Made by a program: the position numbers and the translations under genes
In this document: in pieces, positions 1 through 64,000 of the stretch
How the letters are laid out: the number at the start of each line of letters is the position of its first letter
Numbering within the stretch: the stretch's first letter is position 1
The notes under the pieces: model-generated
The model's database searches: none
The model's input: only the letters and a program-made list of their open reading frames with translations
What the model was told of the DNA's origin: nothing
Assembly: GCF_025717555.1 (NCBI RefSeq)
Contig: NZ_JAJIRP010000007.1
Span: 248,001-312,000, forward strand
DNA length: 64,000 bases
Reading direction: 5' to 3'
Source of the DNA: Paucibacter sp. B2R-40
GTDB taxonomy: Bacteria; Pseudomonadota; Gammaproteobacteria; Burkholderiales; Burkholderiaceae_C

Positions 1-959
1 TCCAGTTGCAACAGCAGTTCGGGCTGCAAGGTTTCGCGCGCCAGCTTCGTCAGAAGCTTGCTGGCTGCCGGCGTGGCCACGTCGATGCCCAAGCCGGCGT
101 CGCTTGGCCAGTCAGCGTCCAAATGCAGATAGCGCTCGCCAAGCCTGTCTTCCATCATCGCTTTGACATGTTGCTGTTGCACGCTGATCAAGGTCATCAG
201 CAAGCGGCCATCGGTCAGCCAACCCACAGCCCCGGCAGCTTCATCCAGACCCTCGCTGGGCTGGTAATGCGCGGCCGCCGTGCCGATCGACAACATGGAC
301 ACGCGTGCCGGATCGATGCCGACGAAATATTCGATCTCATGCAAAGCGACTTGGTCGGGCGCGACGGCAAACAAGCCACCATCGGCATACAAGCGCGTGC
401 CAATGCGTACCGAGGGGAAGTAGGCTGGTGCGGCGCATGCGGCCATCGCCACATCCACTGCGCGCAACTCACCATCGCCTAGCGAGCCTGGCGCATGCGG
501 CGTTTTGAAGATCTTGGCATGGCAACTGCCAATGTCGACCGCGGGCACCACCACCGGATGCAGGGCCTCGCCCAGCCTCAAGTCGCCGAATTCAGCTTGA
601 AGTGCCTCGCGCAGGCGAGCACCGCTGTACTTCGGCCCGAGCACAGAGCGGCTCATGTCGAGCAGGCGACTGACCGTACTTGCCGGCAATGGGCGGCTTG
701 AGAACACCTCCGGGCCATGATCTCTGATCAGCCTGACGAGCCGATTCATCGGCAGCTCAAATGCCAGCGCCAGAGCCAGCACTGCGCCGATTGAGCTGCC
801 GGCCAGCAGGTCGAAATGGCGCGCCAGCGGGCGCTCAGCGCCTGCCTCCAGCGCATCCAGCAGCGTTGCGGTATAGAGCCCGAGAAAGCCCCCGCCGGCA
901 AGGGCCAGCAGATGACGAGGGGAGTCGTCCGCAGACATATTCGGTACTACGCTTGGCAT
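1..959 (-). CDS. Patatin-like phospholipase, CapV-like (C-terminus beyond window)
   Basis: Predicted serine acyl hydrolase that would cleave membrane phospholipids. Reading leftward from the ATG at 959 the protein shows the oxyanion-hole motif GGGFLG near residue 25, the nucleophile elbow GSSIG (Ser) in HFDLLAGSSIGAVLALALA near residue 55, and the dyad-partner motif DGG (YADGGLFAV) near residue 190. A GGGAG ribosome site precedes the ATG. No signal peptide is visible, so the enzyme is probably cytoplasmic. From memory, the order GGGxxGLYTA..ARHFDLxAGxSIG resembles the CapV effector of CBASS antiphage systems more than classical secreted patatins, but that is inference. The next genes in its direction lie outside the window, so a partner nucleotidyltransferase cannot be checked here. 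The frame stays open to base 1. Confidence 0.85.
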   Translation of the reverse strand, partial: MPSVVPNMSADDSPRHLLALAGGGFLGLYTATLLDALEAGAERPLARHFDLLAGSSIGAVLALALAFELPMNRLVRLIRDHGPEVFSSRPLPASTVSRLLDMSRSVLGPKYSGARLREALQAEFGDLRLGEALHPVVVPAVDIGSCHAKIFKTPHAPGSLGDGELRAVDVAMAACAAPAYFPSVRIGTRLYADGGLFAVAPDQVALHEIEYFVGIDPARVSMLSIGTAAAHYQPSEGLDEAAGAVGWLTDGRLLMTLISVQQQHVKAMMEDRLGERYLHLDADWPSDAGLGIDVATPAASKLLTKLARETLQPELLLQL

Positions 960-1073
960 GGGGGCTGCTCCCTGGCTTGTTTTAAGAGCGGTGCTGGTAC
1001 GGCGCTAGGCCTGGTGCACAGTCTGCGGCCAAGGCCTGGCTCGCAGATTGAGGCTGCTCATTTGTGGGCGCGA

Positions 1074-1114
1074 TTGATTCTGCTCATTGGCAAGCCCAAG
1101 TCCTGCTTTAGATT
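1074..1114 (+). promoter_or_regulatory. FNR-like box and -10 element before the DUF883 gene
   Basis: TTGAT-TCTG-CTCAT at 1074-1087 fits the FNR half-site pair TTGAT-N4-ATCAA at 8 of 10 positions. A -10-like TAGATT lies at 1109-1114, so the box would be centred about 40.5 bases before the expected start of transcription, the position of class II FNR/CRP activation. The same spacing (35 bases from box start to TAGA) recurs before the Hsp20 gene at 25279. Assignment is by eye only. Confidence 0.45.
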
Positions 1115-1145
1115 TGAAACCGAGATTCACATCAGGAGCCTTGCC

Positions 1146-1457
1146 ATGCCCCAAGTTCATGAAATCCATACCGACAAATTGAAAAACGATTTGCGTGTCT
1201 TGATCGCCGACGCCGAGGAGGTCTTGCGCGCTACCTCTGGACAGGCCGGTGAAGAGATGCACGAATTGCGTCTGCGCATGCAGGGCAATTTGCAACGCGC
1301 CAAGACCAGCCTGGCGCAATTGCCGCATCTCGCGCTTGAGCAAGCGCGCGCCGCCGGTCAAGCGACCGATGGCTATGTGCATGAAAATCCCTGGAAGGCC
1401 ATTACCGCCACGGCCGGCATCGGCTTGCTATTGGGCATGCTGATCAGTCGCCGCTGA
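1146..1457 (+). CDS. DUF883 (ElaB/YqjD-type) membrane-anchored protein
   Basis: Small protein of 103 residues with a long charged amphipathic helix (residues about 8-75, rich in Glu, Arg, Ala and Gln) followed by a glycine-rich hydrophobic segment GIGLLLGMLI and a terminal SRR. This is the ElaB/YqjD/DUF883 layout. Those proteins are inner-membrane, C-tail-anchored and stress or stationary-phase induced, and some bind ribosomes. The ATG at 1146 is preceded by AGGAG at 1134-1138. The frame is open further upstream, but that part has no protein-like character. The alcohol dehydrogenase gene begins 14 bases downstream, suggesting an operon. A candidate FNR-type promoter lies just upstream. Confidence 0.85.
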   Translation: MPQVHEIHTDKLKNDLRVLIADAEEVLRATSGQAGEEMHELRLRMQGNLQRAKTSLAQLPHLALEQARAAGQATDGYVHENPWKAITATAGIGLLLGMLISRR

Positions 1458-1468
1458 GGTCGATAGCC

Positions 1469-1513
1469 GATATGGCTGATATGGCTGATATGGCCGATAT
1501 GGCCGACATGCCC
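1469..1513 (+). repeat. 9-bp tandem repeat at the start of the alcohol dehydrogenase gene
   Basis: Four copies of GATATGGC(T/C) plus a diverged fifth, GACATGCCC, run head to tail. In frame they encode Met-Ala-Asp units and supply up to five in-frame ATG codons (1472, 1481, 1490, 1499, 1508). A change in copy number would move the distance between ribosome site and start without breaking the frame. Confidence 0.9.
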
Positions 1514-2554
1514 ACCAAGGCGGATCAAGCTGCACGGCGCTGGCTTTCCATGGCCATGCAGGCCCCAGGTCGCGGCTTGGTCGAAGTCTGGCAGCAGGGC
1601 TTGCCGCAGCCCGCGGCCGGGCAGTTGCGTATCAAGGTGTCGGCTTGCGGGGTCTGCCGCACCGACCTGCACATCCTCGATGGGGAATTGCCTTTTCCTG
1701 CGGACTTGGGCGCCAAGGGGGTAGTTCCCGGCCATGAGGTGGTCGGGCGCGTCGATGCGCTGGGCCTAGGCGTGGGTGGTTTCGAAATGGGTGCGCGCGT
1801 CGGCGTACCTTGGCTGGGCTGGACATGCGGTGCATGCTCGCATTGCCTGCAGGGCCGCGAGAACCTCTGTGAGATGGCTCGTTTCACCGGTTGGCAAGTT
1901 GCCGGGGGCTACGCCGAGTACATGCTGGCCGATGCGCGCTATGTGTTCGAGCTGCCACCCGCGTATGACGATGAGCATGCGGCCCCCTTGCTCTGCGCCG
2001 GGCTGATCGGCTACCGGGCCTACCGGATGTCCGGCCTTGCCGAGGCGAAGTCCGGCCGGCTCGGTCTTTACGGCTTTGGCGCGGCTGCCCACTTGCTCGC
2101 GCAACTGGCGCTGGCGCAGGGCTTGGAGGTATACGCCTTCACGCGGCCGGGCGACAAGCGGGCGCAGGCCTTGGCGCGCGCCTTGGGCGTGCAATGGGTG
2201 GGTGACTCGGAGCAGCCCCCGCCGCAGGCGCTGGACGCGGCCTTGCTGTTTGCGCCGCAGGGCAGTCTGGTGCCGACGGCTTTGCGGGCGGTGCGCGGGG
2301 GTGGCACGGTGGTGTGCGCCGGCATCCATATGAGCGATATCCCCTCGTTCCCCTATGCCTGGCTGTGGGGTGAGCGGCGCTTGCAATCGGTCGCCAATCT
2401 GACCCGGGCTGATGGCGAAGACTTCCTGCGTCTGGCTGCACGCATACCCTTGCAAGTGCATACGAAAAGCTATGCCTTGCGGGACGCCGAGCAGGCTCAG
2501 TGCGACTTGTGTCAGGGTCAAGTCCAAGGAGCGGCGGTGCTCTTGATGTCCTAG
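1472..2554 (+). CDS. Zinc-dependent alcohol dehydrogenase (MDR family)
   Basis: Medium-chain zinc alcohol dehydrogenase that would interconvert alcohols and aldehydes with NAD(P)H in the cytoplasm. The catalytic-zinc Cys is in CGVCRTDLH, followed by the GHE motif (VVPGHEVVGRV). The four structural-zinc cysteines are in CGACSHCLQGRENLC. The cofactor fold follows (GLYGFGAAAHL, a variant of GxGxxG). At up to 360 residues it has normal length once the repeat is discounted. The true start could be any of five ATGs in the 9-bp repeat, and homology proper begins near residue 30. This subgroup (single-domain AdhP/YcnD-like enzymes) is often found in hypoxia or stress islands with Lon and Hsp20, which agrees with this neighbourhood. 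Confidence 0.88.
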   Translation: MADMADMADMADMPTKADQAARRWLSMAMQAPGRGLVEVWQQGLPQPAAGQLRIKVSACGVCRTDLHILDGELPFPADLGAKGVVPGHEVVGRVDALGLGVGGFEMGARVGVPWLGWTCGACSHCLQGRENLCEMARFTGWQVAGGYAEYMLADARYVFELPPAYDDEHAAPLLCAGLIGYRAYRMSGLAEAKSGRLGLYGFGAAAHLLAQLALAQGLEVYAFTRPGDKRAQALARALGVQWVGDSEQPPPQALDAALLFAPQGSLVPTALRAVRGGGTVVCAGIHMSDIPSFPYAWLWGERRLQSVANLTRADGEDFLRLAARIPLQVHTKSYALRDAEQAQCDLCQGQVQGAAVLLMS

Positions 2555-2625
2555 CGCCACGACGGAGTGAAGCCATACAAATGGGCGGCCGGGTCGTGCA
2601 TCGAATGCAGCTACATTCATGCCCC

Positions 2626-5301
2626 ATGAGCACCGAACTGCCGCCAAAATTTGCACCGGCCGCTGCCCGCTTGAAGCGCGTGGTGGCCCTGGGCGCGTCG
2701 GCCGGAGGACTGGCTGCACTGGAGCAGTTCTTCGCCGGACTGCCTGCCAATACCGGTATGGCGTTTCTGGTCGCAACCCATATGGACCCGACCCAGCCGG
2801 CGATGCTGGCGCAGTTGCTGCAGCGTGTCACGGCCTTGCCGGTCAGGGAGGCCGAGCAGGGCCTGCGGATCTCGCCGGATCATGTCTACGTGATTCCGCC
2901 CAACAAGTCGATGACGCTGACGGACGACCGCTTGCAATTGGCCGAACCACTGCAGCCGCGCGGTCTGCGCCTGCCTATCAATATCTTGTTCGATTCGCTG
3001 GCCCAGGCATGGGGGGCACGCGCCGTGGCCATTGTGTTGACGGGCATGGGCGAAGACGGCACAAGCGGGCTGCGGCGGGTCAAAGCAGCCGGTGGCTTGA
3101 CGATGGTGCAGGCGCCGGCATCGGCGCAGTTCGACGGCATGCCCTGCAGCGCTATCAAGAGCGGCTGTGTCGACTTTCAGGGCGCCCCGGAGCAGCTGGC
3201 CCAACATCTGCTGCAGGAGGCGACAGAGCCCTTGGGCAGCGCTGGGCAAACGCATGATCCGAGCGCGCTGTCGGCACGGAATTTGGACGGTATTTTGACC
3301 TTGCTTAAGAATGCCGGCCGGCATGATTTCTCGCGCTACAAGCGCAGCACATTGAGCCGCCGCATTGAGCGCCGTATCAATGTGCACAAGCTGGATTCAT
3401 GCGCAGCCTATGAGAAGCTTTTGAGTGAACAGCCGCAGGAGCTTGATCTGCTGATGAATGAGTTGCTGATCGGCGTGACCGGCTTCTTCCGTGATCGGCA
3501 GGTCTGGCAGCGAATGCAGAGTGAGGTTATTCCTCAGCTGCTGGCCGCGCAAGAGGATGGTTATCAGTTTCGCGCCTGGGTGGCTGGCTGTTCGACGGGT
3601 GAAGAAGCCTACTCTTTGGCAATCGCGTTCGCCGAGGCGCAAGAGGCCAATCCTTTGCGCTCTGCCAGCAGCCTGCAAATATTTGCCTCTGACCTGAGTG
3701 CTGATGCGATAGATCGGGCCAGGCGCGGTAGCTATTCGGAGGCGATTTCCGGCGAAATGTCGGCGCAGCGCTTGCAGCGTTTCTTCAAGCTGGAGCAGGG
3801 CCAGTACCGCGTTGTTGGCTCGATCCGCGAGATGCTGGTGTTTGCCAAGCATGATTTGAACGCCGACCCGCCCTTCACCAAGCTTGACCTGTTGAGCTGC
3901 CGCAATCTGTTGATTTACTTTACCGCGCCGCTGCAGAATCGCTTGTTGCAGCTCTTCCATTACAGCCTGCGCCAGGGCGGCGTCTTGCTGCTGGGCTCGT
4001 CCGAAAGCATAGGCCGCTTTGCTGCCTTGTTCGAGCCGCTGGACGCATCACTGCGGATCTATCGCCGGCGCGACAATGTTGGCGGCAAGGTGATGGCGGA
4101 TTTTCCGGTTCGCGCCAAGCTGCACAAGCCCCCCCGAAGCAAGGAGACTCTTTTGACCGACGATGCCAGCCGCAAATCACCCAGTCTGCAAACCGCGGCC
4201 GAGAATTTGCTGTTGCAGGAGTTCGCGCCGCCGGCCGTGGTCGTCAACGCGCAGGGCGACATCCTCTTCATCAACGGGCGTACCGGCAAATACCTGGAGC
4301 CTGCCGCGGGTCGGGCCAACTGGAATATTCATGTGATGGCGCGTGACGGCCTGCGCAGTGCCTTGGACGGCGGCTTACGCCAGGCTTTGGCACAGCAGGC
4401 CCCGGTGCAGTTGCAGGGTTTGTCCGTCCAAGACGGGGCCTTGCGGCTGAGCGTTGACATCAGCTTGCGCAAGCTGCCGGGCGCGGACGAGGCTGGCCAA
4501 GCACTGTTGCTGGTCGCCTTCAATGCGCTGCCGATGCCGACAATGGCTGCAGCCGAGCCCGCCAATGCGACGGCCTTGGCGGGCAAGCCAACGACGCATG
4601 GGCGGCGCAGCGCCGCCTTGATGGAGTCCGAGGCCGAACTGCAACGCACCAAGCAGGAGCTGCAATTGCTGCGTGAAGACATGAGGGTCACGCAAGAGGA
4701 GTTGCAGGCTTCGAACGAGGAACTGCAATCGACCAATGAAGAGTTGCAATCGACCAATGAGGAGTTGACCAGTTCTAAAGAGGAGCTGCAGTCGATGAAC
4801 GAGGAGTTGCAGGCGATCAATGTAGAGCTGCAGACCAAGTTGGATGCGCTGGAACTGGCGCAGAGCGATATGAAAAATCTGCTCAACAGCACCGAGATCG
4901 CGACGCTCTTCCTCGACAAGGAGCTGAATGTGCGGCGCTTCACCGAGCAGGCGAAGAAGATTTTCAAGCTGCGTGACAGCGATGTCGGGCGGCCGCTCGG
5001 CGACCTCAGCAGTACGCTCGAGTTTCCCGATCTGCAGACCGATGCGAGAGAAACCCTGCGCAGCCTCGCCAGCTCGGAAAAGCAGGTGCCCACCGCCGAT
5101 CAGCGCTGGCTTTCGGTGCGCATCATGCCCTACCGAAATCTGAACGATCAGATCCTCGGTGTGGTCATCACCTTTGTCGATATCAGTGCCTCCAAGCAAT
5201 TGGAGGCCAAGCTTCAGGCTGCCCAGCGAGCACCAGCATCGAATGCATCGGCCACTGCTGGCCCAGTCGCTGCGTCGTCCGGCTCAAGCGGGGCCGTTTG
5301 A
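2626..5301 (+). CDS. CheB-CheR-PAS fusion chemotaxis-type sensor protein
   Basis: Fusion of 891 residues. The CheB methylesterase domain comes first (about 15-195) with the Ser-His-Asp triad visible as GASAGG (Ser25), ATHM (His52) and GMGEDG (Asp144). There is no receiver domain in front of it. A CheR N-terminal helical part (YKRSTLSRRIERR) and the SAM-dependent methyltransferase core follow (about 215-480), with the AdoMet loop VAGCSTGEEAYSLAI and LLSCRNLLIYF. A PAS-like segment, a long coiled coil of repeated EEL(Q) units (about 655-745) and a C-terminal PAS domain end the protein. Many relatives continue into a histidine kinase, but this one stops after the PAS domain. The ATG at 2626 lacks a clear ribosome site, and an in-frame ATG at 2605 is possible. 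A c-di-GMP gene lies downstream, so the pair may form one signalling unit. Confidence 0.9.
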   Translation: MSTELPPKFAPAAARLKRVVALGASAGGLAALEQFFAGLPANTGMAFLVATHMDPTQPAMLAQLLQRVTALPVREAEQGLRISPDHVYVIPPNKSMTLTDDRLQLAEPLQPRGLRLPINILFDSLAQAWGARAVAIVLTGMGEDGTSGLRRVKAAGGLTMVQAPASAQFDGMPCSAIKSGCVDFQGAPEQLAQHLLQEATEPLGSAGQTHDPSALSARNLDGILTLLKNAGRHDFSRYKRSTLSRRIERRINVHKLDSCAAYEKLLSEQPQELDLLMNELLIGVTGFFRDRQVWQRMQSEVIPQLLAAQEDGYQFRAWVAGCSTGEEAYSLAIAFAEAQEANPLRSASSLQIFASDLSADAIDRARRGSYSEAISGEMSAQRLQRFFKLEQGQYRVVGSIREMLVFAKHDLNADPPFTKLDLLSCRNLLIYFTAPLQNRLLQLFHYSLRQGGVLLLGSSESIGRFAALFEPLDASLRIYRRRDNVGGKVMADFPVRAKLHKPPRSKETLLTDDASRKSPSLQTAAENLLLQEFAPPAVVVNAQGDILFINGRTGKYLEPAAGRANWNIHVMARDGLRSALDGGLRQALAQQAPVQLQGLSVQDGALRLSVDISLRKLPGADEAGQALLLVAFNALPMPTMAAAEPANATALAGKPTTHGRRSAALMESEAELQRTKQELQLLREDMRVTQEELQASNEELQSTNEELQSTNEELTSSKEELQSMNEELQAINVELQTKLDALELAQSDMKNLLNSTEIATLFLDKELNVRRFTEQAKKIFKLRDSDVGRPLGDLSSTLEFPDLQTDARETLRSLASSEKQVPTADQRWLSVRIMPYRNLNDQILGVVITFVDISASKQLEAKLQAAQRAPASNASATAGPVAASSGSSGAV

Positions 5302-5332
5302 TTTAAGGCGGAGTTGGCCTGGCCAATTTTGC

Positions 5333-5396
5333 CAATTGGCCAATCGGTCAATCGGTCAATCGGTCAAGCGGTCAATTGGCCAATTGGCCAATTGGC
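5333..5396 (+). repeat. Eight-copy octamer tandem repeat between the CheBR-PAS and GGDEF-EAL genes
   Basis: Eight consecutive octamers: CAATTGGC, three CAATCGGT, CAAGCGGT, then three CAATTGGC. The CAATTGGC units are nearly self-complementary (CCAATTGG is a perfect palindrome), so single strands can fold. The array lies 31 bases after the cheBR stop and ends 54 bases before the next start. It is neither a classical terminator (no T-run) nor coding in any chosen frame. Confidence 0.95.
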
Positions 5397-5449
5397 AGGT
5401 CATTGAGACTTGTCAACGCAGGTCATGCGGCAAGGCCGAGGATGGGCAG

Positions 5450-7789
5450 ATGACCATGCCCTTATCAAATTTTGAAGCTCAAGCCCATAGCGAGGCGTTT
5501 GGCGATGCCACCGAGTTGCAAGATCAGGGGCGCTTGCTGCTCACCTTGCTGTGGGTGGTGGCATTGCTGCTGCCCTTGTTGGTGCTCGCCTTGCAATGGC
5601 TGCCTCATCCTCCTTTCGGTCCGCCTGATTGGGCATTGTTTTTTGCCGCCTTGCTGGCCTTGATGGGCTTGGGGCTGGGCACGTTTGCCGGCCGTTTGCG
5701 GCGCAGCGAACAGCGTCTGCAGCGTGTGCTGGCACAGCCCTGGCTCGGCGAATTGGTCTTCAGCGCGCATGGCTTGCTGCTGGAGGTCAGTCCGCTGGTG
5801 GCGCGTTTGAGCGGCTATAGCGCGCTAGATCTATCCGGCCACCCCTTGTCCGACTTGTTGCCGGCGGCCGAGTTCGAGGACATCGGTGACAAACCGACGC
5901 CCGTCCTTGCCGGCGAATTGCGGCAGACCGAGATGCGCTGCCAAGATGGGCAGATGCTGGCGGTTGAGTTGGTGATCAACCCACTGCCGGGCGAGCGCTG
6001 GCAGTTGCTGCTGCGCGACCTGTCTGAAGGCCAGCGTTCGCAACAGCATATTCGCCAGTCGGACATCGTTTTCGACAATGCCCGTGAAGCCATCATGATC
6101 ACCGACGCCCAGGCCCGCGTCACGACCGTTAACCCCGCCTTCACCACCATCACCGGCTACACGGCTGATGAGGTGATAGGCCTGAACCCGCATTTTCAAA
6201 ACTCGGGCCGCCATGATGCGGAATTTTTTTCGCATATGTGGCAAAGCCTGACTGAGCGCGGGCATTGGCAAGGCGAGATATGGAATCGGCGCAAGAATGG
6301 CGAGCTCTTCCCCAGTTGGCAGACCATCAGCGCCGTCAAAAATGCATCAGGTCAAGTGGAAAACTATGTCGCGCTGTTCTCGGATATTCATTCGCTCAAG
6401 AACGCCGAAGAGCGACTGCACCATTTAGCCCATCACGATGCGCTGACCGGGTTGCCGAACCGCTTGTTGTTCGCCAACGACTTGGCGCGTTCGATCGAGC
6501 GTGCCAAGCGCGGGGGCAAGAGCATTGCCTTGCTGTTTCTGGATCTGGATCATTTCAAGCTGATCAACGACACCATGGGCCACGCGGTGGGTGACAAGCT
6601 GCTGCATGAAATCGCCCGCCGCCTGCGTAACTCGGTACGTGCGCAGGACGCCGTGGCTCGACTTGGCGGAGATGAGTTCACGGTGGCGCTGGAGGATGTC
6701 GGTTCGCCCGACGATGCGGCGAGCATGGCGCACAAGATCATCGCGGCGCTGTCGGAGCCTATGCAGCTGGAAGGCAATCAGGTCACCATTTCGCCGAGCA
6801 TTGGCATTGCGTTCTACCCGGCCGATGGCGCCTGTATCGAAGATCTGACCCGTGCGGCCGACGCTGCCATGTACCGCGCCAAACAACACGGGCGCAAGAC
6901 CTTTGCTTTTTATTCCACCGAGATCATGGCCTCCGCGGTTGAGCGGGTGCTGATTGAGCGCGGCTTGCGCGCGGCCTTGAGCGAACAGCAGTTGGAGCTT
7001 TTCTACCAGCCACAAGTCGACATGACCAGCGGCCGCATCGTCGGCATGGAAGCTTTGCTGCGCTGGCACCATCCCGAGCGCGGCTTGGTTCAGCCAGATG
7101 CCTTCATCGGTGTGGCCGAAGAGACCGGCCTGATCAGCGAGATCGGGCGCTGGGTCATCCTGCAGGGCTGCCGGCAAGCGAAACTTTGGCGTGAGCAAGG
7201 CTTCAAGTTGGGCTATCTGTGGGTCAATGTTTCGCCAAGGCAGATTCTGCACAACGGAATTGAGGACTCGATCGCGCAGGCTATGCACGAAAACCAACTG
7301 CCCGGCGACTCCATCAAGCTCGGTATCGAGATCACCGAGAGCCTCTTGCAGTCAATGCCGCAGAGCGTTGAAGTCTTGAGCAAGCTGCGCGGCTTGGGCG
7401 TGCGCATCGCGATTGATGATTTCGGCACCGGCTTTTCATCGCTGGGCCTGCTCAAACATTTGCCCATCGATGTGATCAAGATCGACAAGATGTTCGTGCG
7501 CCATCTGGCCTTCGATGGCGACAGCCAAGCGATCACCGCCGCGATGATTTCGATGACCCATACCCTGGGCATGGGCGTGGTGGCGGAAGGCGTGGAAACG
7601 AGCGAGCAAATGGATTTCTTGCGTGAGCAGCATTGCGACATCGTGCAGGGCTTTTTGTTCGGTGCGCCATTGAACGTGCCGCAAGCCACGATGGTGTTGG
7701 CCCGCCATCGTGACGGCTGGCCGGATTTGCCAGTCCAGCAAACCGGGGCAGATGGACCTGCCGAACAGACCAGAGGTGCTGCCGCCTAG
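5450..7789 (+). CDS. Membrane PAS-GGDEF-EAL cyclic-di-GMP turnover protein
   Basis: Protein of 779 residues. Two membrane helices lie at about 25-50 and 60-82, followed by a weak PAS-like region and a clear PAS domain (about 203-320, with NPAFTTITGY and FQNSGRH). A diguanylate cyclase domain follows (about 325-485) with the intact motif RLGGDEF near residue 406 and an intact inhibitory site RAQD five residues before it. The EAL phosphodiesterase domain (about 500-755) has GMEALLRW near residue 534 and the downstream DDFGTGFSS loop. All catalytic residues seen are intact, so it could both make and break c-di-GMP, with PAS input choosing the balance. The ATG at 5450 follows GAGG at 5438-5441. 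The frame is open upstream through the octamer repeat, but that part is not protein-like. Confidence 0.92.
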   Translation: MTMPLSNFEAQAHSEAFGDATELQDQGRLLLTLLWVVALLLPLLVLALQWLPHPPFGPPDWALFFAALLALMGLGLGTFAGRLRRSEQRLQRVLAQPWLGELVFSAHGLLLEVSPLVARLSGYSALDLSGHPLSDLLPAAEFEDIGDKPTPVLAGELRQTEMRCQDGQMLAVELVINPLPGERWQLLLRDLSEGQRSQQHIRQSDIVFDNAREAIMITDAQARVTTVNPAFTTITGYTADEVIGLNPHFQNSGRHDAEFFSHMWQSLTERGHWQGEIWNRRKNGELFPSWQTISAVKNASGQVENYVALFSDIHSLKNAEERLHHLAHHDALTGLPNRLLFANDLARSIERAKRGGKSIALLFLDLDHFKLINDTMGHAVGDKLLHEIARRLRNSVRAQDAVARLGGDEFTVALEDVGSPDDAASMAHKIIAALSEPMQLEGNQVTISPSIGIAFYPADGACIEDLTRAADAAMYRAKQHGRKTFAFYSTEIMASAVERVLIERGLRAALSEQQLELFYQPQVDMTSGRIVGMEALLRWHHPERGLVQPDAFIGVAEETGLISEIGRWVILQGCRQAKLWREQGFKLGYLWVNVSPRQILHNGIEDSIAQAMHENQLPGDSIKLGIEITESLLQSMPQSVEVLSKLRGLGVRIAIDDFGTGFSSLGLLKHLPIDVIKIDKMFVRHLAFDGDSQAITAAMISMTHTLGMGVVAEGVETSEQMDFLREQHCDIVQGFLFGAPLNVPQATMVLARHRDGWPDLPVQQTGADGPAEQTRGAAA

Positions 7790-7819
7790 GGCGCCTCGAA
7801 TCCGGCGCCGCTGTCCGGG

Positions 7820-8056
7820 CTAACGCGGGCAAGCAAGTCGCGCCACGCCCTGCGCTTGATCGCCTGCCAGGCCGCCGCTCGCACCACCACGAGGCGCCAT
7901 GAATGCGCGTAGGCCCAGCAGACGGGCGCGCAGCTGCGGCCAAAGCCCGGGGTCGGCGTGGCACCGAGGGGGATGGTCAGCCAAGATGATCTGGTCCTGC
8001 GTGATGCAGACCATCGCCTCATGCAGCAGCACAAAAGACAAACGGGGTTCGCGCAA
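7820..8056 (-). CDS. Small hypothetical protein with TTG start
   Basis: Frame of 78 codons that starts at TTG (8056) and is preceded by a strong GAGGAG ribosome site about nine bases upstream. That is the main reason to call it. The N-terminal half (LSFVLLHEAMVCITQDQIILADHP) looks like folded protein, while the C-terminal half is Gly/Ala/Arg-rich and less convincing. A frame shift near residue 50 would connect it to a more protein-like frame (WQAIKRRAWRDLLARV), so it may be a broken gene. I do not recognise it. Confidence 0.4.
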   Translation of the reverse strand: MREPRLSFVLLHEAMVCITQDQIILADHPPRCHADPGLWPQLRARLLGLRAFMAPRGGASGGLAGDQAQGVARLACPR

Positions 8057-8352
8057 GATGTAGGCTCCTCAACGCAAGACGGATGGGGCATAAGCCCGTA
8101 TTTCGACGGTCAAGTCTAGGGCGACTTTTGCTGCCGGCATTGAGTTGACGCAAGACCGGCGCTCTTGGCTTGGCGGGCGTAGGCGACAGACTTTCGAGAG
8201 CTTGGGTGCAGCGGCCTAGGTGGCCTGTTTTCGCCAAATTGGCGCCTGAGGTGTGCCTAAGTTGCGCTCAACTTGAGGATACGCAATTCGAGGCGTTGGC
8301 GCTGCATCGACAGTCGGCTTGTGATTCTTATCCGCTTCATCAGGTGACGCCA

Positions 8353-8892
8353 ATGACCGCAATTCAACAAGCCGGCGATCTGCCGGCCTTTTTAAAACCC
8401 ATGAAACCGCTGCTGGACCAGCGTGACCGCTGGCTGGGCAGCGTTGTCGGCGCCCAGCAGCAATTGTTTCAATTGCAAAGCGACTTGTTCGCCGACACGC
8501 TCAGTGACAGCGTACCGGTGCTGCTGCCGCCCCTGAGTATTGACGGCTTCTTCGGTGCACCTTGGCGCCTGGGGATGTTTTACCCGGCCGTCGCGGAACG
8601 CCTTGCTGACGGTATTCGTCGTTGGCATGACATCGTGTCGCGGGCGCAGGGCGACTGCATCGGTCAATCTTGCGATGCCTTTGTCTCCTGGGGTCAACGC
8701 GCTAGCGTGACGCAGTCCCAAGTCAATGGCTTGGTAGTCGATCGGCGCGTCTCAGCTCAGGTGATCAATTTTGAGAATCGGCGGAAAGCGACACCCACAG
8801 CACTACTCGCAAACGAGCCGCAGCCCGAACAGGAGGATGCTTCGGCACAAGTTGCTTTGCGCCGCCAAGCCGGGGGGCGGCGCAACAGCTGA
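8353..8892 (+). CDS. Phasin-like helical protein, function uncertain
   Basis: Protein of 179 residues, begun at ATG 8353 with AGGTGA nine bases upstream. The first two thirds is helical with LLDQRDRWLGSVVGAQQQLFQLQSDLF, which recalls phasins (proteins coating polyhydroxyalkanoate granules). The middle holds a hydrophobic Pro/Phe/Gly stretch, and the tail is polar and ends in RRQAGGRRNS. There is no signal peptide or membrane helix. The phasin idea rests on helix composition and length only. A weak FNR-like pair TTGAG-GATA-CGCAA (8273-8286) lies upstream, but without a matching -10 box. Confidence 0.55.
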   Translation: MTAIQQAGDLPAFLKPMKPLLDQRDRWLGSVVGAQQQLFQLQSDLFADTLSDSVPVLLPPLSIDGFFGAPWRLGMFYPAVAERLADGIRRWHDIVSRAQGDCIGQSCDAFVSWGQRASVTQSQVNGLVVDRRVSAQVINFENRRKATPTALLANEPQPEQEDASAQVALRRQAGGRRNS

Positions 8893-8923
8893 GTTGGCTT
8901 GACCGAGCGGGCTTCGAGCCTCC

Positions 8924-9610
8924 TCAGTTCAGCAGGCCTGGCACGGTGGGCGCTGGCTGCTCGCCCAGTTGGTTCTCCAGACCATAGCGCACGAGAGCCG
9001 CGAGATTGGGCAGTTGCAGCTTTTCTTGAATACGGGTTTTGTGGGTGCTGATGGTCTTGATCGACAGATGCAAGTCCTCTGCGATCTCGGTCAGACGTTG
9101 GCCATCGACGAGGCGGCGCAAGACCTCCAATTCGCGGTTGGAGAGTGTGGCGTGGCTGGGAATGTCGACCCCGCCGTTGAGTTGCTGCACCACCCGTTCG
9201 GCCAGGGTGGTGCTGACATAAGTGCCACCGTTCAGCAACTTCTGGACGGCAACCAACAGCTCTTTGGCGGCGCTGTCCTTGGTCAAATAGCCATTTGCAC
9301 CGGCCTTGAATGCGCGCATCGCATACTGCTCCTCCGCATGCATGCTCAGCACCAGAATGCGCACATGAGGCAATAGCGCGCGAATCCGCTGTATCAAATC
9401 AACCCCGTTCAGCCCTGGCATTGACAAGTCGGCGATGACCAAATTGATTTCGTTTTGGCGCAAGAAGGCCAGCGCATCAAAGCCGTTGCTGGCCTCGTCG
9501 ATCAACCAGCTTTGTTCGTGAGCCTCAAGAATGCGCCGCACGCCTTCCCGGACGACCGAATGGTCATCCACCAACAGCAAGCGTTGAGTAGGCAATGTAG
9601 GCGGGTTCAT
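8924..9610 (-). CDS. NarL/FixJ-family response regulator
   Basis: Two-domain transcription factor of 228 residues. The receiver domain has the acidic pair in LLLVDDHSVVREG, the phospho-acceptor Asp in LVIADLSMPGLNG, the Thr/Ser switch in ILVLSMHAEE and the Lys in GYLTKDSA. A LuxR-type helix-turn-helix follows (LSNRELEVLRRLVDG..IAEDLHLSIKTISTHKTRIQEKL). The start at 9610 was chosen because the receiver begins within 10 residues of it and it lies 7 bases after the stop of the sensor kinase gene. The two are co-transcribed and presumably a cognate pair. Confidence 0.93.
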   Translation of the reverse strand: MNPPTLPTQRLLLVDDHSVVREGVRRILEAHEQSWLIDEASNGFDALAFLRQNEINLVIADLSMPGLNGVDLIQRIRALLPHVRILVLSMHAEEQYAMRAFKAGANGYLTKDSAAKELLVAVQKLLNGGTYVSTTLAERVVQQLNGGVDIPSHATLSNRELEVLRRLVDGQRLTEIAEDLHLSIKTISTHKTRIQEKLQLPNLAALVRYGLENQLGEQPAPTVPGLLN

Positions 9611-9617
9611 GGCGAGT

Positions 9618-11267
9618 TCATGGCGAGTCCGGCCCGATGATTTGGCTGGCCTGCATATGATGCAACTCCTGGTCGAAAGCCTTCTGTTGCTGCGCCAGCA
9701 GTTGCTGCTTGGACAATTGCGGCGGCAAGGGCAGGCGGATGCGGATGCGGCCGCCGCCACCGGGTGGGTTGTCGGTCAGCATCTGGCCCTGCAGCAACAA
9801 GGCCCGCTCGCGCATGCCCAGCAAGCCGAAGGAGTTCTCTTTGCGCTTGGCGCTGATGGGGAAGCCGATGCCGTTGTCTTGTATCGTCAGCGCCAACTCT
9901 TTGCCCTCAACCCGCAATTCGATCTGCACATCGGTGGCACGTGCGTGGCGAGCCACATTGGTCAGCGCTTCTTGCACCATCCTGTAGAGTGCCGTGGCCA
10001 TGCGAGGCTCCATCTGCGGTTCCTCTTCATCCAGGCGCACCGTGATCTCGATGTCCATGCGGCGGGCGTATTCACGCGCCAGCCATTCGATCGCGGCATT
10101 GAGGCCCAGGTCATCCAGCATCAAAGGGCGCAGATCGGTGGCGATACGGCGCACCGAAGCGACAGTTTCGTCCAGCATGGCCAGCATGCCGTGCATTCGC
10201 AACTGGATGGCACGGCCATGGAGTTCTTCTCCAACATCCGCCAGCTCCATCTTCAGAGCGCTCAAGCGCTGGCCCAGTTCATCATGCAATTCGCGCGCAA
10301 TGCGGCGACGCTCTTCTTCGCGGGCGTCGATCAAGCTGGCCGACAGCCGGCGCAACTCGTGGCGCGAGTGATGCAGTTCTTGGCTGGCCTGTTCTTGCTG
10401 GGTGATATCGCTGAGCACCATCTGGATGGTGGACTTGTGCGCGCCAGGCAGCGTCGCAATGGCGATCTCGACCTTGCGCAGTTCCCCGTCCAAACGTGTG
10501 ATCTGCTCGGACATCATGCAAAGACTGCCGCTAGGCACCCTCAGGGCTCTTTGCATCTGCTGCTTCAAGACGGCATGGGAATCCCTGTGCAGCAATTCAA
10601 AGACCGGCCGCCCAAGGATCTGCTCCGGCCGCTTGGCGCCGAGCAGCGCCAAGCAGCTGCGGTTGGCGAAAACGATGGTGTCGTCCTCGGTAATCAGCAT
10701 TGCAACCGGCGCGAGTTCGAACAGACGCCGGAACTGAAGCTTCATGCCGGCCAGCTCGGCCCGCAGGTCTTGCTCGACGCTGAGGTCACGCACCAGGGCA
10801 GTGGAAAGCATGCGCGGAAACCCTAGATCGTTCGCGCCATGGGAGTGGGAAATGGTCACCGACACCGGGAAGCGTTCACCATTGGCACGAACCGCAAAGA
10901 GATCGCCGCGCTGGCTCATGGCGCGGTCTGGCTGCGGGTGTTTCGCGTAGTTGCGGAAATGCTCGGCATGGCGCGCCCGGTATTCGACCGGAATGAACCG
11001 GGCCAAGTCGCAGCCAATCACCTCCTGCGCACTGCAGCCGAACATGCGCAATGCAGCGGGATTGATCAAGACGATGCGCTGCTGCTCGTCGACGCTGATG
11101 ATGCCGTCGAAGGCCGCCTTGACCGCGCTCTCGTTGGCCTTGGCGCTCTCATTCGAAGTGGCCTCGACAAGGTACAGCGCGTCTGCTGCCGCTTGGCTCG
11201 CGCGCGAGCCCGCTTCATTGCTGGCCAACAGTTCGCTTGGGTGATCGGACGGTTCGAGCTCGTGCAT
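9618..11267 (-). CDS. Soluble PAS-PAS sensor histidine kinase (NarX-like HisKA_3)
   Basis: Kinase of 549 residues with no membrane helix, so it should sense a cytoplasmic signal. Two PAS domains (about 45-165, with FDGIISVDEQQRIVLINPAA, and about 180-295, with FELAPVAMLITEDD) are followed by a HisKA_3 dimerisation helix carrying the phospho-accepting His in RRIARELHDELGQRL. A HATPase domain ends it, with the N box EALTNVARHARA, IQDNGIGF, and FGLLGMRERA followed by the glycine lid PPGGGGRIRI. It is the upstream member of the pair with the NarL-type regulator. No haem or iron-sulfur ligand motif is obvious in the PAS domains, so redox or oxygen sensing is only a guess from the neighbourhood. 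Confidence 0.92.
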   Translation of the reverse strand: MHELEPSDHPSELLASNEAGSRASQAAADALYLVEATSNESAKANESAVKAAFDGIISVDEQQRIVLINPAALRMFGCSAQEVIGCDLARFIPVEYRARHAEHFRNYAKHPQPDRAMSQRGDLFAVRANGERFPVSVTISHSHGANDLGFPRMLSTALVRDLSVEQDLRAELAGMKLQFRRLFELAPVAMLITEDDTIVFANRSCLALLGAKRPEQILGRPVFELLHRDSHAVLKQQMQRALRVPSGSLCMMSEQITRLDGELRKVEIAIATLPGAHKSTIQMVLSDITQQEQASQELHHSRHELRRLSASLIDAREEERRRIARELHDELGQRLSALKMELADVGEELHGRAIQLRMHGMLAMLDETVASVRRIATDLRPLMLDDLGLNAAIEWLAREYARRMDIEITVRLDEEEPQMEPRMATALYRMVQEALTNVARHARATDVQIELRVEGKELALTIQDNGIGFPISAKRKENSFGLLGMRERALLLQGQMLTDNPPGGGGRIRIRLPLPPQLSKQQLLAQQQKAFDQELHHMQASQIIGPDSP

Positions 11268-11502
11268 GAATGCGTTTCACTGAAAGTCTGCAGGGCGACT
11301 GTATGGGCCGGATCGGCCTTCTCGCGATCTTAATTGGATTGCGTACCGCAAAGGCGTTAGGACTTTTCCGAATTGGCCTTAGGAATTCCGCCGGCTGGCT
11401 GCTGAAACTCCGACAGCTTGTCTGCCGGTGCGCCGATTGCCGCCGACGCGCTCAGGCTGGATGCTTCAAGCATTGGGACCGGGACTATTCCTTAGGAGAC
11501 AG

Positions 11503-12474
11503 ATGATGAATCAAAGGCTCGAATTGACCGTCGCCGGCCGGTGCGCACCTGAGTGCAGCCCGGCGCGGGCTGCCTCGGCCGGCCGCAAAAGCTTGTCGGA
11601 CCTGTTCCGTCTGATGGGCGCGCAAGCCGAGATCAATGCGCGCTGCGACAGTATTCCGGTGCTTACCCGGCAAATGCGCGTCGGAGCGACCTTGTTCCAT
11701 GAGGGCAGCCCGGCCGAAGCCTTCTACTTTGTCAGCCTGGGCTGGTTCAAATGTTTTCGAACCTGCGAAGATGGCTATCAGCAAGTGCGCGCTTTTGCCA
11801 GCGCCGGCGATTTGCTCGGTTATGACGCACTCTGCCAGGGCAGGCATCCGACCGAGGCCGTCGCAATCGAGGATTCGACGGTCTATGCGGTGCGTTTCCA
11901 GGATGCCCATATTTTTGGTCAAAGCGTGCCTGGCTTTGAGCGCATGCTGAACAAGGCTGTCAGCCGGCAGTTGATCCGGCAAGGCGATGTGGCCGACTTG
12001 ATGGCTGCAGTGGCGGCCGAAGTGCGTTTGGCACGTTTTCTGGTGGATTTGTCGGCGCGCATGCAGGCTTGCGGCCAGTCGCCACTGCGCCTGTTGCTGC
12101 GCATGTGTCGGCGTGACATCGCCAGCCACCTTGGTGTGGCGCATGAGACCGTCAGCCGCTCTTTCAGCATGATGGCCGAGCTGGGCTATTTGCAGGTCAA
12201 GAACCGCGAGGTCCAAATTCTCGACTTGCCGGCCTTGAAAGCGTTCTCCCACTGCACACGCAGTGCGGTCGATGAGTTGCTGGGCCGCGTGCATGGCCGC
12301 GACGCAAGCGCCAGCCTCTATCGGCTTGGGCGCCAATTGCCCGGCGCCGGCCACCTTGCGCCAGACTTGAGCAAGGCCGACAGCGTTTCAAAGGTTAAGC
12401 CAATCCTAGGCATGACAAGCCAGACCGCGCATAGCGCGGCGGCGCGTGCCGCTTGCATGCCGGGAGCAGACTAA
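11503..12474 (+). CDS. FNR/CRP-family transcription regulator with long tail
   Basis: Regulator of 323 residues. The cyclic-nucleotide-binding-like beta-roll spans about 55-165 (GATLFHEGSPAEAFYFVSLG..AFASAGDLLGYDALCQGRHPTEA), and the C-terminal helix-turn-helix is RRDIASHLGVAHETVSRSF. The recognition helix keeps the E-T-V-S-R pattern used by FNR proteins to read TTGAT half sites. The FNR iron-sulfur cysteine set is not conserved: the N-terminus has a C-x3-C and one further Cys, and the position matching the fourth FNR ligand is Tyr. Direct oxygen sensing by a [4Fe-4S] cluster is therefore doubtful. About 75 residues follow the HTH, longer than usual. The ATG at 11503 has TAGGAG upstream. The lon gene begins 19 bases after its stop. 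Confidence 0.9.
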   Translation: MMNQRLELTVAGRCAPECSPARAASAGRKSLSDLFRLMGAQAEINARCDSIPVLTRQMRVGATLFHEGSPAEAFYFVSLGWFKCFRTCEDGYQQVRAFASAGDLLGYDALCQGRHPTEAVAIEDSTVYAVRFQDAHIFGQSVPGFERMLNKAVSRQLIRQGDVADLMAAVAAEVRLARFLVDLSARMQACGQSPLRLLLRMCRRDIASHLGVAHETVSRSFSMMAELGYLQVKNREVQILDLPALKAFSHCTRSAVDELLGRVHGRDASASLYRLGRQLPGAGHLAPDLSKADSVSKVKPILGMTSQTAHSAAARAACMPGAD

Positions 12475-12493
12475 GGCTCAAGTGGGAGGCGCC

Positions 12494-14824
12494 ATGTCAA
12501 ATGCCAACGTTGAAGGGGTACTGCCGGCCGATGTGATCGCCTTGGTGCCTATGCGCAATGTGGTGCTGTTTCCGCATGTGCTGGTGCCGATCACAGTCGG
12601 GCGACCGAAGTCGGTTGCTGCCGTGCAGTTTGCGCGTCAGCATGGCGGGACCTTAGGGATTGTGCTGCAGCGCGATGCTCGCATTGACGAGCCCTCGCTG
12701 GCCGAGTTGTGCGAGGTGGGTACATTGGCCAAGATTTATCAATACAGCAGCTCCAGCGACGAGATGCATCACGCGGTCTGCCAGGGGGTGCAGCGCTTTC
12801 GCATCAAAGAGTTGCTGCCCGACTATCCGTTCTTGGCGGCGCGGGTGGAAATGGTGAATGAGGATACTCACTCAACGCCGCGGGCCGAAGCGTTGGGCTT
12901 GCAGTTGCGCGAGCGCGCAATCGAGATTTTGCAATTGCTGCCGGCCGTTCCGGCCGAGTTGGCCCATGTCTTGCAGGCCACCCGTGACGGCTCACAACTG
13001 GCCGATATCGTCGCCAGCCTGCTGGACGGCGAACTGGCCGAAAAGCAGGCGCTGCTTGAAACCTTGGAGCCTGAAGAACGTTTGAACAAGGTCTTGCTCA
13101 TGCTGACCCGGCGCATCGAGGTCTTGCGCCTGTCGCAGGAAATTGGCGACCGCACCAAGGAACAGCTCGACGACAGGCAGCGTAAATTCCTGCTGCGCGA
13201 ACAGCTCAAAACGATTCAGCATGAGTTGGGCGAGGATGACACCGTCGATGAGAACGTGCAGAAACTCGAAGGCTTGATCGCCAAGGCCGGCATGCCCAGC
13301 GAAGTTGAAGTGCAGGCACGCAAAGAGCTGGCGCGGCTCAAGCGCATGTCCGATGCGTCGAGCGAATATTCGATGCAGTTCACCTACTTGGAATGGCTGA
13401 CCGATCTGCCTTGGGGCGCGCCCACAGCGAGCGAGATCGATCTGAAGGAAGCCCGCGCGGTGCTGGAGGCCGATCATCATGGGCTGGAAAGAATCAAGCA
13501 ACGCATCGTCGAATTCCTGGCGGTGCAAAAGCTCAATCCAAGCGGGCGCGCGCCGATCTTGTGCTTTGTCGGCCCGCCCGGTGTCGGCAAGACCTCGCTG
13601 GGGCAAAGCATTGCGAGGGCGCTGGGCCGACCCTTCGTGCGGGTGTCGCTGGGCGGCGTGCATGACGAGGCCGAAATTCGCGGCCACCGTCGCACCTATA
13701 TCGGCTCAATGCCGGGGAATATCTTGCAAGGCCTGCGCAAGGCCGGCGCACGCAACTGCGTGATGATGCTGGACGAGGTCGATAAGATAACGGCCAGTGC
13801 ACATGGTGACCCGTCGGCCGCCTTGCTGGAGGTATTGGACCCGGAGCAGAATGCAAGCTTCCGCGACAACTATCTGGGCCAACCCTTTGATCTGAGTCGG
13901 GTGGTGTTCATTGCCACCGCCAACGTCATCGATCAGGTGCCGCCGGCGGTGCGTGACCGCATGGAAGTCATTGAGCTACCCGGCTACACGCAGGAAGAAA
14001 AAATCCAGATCGCGCGCCGCTATCTGCTGCCGCGCCAGCGCGAGCGCAACGGCCTGAGCGCCGAGCAATGCGAGTTCAGTGACGCCGCACTGCGTGCGCT
14101 GGTGGCCGACTACACGCGCGAGGCAGGGGTGCGTCAATTGGAGCGCGAGATCGCCCGGACTATGCGCCATGCAGCGATGCAAGTAGCCGGCGGCGAGCTA
14201 GCCATGGTGCAGATCGAGGCGGCCGACCTCGACGCCATCCTCGGGCCAATTCAATTCGAGCATGAGGTGGGGCTGCGCACCAACTCGCCCGGTGTGGCGA
14301 CCGGACTGGCTTGGACGCCGGTGGGCGGCGATATCCTCTTCGTTGAAGCGATGCGTGTGGCCGGCAGCGGCAAACTGATTTTGACCGGCCAGCTTGGAGA
14401 GGTGATGAAAGAGAGCGCGCAGGCCGCGCTGACCCTGGTCAAGTCGCGCGCCGCCAGCATGGAGATTGCGGCCAGCGCATTTGACGCCGTCGATATCCAC
14501 GTGCATGTGCCGGCCGGAGCCATTCCCAAAGACGGCCCAAGCGCCGGCGTGGCGATGTTCATTGCCCTTGCTTCCCTTTTCACCAACCGCGTGGTGCGCC
14601 ATGAAGTCGCCATGACAGGCGAGATCAGCCTACGCGGCATGGTGCTCCCGGTGGGCGGCATCAGAGACAAGATCCTGGCTGCGCAGCGCGCCGGCTTGAC
14701 GGTCGTGATGCTGCCGGCTCGCAACGAGAAGGACCTCCGCGAGGTACCCGACTCGACTCGTCAAGCCCTGCAGTTTGTTTGGCTCAAGGATGTTGATGAC
14801 GCAATCCGCGCGGCGCTGGTTTGA
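12494..14824 (+). CDS. lon: ATP-dependent Lon protease
   Basis: Lon protease of 776 residues that degrades damaged and regulatory proteins in the cytoplasm. It has the N-terminal substrate domain ([17 protein letters not shown]), the AAA+ module with Walker [10 protein letters not shown] near 359-367 and Walker B MMLDEVDK, and a C-terminal protease domain with the catalytic Ser in [11 protein letters not shown] (about 683) and Lys in [14 protein letters not shown] (about 725). A GGGAGG ribosome site precedes ATG 12494. It lies in the same direction as the FNR-type regulator gene and is probably co-transcribed. Given the stress-island setting it may be an extra copy beside a housekeeping lon elsewhere. 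Confidence 0.95.
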
Positions 14825-15042
14825 GCAAGTCCTTGCTTCGGACTTGATGCGCCGTTGCTCAAACTCAAGTTCGACCGCGAGCTACAAGCTCCAATCAATC
14901 GTCGGCCCCAGCGAGCGATCAATCAATCCTTGCAGGCTGTCAGTCCAATGTCTGAGTTAGTACCCGCAGGAGCTTTCGCTGTTTCTTGTCGGCCCAATCC
15001 AGGCAATTTCTAACCAAGTGATGCATAAGAAGGGTGGCAGCA

Positions 15043-15732
15043 ATGAAGAAATTCCTTTTCGGTTGGCTCGCAGTCTGGGCAACGATGCTGATGAGCTCTG
15101 TTCAAGCGAGTGCGGTTATCAGCTTGGCCGAATTCGCCTTCAATATCGATGGTGCCGTCAGCAATGGCGCAGCGCCAGCGGGCGTGAATATCGCGGGCTT
15201 CAACACCAGCAGCGGCTTGGGCTCGATCTCTGTCAAGCTGAGCGGCGCGGGCAATCGCTATGCCGGTTTGTTCGTCGATCATGAAATCGATGAGACCGTC
15301 AATACCTTCTTTAATGAAAGCGGCAGCAGTTCGGGCATTGCCGCGGCCGGGCAAGGCTGGGAGATTGATGAACCGGGCTTCACGTTCGGCAATATCTACG
15401 GCAACTTCCTGGCTGGCCAACTGGACGGTCTCAACGGTGTGCCCGCAGGCTCGGAAGACGATGTCTCGATGGCCACCGACTGGCACTTTGCCCTCAACGC
15501 TGGGGAGACCGCCACGATAAGCTTTCTGTTTTCCGATATCGCCCCGGTTGGAGGCTTCTACTTGAAGCAGTTCGACCCAGACAGTCAAGCGGCCATCTAT
15601 ATGTCCAGCAGCTTGCTTATCGAGCAAGACGGACACATCCCCGAACCGGCCTCGCTAGGCTTGGTCGGGCTGGGTTTGCTGGCGGCCCTGGCTAGCAGCC
15701 GTCGCTTGCCGGCCTCCGCGCCCGCTCGCTGA
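15043..15732 (+). CDS. PEP-CTERM sorted secreted protein
   Basis: Protein of 229 residues with an N-terminal signal peptide (MKKFLFGWLAVWATMLMSSVQA) and a C-terminal PEP-CTERM tail: PEPASLGLVGLGLLAAL followed by the basic cap ASSRR. Such tails are recognised by exosortase (EpsH/XrtA) in Gram-negative bacteria that make exopolysaccharide. The middle is Gly/Ser/Asn-rich, beta-type and has no recognised catalytic motif. The ATG at 15043 is preceded by AAGGGTGG. No exosortase gene is in the window. The large PKD protein gene follows 127 bases later in the same direction. Confidence 0.88.
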   Translation: MKKFLFGWLAVWATMLMSSVQASAVISLAEFAFNIDGAVSNGAAPAGVNIAGFNTSSGLGSISVKLSGAGNRYAGLFVDHEIDETVNTFFNESGSSSGIAAAGQGWEIDEPGFTFGNIYGNFLAGQLDGLNGVPAGSEDDVSMATDWHFALNAGETATISFLFSDIAPVGGFYLKQFDPDSQAAIYMSSSLLIEQDGHIPEPASLGLVGLGLLAALASSRRLPASAPAR

Positions 15733-15859
15733 GTCTCGGCGCGGCCCTTGCGCTGCGGGCCGCTCCTCACTGCCTGCTTCTCAGATGTGCCAAGCGGCCA
15801 GCCCGCAGGCACAGGGAGTTGCTTTGCTCGCTCCATTTGTTGTTTAAAAGGATTCAACA

Positions 15860-18439
15860 ATGAACTCGAAAAAACCCGGCGCCAAGCGCGCCTCCTTAGC
15901 AACCCTGGGGGTCTTGGCCGCCGGGGCATTCGGGGCTTTCGCGGTCCTGCCGGCTCAGGCCGTCATGCCGGTGGTGAAGACGGTGCCCTGGGTGGCGACC
16001 CATCCGCAGATCCCGCACAGCACCTATCCGGGCAGGGCGGTGCGACTCAAGGGAACTTCGAGTCAACAGGGTGCCAACTTTCAATATGCCTGGGACTTCG
16101 GTGACGGCAGTGCGCCGGCTCTGGGTGTGGTCAGCGATATGAACGCGATCGATGCCAGCCATACCTATGCGGGGCCAGCCGGGCAGGTCTGGTCCGCACG
16201 GCTGACGGTGACGGACCTGAACACGGGTCAGGCGGCCAGCCGCACCTACTACGTTGAAATGAAGACCAAGAGCCTGGAGGTCGAGGCCAATGTGGCGATC
16301 GACGAGGGCTTGTGGTACCTGCACAAGACCCAATTCCGCTCGCCCGGCGCTTGCTCCGATTGCAGCAACTGGCAGCAGGGCGGCGCGGCTTCAAGCGGCT
16401 ATCACGGCGTCACCGCCGCAAACTTGAATGCTTTCATGGTGAACGGGCATCAGGTGGCTGGCTCTGCCGACAACCCTTACGCGGAAACGGTCACGCGAGG
16501 CATGCGCTTTTTGTTCACCCAACTGAGTGCGCGAGGTATTGGCTCACAAGCCGATGGTCTCAATGGCGGGACTTACAACCCCGATGTCAACGGCAACGGC
16601 TTGGCCATCTACAACGCTCAAAACGAGGCTTACCAGACCGGTATGCTGCTGAGTACCATCGTCGCCAGTGGCACACCTAACGCGATCGCGCCGACCGGCC
16701 CTGCCAATGTGTTCGGCCGCAAGTACATCGACATCGCCCAGGACATCGTCGACAACATCAGCTATTGCCAATTCGACACGGCCCCGGGTGGCGGCTGGTA
16801 CTACAGCTGCAATGGCTACGATGACAACTCGATTTCGCAATGGATGGCCATCGGCCTGTTGGGTGCTCGTTCTTTTGGCGCTCAGCTGCCTCAGCATGGC
16901 GGTGCACCGCTTCCCAATGTGGTGCCGGAGTGGAACAAGGTATGGCTCAGAAACTCGCAAGTTGCCGCCAATCCTCCCGCTTACAACAATGGCGGTGGCT
17001 ATTTCGGCTATCAGGGGGTGAGCAATGTCTGGGGGCCTTATGCCGTGACGGCGTCCGGCATGGTGCAGTTGGTGATGGACGGCATTGGGCGCGGCAGCTC
17101 GCCCGCAGGCGGTCCAAGCTGGGAGGGAGCCGAGACCTTTATGCGTGAGAACTGGGGCAATGACCTGATTTACCCAGGCAACCCTTACTACAGCATCAAG
17201 GCTTATTACTACGGTCTGTTCTCCTTCACCAAGGCGATGCTGCTGCATGACCCGGACGGCGACGGCATCCCGAATCCGATTGCCTGCCTGGCCTCATTCA
17301 GGCAGGGCACTGACAAGCCACCGACCGATTGGTATGGCGCGGAGAAGGGCAAGATCGACAGCTGCAGCGGCCAAGCCGCGACCTCGGACGGCATCGCCCG
17401 CACCTTGATTCGAGATCAAAACGGGGCGGGCTACTGGTCGGGGCACAATTATGAAGGGCAGCAGTATCCGTTCGAGACCGCCTGGGCCATCATGATGCTG
17501 AACCGCACGGTGTTCGAATCCGGCGTTCCGGTGGCCGTCGCTAAGGCCATCCCGAACCCTGCGGTGGTGGGTCAAACCATCACCCTGGACGGTGCCGACT
17601 CCTTCCACCAAGACGGCGCACGCAGCATCAAGTCTTGGCAATGGGACTTCAATAACGACGGCATTTGGGATGCAACCGGCCCGGTCGTCACGCGCTCCTT
17701 CCCGGCGCTGGGCAACTATCCAGTCAATTTGCGCGTCACCGATGACGCCACGCCGGAAAAGTCGGCCACCACCACGGTCGTCGTGCAGGTATCGATTCCG
17801 CCCTTGGCACCTAGCGCCAATGCCAATGGACCCTACAACTTCTGCCCAGCGACCGCGAAATGGTTCCTGGATGGCACCGGCTCCGTCAACCCCGACCAAG
17901 GGCAAAGCGAGCCCGGCCGCCCCGGCGACACCATTCAAAGCTATGCCTGGGACTTGAACGGTAGCGGCCAATTCAATGGCGCCACAGGCCCGCAGCCCGA
18001 TGTCAAGGCCTATTTTCAGGGTCTGGGTGTCGGTAACTACGTGGTGCAACTGAAGGTCACCGACACCACCGCCAGCTCATTCCCGTCAAGCGGTCTGGGC
18101 AATCTGAGCGGGGTGGCGAGAGCTGATGTCAATGTGCGCGACGCAGGCGATCCGGCCTGTGCTGCTTGCATTGCCAATCTGGCGGCGCGGGCAAAGCCCG
18201 GCAAGATTCAGCTGACTTGGAGCCATGTCGCCGGGGTGGACAGCTATAACGTCTATCGCAGCACGCTCAACGGTGGTCCCTATAGCCTGATCGGCAAGAC
18301 GTTGTCGAACTATGCGACCTGGCTGGATGCGACGGTTGTGAATGGCACAAGCTATCACTATGTCGTGCGGCGGGTGGCGGCCAACTCGGATGAGTTGTGC
18401 CAGTCCAATCAGGCCAGCGCGACGGCGACGAATCGCTGA
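15860..18439 (+). CDS. Large secreted PKD-domain protein with terpenoid-cyclase-like toroid
   Basis: Exported protein of 859 residues. It has a signal peptide (about 1-35, ending AQA), a PKD domain (about 55-135, with YAWDFGDGS) and a long Gly/Trp/Tyr/Asn-rich region (about 145-550). That region carries repeated GLWYL, GMRFL and AWAIMMLNR helices like the alpha/alpha toroid of squalene-cyclase/prenyltransferase-type folds. Then come a second PKD domain (SWQWDFNNDGIWDATGP), a third PKD-like domain (QSYAWDLNGSGQFNGATGP) and a fibronectin-III-like end (WSHVAGVDSYNVYRSTLNGG). A Cys pair CSDC near residue 160 and single cysteines suggest disulfides. Such proteins act outside the cell in adhesion or glycan binding. 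No catalytic residues were identified. A clear terminator follows. Confidence 0.85.
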   Translation: MNSKKPGAKRASLATLGVLAAGAFGAFAVLPAQAVMPVVKTVPWVATHPQIPHSTYPGRAVRLKGTSSQQGANFQYAWDFGDGSAPALGVVSDMNAIDASHTYAGPAGQVWSARLTVTDLNTGQAASRTYYVEMKTKSLEVEANVAIDEGLWYLHKTQFRSPGACSDCSNWQQGGAASSGYHGVTAANLNAFMVNGHQVAGSADNPYAETVTRGMRFLFTQLSARGIGSQADGLNGGTYNPDVNGNGLAIYNAQNEAYQTGMLLSTIVASGTPNAIAPTGPANVFGRKYIDIAQDIVDNISYCQFDTAPGGGWYYSCNGYDDNSISQWMAIGLLGARSFGAQLPQHGGAPLPNVVPEWNKVWLRNSQVAANPPAYNNGGGYFGYQGVSNVWGPYAVTASGMVQLVMDGIGRGSSPAGGPSWEGAETFMRENWGNDLIYPGNPYYSIKAYYYGLFSFTKAMLLHDPDGDGIPNPIACLASFRQGTDKPPTDWYGAEKGKIDSCSGQAATSDGIARTLIRDQNGAGYWSGHNYEGQQYPFETAWAIMMLNRTVFESGVPVAVAKAIPNPAVVGQTITLDGADSFHQDGARSIKSWQWDFNNDGIWDATGPVVTRSFPALGNYPVNLRVTDDATPEKSATTTVVVQVSIPPLAPSANANGPYNFCPATAKWFLDGTGSVNPDQGQSEPGRPGDTIQSYAWDLNGSGQFNGATGPQPDVKAYFQGLGVGNYVVQLKVTDTTASSFPSSGLGNLSGVARADVNVRDAGDPACAACIANLAARAKPGKIQLTWSHVAGVDSYNVYRSTLNGGPYSLIGKTLSNYATWLDATVVNGTSYHYVVRRVAANSDELCQSNQASATATNR

Positions 18440-18456
18440 TCCAAGCTCAAGTTCGG

Positions 18457-18482
18457 AAACCCGCCGCAGGCGGGTTTCTTCT
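18457..18482 (+). terminator. Rho-independent terminator after the PKD protein gene
   Basis: Perfect 9-bp stem AAACCCGCC / GGCGGGTTT (18457-18465 with 18469-18477), loop GCA, followed by CTTCTTTTC. It lies 18 bases after the stop codon. Confidence 0.92.
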
Positions 18483-18578
18483 TTTCATGGTTCTTGGCTG
18501 CTCGACGTGCGCCTCATTTGGGCGCGGCGATCGCGATGAGCAAGGCCTTGTGGAGCGAGTGCATTGATCTTGGCAGCA

Positions 18579-19520
18579 CTAGGCCATGCGGGCGCAGACG
18601 AATTTTTCGATCTCGTCCATTGCGCGCGCAGCTTCGGGCAGGAAAGCAGCCATTTGAAACAGATGAGGAGTTTCGGGCCAAAGCTCCAGCTCAACATCGA
18701 CGCCGCTGTCATGTGCTTTGTGGGCGAGGCGGATGGCCTCATCGCAAAGCATTTCGGATTGACCGGCTTGCAAAAAGAGTGGCGGGAAGCCTGCAAAGTC
18801 AGCGAACAAGGGCGACACATCCGGGTGGGTGTAAAGCTGCGGCGAAGGCACGTACAGGCGCCGCAGCACCAAGAGATTGCGCAGGCTGAACATCGGATCG
18901 CGCGCTTCGTTGACCGCCATGCTGGGGCTGTCCAGCGTGCAATCAACAGCGGGCGAAAGCAGTACCGCACAGGCCGGCATCGGCTCCTTGGCCAGCAAAC
19001 TGCGATGCAAGGTGACCAACGCCAAGTTGCCGCCGGCCGAGTCGCCGACCACAAGCAGTTGTTCGGGCCTGCAGCCTTGGCTGAGCAGCCAGCGATAGCT
19101 GGCCTGGCAGTCGTCCGGTGCGGCAGGGAATGGATGCTCAGGTGCCAGGCGATAGTCGGGCATCAAGGCGCTTGCGCCCAAGCGTCGGCACAGCCGGGCC
19201 GCAAAGCTGGCGTGGGCATTCGGAAAGCGAAAGGCGAACGACCCCCCGTGCATATAGAGGATGGTGCGACCAGGCCGCGTCTGCGGTACGCTGATCCATT
19301 CGGCGGCCACGCCGTTGCAATTCACGGCTTCGCGTCGTACCGAGGGGTCAAGTTTGAAGTGGCGCGCATCAAGCAGCTCATAGCGCCGCCTGAGCGCCGC
19401 TACATCGTCTTCAAAGCCGAGTGGCTTGCGCGATGCCCAGCGTAGCCACTCATTCAAGGCGCGGGTGCGCCAACTGCCTCGCCCTGCGATGGTCCGTATA
19501 TGCGGCACCCTCTTGCTCAT
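18579..19520 (-). CDS. Alpha/beta hydrolase, hormone-sensitive-lipase-type esterase
   Basis: Esterase of 313 residues of the HSL (type IV) family. It has the oxyanion motif HGGSF in ILYMHGGSF, the nucleophile elbow GDSAGG, the conserved YRLAPEHPFPAA segment, a late Asp and the catalytic His in ETPHLFQ. It would hydrolyse short acyl esters in the cytoplasm, as no signal peptide is present. It lies 93 bases downstream of the caspase-like gene and in the same direction, so the two may be co-transcribed. Confidence 0.92.
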   Translation of the reverse strand: MSKRVPHIRTIAGRGSWRTRALNEWLRWASRKPLGFEDDVAALRRRYELLDARHFKLDPSVRREAVNCNGVAAEWISVPQTRPGRTILYMHGGSFAFRFPNAHASFAARLCRRLGASALMPDYRLAPEHPFPAAPDDCQASYRWLLSQGCRPEQLLVVGDSAGGNLALVTLHRSLLAKEPMPACAVLLSPAVDCTLDSPSMAVNEARDPMFSLRNLLVLRRLYVPSPQLYTHPDVSPLFADFAGFPPLFLQAGQSEMLCDEAIRLAHKAHDSGVDVELELWPETPHLFQMAAFLPEAARAMDEIEKFVCARMA

Positions 19521-19613
19521 GCAGACAGTCCTCTCGGGAGAACTTGGGCCATTTCTGATCGGGTATGGCCGGTAGGCTCAGCGGCAGCAGCTGCCGAGCC
19601 CGGCCTGCTCGAC

Positions 19614-20486
19614 TCAGGTGAAGACGCGTTCATCCAAGGCGATGTTTGTGCCTTCAAGCTGACCCACCTGGGCATAACCCATGCCGCGCACATTGACAGT
19701 TACCTGAGCGTCTAGGCGACGCCGGGTCACTGCTAGGCCGGCGCCGCGCAAGGCCTTGCAGTAGTTATAGGTGAACACGCCGCGCCAGACACCGCCGATC
19801 GGCGCCTCGGCCGAGGTCTGGTTGTCGCGGCAACCGGCCCAGACCACATGGTTCAGGCCCGGCACGGCGACGGCGTCACGCCGGCCTCCCTCCATGCCGC
19901 CTGGTTTCATCAAGGAGCGCAACGGTATCGAGGGGTTGGCGTCCAGGAAGAAGCCATAGTCGAGCGGCGGTTCGATGTAGCGAGTGGCGAAGGCGGGTTC
20001 ACCCAGCAGCTCATCGGCCATCATGCTCGGCGGCATCTCCCTGGTAGCGCTGCCTGAGTGACAGGAATCCAGAATGACATCGAGGTTGACGCCCGGGGGC
20101 AGGGCGGCCAGCAGGGAGCGCAAATCGTCGTCCTTGATCATGCCGGCAGTGGCGTAGTCATGCGGACAGAGGGTCTCGTCGCGCTGATCGACTTCTTCGC
20201 CGCCTACGTCAATCACTTGCGAGCCATGACCCGAGTAATAGAACACCAGCACATCGCCCCGTTTGGCGCCGGTCAGCAACCAGCGAAAGCTGGTCAGAAT
20301 TGCCGCTCTGGTGGCGCGAGCGTCAGTCAGTATTCTCATGGTGGTGGGCGCCGCCGGCACAATGCCCAGCACGTTAAGCGTATTGGCCATATCGCGCACA
20401 TCGTTCACGCAGCCCCGCAAATCCGGCCCTCCGGCGCCAGCCGGAGCGTAGTCGTTGATTCCCACCAGCAATGCCTTCTTGGTCAT
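19614..20486 (-). CDS. Caspase-like (peptidase C14) protease
   Basis: Cysteine protease of 290 residues, type I metacaspase-like, cytoplasmic (no signal peptide). The caspase fold starts at once (KKALLVGINDY). The catalytic His is in FYYSGHGSQV (about residue 87) and the catalytic Cys in DVILDSCHSG (about 143). Acidic residues RDETLCPHDY between them fit a basic-P1 (Arg/Lys) pocket typical of metacaspases. The ATG at 20486 was chosen because everything upstream in the open frame lacks family character. There is no fused adaptor or sensor domain, so activation must come from calcium, processing or a partner. Two paralogous proteins of unknown family lie upstream in the same direction (beyond one plus-strand gene) and are candidate partners or substrates. 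Confidence 0.92.
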   Translation of the reverse strand: MTKKALLVGINDYAPAGAGGPDLRGCVNDVRDMANTLNVLGIVPAAPTTMRILTDARATRAAILTSFRWLLTGAKRGDVLVFYYSGHGSQVIDVGGEEVDQRDETLCPHDYATAGMIKDDDLRSLLAALPPGVNLDVILDSCHSGSATREMPPSMMADELLGEPAFATRYIEPPLDYGFFLDANPSIPLRSLMKPGGMEGGRRDAVAVPGLNHVVWAGCRDNQTSAEAPIGGVWRGVFTYNYCKALRGAGLAVTRRRLDAQVTVNVRGMGYAQVGQLEGTNIALDERVFT

Positions 20487-20824
20487 GATTGCATCTCCAT
20501 TGATGATTGAATGATTGAGTTCAGCTGAATCGCCGCCTTCATGCCACGGGCTCACCCGCTGCTTCGATGCGGCGACGGTCGGCATCGAAGCAAGCCTTGG
20601 CCGGGTTCTATCCAGGCGATAAGGCGTTAGCAGAGTTTGCAGCGACGCTGATCGGTGCAATTGCTGATTCGCAATCAATCCTTTCGATTGCAAGCGGGCG
20701 GTCGCCTTGGGCTCTTTTTCGCAATCGCATCGTGCGCTGATTTAGCTCAACCCGCCGAGTCGCGAAGCTGCAAATATCGGAGCAAGTTTGCTGGCGCCCT
20801 TGGCGCCTTTGGAAGGTCCTCACC
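20487..20824. other. Intergenic region between divergent caspase and hydrolase genes
   Basis: 338 bases without a convincing gene. It should hold two divergent promoters. A short direct repeat (TGATTGAATGATTGAG, 20501-20516) lies just before the caspase start. A TTGCT-GATT-CGCAA pair (20661-20674) resembles the FNR-type boxes elsewhere in this island, but has no TAGA-type -10 box at the expected distance. Nothing else was recognised. Confidence 0.4.
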
Positions 20825-21457
20825 ATGAATGGCCAGTCCAGGATACTGATCGGTAGCAATCGCCTTGCCGGCGACTTGTGCATGGGCGAAAAATCCCGTG
20901 GCTTGGTCGTGTTCGCGCATGGCCGCGGCAGCGGGCGCAACAGCAGGCGAAATCTGCAGGTGGCCCAAGCTTTGCAGCGCCTGGGCTTGGCGACCTTGTT
21001 GTTCGACCTATTGACAGAGACAGAGGCCGCCGAAGTTGTTCAGGTCTTCGACATCGAGTTGCTGGCACTGCGACTGCAGGCCGTGCCGGAGTCCTTGCCG
21101 CCTGCGGCAAGGGCTTTGCCTATGGGCTTGTTCGGCGCGAGCACCGGTGCGGCGGCGGCGTTTGTGGCGGCCGCTCGTCAGCCTGAAATCTGGCGAGTGG
21201 TGGTTTCACGCGGTGGTCGCCCAGATCTGGCGCATGACTATCTGGAGCATGTGCGGGCTGCCAGTTTGCTGATTGTGGGCGGCGCTGACAGCGAAGTTTT
21301 GGCCTTGAACCGGGCGGCGTTCAAGTACCTGCGTTGTGAGAAACGCATCGAAGTGGTGCCTCGCGCCAGCCATCTATTCGAGGAGGCCGGCACCCTGCAC
21401 ACAGCCGCAATGTTGGCCGGCGCCTGGTTTCTCGATCATTTGTCCATACCGGCTTGA
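20825..21457 (+). CDS. Small alpha/beta hydrolase (dienelactone-hydrolase-like)
   Basis: Hydrolase of 210 residues with the fold order of dienelactone-hydrolase-like proteins: GLVVFAHGRGSGRNSRRN (oxyanion region), nucleophile motif GLFGASTGAAAAF (GxSxG, Ser about residue 108), an Asp in VGGADSEV, and the His in VPRASHLFEEAG. It lacks a signal peptide. Relatives are often fused or adjacent to phosphoribosyltransferases in stress islands, but none is seen here. GGAAGG precedes ATG 20825. It is transcribed opposite to the caspase and paralog genes that flank it. Confidence 0.85.
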   Translation: MNGQSRILIGSNRLAGDLCMGEKSRGLVVFAHGRGSGRNSRRNLQVAQALQRLGLATLLFDLLTETEAAEVVQVFDIELLALRLQAVPESLPPAARALPMGLFGASTGAAAAFVAAARQPEIWRVVVSRGGRPDLAHDYLEHVRAASLLIVGGADSEVLALNRAAFKYLRCEKRIEVVPRASHLFEEAGTLHTAAMLAGAWFLDHLSIPA

Positions 21458-21516
21458 GGACTGAGGACATCTGGCGTCGCTCCAAGTCGGCTCCGATTGT
21501 CTTGACGCCACCGGAT

Positions 21517-22590
21517 TCAAGCCTGCGGCGAGCGCGGCACAAAGGAGCTGATCCAGCCGATGACGTGAATCGACTCGTCATGGCTCTCACGCCCGATGGG
21601 GAAAGGGCCCACAGCCAGCGAATGATCGCCCGCTCGCGCCGCGGCCAGCAAGGGTTTGTCGGCCGCCCCCCAATCGCCGTCGACCTGCACCTCTACGGCC
21701 ACCAACAGTTCGGTCGGGATCAGCGGCAAAATGCCGGCGTTTTGCCGCGGATCGCCGGATGAACAAAAGCCCGGCGCTTGACCGGCAAGTGTCCAGCCAC
21801 TGGTGCTGAAGAGCATGGCATTGAGCCAGGGCCGACCGAGGCTGACGGTCAGATATTTCATCTTGACTTCGCGCATGGTCGTGCCTGGCCCGAGCGCTTG
21901 GGAGCGCGCCACGCTGCCTGCCCTCGCACCGCCGCCCGCACCCGAAACCCCAAGCGCACGGCCGCGTGAGCCACCAATATGCAATTTCAAGTCGGTGTGC
22001 GCATCACCGAGCAATGTGAAAGCGCCGTTGCCGGCATCAGGGCCCGACAAGTCAATCGCCAAATCATCATAGGCATCACGCGCCATGCTCCAGTCGCCCG
22101 GCATCGGCTGCACCGGTAGCCAACTGCCGGCCGTGCGATCCAGGTTGGTATAGGCCTGCGCCTCGGCCACCGCCCGCTGGGCCTCAGCGATCACCGAAGC
22201 GACAAAGGGGTTGTCGCCCACCATGCGCGCGCCCTTGGCAATTTGCCGGTAGACCGATTCGGTCGAGGCCAGGCTGGCCGCATAAAAAGGACCGAATACG
22301 GGCACCGGATCAACCAACTGTCGGAATGCCCACAGCGCCGCCAAGCTGCCGCCGGGATTGGCGGAGGACAAGGGGTCTGCGTAGTTCTGCGGCCGCAGCG
22401 TCACCGGAAAGGGATTGAGTTGCAAGACCGGTTTGATGCTTGGAGCGGCAGGCGCCATCTTGGCGCCACGCCCCTTGCTGCATTGAAACAGCACCAGGTC
22501 CGTCGGACCCAGGGGCTGGGCTTGACGCACAAGCTGGGCCAGCCGAGGCCGACGGGCCTCTCCCAAGGCGCCGGCAATCGCGCCCAGCAT
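21517..22590 (-). CDS. Unrecognised protein, paralog B of the adjacent gene
   Basis: Protein of 357 residues with no signal peptide or membrane helix and no family I recognise. It is clearly related to the next gene: RPWLNAMLFSTSGWTLAGQ matches RPWLNTLLLRTDGWWLKGQ there, GILPLIPTELLV matches GMLPLIPVAFVV, PMPGDW matches PLPGDW, and both end with a hydrophobic WISS/WVSA-x2-P strand. The middle is Gly/Ala/Arg-rich and shorter than in the partner. The ATG at 22590 is preceded by GAGG seven bases upstream, which decides it over the TTG at 22596. The gap to the upstream paralog is 64 bases, so they form an operon. The beta-rich C-terminal half with alternating polar and hydrophobic residues could be a binding or pore-type fold, but that is speculation. 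Confidence 0.8.
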   Translation of the reverse strand: MLGAIAGALGEARRPRLAQLVRQAQPLGPTDLVLFQCSKGRGAKMAPAAPSIKPVLQLNPFPVTLRPQNYADPLSSANPGGSLAALWAFRQLVDPVPVFGPFYAASLASTESVYRQIAKGARMVGDNPFVASVIAEAQRAVAEAQAYTNLDRTAGSWLPVQPMPGDWSMARDAYDDLAIDLSGPDAGNGAFTLLGDAHTDLKLHIGGSRGRALGVSGAGGGARAGSVARSQALGPGTTMREVKMKYLTVSLGRPWLNAMLFSTSGWTLAGQAPGFCSSGDPRQNAGILPLIPTELLVAVEVQVDGDWGAADKPLLAAARAGDHSLAVGPFPIGRESHDESIHVIGWISSFVPRSPQA

Positions 22591-22654
22591 GCTCAAGCCT
22601 CATCTCCGTCCGACATTGCACAGGGCAGGGTGGGCCTGCAAGGGCTGAGCCGAA

Positions 22655-24043
22655 TCATGCGGGCTTGGGTGTGCCCATTGGCGGCGAAGCGGGCGTGATG
22701 GCGCTGACCCAGGCCACGATTTGCATGCCCGGGATGTGTACGCCGCCTTCATCAAAACTGGCCTTGGCCATGTCCTTGGAATCGCTGTGCGCGTAATGCG
22801 CGCTGACCGAGAAAGGGCCCCAACCAACACTGGCGGCCCCACTGGTGGCACTTTCGATGTGCTTCTTGTCCGCCGCGCTGAAGTCGGCCTTGATGGTGAC
22901 ATCACTCATTACGACGAAGGCGACCGGTATCAGTGGCAGCATGCCCTTGGTATTGCCTTCCAAAGCGCCGTTCGAGATTGCCCCCGCCGGCTGGCCCTTT
23001 AACCACCAGCCGTCGGTGCGCAGCAGCAGCGTATTCAGCCAAGGGCGCATGATGCGCACCAGCTTGAGCTTGGCGCTGATCGACACATTGCTGGCATCCA
23101 TATGAAAATTCTGCTCCGAGTCACTGTGCTCGGCGCCGCCCGACACCGACCATAGGCCAAGGCCAAAGGCGGTCTTGGCACCGTAGCTATTGGACTTGGA
23201 GTCGCTGCTGGTATTCAAATAGTTGCTCGACAATTTGAATTCACTCGCACCGCTATTGCCGTCGGCCCAGTCCCCGGGCAGCGGGTAGGAAAGCAACCAG
23301 CGCGAACCACCCAAAGGTGGCGTCTGCCATTTATCCGGCGCCACCGACTTTTGCGCATCGGCGATCACGGCCGTCACCACGTCATTGATGGTGGCCACCA
23401 TCGCGTTGGTGGCTTCCTCGACATTGTTCTTGCCCTGCCTGACCCAGGTGTTCCAGGCTTTATCAATATTGAGCTGCAACATCGGCGCTACCGCATTGAA
23501 GTCACGCTGGTCCTTGGGCTTGCTCAGGTCATAGCCGTTTTGCGCTACCCGGTAGCCGGTGAAGGCGCTGACATAGGCGGTCTGGTTCTCGTCATAGGCC
23601 TTGGCGATGGCGGACGGCCCTGTGCTGACAGTAGGTGGGCCTTTGAAGTTAGGAATGCTGCTGGTTTCAAGCAAGAAAGCCATGGCGGCGTCATAGGTAG
23701 CCTTTTGCGCTGGATCTTGCTTTGCGTCGGTGTTGGCGCCTTGGGCGATTTTCTCGAAGGTAAGGCTGACCATCTCGGTGGATGGCACGAACTCCACCGA
23801 CACCTGCGGGATATCGTCCACCAGCGCAGAGAACTGATAGGCGGCATTGAGGCTGCCATTGGGATTCATCGGCGTGGCCTGGTGCTTGTAATCGGCCGCC
23901 GAGATTGCCGTGTTTTTCGCAAACTGCAGCAAGGTGGTCTGCGGATTGAAGACGCCGGACTTGCCGTCGGGCGAATAGCACACCGCGTCAAAGATGCGGT
24001 CATACAGAGCTTGCAAGAGCTGCTTTTCGTTTTCGGGGGTCAT
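22655..24043 (-). CDS. Unrecognised protein, paralog A
   Basis: Protein of 462 residues, soluble, of unknown family. The N-terminal half (1-220) is helical (YQFSALVDDIPQVSVEF, DKAWNTWVRQGKNNVEE). A PLPGDW motif follows, then a Ser/Asn-rich stretch (about 275-310), and a beta-type C-terminal half shares blocks with paralog B: RPWLNTLLLRTDGWWLKGQ, GMLPLIPVAFVVMSDVTI, a DxxxADK segment, VGWGPFSV and HIPGMQIVAWVSAITP. AAAGGA lies about ten bases before ATG 24043. An FNR-like pair lies about 100 bases upstream. Its length and clean codon use argue for a functional gene. The caspase-like protease encoded 2.2 kb downstream may act with it, which is inference from position only. Confidence 0.8.
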   Translation of the reverse strand: MTPENEKQLLQALYDRIFDAVCYSPDGKSGVFNPQTTLLQFAKNTAISAADYKHQATPMNPNGSLNAAYQFSALVDDIPQVSVEFVPSTEMVSLTFEKIAQGANTDAKQDPAQKATYDAAMAFLLETSSIPNFKGPPTVSTGPSAIAKAYDENQTAYVSAFTGYRVAQNGYDLSKPKDQRDFNAVAPMLQLNIDKAWNTWVRQGKNNVEEATNAMVATINDVVTAVIADAQKSVAPDKWQTPPLGGSRWLLSYPLPGDWADGNSGASEFKLSSNYLNTSSDSKSNSYGAKTAFGLGLWSVSGGAEHSDSEQNFHMDASNVSISAKLKLVRIMRPWLNTLLLRTDGWWLKGQPAGAISNGALEGNTKGMLPLIPVAFVVMSDVTIKADFSAADKKHIESATSGAASVGWGPFSVSAHYAHSDSKDMAKASFDEGGVHIPGMQIVAWVSAITPASPPMGTPKPA

Positions 24044-24140
24044 GGCATCAAGTCCTTTCAAAATTCGATCAAGTCGTGTCGCTTGGCGGCAAGGCGTAGC
24101 GACCCGTAGCTCTATTGAAACCGTCCAAGCACCGGAAAAA

Positions 24141-24154
24141 TTGCGAACCGTCAA
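24141..24154 (-). promoter_or_regulatory. Weak FNR-like box before paralog A
   Basis: On the minus strand TTGAC-GGTT-CGCAA keeps the TTG-N8-CAA core of FNR sites. TTCAAT, a poor -10 match, sits at the same offset where TAGA boxes stand at the other two sites. It could be chance. Confidence 0.25.
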
Positions 24155-24287
24155 TGCATACGCGCTCTAAGAGAATTCACAGGACGCCGCGTGAACGCAG
24201 GCAACACGGAGCAACTCCGGCGCAGTCGGCGCCCACATGGGGATAGCGCTCAGAGCGCACGCATCAACGCAAAGAATGGAGCCAATC

Positions 24288-25142
24288 TCACATCGCTGGC
24301 GATGCGGGCAGGCTGCGCTTGCCGTCTGCGCCATTGCCAGTTTGGGCGGCAGTTCGTGCCATCGCGCGGGCTTTGCTCTTGACCACTTTCACCGCTTTGA
24401 CAGGCTTTGACGGTTTGCCGATGGCAGCCTTGGGCAAGGCCTTGCCCTTGCTGGCAGCCGCATCGCGCAGCCCTTCGGCTGTGCCGGCCATCACCTTGCG
24501 CAAGGCGTCTCCGGTCATATGGCTGATGCCATCGGCCACTTTGACTGCGCTCTTGACCACCACCTTGCTGATCAGCGCAACATTGCCGCCGGTTTCGCTG
24601 ACTGCCTGGACGATGCCACCCATCGCACGCAGCGCGACTGTCGCGACATCGGCGCCCAAGAGATGCGCCTGACGCATCGAGGTCTTGATGATTTCTTTGG
24701 CCGCCACCGAGACATCGCCCTGTACATCGTTCACGCCATTCACCACGCCACGCGCAATCGCCTTGATAGACACTGCCAACTCGGCACCCAGTTGTTCTGC
24801 GGCCTCAACGGCGCCGCCAAGGACATCGCGAACGACGCTGTTCAACTCCTGGGCAATATGACCCCCGGCCCGCAAGGTCTGCGCGACCGTTGCGCGCACC
24901 AAATCGGCGATTTCGACCTCCATCTTTTCCAGGCCTTGCATGCTGAGCGCAACGCCTTGCTTGATCGATTGGCCGGCAGGGCCGAGCATAGGAATGCCGG
25001 ACTTGTGCCTCTTTGTCCGCGCTTTGCTAATGGTCGATTTGACAGCTTCGCCATTGCCTGATGCAGCCTTCACGCCCAATTTTTGACGGGGTGGCGGCGA
25101 TTTTCGTGCTGGGGCTCTGCTTGTTTTTGCCGTAGTGCTCAT
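24288..25142 (-). CDS. Basic-tailed all-helical protein, unrecognised
   Basis: Protein of 284 residues. The N-terminus is a Lys/Arg/Pro/Ser-rich disordered tail, the centre (about 65-230) is a run of amphipathic helices rich in Ala, Val, Gly and Ile with an 11-residue-like rhythm (VRDVLGGAVEAAEQLGAEL, SIKAIARGVVNGVNDVQGD), and the C-terminus is Lys/Ala-rich (KPVKAVKVVKSKARAM) like histone H1 or AlgP. It could coat a surface (granule or membrane) or bind DNA through the tails. Three ATGs overlap at the start. The one at 25142 is best spaced (seven bases) from GGAG. It is divergent from hsp20, and the FNR-like box at 25279 lies between them. Confidence 0.7.
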   Translation of the reverse strand: MSTTAKTSRAPARKSPPPRQKLGVKAASGNGEAVKSTISKARTKRHKSGIPMLGPAGQSIKQGVALSMQGLEKMEVEIADLVRATVAQTLRAGGHIAQELNSVVRDVLGGAVEAAEQLGAELAVSIKAIARGVVNGVNDVQGDVSVAAKEIIKTSMRQAHLLGADVATVALRAMGGIVQAVSETGGNVALISKVVVKSAVKVADGISHMTGDALRKVMAGTAEGLRDAAASKGKALPKAAIGKPSKPVKAVKVVKSKARAMARTAAQTGNGADGKRSLPASPAM

Positions 25143-25278
25143 CATCATTCTCCAAGTTAGGGCTGGTTCTATCGGTTTGGATAGGGCCTGCAAAGGTAGT
25201 GCGGCTTGCGGCCCCGACGATTGAGAAATCGCAGCCCGGTCACGCATATCCGGATTCCTCTGCCTGAGCACTATTTGC

Positions 25279-25319
25279 TTGCGCTTGCTCAATCTGGAGC
25301 ACGGTCCAGTTTTTAGACT
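25279..25319 (+). promoter_or_regulatory. FNR-like box and -10 element before hsp20
   Basis: TTGCG-CTTG-CTCAA (25279-25292) and TAGACT (25314-25319) have exactly the same separation as the pair before the DUF883 gene (35 bases from box start to TAGA), placing the box at about -40.5. The match to the canonical half sites is 7 of 10. Confidence 0.45.
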
Positions 25320-25402
25320 TCCGCTTGTCGGGCTGCACTTTTCGATGCTTGAAAGATCGGCACCGCTGTGGCCTCAGACATCAACCAACCTGGAGTGCAA
25401 TC

Positions 25403-25822
25403 ATGAATGCCTTGACTCGCATGCAACGCTTTGACGATATGTTCCCCGACCTGTTTCGCCGCTTTGCTCGGCCCATGTCATTGAGCGAGGATGCGCCGGC
25501 TGATATCCGAATCGACGTGGTTGAGAACGACCATGACTATGTAGTGCGCGCCGAAATACCAGGCGCCAAGAAGGAAGACATCCGTGTTGCGGTCGAAGGC
25601 AACTTTGTCTCTATCTCCGCCGACATCAAGCGCGAGCGCGAAGAGAAGTCAGGCAGCCGCGTCTTGCTCAAGGAAACCTATTTCGGCAGCGCCTCGCGAG
25701 GTTTCTCGCTGGGACATGAGATTGACGACAAGGAAGTTGTGGCCAAGCTGGAGGATGGCGTTCTCAAGCTGACCCTGCCTAAGCGAGAAGGCTCCCGTAC
25801 GCGCGAGATCGCAATTCAATAG
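25403..25822 (+). CDS. Hsp20/alpha-crystallin family small heat-shock protein
   Basis: Small chaperone of 139 residues that holds unfolding proteins in the cytoplasm. The alpha-crystallin domain runs from about 35 to 135 (IRIDVVENDHDYVVRAEIPGAKKEDIRV) with the conserved GVLKLTLPK motif and a C-terminal REIAIQ that matches the I-x-I/V oligomerisation tail. ATG 25403 is the only start that fits the family length. The upstream box suggests FNR-type activation. The sequence CTTGAAA upstream was considered as a sigma-32 -35 box, but no CCCCAT-like partner was found. Confidence 0.93.
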   Translation: MNALTRMQRFDDMFPDLFRRFARPMSLSEDAPADIRIDVVENDHDYVVRAEIPGAKKEDIRVAVEGNFVSISADIKREREEKSGSRVLLKETYFGSASRGFSLGHEIDDKEVVAKLEDGVLKLTLPKREGSRTREIAIQ

Positions 25823-25949
25823 GACCCATGGCGCTGAGCAGTGCCGGTCAGCTTGCGAAATTCGCGCCCCTGTTCATCGATGGTCTTAGCTTTCTGACTG
25901 GGGTTTCGCTAGGGATGGATTTCATCCGTTTCAGTAGACCCCTGAAAAG

Positions 25950-26272
25950 GTTGAACTTGAAACGGAGGAGAGGAAATTGGTCAAGTCGGTGAAACAGGTG
26001 ACCGAGCACGGGGATGGCGTCGTCGAGGCGGCCACCAGCATTCGCCGGTCGTACGAAGACAGTGGCGGCTTGGATGGCAGCCCGCGCATGCTCCAAGACC
26101 TCAAGGAGGCCGGTGTTTGTTGCATAGTAAAACGGGTGTCGCGCCCGATTCGCTAGGCCAAGTTGCGCTTTTTTCTAGGCGACAAGCACCCTTACTGCCG
26201 ACGCGCGGAAACGGTCGGGTTCACTCCCAACGGCTTCGAGCGGAAGTTCTCGAAAGGCAAGCCTGATCAATG
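25950..26272 (+). pseudogene. IS3-type transposase (OrfB) remnant
   Basis: Two consecutive pieces in different frames match the N-terminal part of IS3-family OrfB. The first (to the stop at about 26157) reads IRRSYEDSGGLDGSPRMLQDLKEAGV, matching the IRxxxxxSxGxYGSPRxxxxLxxxG helix region. The second (about 26174-26272) reads KHPYCRRAETVGF then TPNGFERKFSKGKPDQ, matching the APNLLxRxFxxxxPNQ stretch just before the DDE domain. The catalytic domain is absent and no terminal inverted repeats were found. Recognition is from memory of the family. Confidence 0.6.
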
Positions 26273-26703
26273 AAATCCATCTTGCGCCCGGATTTCGTTG
26301 ATCGGCAGCTTCTGGAGGTATAGCTGACACCCGTTCAACGAAGTGCCCAATGGCCGGTATCGAAGGCGGGGTCACTGGACCGCCGAATCCGAGCGTCAGC
26401 AGCCAGCCTTCCAGCGGCGGGCGATCTCGCGCGATGAGCGGCAGCATTGGGCACCTTGCAGTCGCACGGCCGATGGCCGCGACCGTCAGCATTATCGCTG
26501 CAGACCCGTCATCTGCATCCGACCCTGCCAACGCAATGGCCTCCAAGACTTACAGCGCAAGGGGTAGGCGGCTACCGTTTGCCGGTCTTTGTTTTTGTTG
26601 GCCTTTGCCATTTGCTGAATCAAGGCACGTTGACACTCCTTAGAAATCACGCGCTGCCTAACGAAAATCTTGTTGTTTGCTAGATCGCATCATGCCGACC
26701 GAC
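26273..26703. other. Decayed region without a convincing gene
   Basis: A 123-codon minus frame (26175-26546) overlaps the transposase remnant. It has some hydrophobic protein-like stretches (GWLLTLGFGGPVTPPSIPAIGHFV) but no ribosome site and no family match. I treat it as unlikely to be a gene. The rest shows no motif. The stretch separates the stress island from the TonB block and looks like an old insertion scar. Confidence 0.35.
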
Positions 26704-27588
26704 TCACCAACTGCCGGGGACGGCAGCGCTTGCGGCAGGTGCTGCGGGCGGGGCGGTTCTACTTTGCAAAGCTGGCTCTGCAGGGCTGCTGTCCGTCAAT
26801 GCAGTGCTTGCAGGCGTTGGTGCATGCAGCGTGGCGCCGCTGGCTAAGTAGGTGGCTGCTGCGGCCACTGCCAAAGCCAGACTGAAGCTGGCCAGGCTCG
26901 CCAGCGCGCTGCGCGGCGCAGCGGCTTGGGCTTGCAGATTCTTGCTGCGCACCTGCTTGATGCCGCTCAGCATCGGCCCGACCAGATTGTCTTTCTTCAG
27001 CAGGCCGTGCAGCGCGATCGCGGCGATGTGCAAGCCGATCAAGACGAACAAGGCATTGGACATTTGATGGTGCAGTCCGGTCAGGCGCAGCGAGGTTTCT
27101 TCGCTGACCAAGGCGGCCAGCGGGCCGCTGAAGGCAATCTCGTCATAGCCGAGCAGACCGGTCACGGCTTGGGCCGCAAGCAAGCCCAGCAAAGCCAGCA
27201 CCGACAGCGCGCCCAGCGGGTTGTGGCCCAAACCCTGCCAGCGCCCTTGCAGATAGGCCAGCAAGCGCTGCGGACTGGGCACGAAGTTGCGAAAGCGCGC
27301 GTGCCGGTTGCCGACGAAACCCCAGACCAGGCGGAAAGTCAGCAGGCCGACGATGCTCAGTCCCGCTTGGCCATGCAAGTCCATCCAGTTGCCGCCGATC
27401 AGGCCGGTGGTGATTGCCACTGCCACGGCCAGCAAAAGCGACCAATGAAAGATGCGTGTCGGCAAATCCCATAAGCGCACGGCCACTGCGGGCCTGACTT
27501 CAAGCGGCTGGGCGGCTTCTGGCTTGGGCGCAGATTGGGCCGGCTGCGCAGCCAGCACTTCAGAAAGGTAGGGAGAATCGGCGTTCAT
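26704..27588 (-). CDS. Cytochrome b561-type membrane protein
   Basis: Membrane dihaem cytochrome b of 294 residues (Ni-hydrogenase b-type/b561 superfamily) that passes electrons across the inner membrane. It has four main helices: VWDLPTRIFHW-type helix 1 (with His in IFHWSL), helix 2 with His in DLHGQAGLSIVG, a third (ALSVLALLGLLAAQAVTGLLGY) and a fourth with His in GLHHQMSNALFVLIGLHIAAIALHG. The C-terminus adds an Ala/Pro-rich stretch and a late hydrophobic segment. It is the last gene of the leftward set with the rhodanese-like, TonB, ExbD and ExbB genes, 54 bases after the previous stop. A redox partner for periplasmic cytochromes such as the CxxCH proteins near 51 kb is possible. Confidence 0.88.
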   Translation of the reverse strand: MNADSPYLSEVLAAQPAQSAPKPEAAQPLEVRPAVAVRLWDLPTRIFHWSLLLAVAVAITTGLIGGNWMDLHGQAGLSIVGLLTFRLVWGFVGNRHARFRNFVPSPQRLLAYLQGRWQGLGHNPLGALSVLALLGLLAAQAVTGLLGYDEIAFSGPLAALVSEETSLRLTGLHHQMSNALFVLIGLHIAAIALHGLLKKDNLVGPMLSGIKQVRSKNLQAQAAAPRSALASLASFSLALAVAAAATYLASGATLHAPTPASTALTDSSPAEPALQSRTAPPAAPAASAAVPGSW

Positions 27589-27642
27589 AGAGACGATAGC
27601 GTGCGGCCAGACCCGCAGGATGCTCCCGGGCCTGGGCCTGGT

Positions 27643-28173
27643 TTACTTGGGGCTGGCGACTGCGGCCACCGCGGCTACGGGTGCTGCAGCGGTGGCTGCT
27701 GCATTTGCAGCAACGCGCGGCGGTGGCGGCGTGATCTTCACCACGGCCTTGCCGCCTTCTTGCTCATAGTCCTCCGAGCCGGTGGCGCCCACGACATTGA
27801 AGCCTTTTGAGCTCAGCAAGTCACCGGTGGCGCCGGCACGCTGCGCATGGTTGGAGACGGTGATGATGGCGCGGTCCTTGGGCAAATAGGCCAGGTACTT
27901 CTCAACATCCTTGTTCTGGATGTTCAGGTAAACCGGGAAGCTGCCGTACTTGATCAGCTCATCGGGGCGGCGCACATCGAGCAGCACGATTTTTTCGGGC
28001 TGGCTCAGGAGCTGGTCGACATCATCTTTGTTCAGATGCTTGGTCTTGTATTTCCAAACCGCCGGGGCGGCATTGGCGGCTGGAGCAGCCTGGTTCTGCG
28101 CAAAACTCAGGGTCGCGCCAAGGCTCAGCGCCAAACCGAGCGCCAAGGTGGTCAAGGAGATTGATTTCTTCAT
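27643..28173 (-). CDS. Exported rhodanese-like protein lacking the catalytic cysteine
   Basis: Protein of 176 residues with a signal peptide (MKKSISLTTLALGLALSLGATLSFA) and one rhodanese fold (about 50-150: IVLLDVRRPDELIKYG, then the active-site loop). Where active rhodaneses have Cys in the CRxGxR loop, this one reads ITVSNHAQRAG, so Ser takes the place of Cys and sulfur transfer should be lost. The tail is Pro/Ala-rich. Its place between the TonB and cytochrome b561 genes suggests a binding or scaffolding role in the periplasm. Confidence 0.85.
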   Translation of the reverse strand: MKKSISLTTLALGLALSLGATLSFAQNQAAPAANAAPAVWKYKTKHLNKDDVDQLLSQPEKIVLLDVRRPDELIKYGSFPVYLNIQNKDVEKYLAYLPKDRAIITVSNHAQRAGATGDLLSSKGFNVVGATGSEDYEQEGGKAVVKITPPPPRVAANAAATAAAPVAAVAAVASPK

Positions 28174-28212
28174 TTTCTTATCCGTTCTAATTACGATTTA
28201 CTTGATCTTGAA

Positions 28213-28905
28213 TCACTTGCGGAAATTGACCGGCAGCAAGACCTGCACTTCTTCCGCGCCGCTGACGTTGCAGCGCAGCCGCTTGGCGGCGTTTTGCACG
28301 TACTTGAAATACTCCGGCGGTCCGCTGACTTGCGACACGTCAACAATCTGGTTGCCGCGAATCTTCAGCAAGGTGGTGACGGTGCCGGTGATTCCGACGC
28401 GGTCAAACACATCCTCCAAGTGCTGCGCCAGCACGTTCTGGTAGCCCGGGCAGGCGGCCGAAATTTCTTGTTTGATGACGGCCGGTTTGGGCGGTGGAGC
28501 GGGTGGTGCGGCGATCACCGGCGGGGCGATCTCCACCGGCGCGCGCGGTGCTTCAGACTGCACCTGGGTGATCACCGGTGCCGGCGGCGTCACGGTCGGT
28601 GTGACTTCGGCCTGCGGCACATAGGAAGGTGGCGGCGTTTGCTGCTTGACGACTTCCTTGAGCTTGACCACCTTGGGCGGCGGTGGAGGTGGCGGCGGGG
28701 CCTCCTGAATCACCGACATCTCGATCGGCTTTTTGATGATCTCGATGGCCTTCTTGGCCAAGCCTGAGGCCAAGGCCCAGGCGAGCAGCACATGCAGGCC
28801 CAGCACGATGACCAGGCCCGGTCCCCGCTTGGTGCCCGGTGTGCGCAGCTGCGGCGTGCTGCTGTGGAACGGAAAACCGCCTTGGGGTGGAAATACTGCA
28901 CTCAT
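28213..28905 (-). CDS. tonB: TonB energy-transducing protein
   Basis: Protein of 230 residues with one N-terminal membrane anchor (GLVIVLGLHVLLAWALASGLA), a long Pro-rich spacer (PPPPPPPPKVVKLKEVV..PPAPPPKPAV) and a C-terminal TonB domain (about 140-230: GITGTVTTLLKIRGNQIVDVSQVSG). The C-terminal domain has two Cys (ACPGYQ and LRCNVSG) that could form a disulfide, unusual for TonB. It links inner-membrane ExbB/ExbD to outer-membrane receptors, and a receptor is encoded at 55.9 kb. Start: ATG 28905 (a TTG at 28911 is possible). GAGG overlaps the stop of the exbD gene. Confidence 0.9.
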   Translation of the reverse strand: MSAVFPPQGGFPFHSSTPQLRTPGTKRGPGLVIVLGLHVLLAWALASGLAKKAIEIIKKPIEMSVIQEAPPPPPPPPKVVKLKEVVKQQTPPPSYVPQAEVTPTVTPPAPVITQVQSEAPRAPVEIAPPVIAAPPAPPPKPAVIKQEISAACPGYQNVLAQHLEDVFDRVGITGTVTTLLKIRGNQIVDVSQVSGPPEYFKYVQNAAKRLRCNVSGAEEVQVLLPVNFRK

Positions 28906-28918
28906 GATCAATAAGTCC

Positions 28919-29380
28919 TCAGTTGTCGATGAATTGCTCGCTGCCGATCACGCCGAGCTTTTGCAAGCCGGCTTGATTGATCGCCACCATCACCTCGGCG
29001 AAGGTGTTGTACTTGGCTTCCTTGTTGGGGCGCAGATGCACTTCCGGCTGCACCGCCTGATGCGCAGCGGCCTGCAGCTTGGCTTGCAGCACTTGACGCC
29101 CGCCGCTGCCGCTGCCGGCCACTTCGTCGATCGCCTCACCGTTCCAGAAGACGGTGCTGCGCTCGTCGATGTCGATCTTGACCGCTTCGGGCCTGACCTC
29201 CGCCGGTGGGGGCGGGCTGCCCACCGGCAGGTTCAGATTGACGGCGTGTAGCTGTATCGGGATGGTGATGATCAGCATCACCAAGAGCACCAGCATCACG
29301 TCGATCAGCGGCGTGGTGTTGATGTCGATGATGATGTCGGGGTCGCCCTTGCGGCGAGCTTGATGAATATGCATGCCCAT
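28919..29380 (-). CDS. exbD: ExbD/TolR-family protein 1
   Basis: Protein of 153 residues with one membrane helix carrying the essential Asp in INTTPLIDVMLVLLVMLIITIP, and a periplasmic domain ending QAGLQKLGVIGSEQFIDN. It is part of the proton-driven ExbB-ExbD motor for TonB. GAGG lies seven bases before ATG 29380. The stop overlaps the ribosome site of tonB, indicating coupled expression. A second, different exbD lies directly upstream, so the motor may use a mixed ExbD dimer. Confidence 0.93.
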   Translation of the reverse strand: MGMHIHQARRKGDPDIIIDINTTPLIDVMLVLLVMLIITIPIQLHAVNLNLPVGSPPPPAEVRPEAVKIDIDERSTVFWNGEAIDEVAGSGSGGRQVLQAKLQAAAHQAVQPEVHLRPNKEAKYNTFAEVMVAINQAGLQKLGVIGSEQFIDN

Positions 29381-29402
29381 GGCTTGTCCTCGGCGGCTTG
29401 TT

Positions 29403-29828
29403 TCAACCGCGCGGTGGTGGTTCGGTGATGAAGCCGACCTTGGCGATGCCGGCGCGTTGGCAGGCATAGACGATCTTGCCCACCGCGTTGTATTTGGCAT
29501 CCAGGTCAGCGCGGATATGCACCTCGGGTTGCGGGTCTTGCACCGCGACCTTCTTCAGACGCTCGACCAGCGCCTCGGTGCCGGCGACGCGCGCATCGAA
29601 CCAGTACAGGCCCCCTTGCGGATCCACGCTGATGACGATGTTGTCGGGCTTGCTTTCGCGCACCTCGTTGCGTTCCTTGGGCAGCGTCACCGGCACCGAG
29701 TAATTGACTACCGGAATGGTGATCAGAAAGATGATCAAGAGCACCAACATCACGTCAACCAAGGGCGTGGTGTTGATGGCCGAAACCACCTCGTCTGCGG
29801 CCGCCAGGCGGCGCGATTTCTTGGCCAT
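29403..29828 (-). CDS. exbD: ExbD/TolR-family protein 2
   Basis: Protein of 141 residues. The membrane helix contains the proton-path Asp in INTTPLVDVMLVLLIIFLITIPV. The periplasmic part has HIRADLDAKYNAVGKIVYACQRAGIAKVGF, the usual ExbD layout. It differs from the downstream ExbD in spacer and tail. AGGAG lies 11 bases before ATG 29828. It belongs to the exbB-exbD-exbD-tonB operon. Confidence 0.93.
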   Translation of the reverse strand: MAKKSRRLAAADEVVSAINTTPLVDVMLVLLIIFLITIPVVNYSVPVTLPKERNEVRESKPDNIVISVDPQGGLYWFDARVAGTEALVERLKKVAVQDPQPEVHIRADLDAKYNAVGKIVYACQRAGIAKVGFITEPPPRG

Positions 29829-29865
29829 GTTTTGTCTGCTCCTGAGCTGTGGGCTATGCCGGTCT

Positions 29866-30627
29866 TCAGTGACCGGACTGCGCCAGCAGCGCGGTGTGCA
29901 GGTCATCGCCGAAGCTCTGCACTTCGTCGATGGCGGCCTTGTTGCGCCGCGCCAGCCAGTTGTAGCCCAGCAGCGCGGGAACGGCCACGGCCAGGCCGAT
30001 GGCGGTCATGATCAAGGCTTCACCGACCGGGCCGGCCACCTTGTCGATCGAGGCCTGGCCGGCCACACCGATGGCGGTCAGCGCGTGGTAAATGCCCCAG
30101 ACCGTGCCGAACAAGCCGACGAAAGGTGCGGTCGAGCTGACCGCAGCCAGGAAGGCCAGGCCTTGCTGCTGCGCGCCTTGCACCTTTTCGACGGCGCGCT
30201 CGATCGACAGCGTCACCCAGTCATGCAGGCCGATATGCTTTTGCAGCTTGGTGTGCTTGCCGCTGGCGTCCAGCCCGGCCTCGGCCAGATAGCGGAAGGG
30301 GCTGTCCTTGCCCAGACCCTCGGCGCCTTCGCGCACCGTCGGCGCGGCCCAGAATTTGTCCTTTGCGTCGCGGCTTTGGCGCACGATCTTGGCTTGCTGC
30401 AGCAGCTTGGTGATCAGGATGTACCAGCTGCCAATGCTCATGACAGCCAGGATCAGCAGCACGGTCTTGGTGACCAGGTCGCTCTGGGCCCACAAGGCGC
30501 CAACGCCGTAAGGGTTGTCGACAGCGACGGTGCTCGGCTGTGCCAGCGTTAGGCCGGCAGCGCACAGCAGCATCAGTCCGGCGCTCAGATTGCGCGCTAT
30601 ATGAGAGTTATGTGTTTTCGTTTTCAT
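29866..30627 (-). CDS. exbB: ExbB/TolQ/MotA-family proton-channel protein
   Basis: Protein of 253 residues with a cleavable-looking N-terminal signal (NLSAGLMLLCAAGLTLAQP) followed by three membrane helices (TKTVLLILAVMSIGSWYILI; APFVGLFGTVWGIYHALTAIG; EALIMTAIGLAVAVPALLGYNWL), the ExbB core with GLFGTVWGI. An extra N-terminal signal before helix 1 is seen in a subset of ExbB proteins. It is the first gene of the TonB energising operon. ATG 30627 was chosen, although the ribosome site is weak. The frame extends upstream to a TTG at 30660. Confidence 0.92.
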   Translation of the reverse strand: MKTKTHNSHIARNLSAGLMLLCAAGLTLAQPSTVAVDNPYGVGALWAQSDLVTKTVLLILAVMSIGSWYILITKLLQQAKIVRQSRDAKDKFWAAPTVREGAEGLGKDSPFRYLAEAGLDASGKHTKLQKHIGLHDWVTLSIERAVEKVQGAQQQGLAFLAAVSSTAPFVGLFGTVWGIYHALTAIGVAGQASIDKVAGPVGEALIMTAIGLAVAVPALLGYNWLARRNKAAIDEVQSFGDDLHTALLAQSGH

Positions 30628-30685
30628 AGCTTTGGTGAGTTGTTGAGCGCCGAGGTCCAAGTGCTGGCTGCGGGCGCTTATTTAC

Positions 30686-31702
30686 TTACTTTTTGGTGTA
30701 AATCTGGTCGAACACGCCGCCGTCGGCGAAGTGAGTTTTTTGAGCCTTGGTCCAACCGCCGAAAACATCGTTGATATTGAATAGCTTCAGATTCGGGAAC
30801 TGCTTGGCGTACTTGGCCTGTGCCTTGGGATCAACCGGGCGGTAGAAATTCTTGCCGGCAATGTCCTGGCCTTCGGGCGAGTACAGGTATTCCAGATAGG
30901 CTTGCGCCACTTCGCGGGTGCCGCGTTTGTCTACCACCTTGTCCACCACCGCCACAGGTGGCTCGGCCAGAATGCTGGAGGCCGGGTAGACCACGTCAAA
31001 TTTCTCCGGGCCAAATTCCTTTAGTACCAGGCCGGTCTCGTTCTCCCAGGCCAGCAGCACATCGCCAATGCCGCGTTCCGCAAAGGTCACCGTGGCGCCG
31101 CGCGCACCCGAGTCCAGCACCGGCACATTGGCATAGACCTTGCCAATGAACTCGGTGGCTTTGGCGTCATTGCCTCCGGGTTGCAACAAGGCATCGCCGT
31201 AGGCTGCCAAATAGGACCAACGCGCCCCGCCCGAAGTCTTCGGGTTGGAGGTGATCACGGCTACGCCTGGTTTGACCAAATCGGTCCAAGCCTTGATGCC
31301 CTTGGGGTTGCCCTTGCGCACCAGGAAAATGATGGTGGAAGAGTAGGGCGTGCTGTTGTTCTTGAACTTGTTTTGCCAGTCGGCGTTCACCAGTTTGCCG
31401 CCTTGCTCGGCGATGGCATCGATGTCATAGGCCAGAGCCAGCGTGACCACATCGGCCTCCAGACCGTCGATCACCGAGCGTGCCTGTTTGCCGGAGCCGC
31501 CGTGTGAGGCCTTGACGACGACGTTGTCGCCGGTTTTGGCTTTCCAGTACTTGGAGAAGGCTGCGTTGTATTCCTGATAGAGCTCGCGAGTCGGGTCATA
31601 GGAGACATTGAGCAGGGAAATGTCCTTGGCCAGCGCCAGGGCAGAGCTGGCGCTCAAGGCGGCGACGAGAAGGGTATTGCGCAGGAAGTTCTTGGCAGAC
31701 AT
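30686..31702 (-). CDS. sbp: Sulfate ABC transporter substrate-binding protein
   Basis: Periplasmic sulfate/thiosulfate-binding protein of 338 residues. It has a signal peptide (about 1-26, ending ALALA), the opening [17 protein letters not shown], the loop [30 protein letters not shown] and the [17 protein letters not shown] segment, all hallmarks of Sbp/CysP. No permease or ATPase genes (cysT, cysW, cysA) lie next to it, so it must work with a transporter encoded elsewhere. The upstream DNA carries a repeated element (31799-31826) shared with the promoter region of the nearby sigma-54 activator. Together with the arylsulfatase it marks a sulfur-scavenging group. Confidence 0.93.
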
Positions 31703-32085
31703 GGAGGTAATCAATCCGTGGTTAAAGTGGAGGCACCGCTCTTAGAAAGGAGTGGCAGCTTGGGGCTCAGTTTGCTGCGCCGGAGTCAAATCGTGAAGAA
31801 CGAAGTTCGCAGATGCTTATGCGTTGAGTGGCGCTATAGAGCCTGGACCTAATAGCAATGTTCATCGGTACAAATTGACGCGCGAACGATCGCCTGAAGG
31901 TCTTGTGTGACCGTCATCGATGACGCAGCGATCGTCCGCGTTCTGGTCTTGAAGTCAGCAAGTTCAGTGCCAGCTTTAAAACAAGGCTGAGCAGTGTGGA
32001 GAAGTGCTTGCTCAAGCACGTTTGGGCTCTGTGCTGGCGAATCTCTGCTCTGATGCGGGCAGCGCTGCTGCGGATGCATCAAGCC
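31703..32085. promoter_or_regulatory. Promoter region of sbp with shared CGAAGTT/CTTATGCGTTG element
   Basis: About 380 bases with no convincing gene. The element at 31799-31826 (CGAAGTTCGC, then TGCTTATGCGTTG) recurs at 33431-33464 as CGAAGTTAGA..TGCTTATGCGTTG. Read toward sbp it is CAACGCATAAGCA..AACTTCG, which recalls CysB-type ATAAG sites upstream of sulfur-starvation genes. The rest shows nothing recognisable. Confidence 0.45.
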
Positions 32086-32087
32086 AT

Positions 32088-32125
32088 GCCGACCCACTGT
32101 TGCTGGAGCAACAGTGGGGTCGGCT
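32088..32125. repeat. Long hairpin directly after the sigma-54 activator gene
   Basis: Arms GCCGACCCACTGTTGCT and AGCAACAGTGGGGTCGGC pair over 17 bp with one bulged base and a two-base loop, within five bases of the minus-strand stop codon. No T-run follows on either strand, so it is a stabilising hairpin or factor-assisted terminator rather than a classical one. Confidence 0.75.
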
Positions 32126-32128
32126 GAC

Positions 32129-33295
<1,167 letters not shown>

Positions 33296-33430
33296 GATGG
33301 TGTTGGGGCAGGGTTCGCTGCAAGCGAGCGGAGCTCTGCTTGCCAGGAAAGTGTCGGAACTTGCTGCCTGGACAGCAGCTCCGCGCTGGATCTGAAACAG
33401 CTCTGCACTCTAGCCAGCAGTCAGCGTGAC

Positions 33431-33464
33431 TCGAAGTTAGAAATTCGAGCTTGCTTATGCGTTG
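33431..33464 (-). promoter_or_regulatory. Sulfur-group element upstream of the sigma-54 activator
   Basis: Contains the palindrome TCGAAGTTAGAAATTCGA and, adjacent, the TTGCTTATGCGTTG block found also before sbp. It sits about 140 bases upstream of the activator start. The regulator is unknown; a CysB-type LysR protein is my guess. Confidence 0.45.
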
Positions 33465-33514
33465 TTGGCTGCTTACCGCAGCAGCCTAGGCACACCCATG
33501 CCCACAGAGTCACC

Positions 33515-35881
33515 TCAGCGGAGCTCGATCAGCACGCGCTCGATCTGGCCGCCAAAGCGGAAGGGCGCGGCGTAGTCACTCGTGACCGGCGAGCCCAGGT
33601 CGGCGCCGATGTCTTGCGACTCATAGGCTTGCACAGCAATCTTGCTGATCGCGCCTGCGCCGGCGAGCTGGCCGTTGACAAACAGCCGCCCTTGGCCGGC
33701 CACTGCATTCGCGACCGGCTGGGCCGCGTCGGGCGTGAACTCGAAGGCCACGCTCACCTTGCCGGCCGGCAGGACGGCGGCGCTGACGAGATGGCCGCTC
33801 GCATGTCCATGGGCATTGGCGGCATAGTGCAGGCGCCCGTCCTGCACATAGAGGCTGTAGCCGCCCCAGCGGCCGCCATTGGCGATGATCACGCCGTCGT
33901 TGCTGCGTTTGCCGTCGACTTGCAAGTCGGCGCTGATGCGGTGCGCGCGCTGCGCCACTTGCGGGGCGTTGCCGGAAGGAATGCGTTGCACGCCGGCGCG
34001 GTAGCTGAAGCTCTGGCGTCCGGCGCTCGGATTGGGTCGCCCCTCGCCGCCGGGTTGCAGCGGGTAGACCTCATTGCGCTGCGCTTCCTGGTCGAACAAA
34101 GCTTCCAATGCCTTCACGCGGGCCGGCTGCTCGGCCGCCAGATTGCGCGCCTGGCTGTAGTCGGTGTTGAGGTTGTAGAGCTCCCAGGCGCGGTCGCCGA
34201 AGGGCTCTTGGCTCCACAGCGCGCCGGGCTGCTTGCGCACATGTCGTACCCCGGCAAACCAGCCGTCCTGGTAAATGCCGCGCGTGCCATTGATCTCGAA
34301 ATACTGCACGCGTTGCGGCGCCGCTGCATCGGCGCGGGCGAAGCTATAGGCCAGGCTCTGGCCGGCCAGCGGCACTTGCGCAATCCCTTCGACCACATCC
34401 GGGAACTTGATGCCGGTGACTTCGTAAATGGTCGGTGCGATGTCGATGGCATGGCCGAATTGGCTGCGGATTTCGCCCTTGGCCTGGATGCGAGCTGGCC
34501 AGGACACCACCATCGGATTGCGGATGCCGCCCAGGTAAGCGGGCTGGCCCTTGCCGTACTGGAAGGGCGTGTTGTCGGCCCAGCCCCAGCCGGCGCCGTA
34601 GTTGTTGTCGAAGGCATTGCTGCCCAGCTGATCGATCAGTTTGAGGCGCTCCTCCAGCGTGCGCGGCCGGCCCTGCGCGTCCTGCGCATCACGGCCGGTC
34701 AGCGGGTTGTCGATGGCGGCGCCGTTGTCGCCGGCAATAAAGAACACCAGGGTGTTGTCCGCACGGCCCAGTGCCTTGATCTCGTCCAGCACGCGGCCCA
34801 CTTGGTGGTCGGTGAAGGCCAGGAAAGCGGCCGCCACCTCGGCCTCGCGCGCCAGCAAGCGCTGCTGATCGGCCGAGAGGCTTTCCCAGGCCGGCAGTTC
34901 GGGCGGGCGCGCGGTCAGCACCGCGTCATTGGGAATCACGCCGAGTTTTTGTTGGCGCGCGAAGTTCTGTTCACGCAACTTGTCCCAGCCGATGTCGAAC
35001 TGGCCCTTGTACTTGGCGATCCAATCGCTGGGCGCATGCTGCGGCCAATGCGTGCCGCCGGGCGCAAACCAGAGGAAGAAGGGCTTGTCGGGGTAGACGG
35101 CGTCTTGCGTGCGCAGCCAGCCCTGCGCCTGCTCGGCCATATCGGCAATCAGGTGGTAGCCCTGCGCTGCCGTGCGATCCGGCTCAACAGCCAGCGTGTT
35201 GCGCCAGATGCGCGGCTCATACTGGTTCTCGGCGCCGCCGTGGAAGCCGAAAAAGAACTCGAAGCCCAGGCTGGTCGGCCAACGCTCAAACGGCCCGGCC
35301 GGTGTCACTTCCCAAGCGGGCGTGTTGTGCCATTTGCCGAAGGCCGCCGTGCCGTAGCCGTTCTGGCGCAGCACCTCGGCCACGCCGACCGTGTCTTTTT
35401 GCCAGACCGAGTTGTAGCCGGGGTAGCCGGCCGTGGCCACCTGGCCAAAGCCGGCCTGATGCGCATTGCGGCCGGTGAGCAGCGCGGCGCGGGTCGGCGC
35501 GCACAAAGCGGTGACGTGGAACTGGTTGTAGCTGATACCTTGATCGGCCAGGCGCTGCAGCGTTGGCGTCTTGGCCAGGCCGCCAAAGGTGGAACTGGCG
35601 CTGAAGCCCACATCGTCAAGCAGCACCACGACGATATTTGGCGCACCGGCCGGCGCCTTGGCGGCCTGCGGGAAGGCGGGCGTGGCGGCGTCACCGCGTG
35701 GCGCGATCTTGCCGGCGAAGGGGGCCGCGGGGCGCGGCAGCACTTCCAGCGCTTGAGCGTCGGCTGGCGAGGCAAAAGACAGGGCCAGCGTCAGCGCCAG
35801 GCCGAGCATGGAGGAAGCGAAGGATTGGGCGCGAGCAATGGGCCCGCTAGGCGGCAATGTGGATCTGTACATGGGTTTCAT
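33515..35881 (-). CDS. Secreted arylsulfatase (formylglycine sulfatase)
   Basis: Sulfatase of 788 residues that frees sulfate from sulfate esters in the periplasm. It has a signal peptide (SSMLGLALTLALSFASPADA), the N-terminal metal site VVLLDDVGFSASSTFGG, and the formylglycine signature with the modifiable Cys in CAPTRAALLTGR. The metal/catalytic residues GKWHNTP and GTHWPQHAP follow, along with FIAGDNGA. The last 200 residues form a beta-rich LamG-like domain. It is longer than the 530-residue AtsA class and matches the long arylsulfatase subgroup. No sulfatase-maturing enzyme gene is in the window. Start ATG 35881 (35872 is an alternative). The sigma-54 promoter lies only 25 bases upstream. 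Confidence 0.94.
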   Translation of the reverse strand: MKPMYRSTLPPSGPIARAQSFASSMLGLALTLALSFASPADAQALEVLPRPAAPFAGKIAPRGDAATPAFPQAAKAPAGAPNIVVVLLDDVGFSASSTFGGLAKTPTLQRLADQGISYNQFHVTALCAPTRAALLTGRNAHQAGFGQVATAGYPGYNSVWQKDTVGVAEVLRQNGYGTAAFGKWHNTPAWEVTPAGPFERWPTSLGFEFFFGFHGGAENQYEPRIWRNTLAVEPDRTAAQGYHLIADMAEQAQGWLRTQDAVYPDKPFFLWFAPGGTHWPQHAPSDWIAKYKGQFDIGWDKLREQNFARQQKLGVIPNDAVLTARPPELPAWESLSADQQRLLAREAEVAAAFLAFTDHQVGRVLDEIKALGRADNTLVFFIAGDNGAAIDNPLTGRDAQDAQGRPRTLEERLKLIDQLGSNAFDNNYGAGWGWADNTPFQYGKGQPAYLGGIRNPMVVSWPARIQAKGEIRSQFGHAIDIAPTIYEVTGIKFPDVVEGIAQVPLAGQSLAYSFARADAAAPQRVQYFEINGTRGIYQDGWFAGVRHVRKQPGALWSQEPFGDRAWELYNLNTDYSQARNLAAEQPARVKALEALFDQEAQRNEVYPLQPGGEGRPNPSAGRQSFSYRAGVQRIPSGNAPQVAQRAHRISADLQVDGKRSNDGVIIANGGRWGGYSLYVQDGRLHYAANAHGHASGHLVSAAVLPAGKVSVAFEFTPDAAQPVANAVAGQGRLFVNGQLAGAGAISKIAVQAYESQDIGADLGSPVTSDYAAPFRFGGQIERVLIELR

Positions 35882-35905
35882 AGTTGTCAGGTTTGGCTTT
35901 GCTAA

Positions 35906-35921
35906 AGCAACTACCGGGCCA
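35906..35921 (-). promoter_or_regulatory. Sigma-54 (-24/-12) promoter of the arylsulfatase gene
   Basis: On the minus strand the 16-mer TGGCCCGGTAGTTGCT fits the consensus TGGCACG-N4-TTGCW with one mismatch and exact spacing (invariant GG and GC ten bases apart). It reads toward the arylsulfatase, which begins about 25 bases downstream. The sigma-54 activator gene just beyond the sulfatase supports it. Confidence 0.7.
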
Positions 35922-36101
35922 TGGCTTCTGCCGCACTGGCGGCACTGAACCCAGCAGGATTGCTGCACAGGCAGCAGCGCTGGGCTGCAACTGTTGCGGC
36001 TGATGCACTTGGGCGCGCCGGCTCGAGGCGAAGCCGCCGATCCTGCGTGGTACGTAACTTGCGGACTACACAGTTATTCGAATCAGACCTGGAAAGAACG
36101 C

Positions 36102-37628
36102 ATGTGCCGCTATCACTATCGCAACACGCTGGCTTTGACAGCAATCGCTCTTGCTCTGCATACGAGCTCGGCCGTGGCTCAGCCCGTCTCCAAGGAGGCC
36201 GCAACGGTCACGCCAAGTTTGTCGACCTCCACGGTCGCGCCAAGCCTGGCACCCTCCGCAGTCGCGCCAAGTCTGGCGCGAGGCCTGCCCGACTTCACCG
36301 AACTGGTGGAGCGCGTGGGGCCGGCGGTGGTCAATATCCGCACCACCGCCAAAGCCAAGCCCAGCGAGGCGCGGGCCGAGGAAGAAGAGGCGCGCGAATT
36401 GCTGCGCCGCTACGGCCTGCCGGTGCCGCGCGGGCGCTCGCCTCGCGGTGCTTTGCCGGGTGGTCCGGCCGATGACGAGCCGCAAGAGCGCGGCGTCGGC
36501 TCCGGCTTCATCATCAGCGCCGACGGCATTTTGTTGACCAATGCCCATGTGGTGGACGGCGCGGCCGAGATCTTTGTGCGCCTGAGCGATAAGCGCGAGT
36601 TCAAGGCCAAGCTGATCGGCGCCGACAAGCGCAGCGATGTGGCGGTGCTGAGCATCGAGGCCAGCGGTCTGCCAACCGTCAAGCTGGGCGATGTGAGCCG
36701 GCTCAAGGTCGGTGAATGGGTCATCGCCATCGGCTCGCCCTTCAACTTCGACAACTCGGTGTCGGCCGGCATCATCAGCGCCAAGGCGCGCGACACCGGT
36801 GAGCTGCTGCCCTTGATTCAGACCGATGTCGCCATCAACCCCGGCAACTCGGGCGGGCCGCTGATCAATCTGCGCGGCGAGGTGGTGGGCATCAACTCGC
36901 AAATCTACAGCCGCTCCGGCGGCTATATGGGCATCTCGTTTGCGATTCCGGTCGACGAGGTCGAGCGCGTGGCCACTCAGCTGCGTGCCAAGGGCCGGGT
37001 GGTGCGCGGGCGCATCGGTCTGCGCATTGGCGAGCTGAGCAAGGAGGTGGCCGAGTCACTGGGTCTGCCGAATGCGCAGGGAGCCTTGGTGCGTGGCCTG
37101 GAGCCCGGTGGGCCGGCTGAGACCGCCGGTGTGGAGCCGGGCGATATCGTCACCCAGTTCAATGGCCAGCCTATCGAGAAGCCCAGTGATCTGCCGCGCA
37201 TCGTCAGCAATAGCGCGCCGGGCAGCGAGCAGCAGCTGCAGGTTTGGCGGCGTGGCAAGCCGCTGGTATTGCGGGTGAAGGTGGCCGAGCTGGAGCCCGA
37301 AGCGCCTGTGCTGGCGCAGGCCGAACCTGCGGCCAAACCGGCAGTCGGGCCTATCGCCGCGCTGGGCTTGCAATTGACCGAGCTGAACGCGACTGAGCGC
37401 AAGGAACTCAAGCTGGGCCACGGCCTGCGGGTGGCCGCTGCTGCAGGTCCAGCGGCCCGCGCCGGCCTGCGTGAGGGCGATGTCTTGCTGGCCTTGGGCG
37501 CAAGCGATATCGCCAGCGCCAAGCAGTTGGAGCTGCTGCTGGCCCATAGCGACAAGCGCAAGCCGCTGAGCCTGCTCTATCTGCGGGAAGGTGCGGCGCA
37601 ATATGCGTTGATCAAACCCGCCGCCTGA
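36102..37628 (+). CDS. HtrA/DegP-type periplasmic serine protease with two PDZ domains
   Basis: Protease of 508 residues that degrades or refolds damaged envelope proteins. It has a signal peptide (TLALTAIALALHTSSAVA), then a short repeat region with VAPSL units (about 35-60) not normal for the family. The trypsin-like domain has His in LLTNAHVV, Asp in KRSDVAVLS and Ser in NPGNSGGPL. PDZ1 (about 300-390) and PDZ2 (about 420-508) follow. The start ATG 36102 follows GGAAAG. It is divergent from the arylsulfatase gene. Confidence 0.93.
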   Translation: MCRYHYRNTLALTAIALALHTSSAVAQPVSKEAATVTPSLSTSTVAPSLAPSAVAPSLARGLPDFTELVERVGPAVVNIRTTAKAKPSEARAEEEEARELLRRYGLPVPRGRSPRGALPGGPADDEPQERGVGSGFIISADGILLTNAHVVDGAAEIFVRLSDKREFKAKLIGADKRSDVAVLSIEASGLPTVKLGDVSRLKVGEWVIAIGSPFNFDNSVSAGIISAKARDTGELLPLIQTDVAINPGNSGGPLINLRGEVVGINSQIYSRSGGYMGISFAIPVDEVERVATQLRAKGRVVRGRIGLRIGELSKEVAESLGLPNAQGALVRGLEPGGPAETAGVEPGDIVTQFNGQPIEKPSDLPRIVSNSAPGSEQQLQVWRRGKPLVLRVKVAELEPEAPVLAQAEPAAKPAVGPIAALGLQLTELNATERKELKLGHGLRVAAAAGPAARAGLREGDVLLALGASDIASAKQLELLLAHSDKRKPLSLLYLREGAAQYALIKPAA

Positions 37629-37630
37629 GT

Positions 37631-37664
37631 TCGAAGTTAGAACTTATTCGAATTTGCAAGCTCG
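37631..37664. promoter_or_regulatory. Third copy of the TCGAAGTTAGAA element
   Basis: TCGAAGTTAGAAC followed by TTATTCGAATTTGCAAGCTCGA shares TCGAAGTTAGAA with the site at 33431 and contains inverted TCGAA/TTCGA arms. It begins three bases after the HtrA stop codon and lies upstream of the candidate small RNA and amidotransferase gene. Confidence 0.4.
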
Positions 37665-37699
37665 ATTTGCGTCCTTCCACAGCGAATGCTGAGACCCTA

Positions 37700-37868
37700 T
37701 GCTTGAGCCCAAGCGCAAAGTAGTTGGGCAAAGGCAAACGAGCCGACCTGTACTGCGCGAAAGATTGGAGCTGCCAGTGCATGAACTGGCAGCTGAAGCT
37801 TGTCTCCTCAAGCCTGTCATGGGTTTGATTCGACCCCATGGCGTCTTGGCGCTATGGGGTCTTTTTTT
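37700..37868 (+). ncRNA. Candidate small structured RNA upstream of the amidotransferase gene
   Basis: The 365-base gap between the htrA-type and amidotransferase genes holds a perfect 10-bp hairpin, AGCTGCCAGT / ACTGGCAGCT (37769-37778 with 37785-37794, six-base loop), and then a strong intrinsic terminator at 37832-37868. A -10-like TATGCT at about 37697 stands 17 bases after TTCCAC. A terminated transcript that ends 125 bases before the next start suggests a free sRNA or an attenuator. No known RNA family was recognised. Confidence 0.35.
37832..37868 (+). terminator. Strong intrinsic terminator
   Basis: Stem GACCCCAT / ATGGGGTC (37832-37839 with 37854-37861) with an inner GGCG..GCGC-type partial pairing, followed at once by seven T residues. 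It terminates whatever is transcribed rightward from the htrA end or the candidate RNA. Confidence 0.88.
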
Positions 37869-37993
37869 GCTTGCGCCCGAGTGCGGCCTTTGCGTGGCAG
37901 CTGGCTCGTTCAGCGCATGAGCAAATGCGCAATCCGTCCTTTTGCGCAGCGAGCGCAAGCCCTAAGGTAGCGGCCTAGACCAACCGAGCTCCC

Positions 37994-38815
37994 ATGTGCC
38001 AACTGTTCGCGCTCAATAGCAACACGCCCAGCGACGTGACCTTTTCTTTCACCGGCTTCTCGGCCCGCGGCGGTGCGACCGGTGAGCATGTCGACGGCTG
38101 GGGCATGGCCTTTCATGATGAGCGCGGCTGCCAGGTCTTTATCGATGAGAAGCCGGCCAGTCAATCGCCGCTGGCGGAGTTTCTGCGCCGCCATCCGATC
38201 AAGGCCAACTCGGTGCTGGCCCATATCCGCAAGGCCACGCGCGGCGCCGTGCAACTGTCCAACTGCCACCCGTTCCAGCGCCAATGGTGCGGCCGGCATT
38301 GGGCGTTTTGCCACAACGGCACGCTGGAGAACTTTGCGCCGGCGCTTGAATCGGGCTTTCAGCCGGTCGGCAGCACCGACAGCGAGGCCGCGTTTTGCTG
38401 GCTCTTGCAGCAACTGGAAGAGCGCTTTGCCGGTACCCTTGAGGCACCCAGCTGGGCCGAGCTGGCACCGGTGCTGGCCGAGCTGTGCGCCGAGCTGGCC
38501 CGTTATGGCAGCTTCAATATCGTGCTCAGCGACGGCGAGGCCGTCTACACCCATTGCAGCACGCGCCTGCATTGGCTCAGCCGCTGCCACCCCTTCGCCC
38601 AAGCCCGCTTGATCGACACCGAGCTGAGCCTGGACCTGAGCCGGGCTAACGGCCCGAATGACCGCATGGTGCTGGTGGCCACCGAGCCGCTCACGCATGA
38701 GGAGCCCTGGCAAGCGATGGCGGCGGGCGAGTTTTTTGTCTTTGTGCAGGGCCAGCCGGTCTGGCGCGCGCAGGCATGGGCGCAAGCGCAGGCGCCGCAA
38801 CTTGCGGCAGCCTGA
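37994..38815 (+). CDS. Class II glutamine amidotransferase (YafJ-like)
   Basis: Protein of 273 residues with an N-terminal-nucleophile glutaminase domain. After removal of Met the nucleophile is Cys2 (MCQLFALNSN). Further glutaminase motifs are EHVDGWGMAFH, VLAHIRKATRG, NCHPF and FCHNGTLENF. It would release ammonia from glutamine for an unknown acceptor. There is no fused synthetase domain, as in YafJ. The cluster shows no partner gene. The ATG at 37994 follows a weak purine-poor leader. Confidence 0.9.
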   Translation: MCQLFALNSNTPSDVTFSFTGFSARGGATGEHVDGWGMAFHDERGCQVFIDEKPASQSPLAEFLRRHPIKANSVLAHIRKATRGAVQLSNCHPFQRQWCGRHWAFCHNGTLENFAPALESGFQPVGSTDSEAAFCWLLQQLEERFAGTLEAPSWAELAPVLAELCAELARYGSFNIVLSDGEAVYTHCSTRLHWLSRCHPFAQARLIDTELSLDLSRANGPNDRMVLVATEPLTHEEPWQAMAAGEFFVFVQGQPVWRAQAWAQAQAPQLAAA

Positions 38816-38834
38816 ACTTCAAACCTTCAAACCA

Positions 38835-41105
38835 TTAGCTCCAGCTCAGATCAACCCGCGCCAGCGGCCATTGCCGCACCCGCTTGCCGGTGGCGGCAAA
38901 AATAGCGTTGCAGACGGCCGGCGCCAGGGGCGGCAGCGCGGGCTCGCCCAGGCCGGTGACCGGCTGCTGGCTGCGCAGGAAATGCACCTCGATCTTGGGC
39001 GGCGCATCGCCGATGCGTATCAGCGGGTAGTCGCCGAAATTGCTCTGCACAATGCGGCCACGCTGAATGTCCAGCTCGGCATGCATCAGCGTGCCCAGGC
39101 CGTCGATCACCGAGCCTTCGACCTGGTTCTCGGCACCGCTTAAATTGACGATTTGGCTGCCGATATCGGACACCACCACCACGCGGTCCACCTTCAGCGC
39201 GCCGGCCTTGGAGACCGTCACTTCGGCCACCTCGGCGATATAGCCCCGGTGGCTGAAGTGAAAGGCGATGCCGGCGCCCTGGCCGCGGGCGAACTTCTTC
39301 TGCCCCCATTGCGCCTTGGCCGCGACTTCCTTGAGCACCGCGCGCATGCGGCCCACGTCATAGGGCGCGGCGCGCTCACCGCTGCCGGGTACCAGATCGC
39401 GCTGCCCTAAGAGATCGAGGCGGAAATCCAGCGGGTCGCGCCCAGCCGCATGGGCCAGCTCGTCGATGAAGCTGTGGAAGACCCAGGCAAACACATTGCT
39501 GCCGGGCGCGCGCCAAGGCCCCATGGGCACGCCGCATTCGATCGGCGTCTGCTCCAGCAGATAGTTAGGCGCCCAGCGGCCCGGGAACTCGTCGCCCGAG
39601 AGGTTGGCGCCGCTGCCGGGCTGCAAGACCGATTTGCCGTCGCGCTCGACCCGGTTCGCAAAGGTGACGAAATGGTTGTGCCAGGCTGTCAACTTGCCGG
39701 CCGCGTCAACGCCGCCGCGCAAAAAGTGAAAGCCACCAGCGCGGAAATGGTCATGCTGCAAATCATCCTCGCGCGACCAGGTCAGCTTGACCGGCGCCTT
39801 GACGCGCTGTGCGATCGCCGCCGCTTCGACGACGTAATCGGCGCTCAGGCGCCGCCCGAAGCCGCCGCCGCTGCGCGTGATGTGCAGGCTGATTTTTTCT
39901 TTGGGCAGGCCCAGGGTGCTGGCGACGAGATTCTGGCCGGCGGCCGGGTTCTGCGTCGGCGCCCATAGCTCCAGGCTGCCGTCGGGCTTGAACCAGGCGG
40001 TGCAATTTTGAGGCTCGATGCTGGCGTGCGAGACAAAGGGGTAGCTGTAGGCTGCCTCGACCACCTTGGCCGAACTAGCCAAGGCGGCATTCACGTCGCC
40101 GTCCTTTCGCTGTACTTGCGCGCCAGGCTGCTTGGACAGCGCCTGCGCCTGCTGCACAAAGCCGTCCCAGCTTTCATTGGCAACCTTGCCTTCGTCCCAT
40201 TGGACCTTCAGCTGCTTGCGCGCACTAAAGGCCGCCCAGGTGGAATCGGCGACGATGGCCACACCCGGCAGCAGGCCGCGCAGGTCATTGGTGCCGGCGA
40301 TCACGAACGCATCGCGCACGCCGGGCAAGGCCTTGATGGCGTCCAGATTGGCGCTGATCACTTTGCCACCAAAGGCCGGCGACTTGGCATAGACGGCATA
40401 GAGCATGCCGGGCAGTTTGATGTCGATGCCAAACAGCGGCTTGCCGGTGACGACGGCCAAGTTGTCCACGCCGCCGATGCGCCGGCCGAGCAATTGGTAG
40501 TCCTTGGGGTCTTTGAGCTTGACGGTGGCCGGATCCGGCAGCGGCAGCGAGGCCGCTTTGGCGACCAACTGGGCATAGCTGAGGCGGCGCTTGCTAGGGC
40601 TGTGCAGCACGGCCGAGTTCTCGGCCCGGCATTCCGAGGCCGGCACGCCCCAGGTCTGAGCCGCAGCCTCGATCAGCAGCATGCGCGCGGTGGCACCCAG
40701 CAGCAGGAAGTTGTTGTAATTGTTCGGCGTCGAGGTCGAGCCACCCGCGCTCTGGTTTCCGAAGATGGGATCGAGGTCGCCCTGTATGACCCGCACATCT
40801 TTCCAATTGACCGACAACTCCTCGGCCAGCACCATGGGCAGCGAGGTCTTGATGCCTTGGCCGATCTCGGGCTGCTTGGAGATCAGCGTCACCACGCCTT
40901 GCAGCGAGATGCTGATGAAGGCATTGGGCTGGAAGTTGACGGCCGTGCCGGCTGCGTCCAGCGCGGTGGGTTTGCCGACCTGATCGGCCGCGCCGCTGGG
41001 CACGATTTGCAGGCCCAAGAGCAGGCCACCGCCGCCGACTGCGCTGCGGCGCAGGAAGTTTCTGCGATCCGCTTGGCGTGGAGTCAGGTTTTGGCGAGTC
41101 ATCAT
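38835..41105 (-). CDS. Molybdopterin-binding large subunit of an IOR-type dehydrogenase
   Basis: Large subunit of 756 residues of the xanthine-oxidase family, isoquinoline 1-oxidoreductase/aldehyde dehydrogenase branch. The Tat signal [20 protein letters not shown] exports the folded holoenzyme. Cofactor-binding blocks include [24 protein letters not shown] and the catalytic Glu loop [13 protein letters not shown] near the C-terminus. It would hydroxylate N-heterocycles or aldehydes in the periplasm using water. No FAD subunit is encoded, so electrons go from the 2Fe-2S subunit to a cytochrome. The start overlaps the stop of the small-subunit gene (ATGATGA). Confidence 0.92.
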
Positions 41106-41593
41106 GCTTTCACCTTCTTGGCAGTGGCTGGCTTGGCCTGGATTTCGGCCGCCCGGTGGATGCCGGCGCGTATGCGCAGATAGGTGGCGCAGCGGCACAG
41201 ATTGCCCGACATCTCGCCGTCGATATCGGCGTCCGTGGGCTTGGGGTTTTCTTTCAGCAGCGCCACGGCCGTCATGATCTGGCCGGCCTGGCAATAGCCG
41301 CATTGCGGCACATCCAGCTCTTGCCAGGCCTGCTGCAGCGGATGGGCGCCTTTGGGGTCCAGTCCCTCGATGGTGGTGACCTGCTTGCGCCCGACGGTGG
41401 AGACCGGCGTCATGCATGAGCGCGTCGGCACGCCATTGATGTGCACGGTGCAAGCGCCGCAGGCCCCGATGCCGCAGCCGTACTTTGAGCCGGTCAAGTC
41501 CAAGTTGTCACGCAGCACCCAGAGCAAGGGCGTGTCGGCGGCGACGTCCACTTTGCTGGGCTGGCCGTTGATCTGGAGGGTGTATTGAGGCAT
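41102..41593 (-). CDS. 2Fe-2S small subunit of the IOR-type dehydrogenase
   Basis: Protein of 163 residues with two 2Fe-2S clusters: the ferredoxin-type set in [26 protein letters not shown] and the xanthine-oxidase-type set in [11 protein letters not shown] and NLCRCATY. It carries electrons from the molybdenum centre. It has no signal peptide and presumably travels with the Tat signal of the large subunit. Overlap of stop and start codons shows translational coupling with the large subunit. The C-terminal Lys/Ala tail is short. Confidence 0.95.
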
Positions 41594-41623
41594 TGTGGAG
41601 GTCTCCGGGCTAAGGGTGTGGTT

Positions 41624-43021
41624 TTACCAGCTTCCAGCAATATTCTTCAGCAACTGGTTGCTGGCCGTCAGTTGCCGGCTTTGCAGGTCGAGCAGATTGC
41701 GCTCGCTATTGAGCGCGGCGGTTTGCGCCACCACGACATTGAGGAAGCTGACCGTGCCGACGCGGTATTGCTCTTGCGTAATGTCCAAATTGCGCAGAGC
41801 CGCGCTGAGCGCTTCGGCCTGCAGCCCCGCCTGGGCCTGTAGCTGGCGGCTCAGGAACAGGTTGTCTTCGACCTCTTGAAAGGCCTGCAGCACCAGTTGG
41901 CGGTAGACGGCGCCGGCCTGTTCGGCCTGCGCTATTGCCTGCGCATGGGCGGCGTCGCGGGCGCCGCCGTCCAAGATCTTTTGTGCTAAGGCCGGGCCCA
42001 GCGACCACAGCAGCGTCGGCGCATTGAACAGGTCTTGCAAACCAGGGCCGCGCAAACCCGCGCCGGCCGAGATGCTGACGCTGGGGAAGAAGGCCAGCGC
42101 GGCCTCGCCGACTTGGGATTGCGCGGCGGCGACGCGGCGTTCGGCTGCGTTGATATCGGGGCGGCGCTGCAGCAGGGTGGACGGCAGCAGCTCGGGCGTG
42201 CTGGGCGGCAGCGGTAACTTGGCGGTTTCCTTGAGGCTCAGCTGCGCCGGGGCCTGGCCCAAGAGCACGGCGATGGCATGTTCGGCCAGCGCGCGCTGGT
42301 TATTCGTGTCCAGGCTTTGCACCTGCGCGTTCTTGAGCTGAGTTTCGGCCTGCAAGACATCGGTGGCTGCCACGACGCCGGCTTGGTAGCGCGCCACCGT
42401 CATGTCCAGCGAGCGCTGAAAAGCGCTGATATTGCGCGCGATCAGCGCCTGCTGGGCTTCGGCCACGCGCAGGCTGAAATAGCTTTGCGTCAAGGTCGCC
42501 TGGGCCGACAGGCGCAGCGCCGCCAAGTCATTTTGGCTCGCCTGCAAGCGCGCCTCGCTGGCCAGGCTGGCTTGTTTGAGGCGGCCCCAGAGATCAAGCT
42601 CCCAGCTGGCAGCCAGATCGGCGCGGGCATTGGTTTGCGCGCCGTTGCCGGTGTCGGCACGGTTGACGTTGAAGCTGCCGCCCAGCTGCGGCTGCTGCGC
42701 GGCGCGCACCTGACCCAGCGCGGCACGGGCCGCGTCAACTTGGGCCAGCGCGGCTTTCAGGTTCTCGTTGCCGATGATCAACTGGGCTTGCAGCGCATCC
42801 AGGGTCGGGTCTAGGTACAAGCGCCACCAGGCGGCGGGGATGGCTTCGGTGTCGCTTGTGGTGCTTGCTGCACCAACTGCCGGGGCACTTTGCTTGAACT
42901 GTGCTGGCTGTTGCGGTGCGGCCAGCTGGGCGCTGCGTGGCAGGCTGCAAGCACTCAGCAGCAGGCCGAGGGCGCCATACAGCGCCAGACGAGCTTGGGA
43001 AGAATTCAATAGAGAGGACAT
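41624..43021 (-). CDS. Outer-membrane efflux channel (NodT/OprM-type lipoprotein)
   Basis: TolC-like channel of 465 residues. The signal peptide ends in a lipobox (LGLLLSACSLP, lipidated Cys about residue 25). Two repeats of the OEP coiled-coil fold follow (AALRLSAQATLTQSYFSLRVAEAQ and FQEVEDNLFLSRQLQAQ). It completes the tripartite efflux system with the MdtA/B/C-type genes directly upstream, three bases after the mdtC-type stop. Confidence 0.92.
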   Translation of the reverse strand: MSSLLNSSQARLALYGALGLLLSACSLPRSAQLAAPQQPAQFKQSAPAVGAASTTSDTEAIPAAWWRLYLDPTLDALQAQLIIGNENLKAALAQVDAARAALGQVRAAQQPQLGGSFNVNRADTGNGAQTNARADLAASWELDLWGRLKQASLASEARLQASQNDLAALRLSAQATLTQSYFSLRVAEAQQALIARNISAFQRSLDMTVARYQAGVVAATDVLQAETQLKNAQVQSLDTNNQRALAEHAIAVLLGQAPAQLSLKETAKLPLPPSTPELLPSTLLQRRPDINAAERRVAAAQSQVGEAALAFFPSVSISAGAGLRGPGLQDLFNAPTLLWSLGPALAQKILDGGARDAAHAQAIAQAEQAGAVYRQLVLQAFQEVEDNLFLSRQLQAQAGLQAEALSAALRNLDITQEQYRVGTVSFLNVVVAQTAALNSERNLLDLQSRQLTASNQLLKNIAGSW

Positions 43022-43024
43022 GGT

Positions 43025-46000
43025 TCAGATCGAGACAGGTAAGGCCCTTGGGTGGCCAGGAGCGCGCCGCAGCAGCCGCGCCAGCCGCAAGCGCAAGCGG
43101 TCCATGCAGATATAGACCACCGGCGTGGTGTAGAGCGTCAGCAACTGGCTCAGCAAAAGCCCGCCCACCACCGCAATGCCCAGCGGTTGGCGCAACTCCG
43201 AGCCCACGCCCATGCCTATGGCCAGCGGCAGGGCGCCGAACAGTGCGGCAAAAGTGGTCATCAGAATCGGGCGCAATCGCATATGCGCGGCTCGGTAAAT
43301 CGCCACCGAGGCGCGCAGCTCACGCCCCTGCTGCGCCGCCAGCTTTTGCCGCGCAATCGCGAAGTCGATCATCATGATGGCGTTCTTCTTCACAATGCCG
43401 ATCAGGAGCACCACGCCAATCATCGCGATGATGGAGAACTCGAAACCCAAGCCCATCAGCGCCAACAGCGCGCCCACGCCGGCCGAGGGCAGGGTGGACA
43501 AAATGGTGATCGGGTGCAGCAGGCTCTCATACAACACACCGAGCAGGATGTAGATGGTGATCATCGCTGCCAGCACCAACCAGGGCTGATCCGCCAGCGT
43601 GGCCTGAAACGCGTTGACCGTGCCGCTGTAAACGCCGCGCACCGCCACCGGCACGCCCAGCTCGGCCACCAAGTTGTCGATCGCGGCGGTTGCTTGCGAG
43701 AGCGACACGCCGGTGGCGAGATTGAAGCTCAAGGTGGTGGCCGGCGTGCCCTTGTCATGCGCAACCGACAGCGGCGCCAGCGTCGGCTCTATGCGCGCCA
43801 AGGCGGCCAGCGGCACTTGCGCGCCGCCGCGCGCGGTCAGGAACAGGTTTTGCAGCGCCTCCGCACTTTGCAGATACTCGGGCGCTAACTCCATCACCAC
43901 GCGGTACTGGTTTTGCGGGTTGTAGATCACGCTGACCTGACGCTGGCCAAAGGCATTGTTCAGCGCGGTGCTGAGATCGCGCATGCTGATGCCGTGCAGG
44001 GCCAGGGCGTCGCGGTCTATCACCAGGCTGGTTTGCAGGCCACGGTCCTGGCGGTCGCCGCTGACGTCGGTGAGCTCTTTCAGCTCGCTCATGCCGCGCC
44101 GGATGCGCGGCTCCCAGGTCGCCAACTCCTTCAGCTCATCGGCCTGCAAGGTGAACTGGTATTCGGAGTCCGACTGCCGCCCGCCGATGCGAATGTCGGC
44201 GCCGGCACGCAGGAAGAGCGCTGCACCGGGCACCTTGGCCAGCTTGGGGCGCAGCCGGTCTAGCACTACATCAACCGATTCCTTGCGCTCGGCCAAGGGC
44301 TTGAGCGCCACAAAAACCTGGGCGCCATTGCTCTGGCCGCCGCCGGTGCTGATGGTCACATGGGCGATCGCCGGGTCGGCGCGCAAGATCTCCATGAAGG
44401 CGTCCATCTTGCCCTGCATGGCCTGGAAGGAGCTGCCCTGGTCGGCATTGATGCCGCCGATCAGCCGGCCCACATCCTGCTGCGGGAAGAAGCCTTTGGG
44501 GATGATTTGATAGAGGTGGACATTCAGCGCGATCACGCCCGCCAGCGCCAGCAGCGCCACAGGCTGATGGCGCAGCGTCCAGCGCAGGCTGCGCCGGTAG
44601 CCGCGCTGCAGGCGGCGCAGAAGGCGTTGCCAGAATCCAGGCGCTTTGGGGCTGGCCGACTCGGCGCGCATCAAACGCGCCGCCATCATCGGCGTGGCCG
44701 TCAGCGACACCAACATGGACACCAGAATCGCCACCGACAGCACCACCGCAAACTCGCGGAACAGCCGGCCGATATAGCCACCCATATACAGAATTGGGAT
44801 GAAGGCGGCGATCAGCGAGAGGCTGATCGCCACCACCGTGAACCAGATTTCGCGTGCCCCGTCCAGCGCCGCCTGCAGCGGCGTCTTGCCGCGTTCCAGA
44901 TGGCGGCTGATGTTCTCCATCACCACGATCGCGTCGTCCACCACAAAGCCGGTCGCCACGGTCAAGGCCATCAGCGAGAGGTTGTCCAGCGTATAGCCCA
45001 AGAGGTACATCACGGCCAAGGTGCCCGCCAGCGAGGCCGGCACCACCACGGCCGGAATCAGCGTGGCGCGCAGGCTGCGCAAAAAGGCATAGACCACCAC
45101 GATCACCAGGGCGATCGAGATCAGCAGTGTGATCTGCACTTCGCGCAAGGAGGCGCGTATGGTCAAGGTGCGGTCCATCATCATGTCGAGGCGGGCGCCC
45201 TCGGGCAGGCCGGCGCGCATCTGCGGCAGGAGGGCGTGCACGCCGTCCACCGTCTCCAGCACATTGGCATTTGGCGCTCTCTGGATGCGCAGGATGATGG
45301 CGCGCGCGCCGTCGGCCAGGCCGTAGGCGCGCACGTCCTGGGTCGCGTCGCTGACCTCTGCCACGTCTTGCAGGCGCACGACGGCGCCATCGCGAACCTT
45401 CAAAACCAGCGGTGCATAGTCGGCCGCCCGTGCGGCTTGATCGTTAGCGGCAATTTGCCATTGGCGGCCGCCTCCTTCTTCTTCATTGCCATCCAACTCC
45501 TCGATATAGCCCTTGGGGCGATTGGCGTTGCTGGCCACCACCGCCTGGCGCACTTGCTCCAGCGACAGGCCCTGGGCGCTGAGCTTGTTGGGGTCCACGG
45601 CAATACGCACCGCCGGCAGCGAGCCACCGGCCAGGCCCACATCGCCGACGCCGCGCACCTGCGCGATTCGCTGCGCCAGCACGGTGGATGCCACATCAAA
45701 CAACTGCTTGACGGGCACCGTATCGGAGCGCAGCGCCAGAATCATGATGGGTGGATCGGACGGGTTGACCTTGCGATAGCCCGGGTTGCCCGGCAGCCCG
45801 CTGGGCAGCATCGCGCGTGCCACATTGATGGCGGCCTGCACCTGGCGCGCGGCCGCGTCGATATTGCGGCTGAGGTCGAACTGCAGCGTCACCCGCGCGC
45901 TGCCTTGGGACGAGGTGGACGTCATCTCGGTGATGCCGGCAATGCTGCCCAAGGCGCGCTCCAGCGGCGTGGCCACGGTGGCGGCCATGGTTTCGGCGCT

Positions 46001-46162
46001 GGCGCCGGGCAAGTTGGCAGAGACCGAGATGGTGGGCGAGTCAACCTCGGGCAAGGAGGCCACCGGCAGCAGCAGATAGGCCAAGCCGCCCAAGAGCAGC
46101 AGGCCCAAGGTCAGCAGCGTCGTGGCGACCGGCCGGCGGATGAAGGGCGCCGAAAAATTCAT
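43025..46162 (-). CDS. mdtC: RND efflux pump subunit, MdtC-like
   Basis: Inner-membrane proton-driven multidrug transporter of 1045 residues with 12 membrane helices and two large periplasmic loops. It has the opening [27 protein letters not shown], the transmembrane proton relay in [14 protein letters not shown] and a second-half helix [15 protein letters not shown]. Its start overlaps the mdtB-type stop by four bases (ATGA). In MdtABC the B and C subunits form a mixed trimer, and the same gene order here supports that role. Confidence 0.93.
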
Positions 46163-49100
46163 GCCACCGCCTTGCTGACTCGGCCGCGACCGAAGCGCTT
46201 GGTCAGCGCATCAAACTGCAGATAAATCACCGGCGTGGTGAATAGCGTCAAGAGCTGGCTGACGATCAGGCCGCCCACCATGGTCACGCCCAGCGGATGG
46301 CGCAGCTCGGCGCCGACCCCGCTGCCCAACATCATCGGCAGGGCGCCCAAGAGTGCCGCCAGCGTGGTCATCAAGATGGGCCGAAAACGCAAGAGGCAGG
46401 CCTGGTAGATCGCTTCGCGCGGCGACAGCGTGCCGTCGCGCTGCGCCTCGATCGCAAAGTCGATCATCATGATGGCGTTCTTCTTCACGATGCCGATCAA
46501 AAGCACGATGCCGATCACCGCAATCAGCCCCAGCTCCAGATTCGCCACCTTGAGCGCCAAGAGCGCGCCGACGCCGGCCGAGGGCAGGGTGGACAGAATC
46601 GTCAGCGGGTGAATGAAGCTCTCATACAGCACGCCCAAGACGATGTACATGGTCACCACCGCCGCCAGGATCAACCAGAGCGTATTGCCCAGCGAAGCCT
46701 CGAAAGCCAGCGCCGCGCCCTGGAACTTGCTCTGCACGGTGGCCGGCAGGGCCAGCGCCGCCTGCTCCGCGCGGATCGCGTCGACGGCGTCGCCCAGTGC
46801 CACGCCGGGTGCCAAGTTGAAACTCAGCGTCGCGGCCGGGAACTGCGCCAAGCGGTTCAAGGCCAAGGCGGTCGGACGTTCGCTCAAACGCGCCACCGAA
46901 CTCAGCGGCAGCAGCGCGCCGCCGGTTGCCGGCACATAGAGTCCGTCCAGGCTGAATGCACTGCTACGCAAGGCCGGATCGGTCTCCAGCACCACGCGGT
47001 ACTGCGCCGACTGGGTGTAGATGGTGGACACCAGGCGCTGGCCATAGGCGTTGTAGAGCGCTGCGTCGATGGCGGCGACGCTGACGCCCAGGCGGCCGGC
47101 TGCGTCGCGGTCGATCTCGACAAAGGCTTGCAAACCGTTCTGCTGCAGATCGCTGGACACATCGCGCAGCTGCGGCAGCTGGCGCAGGCGTTCCAGCAAG
47201 CGAGTGTTGGCGCTGGCCAGCTCGGCCAAGTCGGGCGAGCTCAGGCTGAGCTGGAACTGGGTCTTGGCGATGCGATCCTCGATGCTGAGGTCTTGCACCG
47301 GCTGCATATAGAGCGCAATGCCGGGCAGCTCGCGGCTGGCCGCTTGCAGGCGCGTCATCACCTCGGCCACATTGGCCTCGCGCTGATCATGCGGTTTGAG
47401 GCTGATCAGCAGGCGGCCGCTGTTGAGCGTGGCATTGCTGCCGTCCACGCCGATGAAGGAGGCCACCGACTCCACCGCCGGGTCAGCCAGCACCAGAGCT
47501 GCCAGGCGCTGCTGTTGAGCTGCCATGGCCGGGTAGGAGATGCTGGGCGCCGCCTCGGTGATGGCTTGGATGGCGCCGGTGTCTTGCTGTGGGAAAAAGC
47601 CCTTGGGTACCCAGAAGTACAGTGCCACCGTGGCGGCCAGCGTCAAGCCGAAGCCGGCCAGGGTGATGCGCTGATGCGCCAGGGTCAAGTTGAGCGCGCG
47701 GCCATACAGCGCAATCAAGGCATCAAAGCCGCGGCCCACGGCCAGAAAGAGCCGGCCATGCTGCGCCGCGTCATGTTCGGGCTTGAGCAGGCGTGCGCTC
47801 ATCATCGGCGTTAGTGTCAGCGAGACCACGGCCGAGATCAGGATCGCCACCGCCATCGTGATGGCGAACTCGTGGAACAGCCGGCCGACCACATCGCCCA
47901 TGAAGAGCAGCGGGATCAAGACCGCGATCAGCGAGAAGGTCAGCGAGATGATGGTGAAGCCAATTTCACGGCTGCCTTTGAAGGCGGCGGCCAAGGGGCT
48001 TTCGCCGGCCTCAACATGGCGGGCAATGTTCTCGACCATCACGATCGCATCGTCAACCACGAAGCCTGTTGAGATGGTCAAGGCCATCAAGGTCAGGTTG
48101 TTGAGCGAGAAGCCCAGCAGATACATCACGCCCAGCGTGCCGACCAGGGACAGCGGCACCGCCACCGCCGGAATCAGCGTGGCTGAGGCGTTACGCAGGA
48201 ATAGAAAGATCACCATCACCACCAGCGCGATGGCAAGGAACAGCTCATGCTGAACCGAGGCCACCGAGGCGCGCACGGTCACGGTGCGGTCGCTCAGCAC
48301 GGCCACATCGACCGATGCCGGCAGCGTGCTCTTGAGCACCGGCAGCAAGGCTTTCACGCGGTCCACTGTCTCGATCACATTGGCGCCGGGCTGACGTTGC
48401 ACATTGAGGATGACGCCTTGGGTCATCGACAGCCGCCGGGCCGCCCCAAGGCAGTCGAGCGCCCCCTCGGGGGGAGGATGCGAAGCATCCGTGGGGGCAC
48501 ACACGCTTGCCCACGCACCCAAACGGACGTTTTCAGCGTCATCAACCAGCTTGGCCACATCGCGCAAACGCACTGGATTGCCTCCTCTGTAGGCCAGGAT
48601 CAGATTGGCGTAATCCGCCGTGCTGCGCAGCTGGTCATTGGCGTCGATGGTCGAGGCCCGCGCCACGCCGTCAAAACTGCCTTTGGGCTGATTGACATTG
48701 GCGTTATTGATCAGCTGGCGCACGTCTTCGCTGCTCAGGCCCAGCGTGGCCAATGAGCCGGGGTTGAGCTGTATGCGCACGGCAGGGCGGCGCCCGCCGG
48801 CGATGCTGACCAGACCGACGCCGGGCACTTGCGAGATCTTCTGCGCCAGCCGGTTTTCCACCAGGTCATGGACCTTGATCACCGGCAGCGAGGGCGAGGT
48901 GATGGCGATGCTGAGCACCGGCGCATCGGCCGGATTGACCTTGTTATAGACCGGGGGCATCGGCAGATCGGCCGGCAGCAGACTGCTGGCCGCATTGATG
49001 GCCGCCTGCACCTGCTGCTCGGCCACGTCGAGCGAGACCTCCAGCGCGAAGCGCAAGGTGATGCTTGAGGCGCCGCCCGAGCTGCTGGAGCTGAGCTGGG

Positions 49101-49332
49101 CCAGGCCCGGCATCTGACCGAACTGGCGCTCCAGCGGCGCGGTGATGGCGGAGGCAACCACCTCCGGGCTGGCGCCGGGGTAGAGGGTGGTGATCTGGAT
49201 GGTTGGGTAGTCCACCTCGGGCAGGGCCGAGACCGGCAGCAGCCGATAAGCCAGCAGGCCGGACAGCAGCACCGCCAGCATCAGCAAGGTGGTGGCGACG
49301 GGCCTCTCGATGAATAGCCGTGAAGGATTCAT
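46159..49332 (-). CDS. mdtB: RND efflux pump subunit, MdtB-like, with in-frame repeat insertion
   Basis: RND transporter of 1057 residues, paralogous to the next gene ([60 protein letters not shown]). In the first periplasmic loop, after ENVRLGAWA, a foreign stretch of about 28 residues ([19 protein letters not shown] and on to RRLSM) replaces the usual short loop before [13 protein letters not shown]. The DNA there is a palindromic GC-rich repeat element (48432-48503). The frame stays open, so the protein may still function. Start ATG 49332 is one base after the mdtA-type stop region. Confidence 0.92.
48432..48503 (-). repeat. Palindromic REP-like element inside mdtB
   Basis: About 72 bases rich in dyads: GGATGC-GAA-GCATCC (perfect) and CCCCCTCGGGGGG, bounded by GGCCGCCCC on one side and TGGGGGCACAC on the other. 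I recall the pattern TGCCCCCAC..CCTCCCCCCGAGGGGGCGC..GGGGCGGCC as a dispersed intergenic element of Burkholderiales. Here it has been exonised without breaking the reading frame. Confidence 0.7.
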
Positions 49333-49333
49333 C

Positions 49334-50914
49334 TCACTGACCTGCCTCGCGCTTGGCGCGTTCAGCACGGCGCTGCTCGATGAAGGCGCGGCGCTCGTCC
49401 GGGCTCATCGCGCGCAGCTTCTCGGCCAGCTCGGGCGGCAGGCGGCTGATAGAACCTTCGGGGCCGCTCGGCCCGCCTTGGCCAGCACCTTGGCCTCCAC
49501 CTTGACCACTGGCTCGGCCATCGCCGCCCTGGTGCTCGTTCCGAGCCGTCTCCTTGGGCGCTTTGTCAGCGGCGGGTGCAGCGCTAGAGGCCGCTGCCGG
49601 CGCACTGGCAGCGTCAGCACCGCGCTGCCCGCGCTTGCCGCCGCGCCCGCCACCACGCTCGGGCTGTCCGTCCTTGAACTGCGGCTTGATCACTTCGACC
49701 TGCGAGCCTTCGCGCAAGCGGTCCACGCCGTCGGTGACGATGCGCTCGCCGACTTGCAAGCCGGCACCTTGCACACTCACCCAGCCCTGGTCGCTCGCGC
49801 CGGCCTGCACGCGCTGCACGCTGACCGTTTTGTCCTCGCCGACGCGGTAGACGTAACTGCCTTGGCCGTCGCGCAAGAGCGCTGCGGCGGGCACGGCCAA
49901 CTGGTTCTCCAGCGTCGCCAATTGCAGGCGCACATTGACGAATTGGTTCGGGAACAGCGACAGGTCGGCATTCGGGAACGCCGCCTTCAGCTTGATGGTG
50001 CCGGTCGCGGCATCGATGGCGTTGTCGCTGCTGCCTAGCTGACCGACGGCCAAGCGGCGCAGGCCCTCGCGGTCCCAGGCTTCGACCTGCAGCTTTTGGC
50101 CGGCGGCCAGTTGTTCATTGAGGCGGCGCAAATGGATGTCGGGCACGGCGAACACCACATTGACCGGCTTGCTCTGCGCAATGCTGATCAGCCCGCCCAC
50201 ATCGCCGGGCTTGAGCACATTGCCCAGGTCCACCTGCTTGAGGCCGACCCGGCCCTCGATCGGCGCCACGATGCGGGTGTAGGACAGTTGCAGGCGCGCG
50301 TTGTCCACCAAGGCCTGGCCGATCTGCACCGTGCCTTGCAATTGCCGCACCTGGGCGGCTTGGGTGTCGACCTGCTGCTTGGCGATTGCGTCTTTGGCCA
50401 ACAGCTCGCGGAAGCGCTCTAGGTCCAGCCTTGCGTTTTGCAGCAAGGCCTGGTCGCGCGCCAGCTGGCCCTCGGTCTGCGCCAGATTGATTTGCAGCGC
50501 CCGGTCGTCCAGCTCGGCCAGCAGCGCGCCGGCCTTCACCCATTGGCCTTCCTTGAAATGGATGCGCTTGAGTTCGCCCTCGATCTTGGCCTTGACCACG
50601 GCGGTATTGGCGGCCGAGATGGTGCCGATGGCGCTGACCGTGACCTGGATATCGCGTTTGGCCACGCTCGCCACGCTGACCGGCTGGACGCGGCCGCCGC
50701 CAAAGCGGGCGCCGCTGGCGGGCTTGCCTGGCGCGCTGGCCGCGCCACTGGCCGAGGCGTTGCTGCCTGAGGAAGCGGACGATTCGCCGCGTTGTTGGGC
50801 ATAGGCCCACCAGGCGCCGCCAGCGCCCAAGGCCAGCAAGGTGGCGATGGCCCAGGGCAGGGCTCTTTGCCCGCTTGATTTAGGTGGAGCTGGCTTGTTT
50901 GGGGACGGGTTCAT
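49334..50914 (-). CDS. mdtA: RND periplasmic adaptor (MdtA-like) with long C-terminal extension
   Basis: Membrane-fusion protein of 526 residues that joins the pump to the outer-membrane channel. It has an N-terminal anchor ([22 protein letters not shown]), a lipoyl half-motif ([38 protein letters not shown]), a coiled-coil hairpin ([26 protein letters not shown]), a second lipoyl half and beta-barrel domains. After about residue 415 an extra 110 residues follow: a Gly/Ala/Ser/Gln-rich linker and a charged helix ([19 protein letters not shown]) absent from typical MdtA. It is the first gene of the pump operon. Confidence 0.93.
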
Positions 50915-50953
50915 GGAGAAAGATGAGGTTCGTGTGAGTGCAGTTGCGGCGCT

Positions 50954-51355
50954 TCAGCGCACCGGCTTGTATTCGTCGTGGCAGTCGTTGCAGGCGCGCG
51001 CAATCTTCAGCAGGCCATCGGCGGCGGCATCCATCTGCTGCGCCTGGATTTGCAGCACCGCCTGCGCGGCCAACTCTTTGCCTTCGCGCGAGATTGCGGC
51101 GGCGTCCAGCGGGCGGCCCGGCTGGCGGTAGAAGGTTTCCATCAGCGCATACAGCTCGCCCAGGCGGCGGGCATCGGTCGCGGCCGCTTCAAATTCGCCG
51201 CGCGCCAGACGCTGTTGGCTGGTCACGCTGAGCTTGTCGATCGCACGCATCCAGATGCCGAAGTCCAGCAAGCTGCCGCCTTGCGTGGCCGAGCTGGCCG
51301 TCACGGCAAAGCACAAGCAAAGCCAGGCCATGCATGCCAGCAAGAGACGTTTCAT
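50954..51355 (-). CDS. Small exported CxxCH cytochrome-like protein
   Basis: Protein of 133 residues with a signal peptide (MKRLLLACMAWLCLCFAVTASS) and a four-helix-type body ending in a haem c site CNDCH (ARACNDCHDEYKPVR). Haem attachment near the C-terminus with a preceding helical bundle is the layout of cytochrome c'/c556. Its start overlaps the stop of the upstream cytochrome gene by ATGA, so the two are coupled. It belongs to the leftward DUF1553/DUF1501 module. Confidence 0.8.
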   Translation of the reverse strand: MKRLLLACMAWLCLCFAVTASSATQGGSLLDFGIWMRAIDKLSVTSQQRLARGEFEAAATDARRLGELYALMETFYRQPGRPLDAAAISREGKELAAQAVLQIQAQQMDAAADGLLKIARACNDCHDEYKPVR

Positions 51356-51729
51356 TTGTAAACGTCGTGGCAAGCCTTGCAACTGCGCACCAGCTGGGTG
51401 ACCGAGCCGGAGGCCGCTTCAAAATCGCCCGCCTCGACCGACTGCAGAATCTGCCTGGCCAGCGCATGGGTTTTGCGGGCCATCTCGATACCGTCTGCGG
51501 CGTCGCCCTTGCCGACGTAATAGGCCTGCACCTGCTCAAAGGCGCCGACCAATTCTTTGGCCTCTTGAGCGGCTAACTTGGCCTCTTTCAGCGCGACATG
51601 CGAATCCAGGCTCTTCATCGTGTCTTCGATGGCACGCATATTGTCGGCATCGACCTCGTAACCGGCCGAGCCCGCGGGGCCGACCAAAATCATCAGCGTG
51701 ACGAGAAGAAATACAGCAAACCTAGGCAT
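51352..51729 (-). CDS. Small exported cytochrome c'-like protein
   Basis: Protein of 125 residues with a signal peptide (MPRFAVFLLVTLMILVGPAGSA), a helical body (NMRAIEDTMKSLDSHVALKEAKLAAQEAKEL) and a C-terminal haem site SCKACHDVYK. It is a clear relative of the protein encoded at 63375, which sits at the matching place in the rightward module. ATG 51729 fits the signal peptide, but no ribosome site is obvious. A terminator hairpin lies between it and the DUF1501 gene upstream, so it may have its own promoter or depend on read-through. Confidence 0.8.
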   Translation of the reverse strand: MPRFAVFLLVTLMILVGPAGSAGYEVDADNMRAIEDTMKSLDSHVALKEAKLAAQEAKELVGAFEQVQAYYVGKGDAADGIEMARKTHALARQILQSVEAGDFEAASGSVTQLVRSCKACHDVYK

Positions 51730-51763
51730 AAGCAAACAAGCAAAAGTTGTAATTGGTAAAGCC

Positions 51764-51799
51764 CACAAAACGAAGCCCGGTGAAACATCACCGGGCTTC
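51764..51799 (-). terminator. Terminator after the leftward DUF1501 gene
   Basis: Perfect 12-bp stem GAAGCCCGGTGA / TCACCGGGCTTC (51772-51783 with 51788-51799), four-base loop. On the minus strand it is followed by CGTTTTG. Confidence 0.8.
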
Positions 51800-51816
51800 A
51801 ATGGCGTGGCTGAAAA

Positions 51817-53247
51817 TTAGGCGAGGATGTCTTTCACCACTTCGCCGAACACCGTCGCGGGACGCTCGGCGCGGCCCTGGTAGGTGAAAGTGACCTTTTT
51901 GTGATCCAGGCCGAGCTGATGCAGGATGGTGGCTTGCAGGTCGTAGGTGTCGACGATGCCGCTGACCGCGCGTAGGCCGACCTCGTCCGTCGCGCCATAG
52001 GTGCCTGGCTTGATGCCGCCACCGGCCACCCATTGCGTATAGCCCCAGGGGTTGTGGTCACGGCCGTTGCCGCTCTGGCCGTACGGCGTGCGGCCGAACT
52101 CGCTGGTCCAGACCACCAGTGTCGTTTCCAGCAGGCCCAGCGCCTTCAGATCGGCCAGCAAGGCGGCCACCGGCTTGTCGACCTGCTTGGTCATCACGCT
52201 GTGGTTGCGCTCGATGCCGTTGTGTGCGTCCCAGCTGTCGACCGAGTTGTCGGGCGCGCCGGAGATGCAATGCACGAAACGCACACCGCGCTCGACCAAG
52301 CGGCGTGCGCGCAAGAGCGCTGTGCCGTACTCGTCGGTTTCCTTGGTGCCGATGCCGTAGAGCGCCTTGGTGGCGGCCGATTCCTTGCTCAGGTCCACCG
52401 CCTCAGGCGCCGAGGTTTGCATGCGGTAAGCCATGTCATAGCTCTTGGTGCGGGCTTGCAACTCGGTGTCGCCGGCGTATTTACCCGATTGGCGCTCATT
52501 GAGTTCCTTCAGCAGGCTCAGTGCATTGCGCTGCGCGTCATCGCTGACCAGGTCCGGGCGGGCCAGATGCAGGATCGGCGAATCGCCCTGGCGGAAGGCC
52601 GTGCCCTGGAACACCGCCGGCAAAAAGCCCGAGCTCCAGATCACCTGGCCACGGCCGCCACCGGCCGCGCCCTTGCCGGTGGGCAGGACCACAAACGCGG
52701 GCAAGTCGGGGTTGTTGGAGCCCAGCGCATATTGCACCCAGGCGCCCAAAGCCGGGCGGCCCGGCACCAGGCCGGCGGTGTGCAGCTTGAGCGAGGCGAT
52801 CACATGGGTGCTGCCATCGGTCTTGCTGCCCTTCAAGAAGGCGATGTCGTCCACCTGCTTGGCGATATTGGGCAACCAATCGGAGACCCAGGCGCCCGTC
52901 TCGCCGTATTGCTTCCAGGTGCGCTTGGTGGCCAAGAGATTGCCCACGCCACCATCGGTGGCGGTCTTGAGATTCTTGGCGAAGGAGTCCGGCAGCGGCT
53001 TGCCATTCAGCTTGATCAGATCGGGCTTGTAGTCATACAGGTCCAGCGAGCTGGGCGCGCCGGCCATATGCAGCCAGATGACGGCCTTGGCCTTGGCCGG
53101 GAAATGCGGCTGCTTCGGTGCTTGCGGGTCGTCAAGCTCGGAAGCCCAGGCGGCGCCTGAGATACCCAGGCCGGTCAGCCCACTGGCGGCCGCTGCGGCG
53201 GCACTGGCTTGGCCGAGGAAATTGCGACGGGAGGTCGTGTTGCTCAT
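51817..53247 (-). CDS. Tat-exported DUF1501 protein, leftward copy
   Basis: Protein of 476 residues with a twin-arginine signal (TTSRRNFLGQASAAAAAASGLTGLG). DUF1501 proteins belong, to my knowledge, to the alkaline-phosphatase/sulfatase superfamily. Visible family blocks are AVIWLHMAGAPSSLDLYDYKP near the mature N-terminus, LLRARRLVERGVRFVHCISG, DSWDAHNGIERNH, and the likely metal-ligand stretch VVWTSEFGRTPYGQSGNGRDHNPWGY. Its enzymatic substrate is unknown. It lies 22 bases after the DUF1549/DUF1553 gene, the standard pair order in Planctomycetes. The rightward copy at 61701 is closely similar. Confidence 0.9.
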   Translation of the reverse strand: MSNTTSRRNFLGQASAAAAAASGLTGLGISGAAWASELDDPQAPKQPHFPAKAKAVIWLHMAGAPSSLDLYDYKPDLIKLNGKPLPDSFAKNLKTATDGGVGNLLATKRTWKQYGETGAWVSDWLPNIAKQVDDIAFLKGSKTDGSTHVIASLKLHTAGLVPGRPALGAWVQYALGSNNPDLPAFVVLPTGKGAAGGGRGQVIWSSGFLPAVFQGTAFRQGDSPILHLARPDLVSDDAQRNALSLLKELNERQSGKYAGDTELQARTKSYDMAYRMQTSAPEAVDLSKESAATKALYGIGTKETDEYGTALLRARRLVERGVRFVHCISGAPDNSVDSWDAHNGIERNHSVMTKQVDKPVAALLADLKALGLLETTLVVWTSEFGRTPYGQSGNGRDHNPWGYTQWVAGGGIKPGTYGATDEVGLRAVSGIVDTYDLQATILHQLGLDHKKVTFTYQGRAERPATVFGEVVKDILA

Positions 53248-53269
53248 GATGTTGATGTCCTTGGATCGC

Positions 53270-55738
53270 TTAGAAGCGGTAGGTGAATTCATTGGCATTG
53301 GCCAGCGCATGCACCATGTCCACAAAGGCGGCGGCGCGGGCCGGATTGAGTTTGTTGGCTCCGGCCTTTTTGGCGGCAGTGCCGCCGGCGGCTGCGTCAT
53401 CGCCTTCTTCATCGCCAGGCTGTGCTTTGGCCAGTTTTTCCTGCTGGGTCTCCAGATGTTTGACGAAGGAGGCGCGCTCGAAGCGGTCGGCGCTGCGGCC
53501 CAGCATCGCCTGGTAGAACTTGTCGATCTGCTTGCTGGCGTCTTCGCTGACCCCAAAACCTTCCGGCTTGGGCAGCTTTTTGCCGTCGGCGATCTGCTTC
53601 TGCGTGATCGCCTCCTGGGCGTTCAAGAAGCCTTGCAGACGGGCCACTTCGGCCTTCTCAGGTGCGCGGGCATAGAGGATCTGATACAGCCGCTCGATCT
53701 GCGCCGTCTCGCTGCTCGGGGCCTCGCGGATCACGCGGCCGGCCAGCGCCTTGGACCAGTCATAAACCAGATCGCTGTTGAACAGGGTCAAGGCTTGCGG
53801 CGCGGTGGTGGTCACTTCGCGCTTGTTGTGCACCAGCTGCGGGTTGGCCCAGTCGAAAGTGTCCAGGAGCGGGTAGGGCGTGTTGCGGCGCACGAAGACA
53901 TAGAGGCTGCGGCGGTGGTGGTCATGCGGGTTCTCGCTGGTGGGCCAGGCCTGGCGCTGGCCGCCGATGTCCATATTCGGCGGCAGGGGAGGGTAGACGG
54001 CCGGGCCGCCGAGCTTTTCTTCCAGCAGGCCGGAGGCGGCCAGCAGCGAGTCGCGCAGCTGTTCGGCTTCAAGGCGCTGGCGCGGGAAGGCCCACAGCAG
54101 CTTGTTGGCCGGGTCAATCACCTGCGTGTCAGTGCGTGGCAGCGAGCTTTGGCGGTAGACGGCCGACAGCCAAATCTCTTTTTGCAGCTTCTTGACGCTC
54201 CAGCCGTTCTTGACGAAGTTGCTCGCCAGGTAGTCGATCAACTCGGGGTGCGTGGGCTTGGAGCCCATGCGGCCGAAGTCGCTGACCGTGTCGACGATGC
54301 CGGTGCCGAAGGTCTCGGTCCACAGGCGGTTGACATAGACGCGCGAGGTCAGTGGGTTATCGGCGCTGGCCAGCCAGTCGGCCAAGGCGGCACGTCGACC
54401 CGATGAGTTAGGAAAGGGCTTGATCTCGGGCTGCTTGCTGCTCAGCAGCGCCGGCACACCGGGCTGCACCTCGGCCAGGGGCTGGTCGAAAATGCCCTTG
54501 AACAACACATAAGTCGGCGGCGCATCGGCATGGCCGAGTTCGGTCATGGTGGAGACTTGGCCAGGGTCCTTGGGCTTCAGATGGTCGAACTTCTTCAGCT
54601 CGGCTGCCAGCGCCTCGTACTTGGCATAGGCTTCCTTGTCCTTGGTCTTCAGCGTGGTGGCGGCATTGCGGGTGCGGCCCTGCAGCGTCCACAGATTGCG
54701 GTGATAGATCCAGCGGTCATAGGCGTTACGTTCGGCGGCGGGCTTGGTGATGGACTCGCGCGTCGCGGGCACAAAGCCTGACAGGCGGTCGCTCTCGGCT
54801 TTTTCGATCACCGGCTTGAGCAAGGCGTCCTGCTGGGCGCGGATGTCCTTGGTCGCCTCTTCCCATTTGCTCAGTTTGAGGTCGTAGTCGGCCAGCTCCT
54901 TGCCCTGCAGCGGCTTGACGTCATCGCGCCAGCTGGCATTGACGAAATAGGCCTGGAATTGGTAATACTCTTTTTGCGTGATCTTGTCAGATTTGTGATC
55001 GTGGCATTGCGCGCAATTGAAGGTGGTGCCGAGGAAGACCGAGCCGACCGTGTCGGTCAGGTCGTTGGCGACTTCTTGCTTCTTCAGATTCAGGTCGCGC
55101 GCATTGACTTCGTCGGGGAAGTTGCGCAGAAAACCTGTCGCCACCAGGGCCTCGGTGTTATTGGGCCAGAGCTCATCACCGGCGATCTGTTCCTTGATGA
55201 AGCGATCAAAAGGCTTGTCCTGGTTGAAGGCATTGACCACGTAGTCGCGGTAGCGCCAGATATTCGGGCGGGTGCCGTCGGCGTTGTAGCCGTCGCTGTC
55301 GGCATAACGCGACAGGTCCAGCCAGCGGCGGCCCTGGCGCTCGCCATAGCGCGGCGAAGCCAGCAGGCGGTCGATCAGCTTCTCATGTGCCTTGGGCGAT
55401 TTGTCATTGACGAAGGCCTTGACTTCTTCGGGCGTCGGGATCAAGCCCCAGGCATCCAGCGTGGCGCGGCGGATGAAGGTGGCACGGTCGGCCTCGGGCG
55501 AGGGCTTGAGGTTTTTGGCCTCCAGTTTGGCCAACACAAAGCCGTCAATCGGTGAACGCACCCAGCCCTTGAGCTTGACCTCAGGGTCAGCGGGACGCTG
55601 CACGGGCTGATAGGCCCAGGCCTTGGCGGCAGGGGCTTTGGCGACGGCGGCTTCTGCCGGCACGGAAGTGGTTTCGGCCGCATGGACGGACAGGGTCGAG
55701 AGACCCAATAAAACGGCGGCGCTGAAAGTCTTTTTCAT
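53270..55738 (-). CDS. DUF1549/DUF1553 (PSCyt2/PSD1) protein, leftward copy
   Basis: Exported protein of 822 residues (signal MKKTFSAAVLLGLSTLSVHA). The DUF1549 part (about 50-260) includes IRRATLDAWGLIPTPEEVKAFV, RWLDLSRYADSDGYNADGTRPNIWRYRDYVV and a haem c-like motif CAQCH (near residue 238) in NCAQCHDHKSDKITQKEYYQ. The DUF1553 part (about 480-800) includes SGRRAALADWLASADNPLTSRVYVNRLW, the THPELIDYLAS block and VTTTAPQALTLFNSDLVYDWSKALA. Such proteins are abundant in Planctomycetes and rare in Proteobacteria, and no function is established. ATG 55738 follows AAGGTT. Confidence 0.9.
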   Translation of the reverse strand: MKKTFSAAVLLGLSTLSVHAAETTSVPAEAAVAKAPAAKAWAYQPVQRPADPEVKLKGWVRSPIDGFVLAKLEAKNLKPSPEADRATFIRRATLDAWGLIPTPEEVKAFVNDKSPKAHEKLIDRLLASPRYGERQGRRWLDLSRYADSDGYNADGTRPNIWRYRDYVVNAFNQDKPFDRFIKEQIAGDELWPNNTEALVATGFLRNFPDEVNARDLNLKKQEVANDLTDTVGSVFLGTTFNCAQCHDHKSDKITQKEYYQFQAYFVNASWRDDVKPLQGKELADYDLKLSKWEEATKDIRAQQDALLKPVIEKAESDRLSGFVPATRESITKPAAERNAYDRWIYHRNLWTLQGRTRNAATTLKTKDKEAYAKYEALAAELKKFDHLKPKDPGQVSTMTELGHADAPPTYVLFKGIFDQPLAEVQPGVPALLSSKQPEIKPFPNSSGRRAALADWLASADNPLTSRVYVNRLWTETFGTGIVDTVSDFGRMGSKPTHPELIDYLASNFVKNGWSVKKLQKEIWLSAVYRQSSLPRTDTQVIDPANKLLWAFPRQRLEAEQLRDSLLAASGLLEEKLGGPAVYPPLPPNMDIGGQRQAWPTSENPHDHHRRSLYVFVRRNTPYPLLDTFDWANPQLVHNKREVTTTAPQALTLFNSDLVYDWSKALAGRVIREAPSSETAQIERLYQILYARAPEKAEVARLQGFLNAQEAITQKQIADGKKLPKPEGFGVSEDASKQIDKFYQAMLGRSADRFERASFVKHLETQQEKLAKAQPGDEEGDDAAAGGTAAKKAGANKLNPARAAAFVDMVHALANANEFTYRF

Positions 55739-55928
55739 GGCTGAACCTTGGATGGCTAGAGGTGGCTTCAAGCCTTGTACGCAAAATCCGCGCCAGCTTT
55801 TTTGCTGGGCGCTTGCGCTGATTTGCTTCGTTTTCAACAGCACATTGGGCGATGGCTGCTGTTATTCGAGCAGTGAGTGACCCTGTGCTGCTGCGACCGC
55901 AACAGCGCAGGGCTTCAAACGGCTAAGG
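55739..55928. promoter_or_regulatory. Intergenic dyads of GCTGTTGAA type before the leftward module
   Basis: Contains TTCAACAGC at 55833-55841, GCTGTT at 55858-55863, and the dyad GCTGCTGC-GACC-GCAACAGC at 55887-55906. The same words recur at 58932-59091 before the TonB receptor and the rightward module, suggesting one shared operator. Confidence 0.5.
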
Positions 55929-58733
55929 TCAGATCTTGCCGGTGAACGAGATCGCGAAGGAGCGCGGCACCGCCGGCGAAGTGCTGTTCCATGTCTGCGA
56001 CTGCGGCGTCTTGTCATTCAGCAAATTCTTGGCCAGCAACATCACTTCGAAGCCCTTGTCGCGCCGACCAAAGCCGATGCCGGCATCGACCACATAGCTG
56101 GACGGGATCACCGAATAGATCGACAAAGCGTTATCCGAGTAGTAGCTGCTGCTATAGGCCAGATTGACGCTGCCGCGCACAATCTTGTCGCCCGCCACCG
56201 GCAGGTTGTAGTCGCCGCCGACATTGAAGCTGTACTTCGGCGCGCCGGGCAACTGGCGACCACTCAAATCCTTGCCCGCCGGCACGGCCACATTGCCTTC
56301 TTCAACCGGGAAGCCCGCATTAGGGAACTTGTCGTAAGTGACGTTGTTGAGTGCGCCCGAGAAGCGCAGCGTGGTATTCCTGATGCCGCTGTAGAAGCCG
56401 TCCAGTTCCAGACCGTAGAGCTTCACGCGCGGCACATTGCCGGTGATGCCGGCGTAGACGGGAATCGCCTTCGGATCAGCGGCCACCGCCTGTTCGGTCG
56501 CGTAGTCATCAATCACCCGCACCAACTGTTGGTAGTTGGTGATCCTGGACTGGTAGACGGCAGCATTCAGAATCAAGCTGCGACCCAGCAGCGCCGACTT
56601 CACGCCGAGCTCGAAGCTGTCGGTTTTCTCGGCTTCAACCGCGTAAGGCTTGCCGTTGTAGACCTGCGCGATGCCGGCCTTCTCGCCATGCTGGAAGGAG
56701 GCATAGGTCGTGACATCCGGGTTGACCTTGTAGCTCGGGCTCAGCAGCAGGGTCGGCTGGGTCGCCTTGTACGGTGTGGCTTCCACATCATTGGACAGCA
56801 CGCCGACGGCAGCCTTGCGGATCGCTTGCGCGTAAAAGAGTTGCTTCTTCTGCGCGTCGGTCAAGGCGGCCCAGTTGGCGGCGTTGAAGTACTTCTTGGC
56901 CGCGAAGTCGGCTTGCTTTTGGCCGGTGGCGACTGCTGCAGCGTCACGGCTGTCGGTCGTCAGCGCGTATTTTCCGGCTGCCACCAGGGTGGCACCGGGG
57001 GTGCCAGCGGCCACCGTATTGCCGTTCAAGGCCCATTTGTCGGTCTTGCCGTTGTTCCAGAACGAGTCAAAGCCACCGAGCTTGACGCCATTGATGGACG
57101 AAGCATTCAGCTCAGGCGCGCTGCCGTTCTCAAAAATGCGCGAGCCGACGGTGTTCTGCCTGTCTTCGCGGGTGACGCGCGCGCCAGTGGTTACGGTCCA
57201 AGCCGGGCTGAGATTCCAGTTGGCCTGACCAAAAATCGCCGCACTCTTGTTTTGAATGGCCTGCACGCCGCCGGTATCTCTCAAGCCGCCGCGCAGATGA
57301 GCGAGTGAGCTTTGCAGCAGATAACGGCCATTGCCATCGGCGTCGAGGGCGGCGTATTGCGCGTCACTGGCCAGGTTGGCGCCAGCGTCGTTGCCGAAGC
57401 CCTTGTTATAGGTGGCGTCGTTCTTGACGCTCAGCAAATACAGCCCGGCTTGATAGTCGACGAAGCCTCCGGTGGCCGAGGTGATGCGGAATTCTTGGCT
57501 GACTTGGCTGTAATCGTTCCAGTAGCCGCCGGCATTGCGCGCAATATCAAACGGCGAGTTCTCGTCGTTATAGGCGTTGAAGTGGTAGTCCTTGTAAGCG
57601 GTGATCGAGGTCAGCGTATGGCTGCCCACGTTCCAGTTCAGGTCGGCGGTAGCGCCCTTGCTGCCGGTGACCAGCGGGCGAGCCGCGTCGTTGATGATGT
57701 TGTTGTCAGCCAGCTCGGGCGAGTAGGCCTTGTTGTCCTTGAACCAGCGCCGCTCAAACTTTGAAACCGCTGTAGCCACCGGCTCGCCGTTCAAATAGGT
57801 CGGGGGGGTGGGCTTGCTGAAGCTGCGGCCGTTGGTGGACTCGCCGGCGCGTGGCTGCAAGTCAAAGGACAAGCGGGCGTTGAAATCCTGGGTTGGCGTC
57901 AGCAGGAATTGCAAGCGCCCGGACACGCGGTCCTTGTTGGTGTAGGTGACGTCGGGGTTGTAGATATTCTTGATATCGCCTTCGCCGCGATTGACCGAGA
58001 AGGCCACCCGGTAGGCCAGCAAGTCATCGATGACGGCGCCGCCGGCAGCGGCCGAGGCGAACAGGCCGCGGTCCTGGCGGAACTCCAGCTTGTAGTCGGC
58101 CGTCGAAGTGAAGGACGGCTTGCGGGTATTGAAGATCAGCGTACCGACGCTGTTGTTCTTGCCCAGCAAGGTGCCCTGCGGGCCGCGCGTAACTTCAACC
58201 GTGTCGATGTCGACGAAGTCAAAGCTGGAGGTCAGCGCGTTGTAGGCATAGGCCACGCCGTCCACGATGACGCCGACACTGGGGTCTTGCGCCTCGGTCT
58301 GGCCGACCTTGCCGATGCCTCGGATTGCGATGCTGCTGGTGCGCTGGTTGCCCAGGTTCCAGGACACATTGGCCGCGCGGCGGGTCACGGCCTCGATGCC
58401 GTAGGCGCTCAGGCGTTCGATCTCCGTGCCTTGCACGACCGAGATCGACAAGGGCACATCTTGCAAGCGCTCGATACGCACGCGGCTGCGTACGGTGATG
58501 CCGTCCAGAGCCAGGGCATCGCTGCCGCTGGCTGCATCTGCCGCCTTGGCGGTGTCGGCGGCTTTGGCTGTGTTGCCTGTGGTGCCTGTGTTGGCGGCTT
58601 CGGTCGCGGCCGTTTGTGCAAAGACCGAGGCGCTGCCAAACAGGCCCACAAAGGCCAGGGCGATCGGTGCCAGACGGAAGCCGGCTTGGGCGCGGCGGTT
58701 GTTTGACGGGATAGAGAAATGCTTGTTGCTCAC
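55929..58733 (-). CDS. TonB-dependent outer-membrane receptor
   Basis: Receptor of about 934 residues. The signal peptide (FRLAPIALAFVGLFGSASVFA) leads to a plug domain (about 70-215: ITVRSRVRIERLQDVPLSISVV, IRGIGKVGQTEAQDPSVGVIVDGVAY, VEVTRGPQGTLLGKNNSVGTL) and a 22-strand barrel ending SFAISFTGKI with a terminal hydrophobic/charged strand. The plug is of the CirA/FyuA-like type common in oligosaccharide or catabolic receptors (RGPQGTLLGKN). No N-terminal signalling domain is present. I chose GTG 58733 because it starts a normal signal peptide and AGG lies six bases upstream, but an ATG at 58799 is possible. It is flanked on both sides by DUF1553 modules. Confidence 0.88.
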   Translation of the reverse strand: MSNKHFSIPSNNRRAQAGFRLAPIALAFVGLFGSASVFAQTAATEAANTGTTGNTAKAADTAKAADAASGSDALALDGITVRSRVRIERLQDVPLSISVVQGTEIERLSAYGIEAVTRRAANVSWNLGNQRTSSIAIRGIGKVGQTEAQDPSVGVIVDGVAYAYNALTSSFDFVDIDTVEVTRGPQGTLLGKNNSVGTLIFNTRKPSFTSTADYKLEFRQDRGLFASAAAGGAVIDDLLAYRVAFSVNRGEGDIKNIYNPDVTYTNKDRVSGRLQFLLTPTQDFNARLSFDLQPRAGESTNGRSFSKPTPPTYLNGEPVATAVSKFERRWFKDNKAYSPELADNNIINDAARPLVTGSKGATADLNWNVGSHTLTSITAYKDYHFNAYNDENSPFDIARNAGGYWNDYSQVSQEFRITSATGGFVDYQAGLYLLSVKNDATYNKGFGNDAGANLASDAQYAALDADGNGRYLLQSSLAHLRGGLRDTGGVQAIQNKSAAIFGQANWNLSPAWTVTTGARVTREDRQNTVGSRIFENGSAPELNASSINGVKLGGFDSFWNNGKTDKWALNGNTVAAGTPGATLVAAGKYALTTDSRDAAAVATGQKQADFAAKKYFNAANWAALTDAQKKQLFYAQAIRKAAVGVLSNDVEATPYKATQPTLLLSPSYKVNPDVTTYASFQHGEKAGIAQVYNGKPYAVEAEKTDSFELGVKSALLGRSLILNAAVYQSRITNYQQLVRVIDDYATEQAVAADPKAIPVYAGITGNVPRVKLYGLELDGFYSGIRNTTLRFSGALNNVTYDKFPNAGFPVEEGNVAVPAGKDLSGRQLPGAPKYSFNVGGDYNLPVAGDKIVRGSVNLAYSSSYYSDNALSIYSVIPSSYVVDAGIGFGRRDKGFEVMLLAKNLLNDKTPQSQTWNSTSPAVPRSFAISFTGKI

Positions 58734-58805
58734 TGAGGACCTGCTCTTGGTTATGGGTTGTGCTGTTGTCGAGTTTGAAACTGCGTACAACGAACTCATA
58801 AGCAC

Positions 58806-59293
58806 AGGCCGTGCCTAGCAGAAAAGCTTATATACATATGCGCAACAGGCCAGAAACATCTGAGTTTTTGCCTTGTTTTCGACCGCTACTTGAATCCCTG
58901 AGTCAATCTATGAATCTCAGAGATTTCTGCTGCTGAAAATTCAACAGCGCGGCAGCAGCAAAGTGAGTTTCGCTGTTGAGAAAACAGCAGTCGATTTTTC
59001 GCAAGACCTCGGTAAATTCATTGTGTGAGCGCTGCTGCCAGGGCAGCAGCTCACGCATCTAGGTGTTGAAAAACCAGCGAATGCTGTTGAATTACTGGCT
59101 GCATAAATCAAATGAGCTCATGCGCTCTTTGAATATATTGATGAATCAAGGGCTTAGCTTGGTTTTTCATTTGATTTCAGAATATTTAAAACAGGCACGG
59201 AGCTTGCTAACCAAGACCTCAGTCACAGAGAGTTTTGTCAGCCTGTCTATCCATCCAATCTTTGAAACTCAAATAGGTGATTGAGGTCAACGC
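58806..59293. promoter_or_regulatory. Dyad-rich divergent promoter region
   Basis: About 490 AT-richer bases with no gene. It holds GCTGCTGAAAATTCAACAGC (58929-58948, one mismatch from a palindrome), GCTGTT-GAGAA-AACAGC (58972-58988, perfect arms), a longer hairpin GTGAGC..TGCTGCC / GGCAGCA..GCTCAC (59025-59054), and GTGTTGAA (59063-59070) and GCTGTTGAA (59083-59091). On the minus strand TATAAG near 58830 could be the -10 box of the receptor gene. The motifs match those in 55833-55906. Confidence 0.6.
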
Positions 59294-61663
59294 ATGAATA
59301 AGAAAAAAGAACTGTATTTTTCGCTTGCACTGGGTTTGCTCGCGCTGTCATCGGCCTGGGCAGCACCGGAAAAAGCTGCTGCTCTGGATGCGGCCGCCAG
59401 CGCCAAACCCGCCGCAGCCAAAGCCTGGTCGGCTTACGGGCCGGTGCAAGCACCTGCCGTGCCCACGGTCAAAGCGGCTCAGTGGGTGCGCTCTCCCGTC
59501 GACGCCTTCGTGCTGGCCAAGCTGGAAACCGCCGGCCTCAAGCCCAGCAAGGATGCCGAGCGTGGCGCCTATATCCGCCGCGCCACCTTGGATGCCTGGG
59601 GCCTGCTGCCCACGCCCGAAGAGGTCAAAGCCTTTGTCGAGGACAAGTCGCCGCAGGCTTACGAGAAGCTGGCCGACAGGCTGCTGGCCTCGCATCATTT
59701 CGGCGAGCGCCAGGCGCGACGGTGGTTGGACCTGGCCCGTTATGCCGACAGCTCAGGTTTTCAGAACGACACCACGCGGCCCAATAACTATCTGTACCGC
59801 GACTATGTGATCAATGCCTTCAACAAGGACAAGCCCTTTGATCGCTTTGTGAAGGAGCAGATCGCCGGTGACGAGCTCTATCCGGATGACCAGGAGGCCA
59901 AGATTGCCACCGGCTTCATCGCCGGTTATCCGGACAACGCCAATTCGCGCGATATGGTGCAGCGCAAATACCAGATCGAGACCGACATCACCGACCTGGT
60001 CGGCGAGACCCTCTTGGCCAGCACCATCGGTTGCGCCCGCTGCCATAACCACAAGGCCGATCGGGTCAGCCAGAAGGAGTACTTCCAGCTGCAGGCCTTT
60101 TTTGCCAACACATCGTTTGAGGACCGCTCCGCGCTGAAGGAAAAGCCCGCCGTCGACCCCGAGTTCGACAAGGCGCAAAAAGCCTATCAGGCGCTGACCA
60201 AGGATATCCGCGACAAGCAGCGCGCGCTCACGGCAAAGTACACCGCCGCCGGCGTCAAATACCAAAAAGAGCGCTATCTGACCGACACCCGCGATGCTTT
60301 GTTCAAGCCCGAGCAGGAATGGACGGCGCTGGACCGCTGGGTCAATTTCCGCCACAAGCATGTCTCCACCGATACACAGGCGGCGCAGGCTTATTTGCGC
60401 CTGGCCGGCGAAGACAGCAATTTCGAGGCGCACACGCCCGAAGTCGTGGCCGACTGGAAGGAATACCAAAGGCTGAGCGCCGAGCTGGCCAAGTTCGATA
60501 AGCAAAAGCCAAAACCTGCCAACGAAGGCTTGACCAATAACTTCACCACCGCGCTGGAGCTGAGCAAGGAAGTGCCGCCGACTTTTGTGCGCTTTGGCGG
60601 TGTGCATGAAAAGCCCACCGACGAGGTCAAGCCCGGCATTCCGGCTTTGTGGCTCGCCGGTGGCGCTCAGCCCGAAATCGTGCCCACGGATAAAAGCTCG
60701 GGTCGCCGCGCCGCATTGGCCAGTTGGTTGACTAACGACAAAAACCCGCTGACCGCACGCGTCTATGTCAACCGCATCTGGAGCCAGTATTTCGACAAGG
60801 GTCTGATCACGACGGTACAGGACTTCGGCCGTGCCGGCGCCAAGCCCACGCATCCGGAGCTGCTGGACTGGCTGGCCGCCGACTTCGTCAAGAAGGGCTG
60901 GAGCGTCAAGCAGCTGCACCGCGAAATTCTGCTGTCCAGCGCCTATCGCCAGTCCTCGGACGAGCGCAAGGAAGTGGTCAAGATCGACCCGGAAAACAAG
61001 CTGCTGGCCGTCTTCCCGCGCAAGCGTCTGGAAGCGGAAGAGCTGCGTGACTCGCTGCTCTTTGCCTCGGGTCAGTTGGTCGACAAGGTCGGTGGCCCGG
61101 GCGTGTTCCCGCCCGTGCCCAAGCAGCTCGGCGCCGGCAATCTCTGGCAAGAGCCGCGCAATGATGACGAATCGCGCCGCCGCAGTATCTACACCTTTGT
61201 ACGCCGCAGCGTGCCTTACCCCTTGACCGTCAACTTCGACCCAGCCAACCCGGTGCAGCCGCATCACAAGCGCGATGTGACGACCACGCCGCTGCAGGCG
61301 CTGACGCTGTTCAACAGCGATGTGACCTTCGCCTGGTCGCAAGCACTGGCCGGCCGCGTCATCAATGAAGCGATCAAGAGCAGCAAGGGCGGCAAGGCCG
61401 ACGAGAACGCTCAGCTTGACCGCTTGTACGAGACCTTGTTTGCCCGCGTGCCGACCAAGGCCGAACGCGCGGCGCTGGTGGCCTTCCTGGACCAACAGGA
61501 GAAGCTGATCGCCAGCAAGAGCCTGAGCGGCGGCAAGTTTGAAGTGGCCGTGCCTACCGGCCTGAAGCAGGCCGATGCGGCGGGCAACCCGCTGCGTGCC
61601 GCGGCCTTTGTGGACTTGGTTCACACGGTGGCCAATTCCAACGATTTTGCGTACCGGTTCTGA
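59294..61663 (+). CDS. DUF1549/DUF1553 (PSCyt2/PSD1) protein, rightward copy
   Basis: Exported protein of 789 residues (signal ending LSSAWA), homologous over its whole length to the leftward copy: YIRRATLDAWGLLPTPEEV, RWLDLARYADSSGFQNDTTR, the haem-like CARCH near residue 247 in GCARCHNHKADRVSQKEYFQ, SGRRAALASWLTNDKNPLTARV, and TTTPLQALTLFNSDVTFAWSQ near the end. The spacer between the two domains and the tail differ, so the copies are old duplicates or separate acquisitions. GAGG lies about seven bases before ATG 59294. It starts a rightward operon with DUF1501, cytochrome-like and redoxin genes. Confidence 0.9.
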   Translation: MNKKKELYFSLALGLLALSSAWAAPEKAAALDAAASAKPAAAKAWSAYGPVQAPAVPTVKAAQWVRSPVDAFVLAKLETAGLKPSKDAERGAYIRRATLDAWGLLPTPEEVKAFVEDKSPQAYEKLADRLLASHHFGERQARRWLDLARYADSSGFQNDTTRPNNYLYRDYVINAFNKDKPFDRFVKEQIAGDELYPDDQEAKIATGFIAGYPDNANSRDMVQRKYQIETDITDLVGETLLASTIGCARCHNHKADRVSQKEYFQLQAFFANTSFEDRSALKEKPAVDPEFDKAQKAYQALTKDIRDKQRALTAKYTAAGVKYQKERYLTDTRDALFKPEQEWTALDRWVNFRHKHVSTDTQAAQAYLRLAGEDSNFEAHTPEVVADWKEYQRLSAELAKFDKQKPKPANEGLTNNFTTALELSKEVPPTFVRFGGVHEKPTDEVKPGIPALWLAGGAQPEIVPTDKSSGRRAALASWLTNDKNPLTARVYVNRIWSQYFDKGLITTVQDFGRAGAKPTHPELLDWLAADFVKKGWSVKQLHREILLSSAYRQSSDERKEVVKIDPENKLLAVFPRKRLEAEELRDSLLFASGQLVDKVGGPGVFPPVPKQLGAGNLWQEPRNDDESRRRSIYTFVRRSVPYPLTVNFDPANPVQPHHKRDVTTTPLQALTLFNSDVTFAWSQALAGRVINEAIKSSKGGKADENAQLDRLYETLFARVPTKAERAALVAFLDQQEKLIASKSLSGGKFEVAVPTGLKQADAAGNPLRAAAFVDLVHTVANSNDFAYRF

Positions 61664-61700
61664 ACGCCCTTCATTCAACAAACATCGACGAGAAAAAGCA

Positions 61701-63161
61701 ATGAGCAATAACAACGCAAGACGCGACTTCATCCTCCGCACCGGCGGCGCCGGCCTGGCTCTGTCTGGCTTGATCCCCGGCCTGGGCGGATTCCAGGCGG
61801 CACTGGCTTCCGAGCTAGCCGATCCGCTGGCGCCCAAGAGCCCGCATTTCGGCACCAAGGTCAAATCGGTGATCTGGCTACATCAAAACGGCGCGCCCAG
61901 CACCCTGGACCTGTATGACTACAAGCCCGAGCTGCAAAAGCTCGCCGGCCAAGCCGTGCCGGCCTCCTTCATGAAGGGCATCAAGACCAGCACCCAGGGC
62001 GGCGTCAACAAGCTCTGGGTGTCGAAAGAGCGGACCTGGAAGCAGTACGGCGAAAGCGGTGCCTGGTTCTCCAATCTGCTGCCGAATCTGGCCGAGCATG
62101 CCGACAAGATCGCTTTCATCAAGTCCAGCGTGACGGTAGGCGCCACGCATGACATCTCCATCCTCAAGCTCAACACGGGCGATCTGAACCCCGGTCGGCC
62201 TTCGCTGGGCGCCTGGGTCAGCTATGCGCTGGGCAGCGCCAACCCGAATTTGCCGCCCTACGTGGTGCTGTACAACAGCGACCGTGAACCCAGTGCCGGC
62301 TCGCAGAACTGGAACTCGGGCTTCTTGCCCGCCGTCTACCAGGGCACGGCCTTCCGCGAGGGCGATTCGCCCATCCTCTATCTGGATCGCCCCGAGCTGC
62401 GCACGGCCAAGCAGCAACGCAGCCAGTTGGACCTGCTCAAGCACTTGAACACCAGCAGCGCGGCGCGCTACCCGAACGACAGCGAGTTGCGCGCGCGCTT
62501 GCGTGCCTATGAGCTGGCCGAGCGTATGCAAGAGGCCGCGCCCGATGCGGTCAGCCTGGCGACGGAAAGCGACGCTACCAAAAAGCTTTACGGCATCGAC
62601 GGTATCAACGATAGGGTCAGCGAAAGCTATGGCGAGGTTCTGCTGCGCGCGCGCCGCCTGGTCGAGCGCGGTGTGCGCTTTGTGCAAGTGGTGTCCGGCT
62701 ATCCCAAGGGTTCGGAAAACGAGAACCGCCGCAGCTGGGACGCGCACAACAACCTGGATGAGAACCATGGCGTGATGGCCAAGATGGTGGACAAGCCGAT
62801 CGCCGGTCTGCTGGCTGACCTGAAGTCGCGCGGCCTGCTGGAGTCGACCCTGGTGGTCTGGACCTCGGAGTTCAGCCGCACGCCTTGGGGCGAAAGCGGC
62901 TCCGGCCGCGACCACAACCCATGGGGCTACACGACCTGGCTGGCCGGCGGCGGCGTCAAGGCCGGCACGACCTATGGCGGCACCGACGAGATCGGCCTGC
63001 AAGTGGCCGACAAGGACACCGCGGTCGACACCTATGACCTGCATGCCACCGTGCTGCAGCTCCTGGGACTGGACCATCTGAAGACCACTTATCTGAACAA
63101 CGGCCGCTCCGAGCGCCCGACGGTGGTCTACGGCAAGGTCATCAAGGAATTGCTGGCTTAG
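61701..63161 (+). CDS. Tat-exported DUF1501 protein, rightward copy
   Basis: Protein of 486 residues with the twin-arginine signal NARRDFILRTGGAGLALSGL. It is homologous to the leftward copy throughout (SVIWLHQNGAPSTLDLYDYKP, LLRARRLVERGVRFVQVVSG, RSWDAHNNLDENHGVMAK, VVWTSEFSRTPWGESGSGRDHNPWGY). The gap to the upstream DUF1549/1553 gene is 37 bases. Family membership suggests a metal-dependent phospho- or sulfo-hydrolase-like fold, but no activity can be assigned. Confidence 0.9.
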   Translation: MSNNNARRDFILRTGGAGLALSGLIPGLGGFQAALASELADPLAPKSPHFGTKVKSVIWLHQNGAPSTLDLYDYKPELQKLAGQAVPASFMKGIKTSTQGGVNKLWVSKERTWKQYGESGAWFSNLLPNLAEHADKIAFIKSSVTVGATHDISILKLNTGDLNPGRPSLGAWVSYALGSANPNLPPYVVLYNSDREPSAGSQNWNSGFLPAVYQGTAFREGDSPILYLDRPELRTAKQQRSQLDLLKHLNTSSAARYPNDSELRARLRAYELAERMQEAAPDAVSLATESDATKKLYGIDGINDRVSESYGEVLLRARRLVERGVRFVQVVSGYPKGSENENRRSWDAHNNLDENHGVMAKMVDKPIAGLLADLKSRGLLESTLVVWTSEFSRTPWGESGSGRDHNPWGYTTWLAGGGVKAGTTYGGTDEIGLQVADKDTAVDTYDLHATVLQLLGLDHLKTTYLNNGRSERPTVVYGKVIKELLA

Positions 63162-63249
63162 CAAAGAGGAAGGGAAGAAGCGAGAGGAAGGAAGAAGCGA
63201 GAGGAAGGAAGAAGGGGAGGAAGATGAAGAAGGAGAGGAAGTAGGGGGA
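63162..63249 (+). repeat. Polypurine tract with 17-bp tandem units
   Basis: Directly after the DUF1501 stop, about 85 bases are almost pure G and A on the plus strand. Units of the form GAAGAAGCGAGAGGAAG repeat about four times with increasing divergence. Homopurine mirror-like tracts can form triplex DNA or pause polymerases. It has no coding sense. Confidence 0.85.
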
Positions 63250-63250
63250 T

Positions 63251-63281
63251 GCCCGCAGGTGCTTATACATGGCCTGCGGGC
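63251..63281 (+). terminator. Hairpin terminator candidate after the polypurine tract
   Basis: Perfect 9-bp arms GCCCGCAGG (63251-63259) and CCTGCGGGC (63273-63281) with a 13-base loop, followed by CTAACCTTTAATTT. The T-run is weak, so termination may be partial and allow expression of the cytochrome gene downstream. Confidence 0.55.
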
Positions 63282-63374
63282 CTAACCTTTAATTTCTACG
63301 CATGCTGCCTTTGTTTGCTCAATTCGCCCAATTCGCTTTATTCGCTTCGCTCCATTCGTTTCGATCCAATAACT

Positions 63375-63800
63375 ATGTTGAACAGATCCACAAGAATTCG
63401 CCGCCCGGGGCTCGCCGCTTGGGCGCCTCGGCTATTGCTCAGCCTGGGCTTGAGCCTGGCTTGCGGCCTGGCCGGCTCCGCAGAGGGCGAGCTGGACATT
63501 GACCTGATGCAAACCATCGAGGACTTGAACAAAAGCCTGGCCTCGAATATTGCGCTTCGCGACGTCAAGGCCAGCAGCTCGGACGCGCGCGAACTGCAGC
63601 CGCTGTTCGCACAAGTCGAGGCGCATTTCAGCGCCAAGGGCGACGCGCTGGATGCGGTAGAGCTGGCCAAGAAAAGCAAGGAACTCAGCGCCGCCATCAT
63701 CAAGCAAGTAGGCGCCAGCCAATTCGATGCCGCCACCGACTCGGCCACCGCGATTTCGCGTGCCTGCCGCAGCTGCCACACCTTCTACAAAAAATCCTGA
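63375..63800 (+). CDS. Small exported cytochrome c'-like protein, rightward copy
   Basis: Protein of 141 residues with a basic N-region and signal peptide (LLLSLGLSLACGLAGSAEG), a helical body (LMQTIEDLNKSLASNIALRDVKASSSDAREL) and a haem site CRSCHTFYKKS at the C-terminus. It matches the protein at 51352 in layout and many residues, including the ALRDVK/ALKEAK helix and the FDAA/FEAA segment before the haem motif. The leader upstream contains imperfect ATTCGC repeats (63318-63362). Confidence 0.82.
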   Translation: MLNRSTRIRRPGLAAWAPRLLLSLGLSLACGLAGSAEGELDIDLMQTIEDLNKSLASNIALRDVKASSSDARELQPLFAQVEAHFSAKGDALDAVELAKKSKELSAAIIKQVGASQFDAATDSATAISRACRSCHTFYKKS

Positions 63801-63819
63801 AAAGAGAAAGATCCTCAAC

Positions 63820-64000
63820 ATGAAACTCAAACTTGCTTTGCTCACCACATTGTTGGCCATCGTCCTGCCCAGCCAAGCTGCACTGAAGGCCGGCGACCTC
63901 GCCCCTGACTTCAAGGTCGAGGCTGCGCTGGCCGGCAAGGCTTATAGCTACGCGCTGAAAGACGCGCTGAAAGCCGGCCCGGTCGTCGTGTACTTCTACC
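63820..64000 (+). CDS. Redoxin/peroxiredoxin-family exported protein (cut by window edge)
   Basis: Only the first 60 codons are visible: a signal peptide (MKLKLALLTTLLAIVLPSQA) followed by AGDLAPDFKVEAALAGKAYSYAL and PVVVYFY, the typical opening of AhpC/TSA-type redoxins, where the peroxidatic Cys follows the VVxYFYP strand. The Cys itself lies beyond the window. It starts 19 bases after the cytochrome stop and belongs to the rightward module. It suggests periplasmic peroxide or thiol chemistry as part of the pathway. Confidence 0.82.
   Translation, partial: MKLKLALLTTLLAIVLPSQAALKAGDLAPDFKVEAALAGKAYSYALKDALKAGPVVVYFY

Follow-up and report, generated by a model that had tools for sequence, protein, structure and literature searches.

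In the 64,000-nucleotide stretch of Paucibacter sp. B2R-40 DNA analysed here (the window), two DUF1549/1553-DUF1501 modules, a TonB-dependent receptor, a sulfate-binding protein (Sbp) and a sulfatase probably belong to one SfnR-type sigma-54 regulon that is induced by sulfate starvation and serves the scavenging of organosulfur compounds. Membership in the regulon is well supported by the promoter sequences; induction by sulfate starvation, the substrate and the chemistry of the cassette are what we infer. The DUF1549/1553-DUF1501 pair probably helps bacteria to obtain sulfur from organic compounds, because the gene island bears the regulatory DNA sites of that response to sulfate starvation. 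The assignment of the cassette to this regulon is new. A first-pass annotation had proposed a periplasmic redox pathway consisting of receptor, DUF1501 protein and haem proteins; that idea is retained in so far as the unit recurs and the fold assignment agrees, and is changed by the regulon, which had not been noticed. The core of the cassette comprises the following genes:

50954..51355, minus strand, small exported CxxCH protein of module A, cytochrome c'-like (CNDCH; PF01322 18.5 bits, under the cut-off of 26.5)
51352..51729, minus strand, cytochrome c' of module A (CKACH; PF01322 28.7 bits, over the cut-off of 26.5)
51817..53247, minus strand, Tat-type DUF1501 protein of module A (PF07394, E 2e-131)
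53270..55738, minus strand, DUF1549/1553 (PSCyt2-PSD1) predicted c-haem protein of module A (PF07583, PF07587; CAQCH)
55929..58733, minus strand, TonB-dependent receptor, start uncertain (PF00593, PF07715)
59294..61663, plus strand, DUF1549/1553 (PSCyt2-PSD1) predicted c-haem protein of module B (PF07583, PF07587; CARCH)
61701..63161, plus strand, Tat-type DUF1501 protein of module B (PF07394, E 2e-130; structure model with pLDDT 83.9)
63375..63800, plus strand, small exported CxxCH protein of module B, cytochrome c'-like (CRSCH; PF01322 14.8 bits, under the cut-off of 26.5)
63820..64000, plus strand, exported peroxiredoxin, running off the window edge and ending at L003:14404 (thiol peroxidase model E 7e-17, under its cut-off; recurs with the cassette)

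The Pfam domains in the window bear out the described layout of two divergent modules on either side of the receptor, with the redoxin gene to the right of module B starting at 63820 and crossing the window edge. The unit proved larger than first described. It continues for about 10 kb beyond position 64000 with the remainder of the peroxiredoxin gene, genes for a dihaem cytochrome, an SMP-30 protein, a fourth cytochrome c' (PF01322 107 bits, passing the cut-off) and a lectin-like protein, as well as a complete ccm operon. Inside the window, positions 26704-35968 contain linked genes. An Rfam scan gave no match at the gathering threshold, and a tRNA search found none.

Both large proteins carry DUF1549/PSCyt2 (E 9e-84 and 2e-78) and DUF1553/PSD1 (E 2e-92 and 1e-92), each domain above its Pfam cut-off, and one CxxCH motif per protein, the residues of which (C247, C250 and H251) do not vary among 38 aligned relatives. 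The PSD1 profile yielded weak cytochrome c matches alone, and these fall in its N-terminal stretch; the single CxxCH of the window proteins sits elsewhere. The PSD1 structure model had no match in the PDB at E <= 0.001. The DUF1501 proteins of both modules start with a twin-arginine motif, recognised by eye, and R7 and R8 are invariant in 48 relatives. Their earlier placement with sulfatase and alkaline-phosphatase folds agrees with the structure model, which matches both (best Foldseek E 2e-6 with 1p49, at a low TM-score of about 0.35), while the DUF1501 profile reached sulfatases at E 0.04 to 1 only. Despite this likeness in fold to type I sulfatases, the formylglycine motif C-x-P/A-x-R is missing from the DUF1501 proteins of the window, one of which contains a single cysteine and the other none. 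For the small CxxCH proteins the wording "c'-like" is appropriate, because two of the three in the window score under the PF01322 cut-off. The receptor is identified by its TonB plug (E 1e-13) and barrel (E 5e-25).

The linked genes include transport components and a regulator:

26704..27588, minus strand, cytochrome b561 (Ni_hydr_CYTB; PF01292, E 2e-21), adjoining the rhodanese-like gene and accompanying the cassette in other genera
27643..28173, minus strand, exported rhodanese-like protein (PF00581, 23.9 bits versus 22.2)
28213-28911, minus strand, TonB-like protein, without Pfam match and named from position and appearance
28919-29380, minus strand, ExbD
29403-29828, minus strand, second ExbD (E 3e-21 and 3e-28 for the two copies)
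29866-30603, minus strand, ExbB (E 5e-31), completing a TonB-like/ExbD/ExbD/ExbB block at 28213..30603
30686..31702, minus strand, Sbp, sulfate ABC transporter substrate-binding protein (NF008022, 518.1 bits versus a cut-off of 288; C48:278695-279648)
32129..33295, minus strand, SfnR-type sigma-54 activator lacking an N-terminal sensor domain (PF00158, E 2e-66, residues 23-186)
33515..35968, minus strand, sulfatase of the formylglycine type (PF00884, E 2e-60; CAPTR motif), its real start probably at 35809 within the open reading frame

Five operon heads in the window, those of modules A and B, the receptor, sbp and the sulfatase gene, each combine a -24/-12 site with a palindrome that lies upstream and resembles the one at msuE-sfnG. 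The elements are as follows, palindromes being given without a strand and with their score when the genus was held out:

31957..31972, minus strand, sigma-54 -24/-12 site of sbp, TGGCACTGAACTTGCT, score 17.0
32096..32115, enhancer palindrome of sbp, 20.3 bits (19.1 held out)
35906..35921, minus strand, sigma-54 site of the sulfatase gene, TGGCCCGGTAGTTGCT, score 15.5
35959..35978, enhancer palindrome of the sulfatase gene, 19.3 bits (18.3 held out)
55780..55795, minus strand, sigma-54 site of module A, TGGCGCGGATTTTGCG, score 11.7
55887..55906, enhancer palindrome of module A, 23.9 bits (23.6 held out)
58801..58816, minus strand, sigma-54 site of the receptor gene, AGGCACGGCCTGTGCT, score 12.4, weak
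58929..58948, enhancer palindrome of the receptor gene, 25.7 bits (25.6 held out)
58972..58991, second palindrome in the gap between receptor and module B, 17.6 bits
59031..59050, enhancer palindrome of module B, 22.9 bits (22.0 held out)
59193..59208, plus strand, sigma-54 site of module B, AGGCACGGAGCTTGCT, score 16.0

The palindrome, GCTGYTGM-N4-KCARCAGC, emerged from de novo discovery; when each genus in turn was held out, 34 of 39 promoters still yielded it, compared with 0 of 39 in the reversed control; the remaining five held-out promoters lacked a good palindrome. Note that the 39 promoters are not wholly independent because divergent receptor and rhodanese promoters have palindromes in common. 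The set excludes sigma-54 scores below 11.5, short upstream regions and all sfnR upstream regions, and genome G001 was omitted from motif training because it is near-identical to G000. At 20 bits or more, 23 sites were found in 928 kb versus none in the reversed sequence. Sigma-54 sites, scored with a matrix, precede 17 of 18 PSD1 (DUF1549/1553) genes, 12 of 14 rhodanese-like genes and 8 of 15 receptor genes, against a background of 21 among 241 nearby unassigned genes; all ten module A genes have a site scoring at least 11.7. Such sites were present for 2 of 13 sbp genes, both from Paucibacter, and for 3 of 10 ExbB genes, numbers that were each equalled by a shuffle, and for none of the 13 sfnR upstream regions. 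Across the B2R-40 genome the pattern with up to two mismatches occurs at 276 places per strand versus 127 in the backward control. Outside the window, sequence was read around ten chosen places in nine stretches: one place, C34, which has no mismatch and lies inside a gene, had a sigma-54-like sequence in range (12.9), and the other nine, two of them called intergenic and one under 15 bits, had none. The other two Sbp copies of the genome have no palindrome of at least 15 bits nearby.

The identity of the regulator follows from its relatives. Palindrome and sigma-54 site also occur upstream of msuE-sfnG in two Burkholderiaceae, Burkholderia and Paraburkholderia, and at a third locus, which is sfn/ssu-like and comes from another family. 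We regard the window regulator as SfnR-type because msuE-sfnG has the same enhancer and sigma-54 site beside a regulator that is 55-56% identical to it in Burkholderia and Paraburkholderia. The NCBIfam output includes no SfnR family model; the assignment is one of homology and sfn gene context. Its best plasmid homologue adjoins msuE-sfnG-sfnB, and two of the three records inspected among 2,467 plasmid matches lie in sfn loci; the third, from Variovorax and unannotated, has two palindromes, both weaker, together with a sigma-54 site upstream of further genes.

PSCyt2 with an adjacent DUF1501 gene is found in 14 of 299 genomes of the family, counting B2R-40, and one genome from a different family also has it. 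Other genera, and one other family, likewise keep the genes for receptor, DUF1501 and haem proteins together as a unit; the neighbourhood, on whose conservation the first-pass annotation had staked its reading, is thus conserved. In 13 of 15 genomes the activator and the cassette are no more than 30 kb apart (0.18 expected), and the same holds for Sbp in 8 of 15 (0.38 expected), counts that exclude two partial Sbp matches, the second activator of G112 and the regions G046b, G046c, G059b-d and G025, because these regions had been fetched for SfnR, Sbp or rhodanese matches. SsuD, O-acetylhomoserine sulfhydrylase and serine acetyltransferase are among the recurring neighbours and score above the cut-off. 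A CysT cluster rests partly on the same fetched regions. SfnR itself is not cassette-specific, being present in all 14 of the cassette genomes but also in 16 of 285 others, and the same is true of ccm (ccmF in 14 of 14 and in 109 of 285). The rhodanese-like gene is found in 14 of 14 cassette genomes versus 1 of 285 others. Its product lacks the catalytic cysteine, the SN(H/R)xxRAG loop being devoid of Cys in 15 aligned orthologues, and it was dropped as proof of sulfur chemistry.

The two modules had been described as duplicated. Two modules are indeed present, but they are not the product of a recent tandem duplication: judged from their sequences they are old paralogues, each type occurring in several genera. 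Module B, together with its Saccharobesus counterpart, forms a supported clade in both the PSD1 and the DUF1501 tree (midpoint-rooted, ten distant relatives as outgroup), and for module A the DUF1501 tree gives a supported clade and the PSD1 tree no resolved one. The proteobacterial copies fall into one clade in both trees. Evidence against the regulon reading comes from the cassette of genome G1012, which has a sigma-54 site but a best palindrome of just 8.7, and the 60 kb read around it contain no SfnR, Sbp or ExbB match.

The neighbours also bear on an unlikely though not negligible alternative, in which the system acquires carbon, the receptor delivering glycans or similar polymers for the cassette to process, and the link to sulfur is incidental or runs via sulfated glycans. 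The cassette of Saccharobesus litoralis has pectin and GH88 genes around it, and 38 kb there contain no palindrome of at least 12 bits, which also counts against the regulon reading; SMP-30 or dienelactone hydrolase genes often accompany the cassette; and PSCyt genes of Verrucomicrobia lie near sulfatase genes, some PSCyt genes encoding carbohydrate-binding modules, according to PMC5615132. However, most genes that recur next to the cassette in the family are sulfur genes, no glycoside hydrolase family was identified among the nine recurring clusters, and sigma-54 with SfnR-type control argues against a carbon role.

The cassette is best read as a system for scavenging organosulfur compounds that is TonB-dependent, periplasmic and based on c-type haem. 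The receptor, energised by ExbB-ExbD-ExbD-TonB, would bring an organic sulfur compound that is scarce or bulky into the periplasm, where DUF1501, exported by the Tat route, and the predicted c-haem protein PSCyt2-PSD1 would jointly act on it. Electrons may move, in one direction or the other, between the quinone pool and cytochromes c' and the dihaem cytochrome via cytochrome b561, the peroxiredoxin would clear peroxide, and SMP-30, or dienelactone hydrolase in other genomes, may open a product. The freed sulfate or sulfite would enter assimilation, sulfate via Sbp, and the ccm genes would serve maturation of the haem proteins. It is a tentative proposal, to which we give slightly less than even chances, that PSCyt2-PSD1 and DUF1501 form a periplasmic enzyme system of a new, c-haem-based class, which frees sulfur from organic compounds after their import by a TonB receptor.

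The same inventory of a peroxiredoxin, several cytochromes and b561, with no known sulfur enzyme within the cassette, could instead reflect recruitment of a general periplasmic redox or peroxide function during sulfur shortage that releases no sulfur itself, and sulfur starvation induces antioxidants, as stated in PMC12581299. We consider this improbable: at 9 of 16 loci a dedicated receptor is accompanied by energising genes of its own, which points to substrate import, and a redox role alone leaves DUF1501 unexplained. Import of metal complexes is common for TonB receptors, but acquisition of a metal or a siderophore-like complex is very improbable here, since the weak receptor match to FoxA reaches 20.6 bits versus a cut-off of 1300 and control appears to be SfnR-type.

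With the sulfate-starvation genes sfnG, sfnB and msuE the island shares a homologous activator, the same palindrome, the -24/-12 layout and ssu-type neighbours. The sft/ats sulfate-ester operons of Pseudomonas combine a receptor, a sulfatase and sulfur-starvation control, as does the window; to our knowledge they contain neither c-type haem proteins nor DUF1501. The scavenging routes known to us employ flavin monooxygenases, Fe/2-oxoglutarate dioxygenases or formylglycine sulfatases, and none resembles the proposed c-haem system. The SfnR-controlled enzymes described in PMC8234197 are cytoplasmic flavin-dependent monooxygenases, whereas the window encodes predicted periplasmic c-haem and DUF1501 proteins and a TonB receptor. 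Planctomycete, verrucomicrobial, acidobacterial and bacteroidotal PSCyt2/PSD1-DUF1501 pairs consist of the same two adjacent proteins with an invariant CxxCH; a single-sequence search with references from the window and its flank, which can miss distant versions, gave no match to c'-like, ccm, rhodanese-like or SfnR proteins adjoining the pair at 78 loci other than Paucibacter.

Over 95% of soil sulfur is organic, according to PMC4267179. Placement in the regulon provides a growth condition (sulfate limitation), a deletable regulator (sfnR) and a readout (growth on organosulfur compounds), and the betaproteobacterial hosts are culturable and carry one or two copies of the pair instead of dozens. 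If the proposal is true, it would add a haem-based route to organosulfur use and assign a first function to a gene pair that is present in dozens of copies in planctomycetes.

All components that the first-pass annotation had listed for the two modules are present. In Pfam searches, each of the large proteins (PSCyt2-PSD1) matched DUF1549 as well as DUF1553 and both partners matched DUF1501, and the gene between the modules encodes the plug and the barrel of a TonB-dependent receptor (E-values for modules and receptor from 1e-13 to 2e-131). One of the three small CxxCH proteins beside the modules scored above the cytochrome c' cut-off and two scored below. The cassette is arranged as follows:

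50954-55738, minus strand: module A
55929-58733, minus strand: TonB-dependent receptor
59294-63800, plus strand: module B
from 63820: peroxiredoxin
L004:3715-10242 (stretch just past the window, 3' of the cassette): complete System I cytochrome c maturation operon, ccmABCEFGHI, genes named by eye

Beyond the window edge, the strand of module B carries the remainder of the peroxiredoxin gene. Next come genes for a dihaem cytochrome, SMP-30, a cytochrome c' scoring 107 bits and a protein that weakly matches endostatin/DUF1554, and then ccmABCEFGHI. The single copy of ccmF found in the 5.6-Mb genome resides in this cluster. In the closest named relative, Paucibacter sp. TC2R-5, the module B protein is 96% identical.

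PSCyt2 exceeded its cut-off in 2 of 18 genomes of the genus and 14 of 299 of the family, the strain's own genome included in both counts; a fifteenth family genome yielded a weak match (22 bits) with no cassette at that place. Scores above the cut-off were seen in the class sample (369 genomes) for the own genome only and in the phylum sample (378 genomes) for the own genome and for G1012, a member of another family, so that PSCyt2 is rare outside the family. Gene order was compared across 16 loci, a near-identical genome (G001) having been added and some loci being cut by contig ends. At the sequence level the cassette is conserved: receptor, cytochromes and peroxiredoxin recur with PSD1-DUF1501, with losses, and the order kept is receptor, PSD1, DUF1501, one or two c'-like cytochromes, peroxiredoxin, dihaem cytochrome, SMP-30/dienelactone hydrolase, cytochrome c' and a lectin-like protein. 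The receptor gene was found in 14 of the 16 loci and ccm genes in seven. In G1012, the run PSD1-DUF1501-c'-like-peroxiredoxin-dihaem-SMP30-c' is accompanied within 30 kb by two receptors, a further c', a b561 and ccm genes. In the PSD1 tree and in the DUF1501 tree, all Proteobacterial copies group in a single clade (100/100). Module B, together with the gammaproteobacterium Saccharobesus, forms a clade with support in the two trees (100/99), module A in the DUF1501 tree only (100/99); these clades indicate that modules A and B are old paralogues.

The PDB structures matched by the predicted DUF1501 model (pLDDT 83.9) are sulfatases, lipoteichoic acid synthases and alkaline phosphatases, the best match having E 2.3e-6 and TM ~0.35. 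Seven residues (S67, H150, D347, H349, E390, H405 and D446) do not vary among 48 sequences, and the formylglycine motif is absent from the DUF1501 proteins. DUF1501 and sulfur are both mentioned in PMC5615132. For the PSCyt2-PSD1 model (pLDDT 83.1) no PDB match with E ≤0.001 was found. Among His and Met residues, the start Met aside, only H251 and H253 are conserved at ≥85% in 38 relatives, which would allow a five-coordinate, reactive haem. Two further His, invariant in the 19 Proteobacterial copies, could serve as sixth haem ligand.

An exported rhodanese-like protein is encoded in 14/14 cassette genomes vs 1/285 others (p 4e-23). The single exception, G025, is 65% complete; there, sulfonate-type ABC genes adjoin the rhodanese-like gene before the contig ends (L152:1-5416), a PSCyt2 match is absent, and the assembly may lack the cassette. 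The neighbours of the rhodanese-like gene in the window (26704-35968) encode a cytochrome b561, a TonB-like protein, two ExbD, ExbB, Sbp, a sigma-54 activator and a sulfatase, and the b561/TonB-like/ExbD/ExbB/Sbp/activator/sulfatase set lies near the cassette in other genera too. The best activator homologue was located ≤30 kb from the cassette in 13/15 genomes (0.18 expected) and Sbp in 8/15 (0.38 expected), counts that do not represent 15 independent cases because the genomes fall in 11 genera. Nine clusters of unassigned neighbours recurred in at least three genera, and one member of each was scanned (eight in NCBIfam, five in Pfam). They comprise the alkanesulfonate monooxygenase SsuD (596.6 bits, cut-off 518.2; 24-33 kb from the cassette in two genomes), O-acetylhomoserine sulfhydrylase (614.2, cut-off 495.1), an EpsC-type serine acetyltransferase (167.6, cut-off 150) and CysT (420, cut-off 246.1; a cluster stemming partly from regions chosen because of Sbp). 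Three others scored below cut-off: an ATPase of nitrate/taurine/sulfonate type, an SsuC-like permease and an SsuA-like binding protein. The non-sulfur clusters are a serine hydrolase and a protein that had no Pfam match.

Elsewhere in the window, a caspase-like protein (Peptidase_C14, E 6e-21; 19614-20693) precedes three large proteins (21517-25292), the scanned parts of which had no Pfam match. The interval from the sulfur genes to module A (38835-50914) holds a molybdopterin-binding oxidoreductase with its small subunit, followed by genes for an outer-membrane-factor-like protein, two RND pumps and a fusion protein.

Upstream regions were scanned with a -24/-12 matrix drawn from general knowledge (threshold 11.5). 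Sigma-54 sites preceded PSD1 in 17/18 cases, the rhodanese-like gene in 12/14, the receptor in 8/15 and the sulfatase in 2/3; for ExbB (3/10) and Sbp (2/13) the numbers equal the shuffle maximum, and none of 13 activator genes had a site at this threshold. Shuffled controls averaged 0.15 to 0.78 sites per gene group (maxima 1 to 4), and 21 of 241 nearby unassigned genes reached the threshold. De novo search upstream of the sigma-54 sites revealed a 20-base palindrome, GCTGYTGM-N4-KCARCAGC. With each genus held out of training, it scored at least 12 bits in 34/39 held-out promoters vs 0/39 reversed ones; with the window's genus held out, scores were 19.1 (Sbp), 18.3 (sulfatase), 23.6 (module A), 25.6 (receptor) and 22.0 (module B). 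Across 928 kb, 23 palindromes reached 20 bits vs 0 in reversed sequence, and 81 vs 19 reached 15 bits. The promoters thus share a common layout, as judged from these motifs. A further strong palindrome (23.3 bits, 27695-27714) is located inside the rhodanese-like gene, at its 3' end and ~107 bases upstream of cytochrome b561; no sigma-54 site scoring 13 or more is in range. At 36033-36063, a plus-strand sequence resembling a sigma-54 site (TGGTACGTAACTTGCG, starting at base 36048, score 13.1) faces an HtrA-like gene (36174-37628) and has its palindrome in common with the sulfatase; the HtrA-like gene may also belong to the regulon.

This layout resembles that of sfn genes. Activator loci on plasmids of Burkholderia pyrrocinia, Paraburkholderia hospita and Variovorax (unannotated) were compared. 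The top-ranked plasmid homologue of the window's activator, from B. pyrrocinia (55%), sits beside msuE, sfnG and sfnB. There, msuE-sfnG is preceded by a sigma-54 site (15.3) and, at a distance of 169 bases from it, a palindrome that scores 21.9 bits with a model trained without this locus. In P. hospita (homologue 56%), the MsuE and SfnG genes (NCBIfam, above cut-off) are preceded by a palindrome of 22.3 and a sigma-54 site scoring 15.2, and a gene that resembles SfnB (below its cut-off) by a palindrome of 15.3. One activator homologue of G1012 shares its locus with genes judged by eye to be SsuD-like and SfnG-like, where palindromes of 20.1 and 17.1 lie between two divergent sigma-54 sites.

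SfnR is tied to sulfate starvation and CysB (PMC8234197, PMC13352529); the limited set of literature searched yielded no report on cassette function or its SfnR-type control. We infer that the cassette is induced by sulfate starvation, that it imports an organosulfur compound and that its proteins divide the labour among them. The cassette of Saccharobesus lies among pectin genes and lacks the palindrome:

L118:17851-26812 (Saccharobesus litoralis plasmid): DUF1549/1553-DUF1501-hypothetical-cytochrome c-cytochrome b-LamG-TonB receptor, amid pectin and GH88 genes

That of G1012 has a sigma-54 site and no more than a weak palindrome (8.7), and neither SfnR nor Sbp was found in the 60 kb read. 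These two cassettes caution that the biochemical role may extend beyond sulfur. If the substrate were a sulfated polymer, the sulfur regulon and such a wider role would be compatible.
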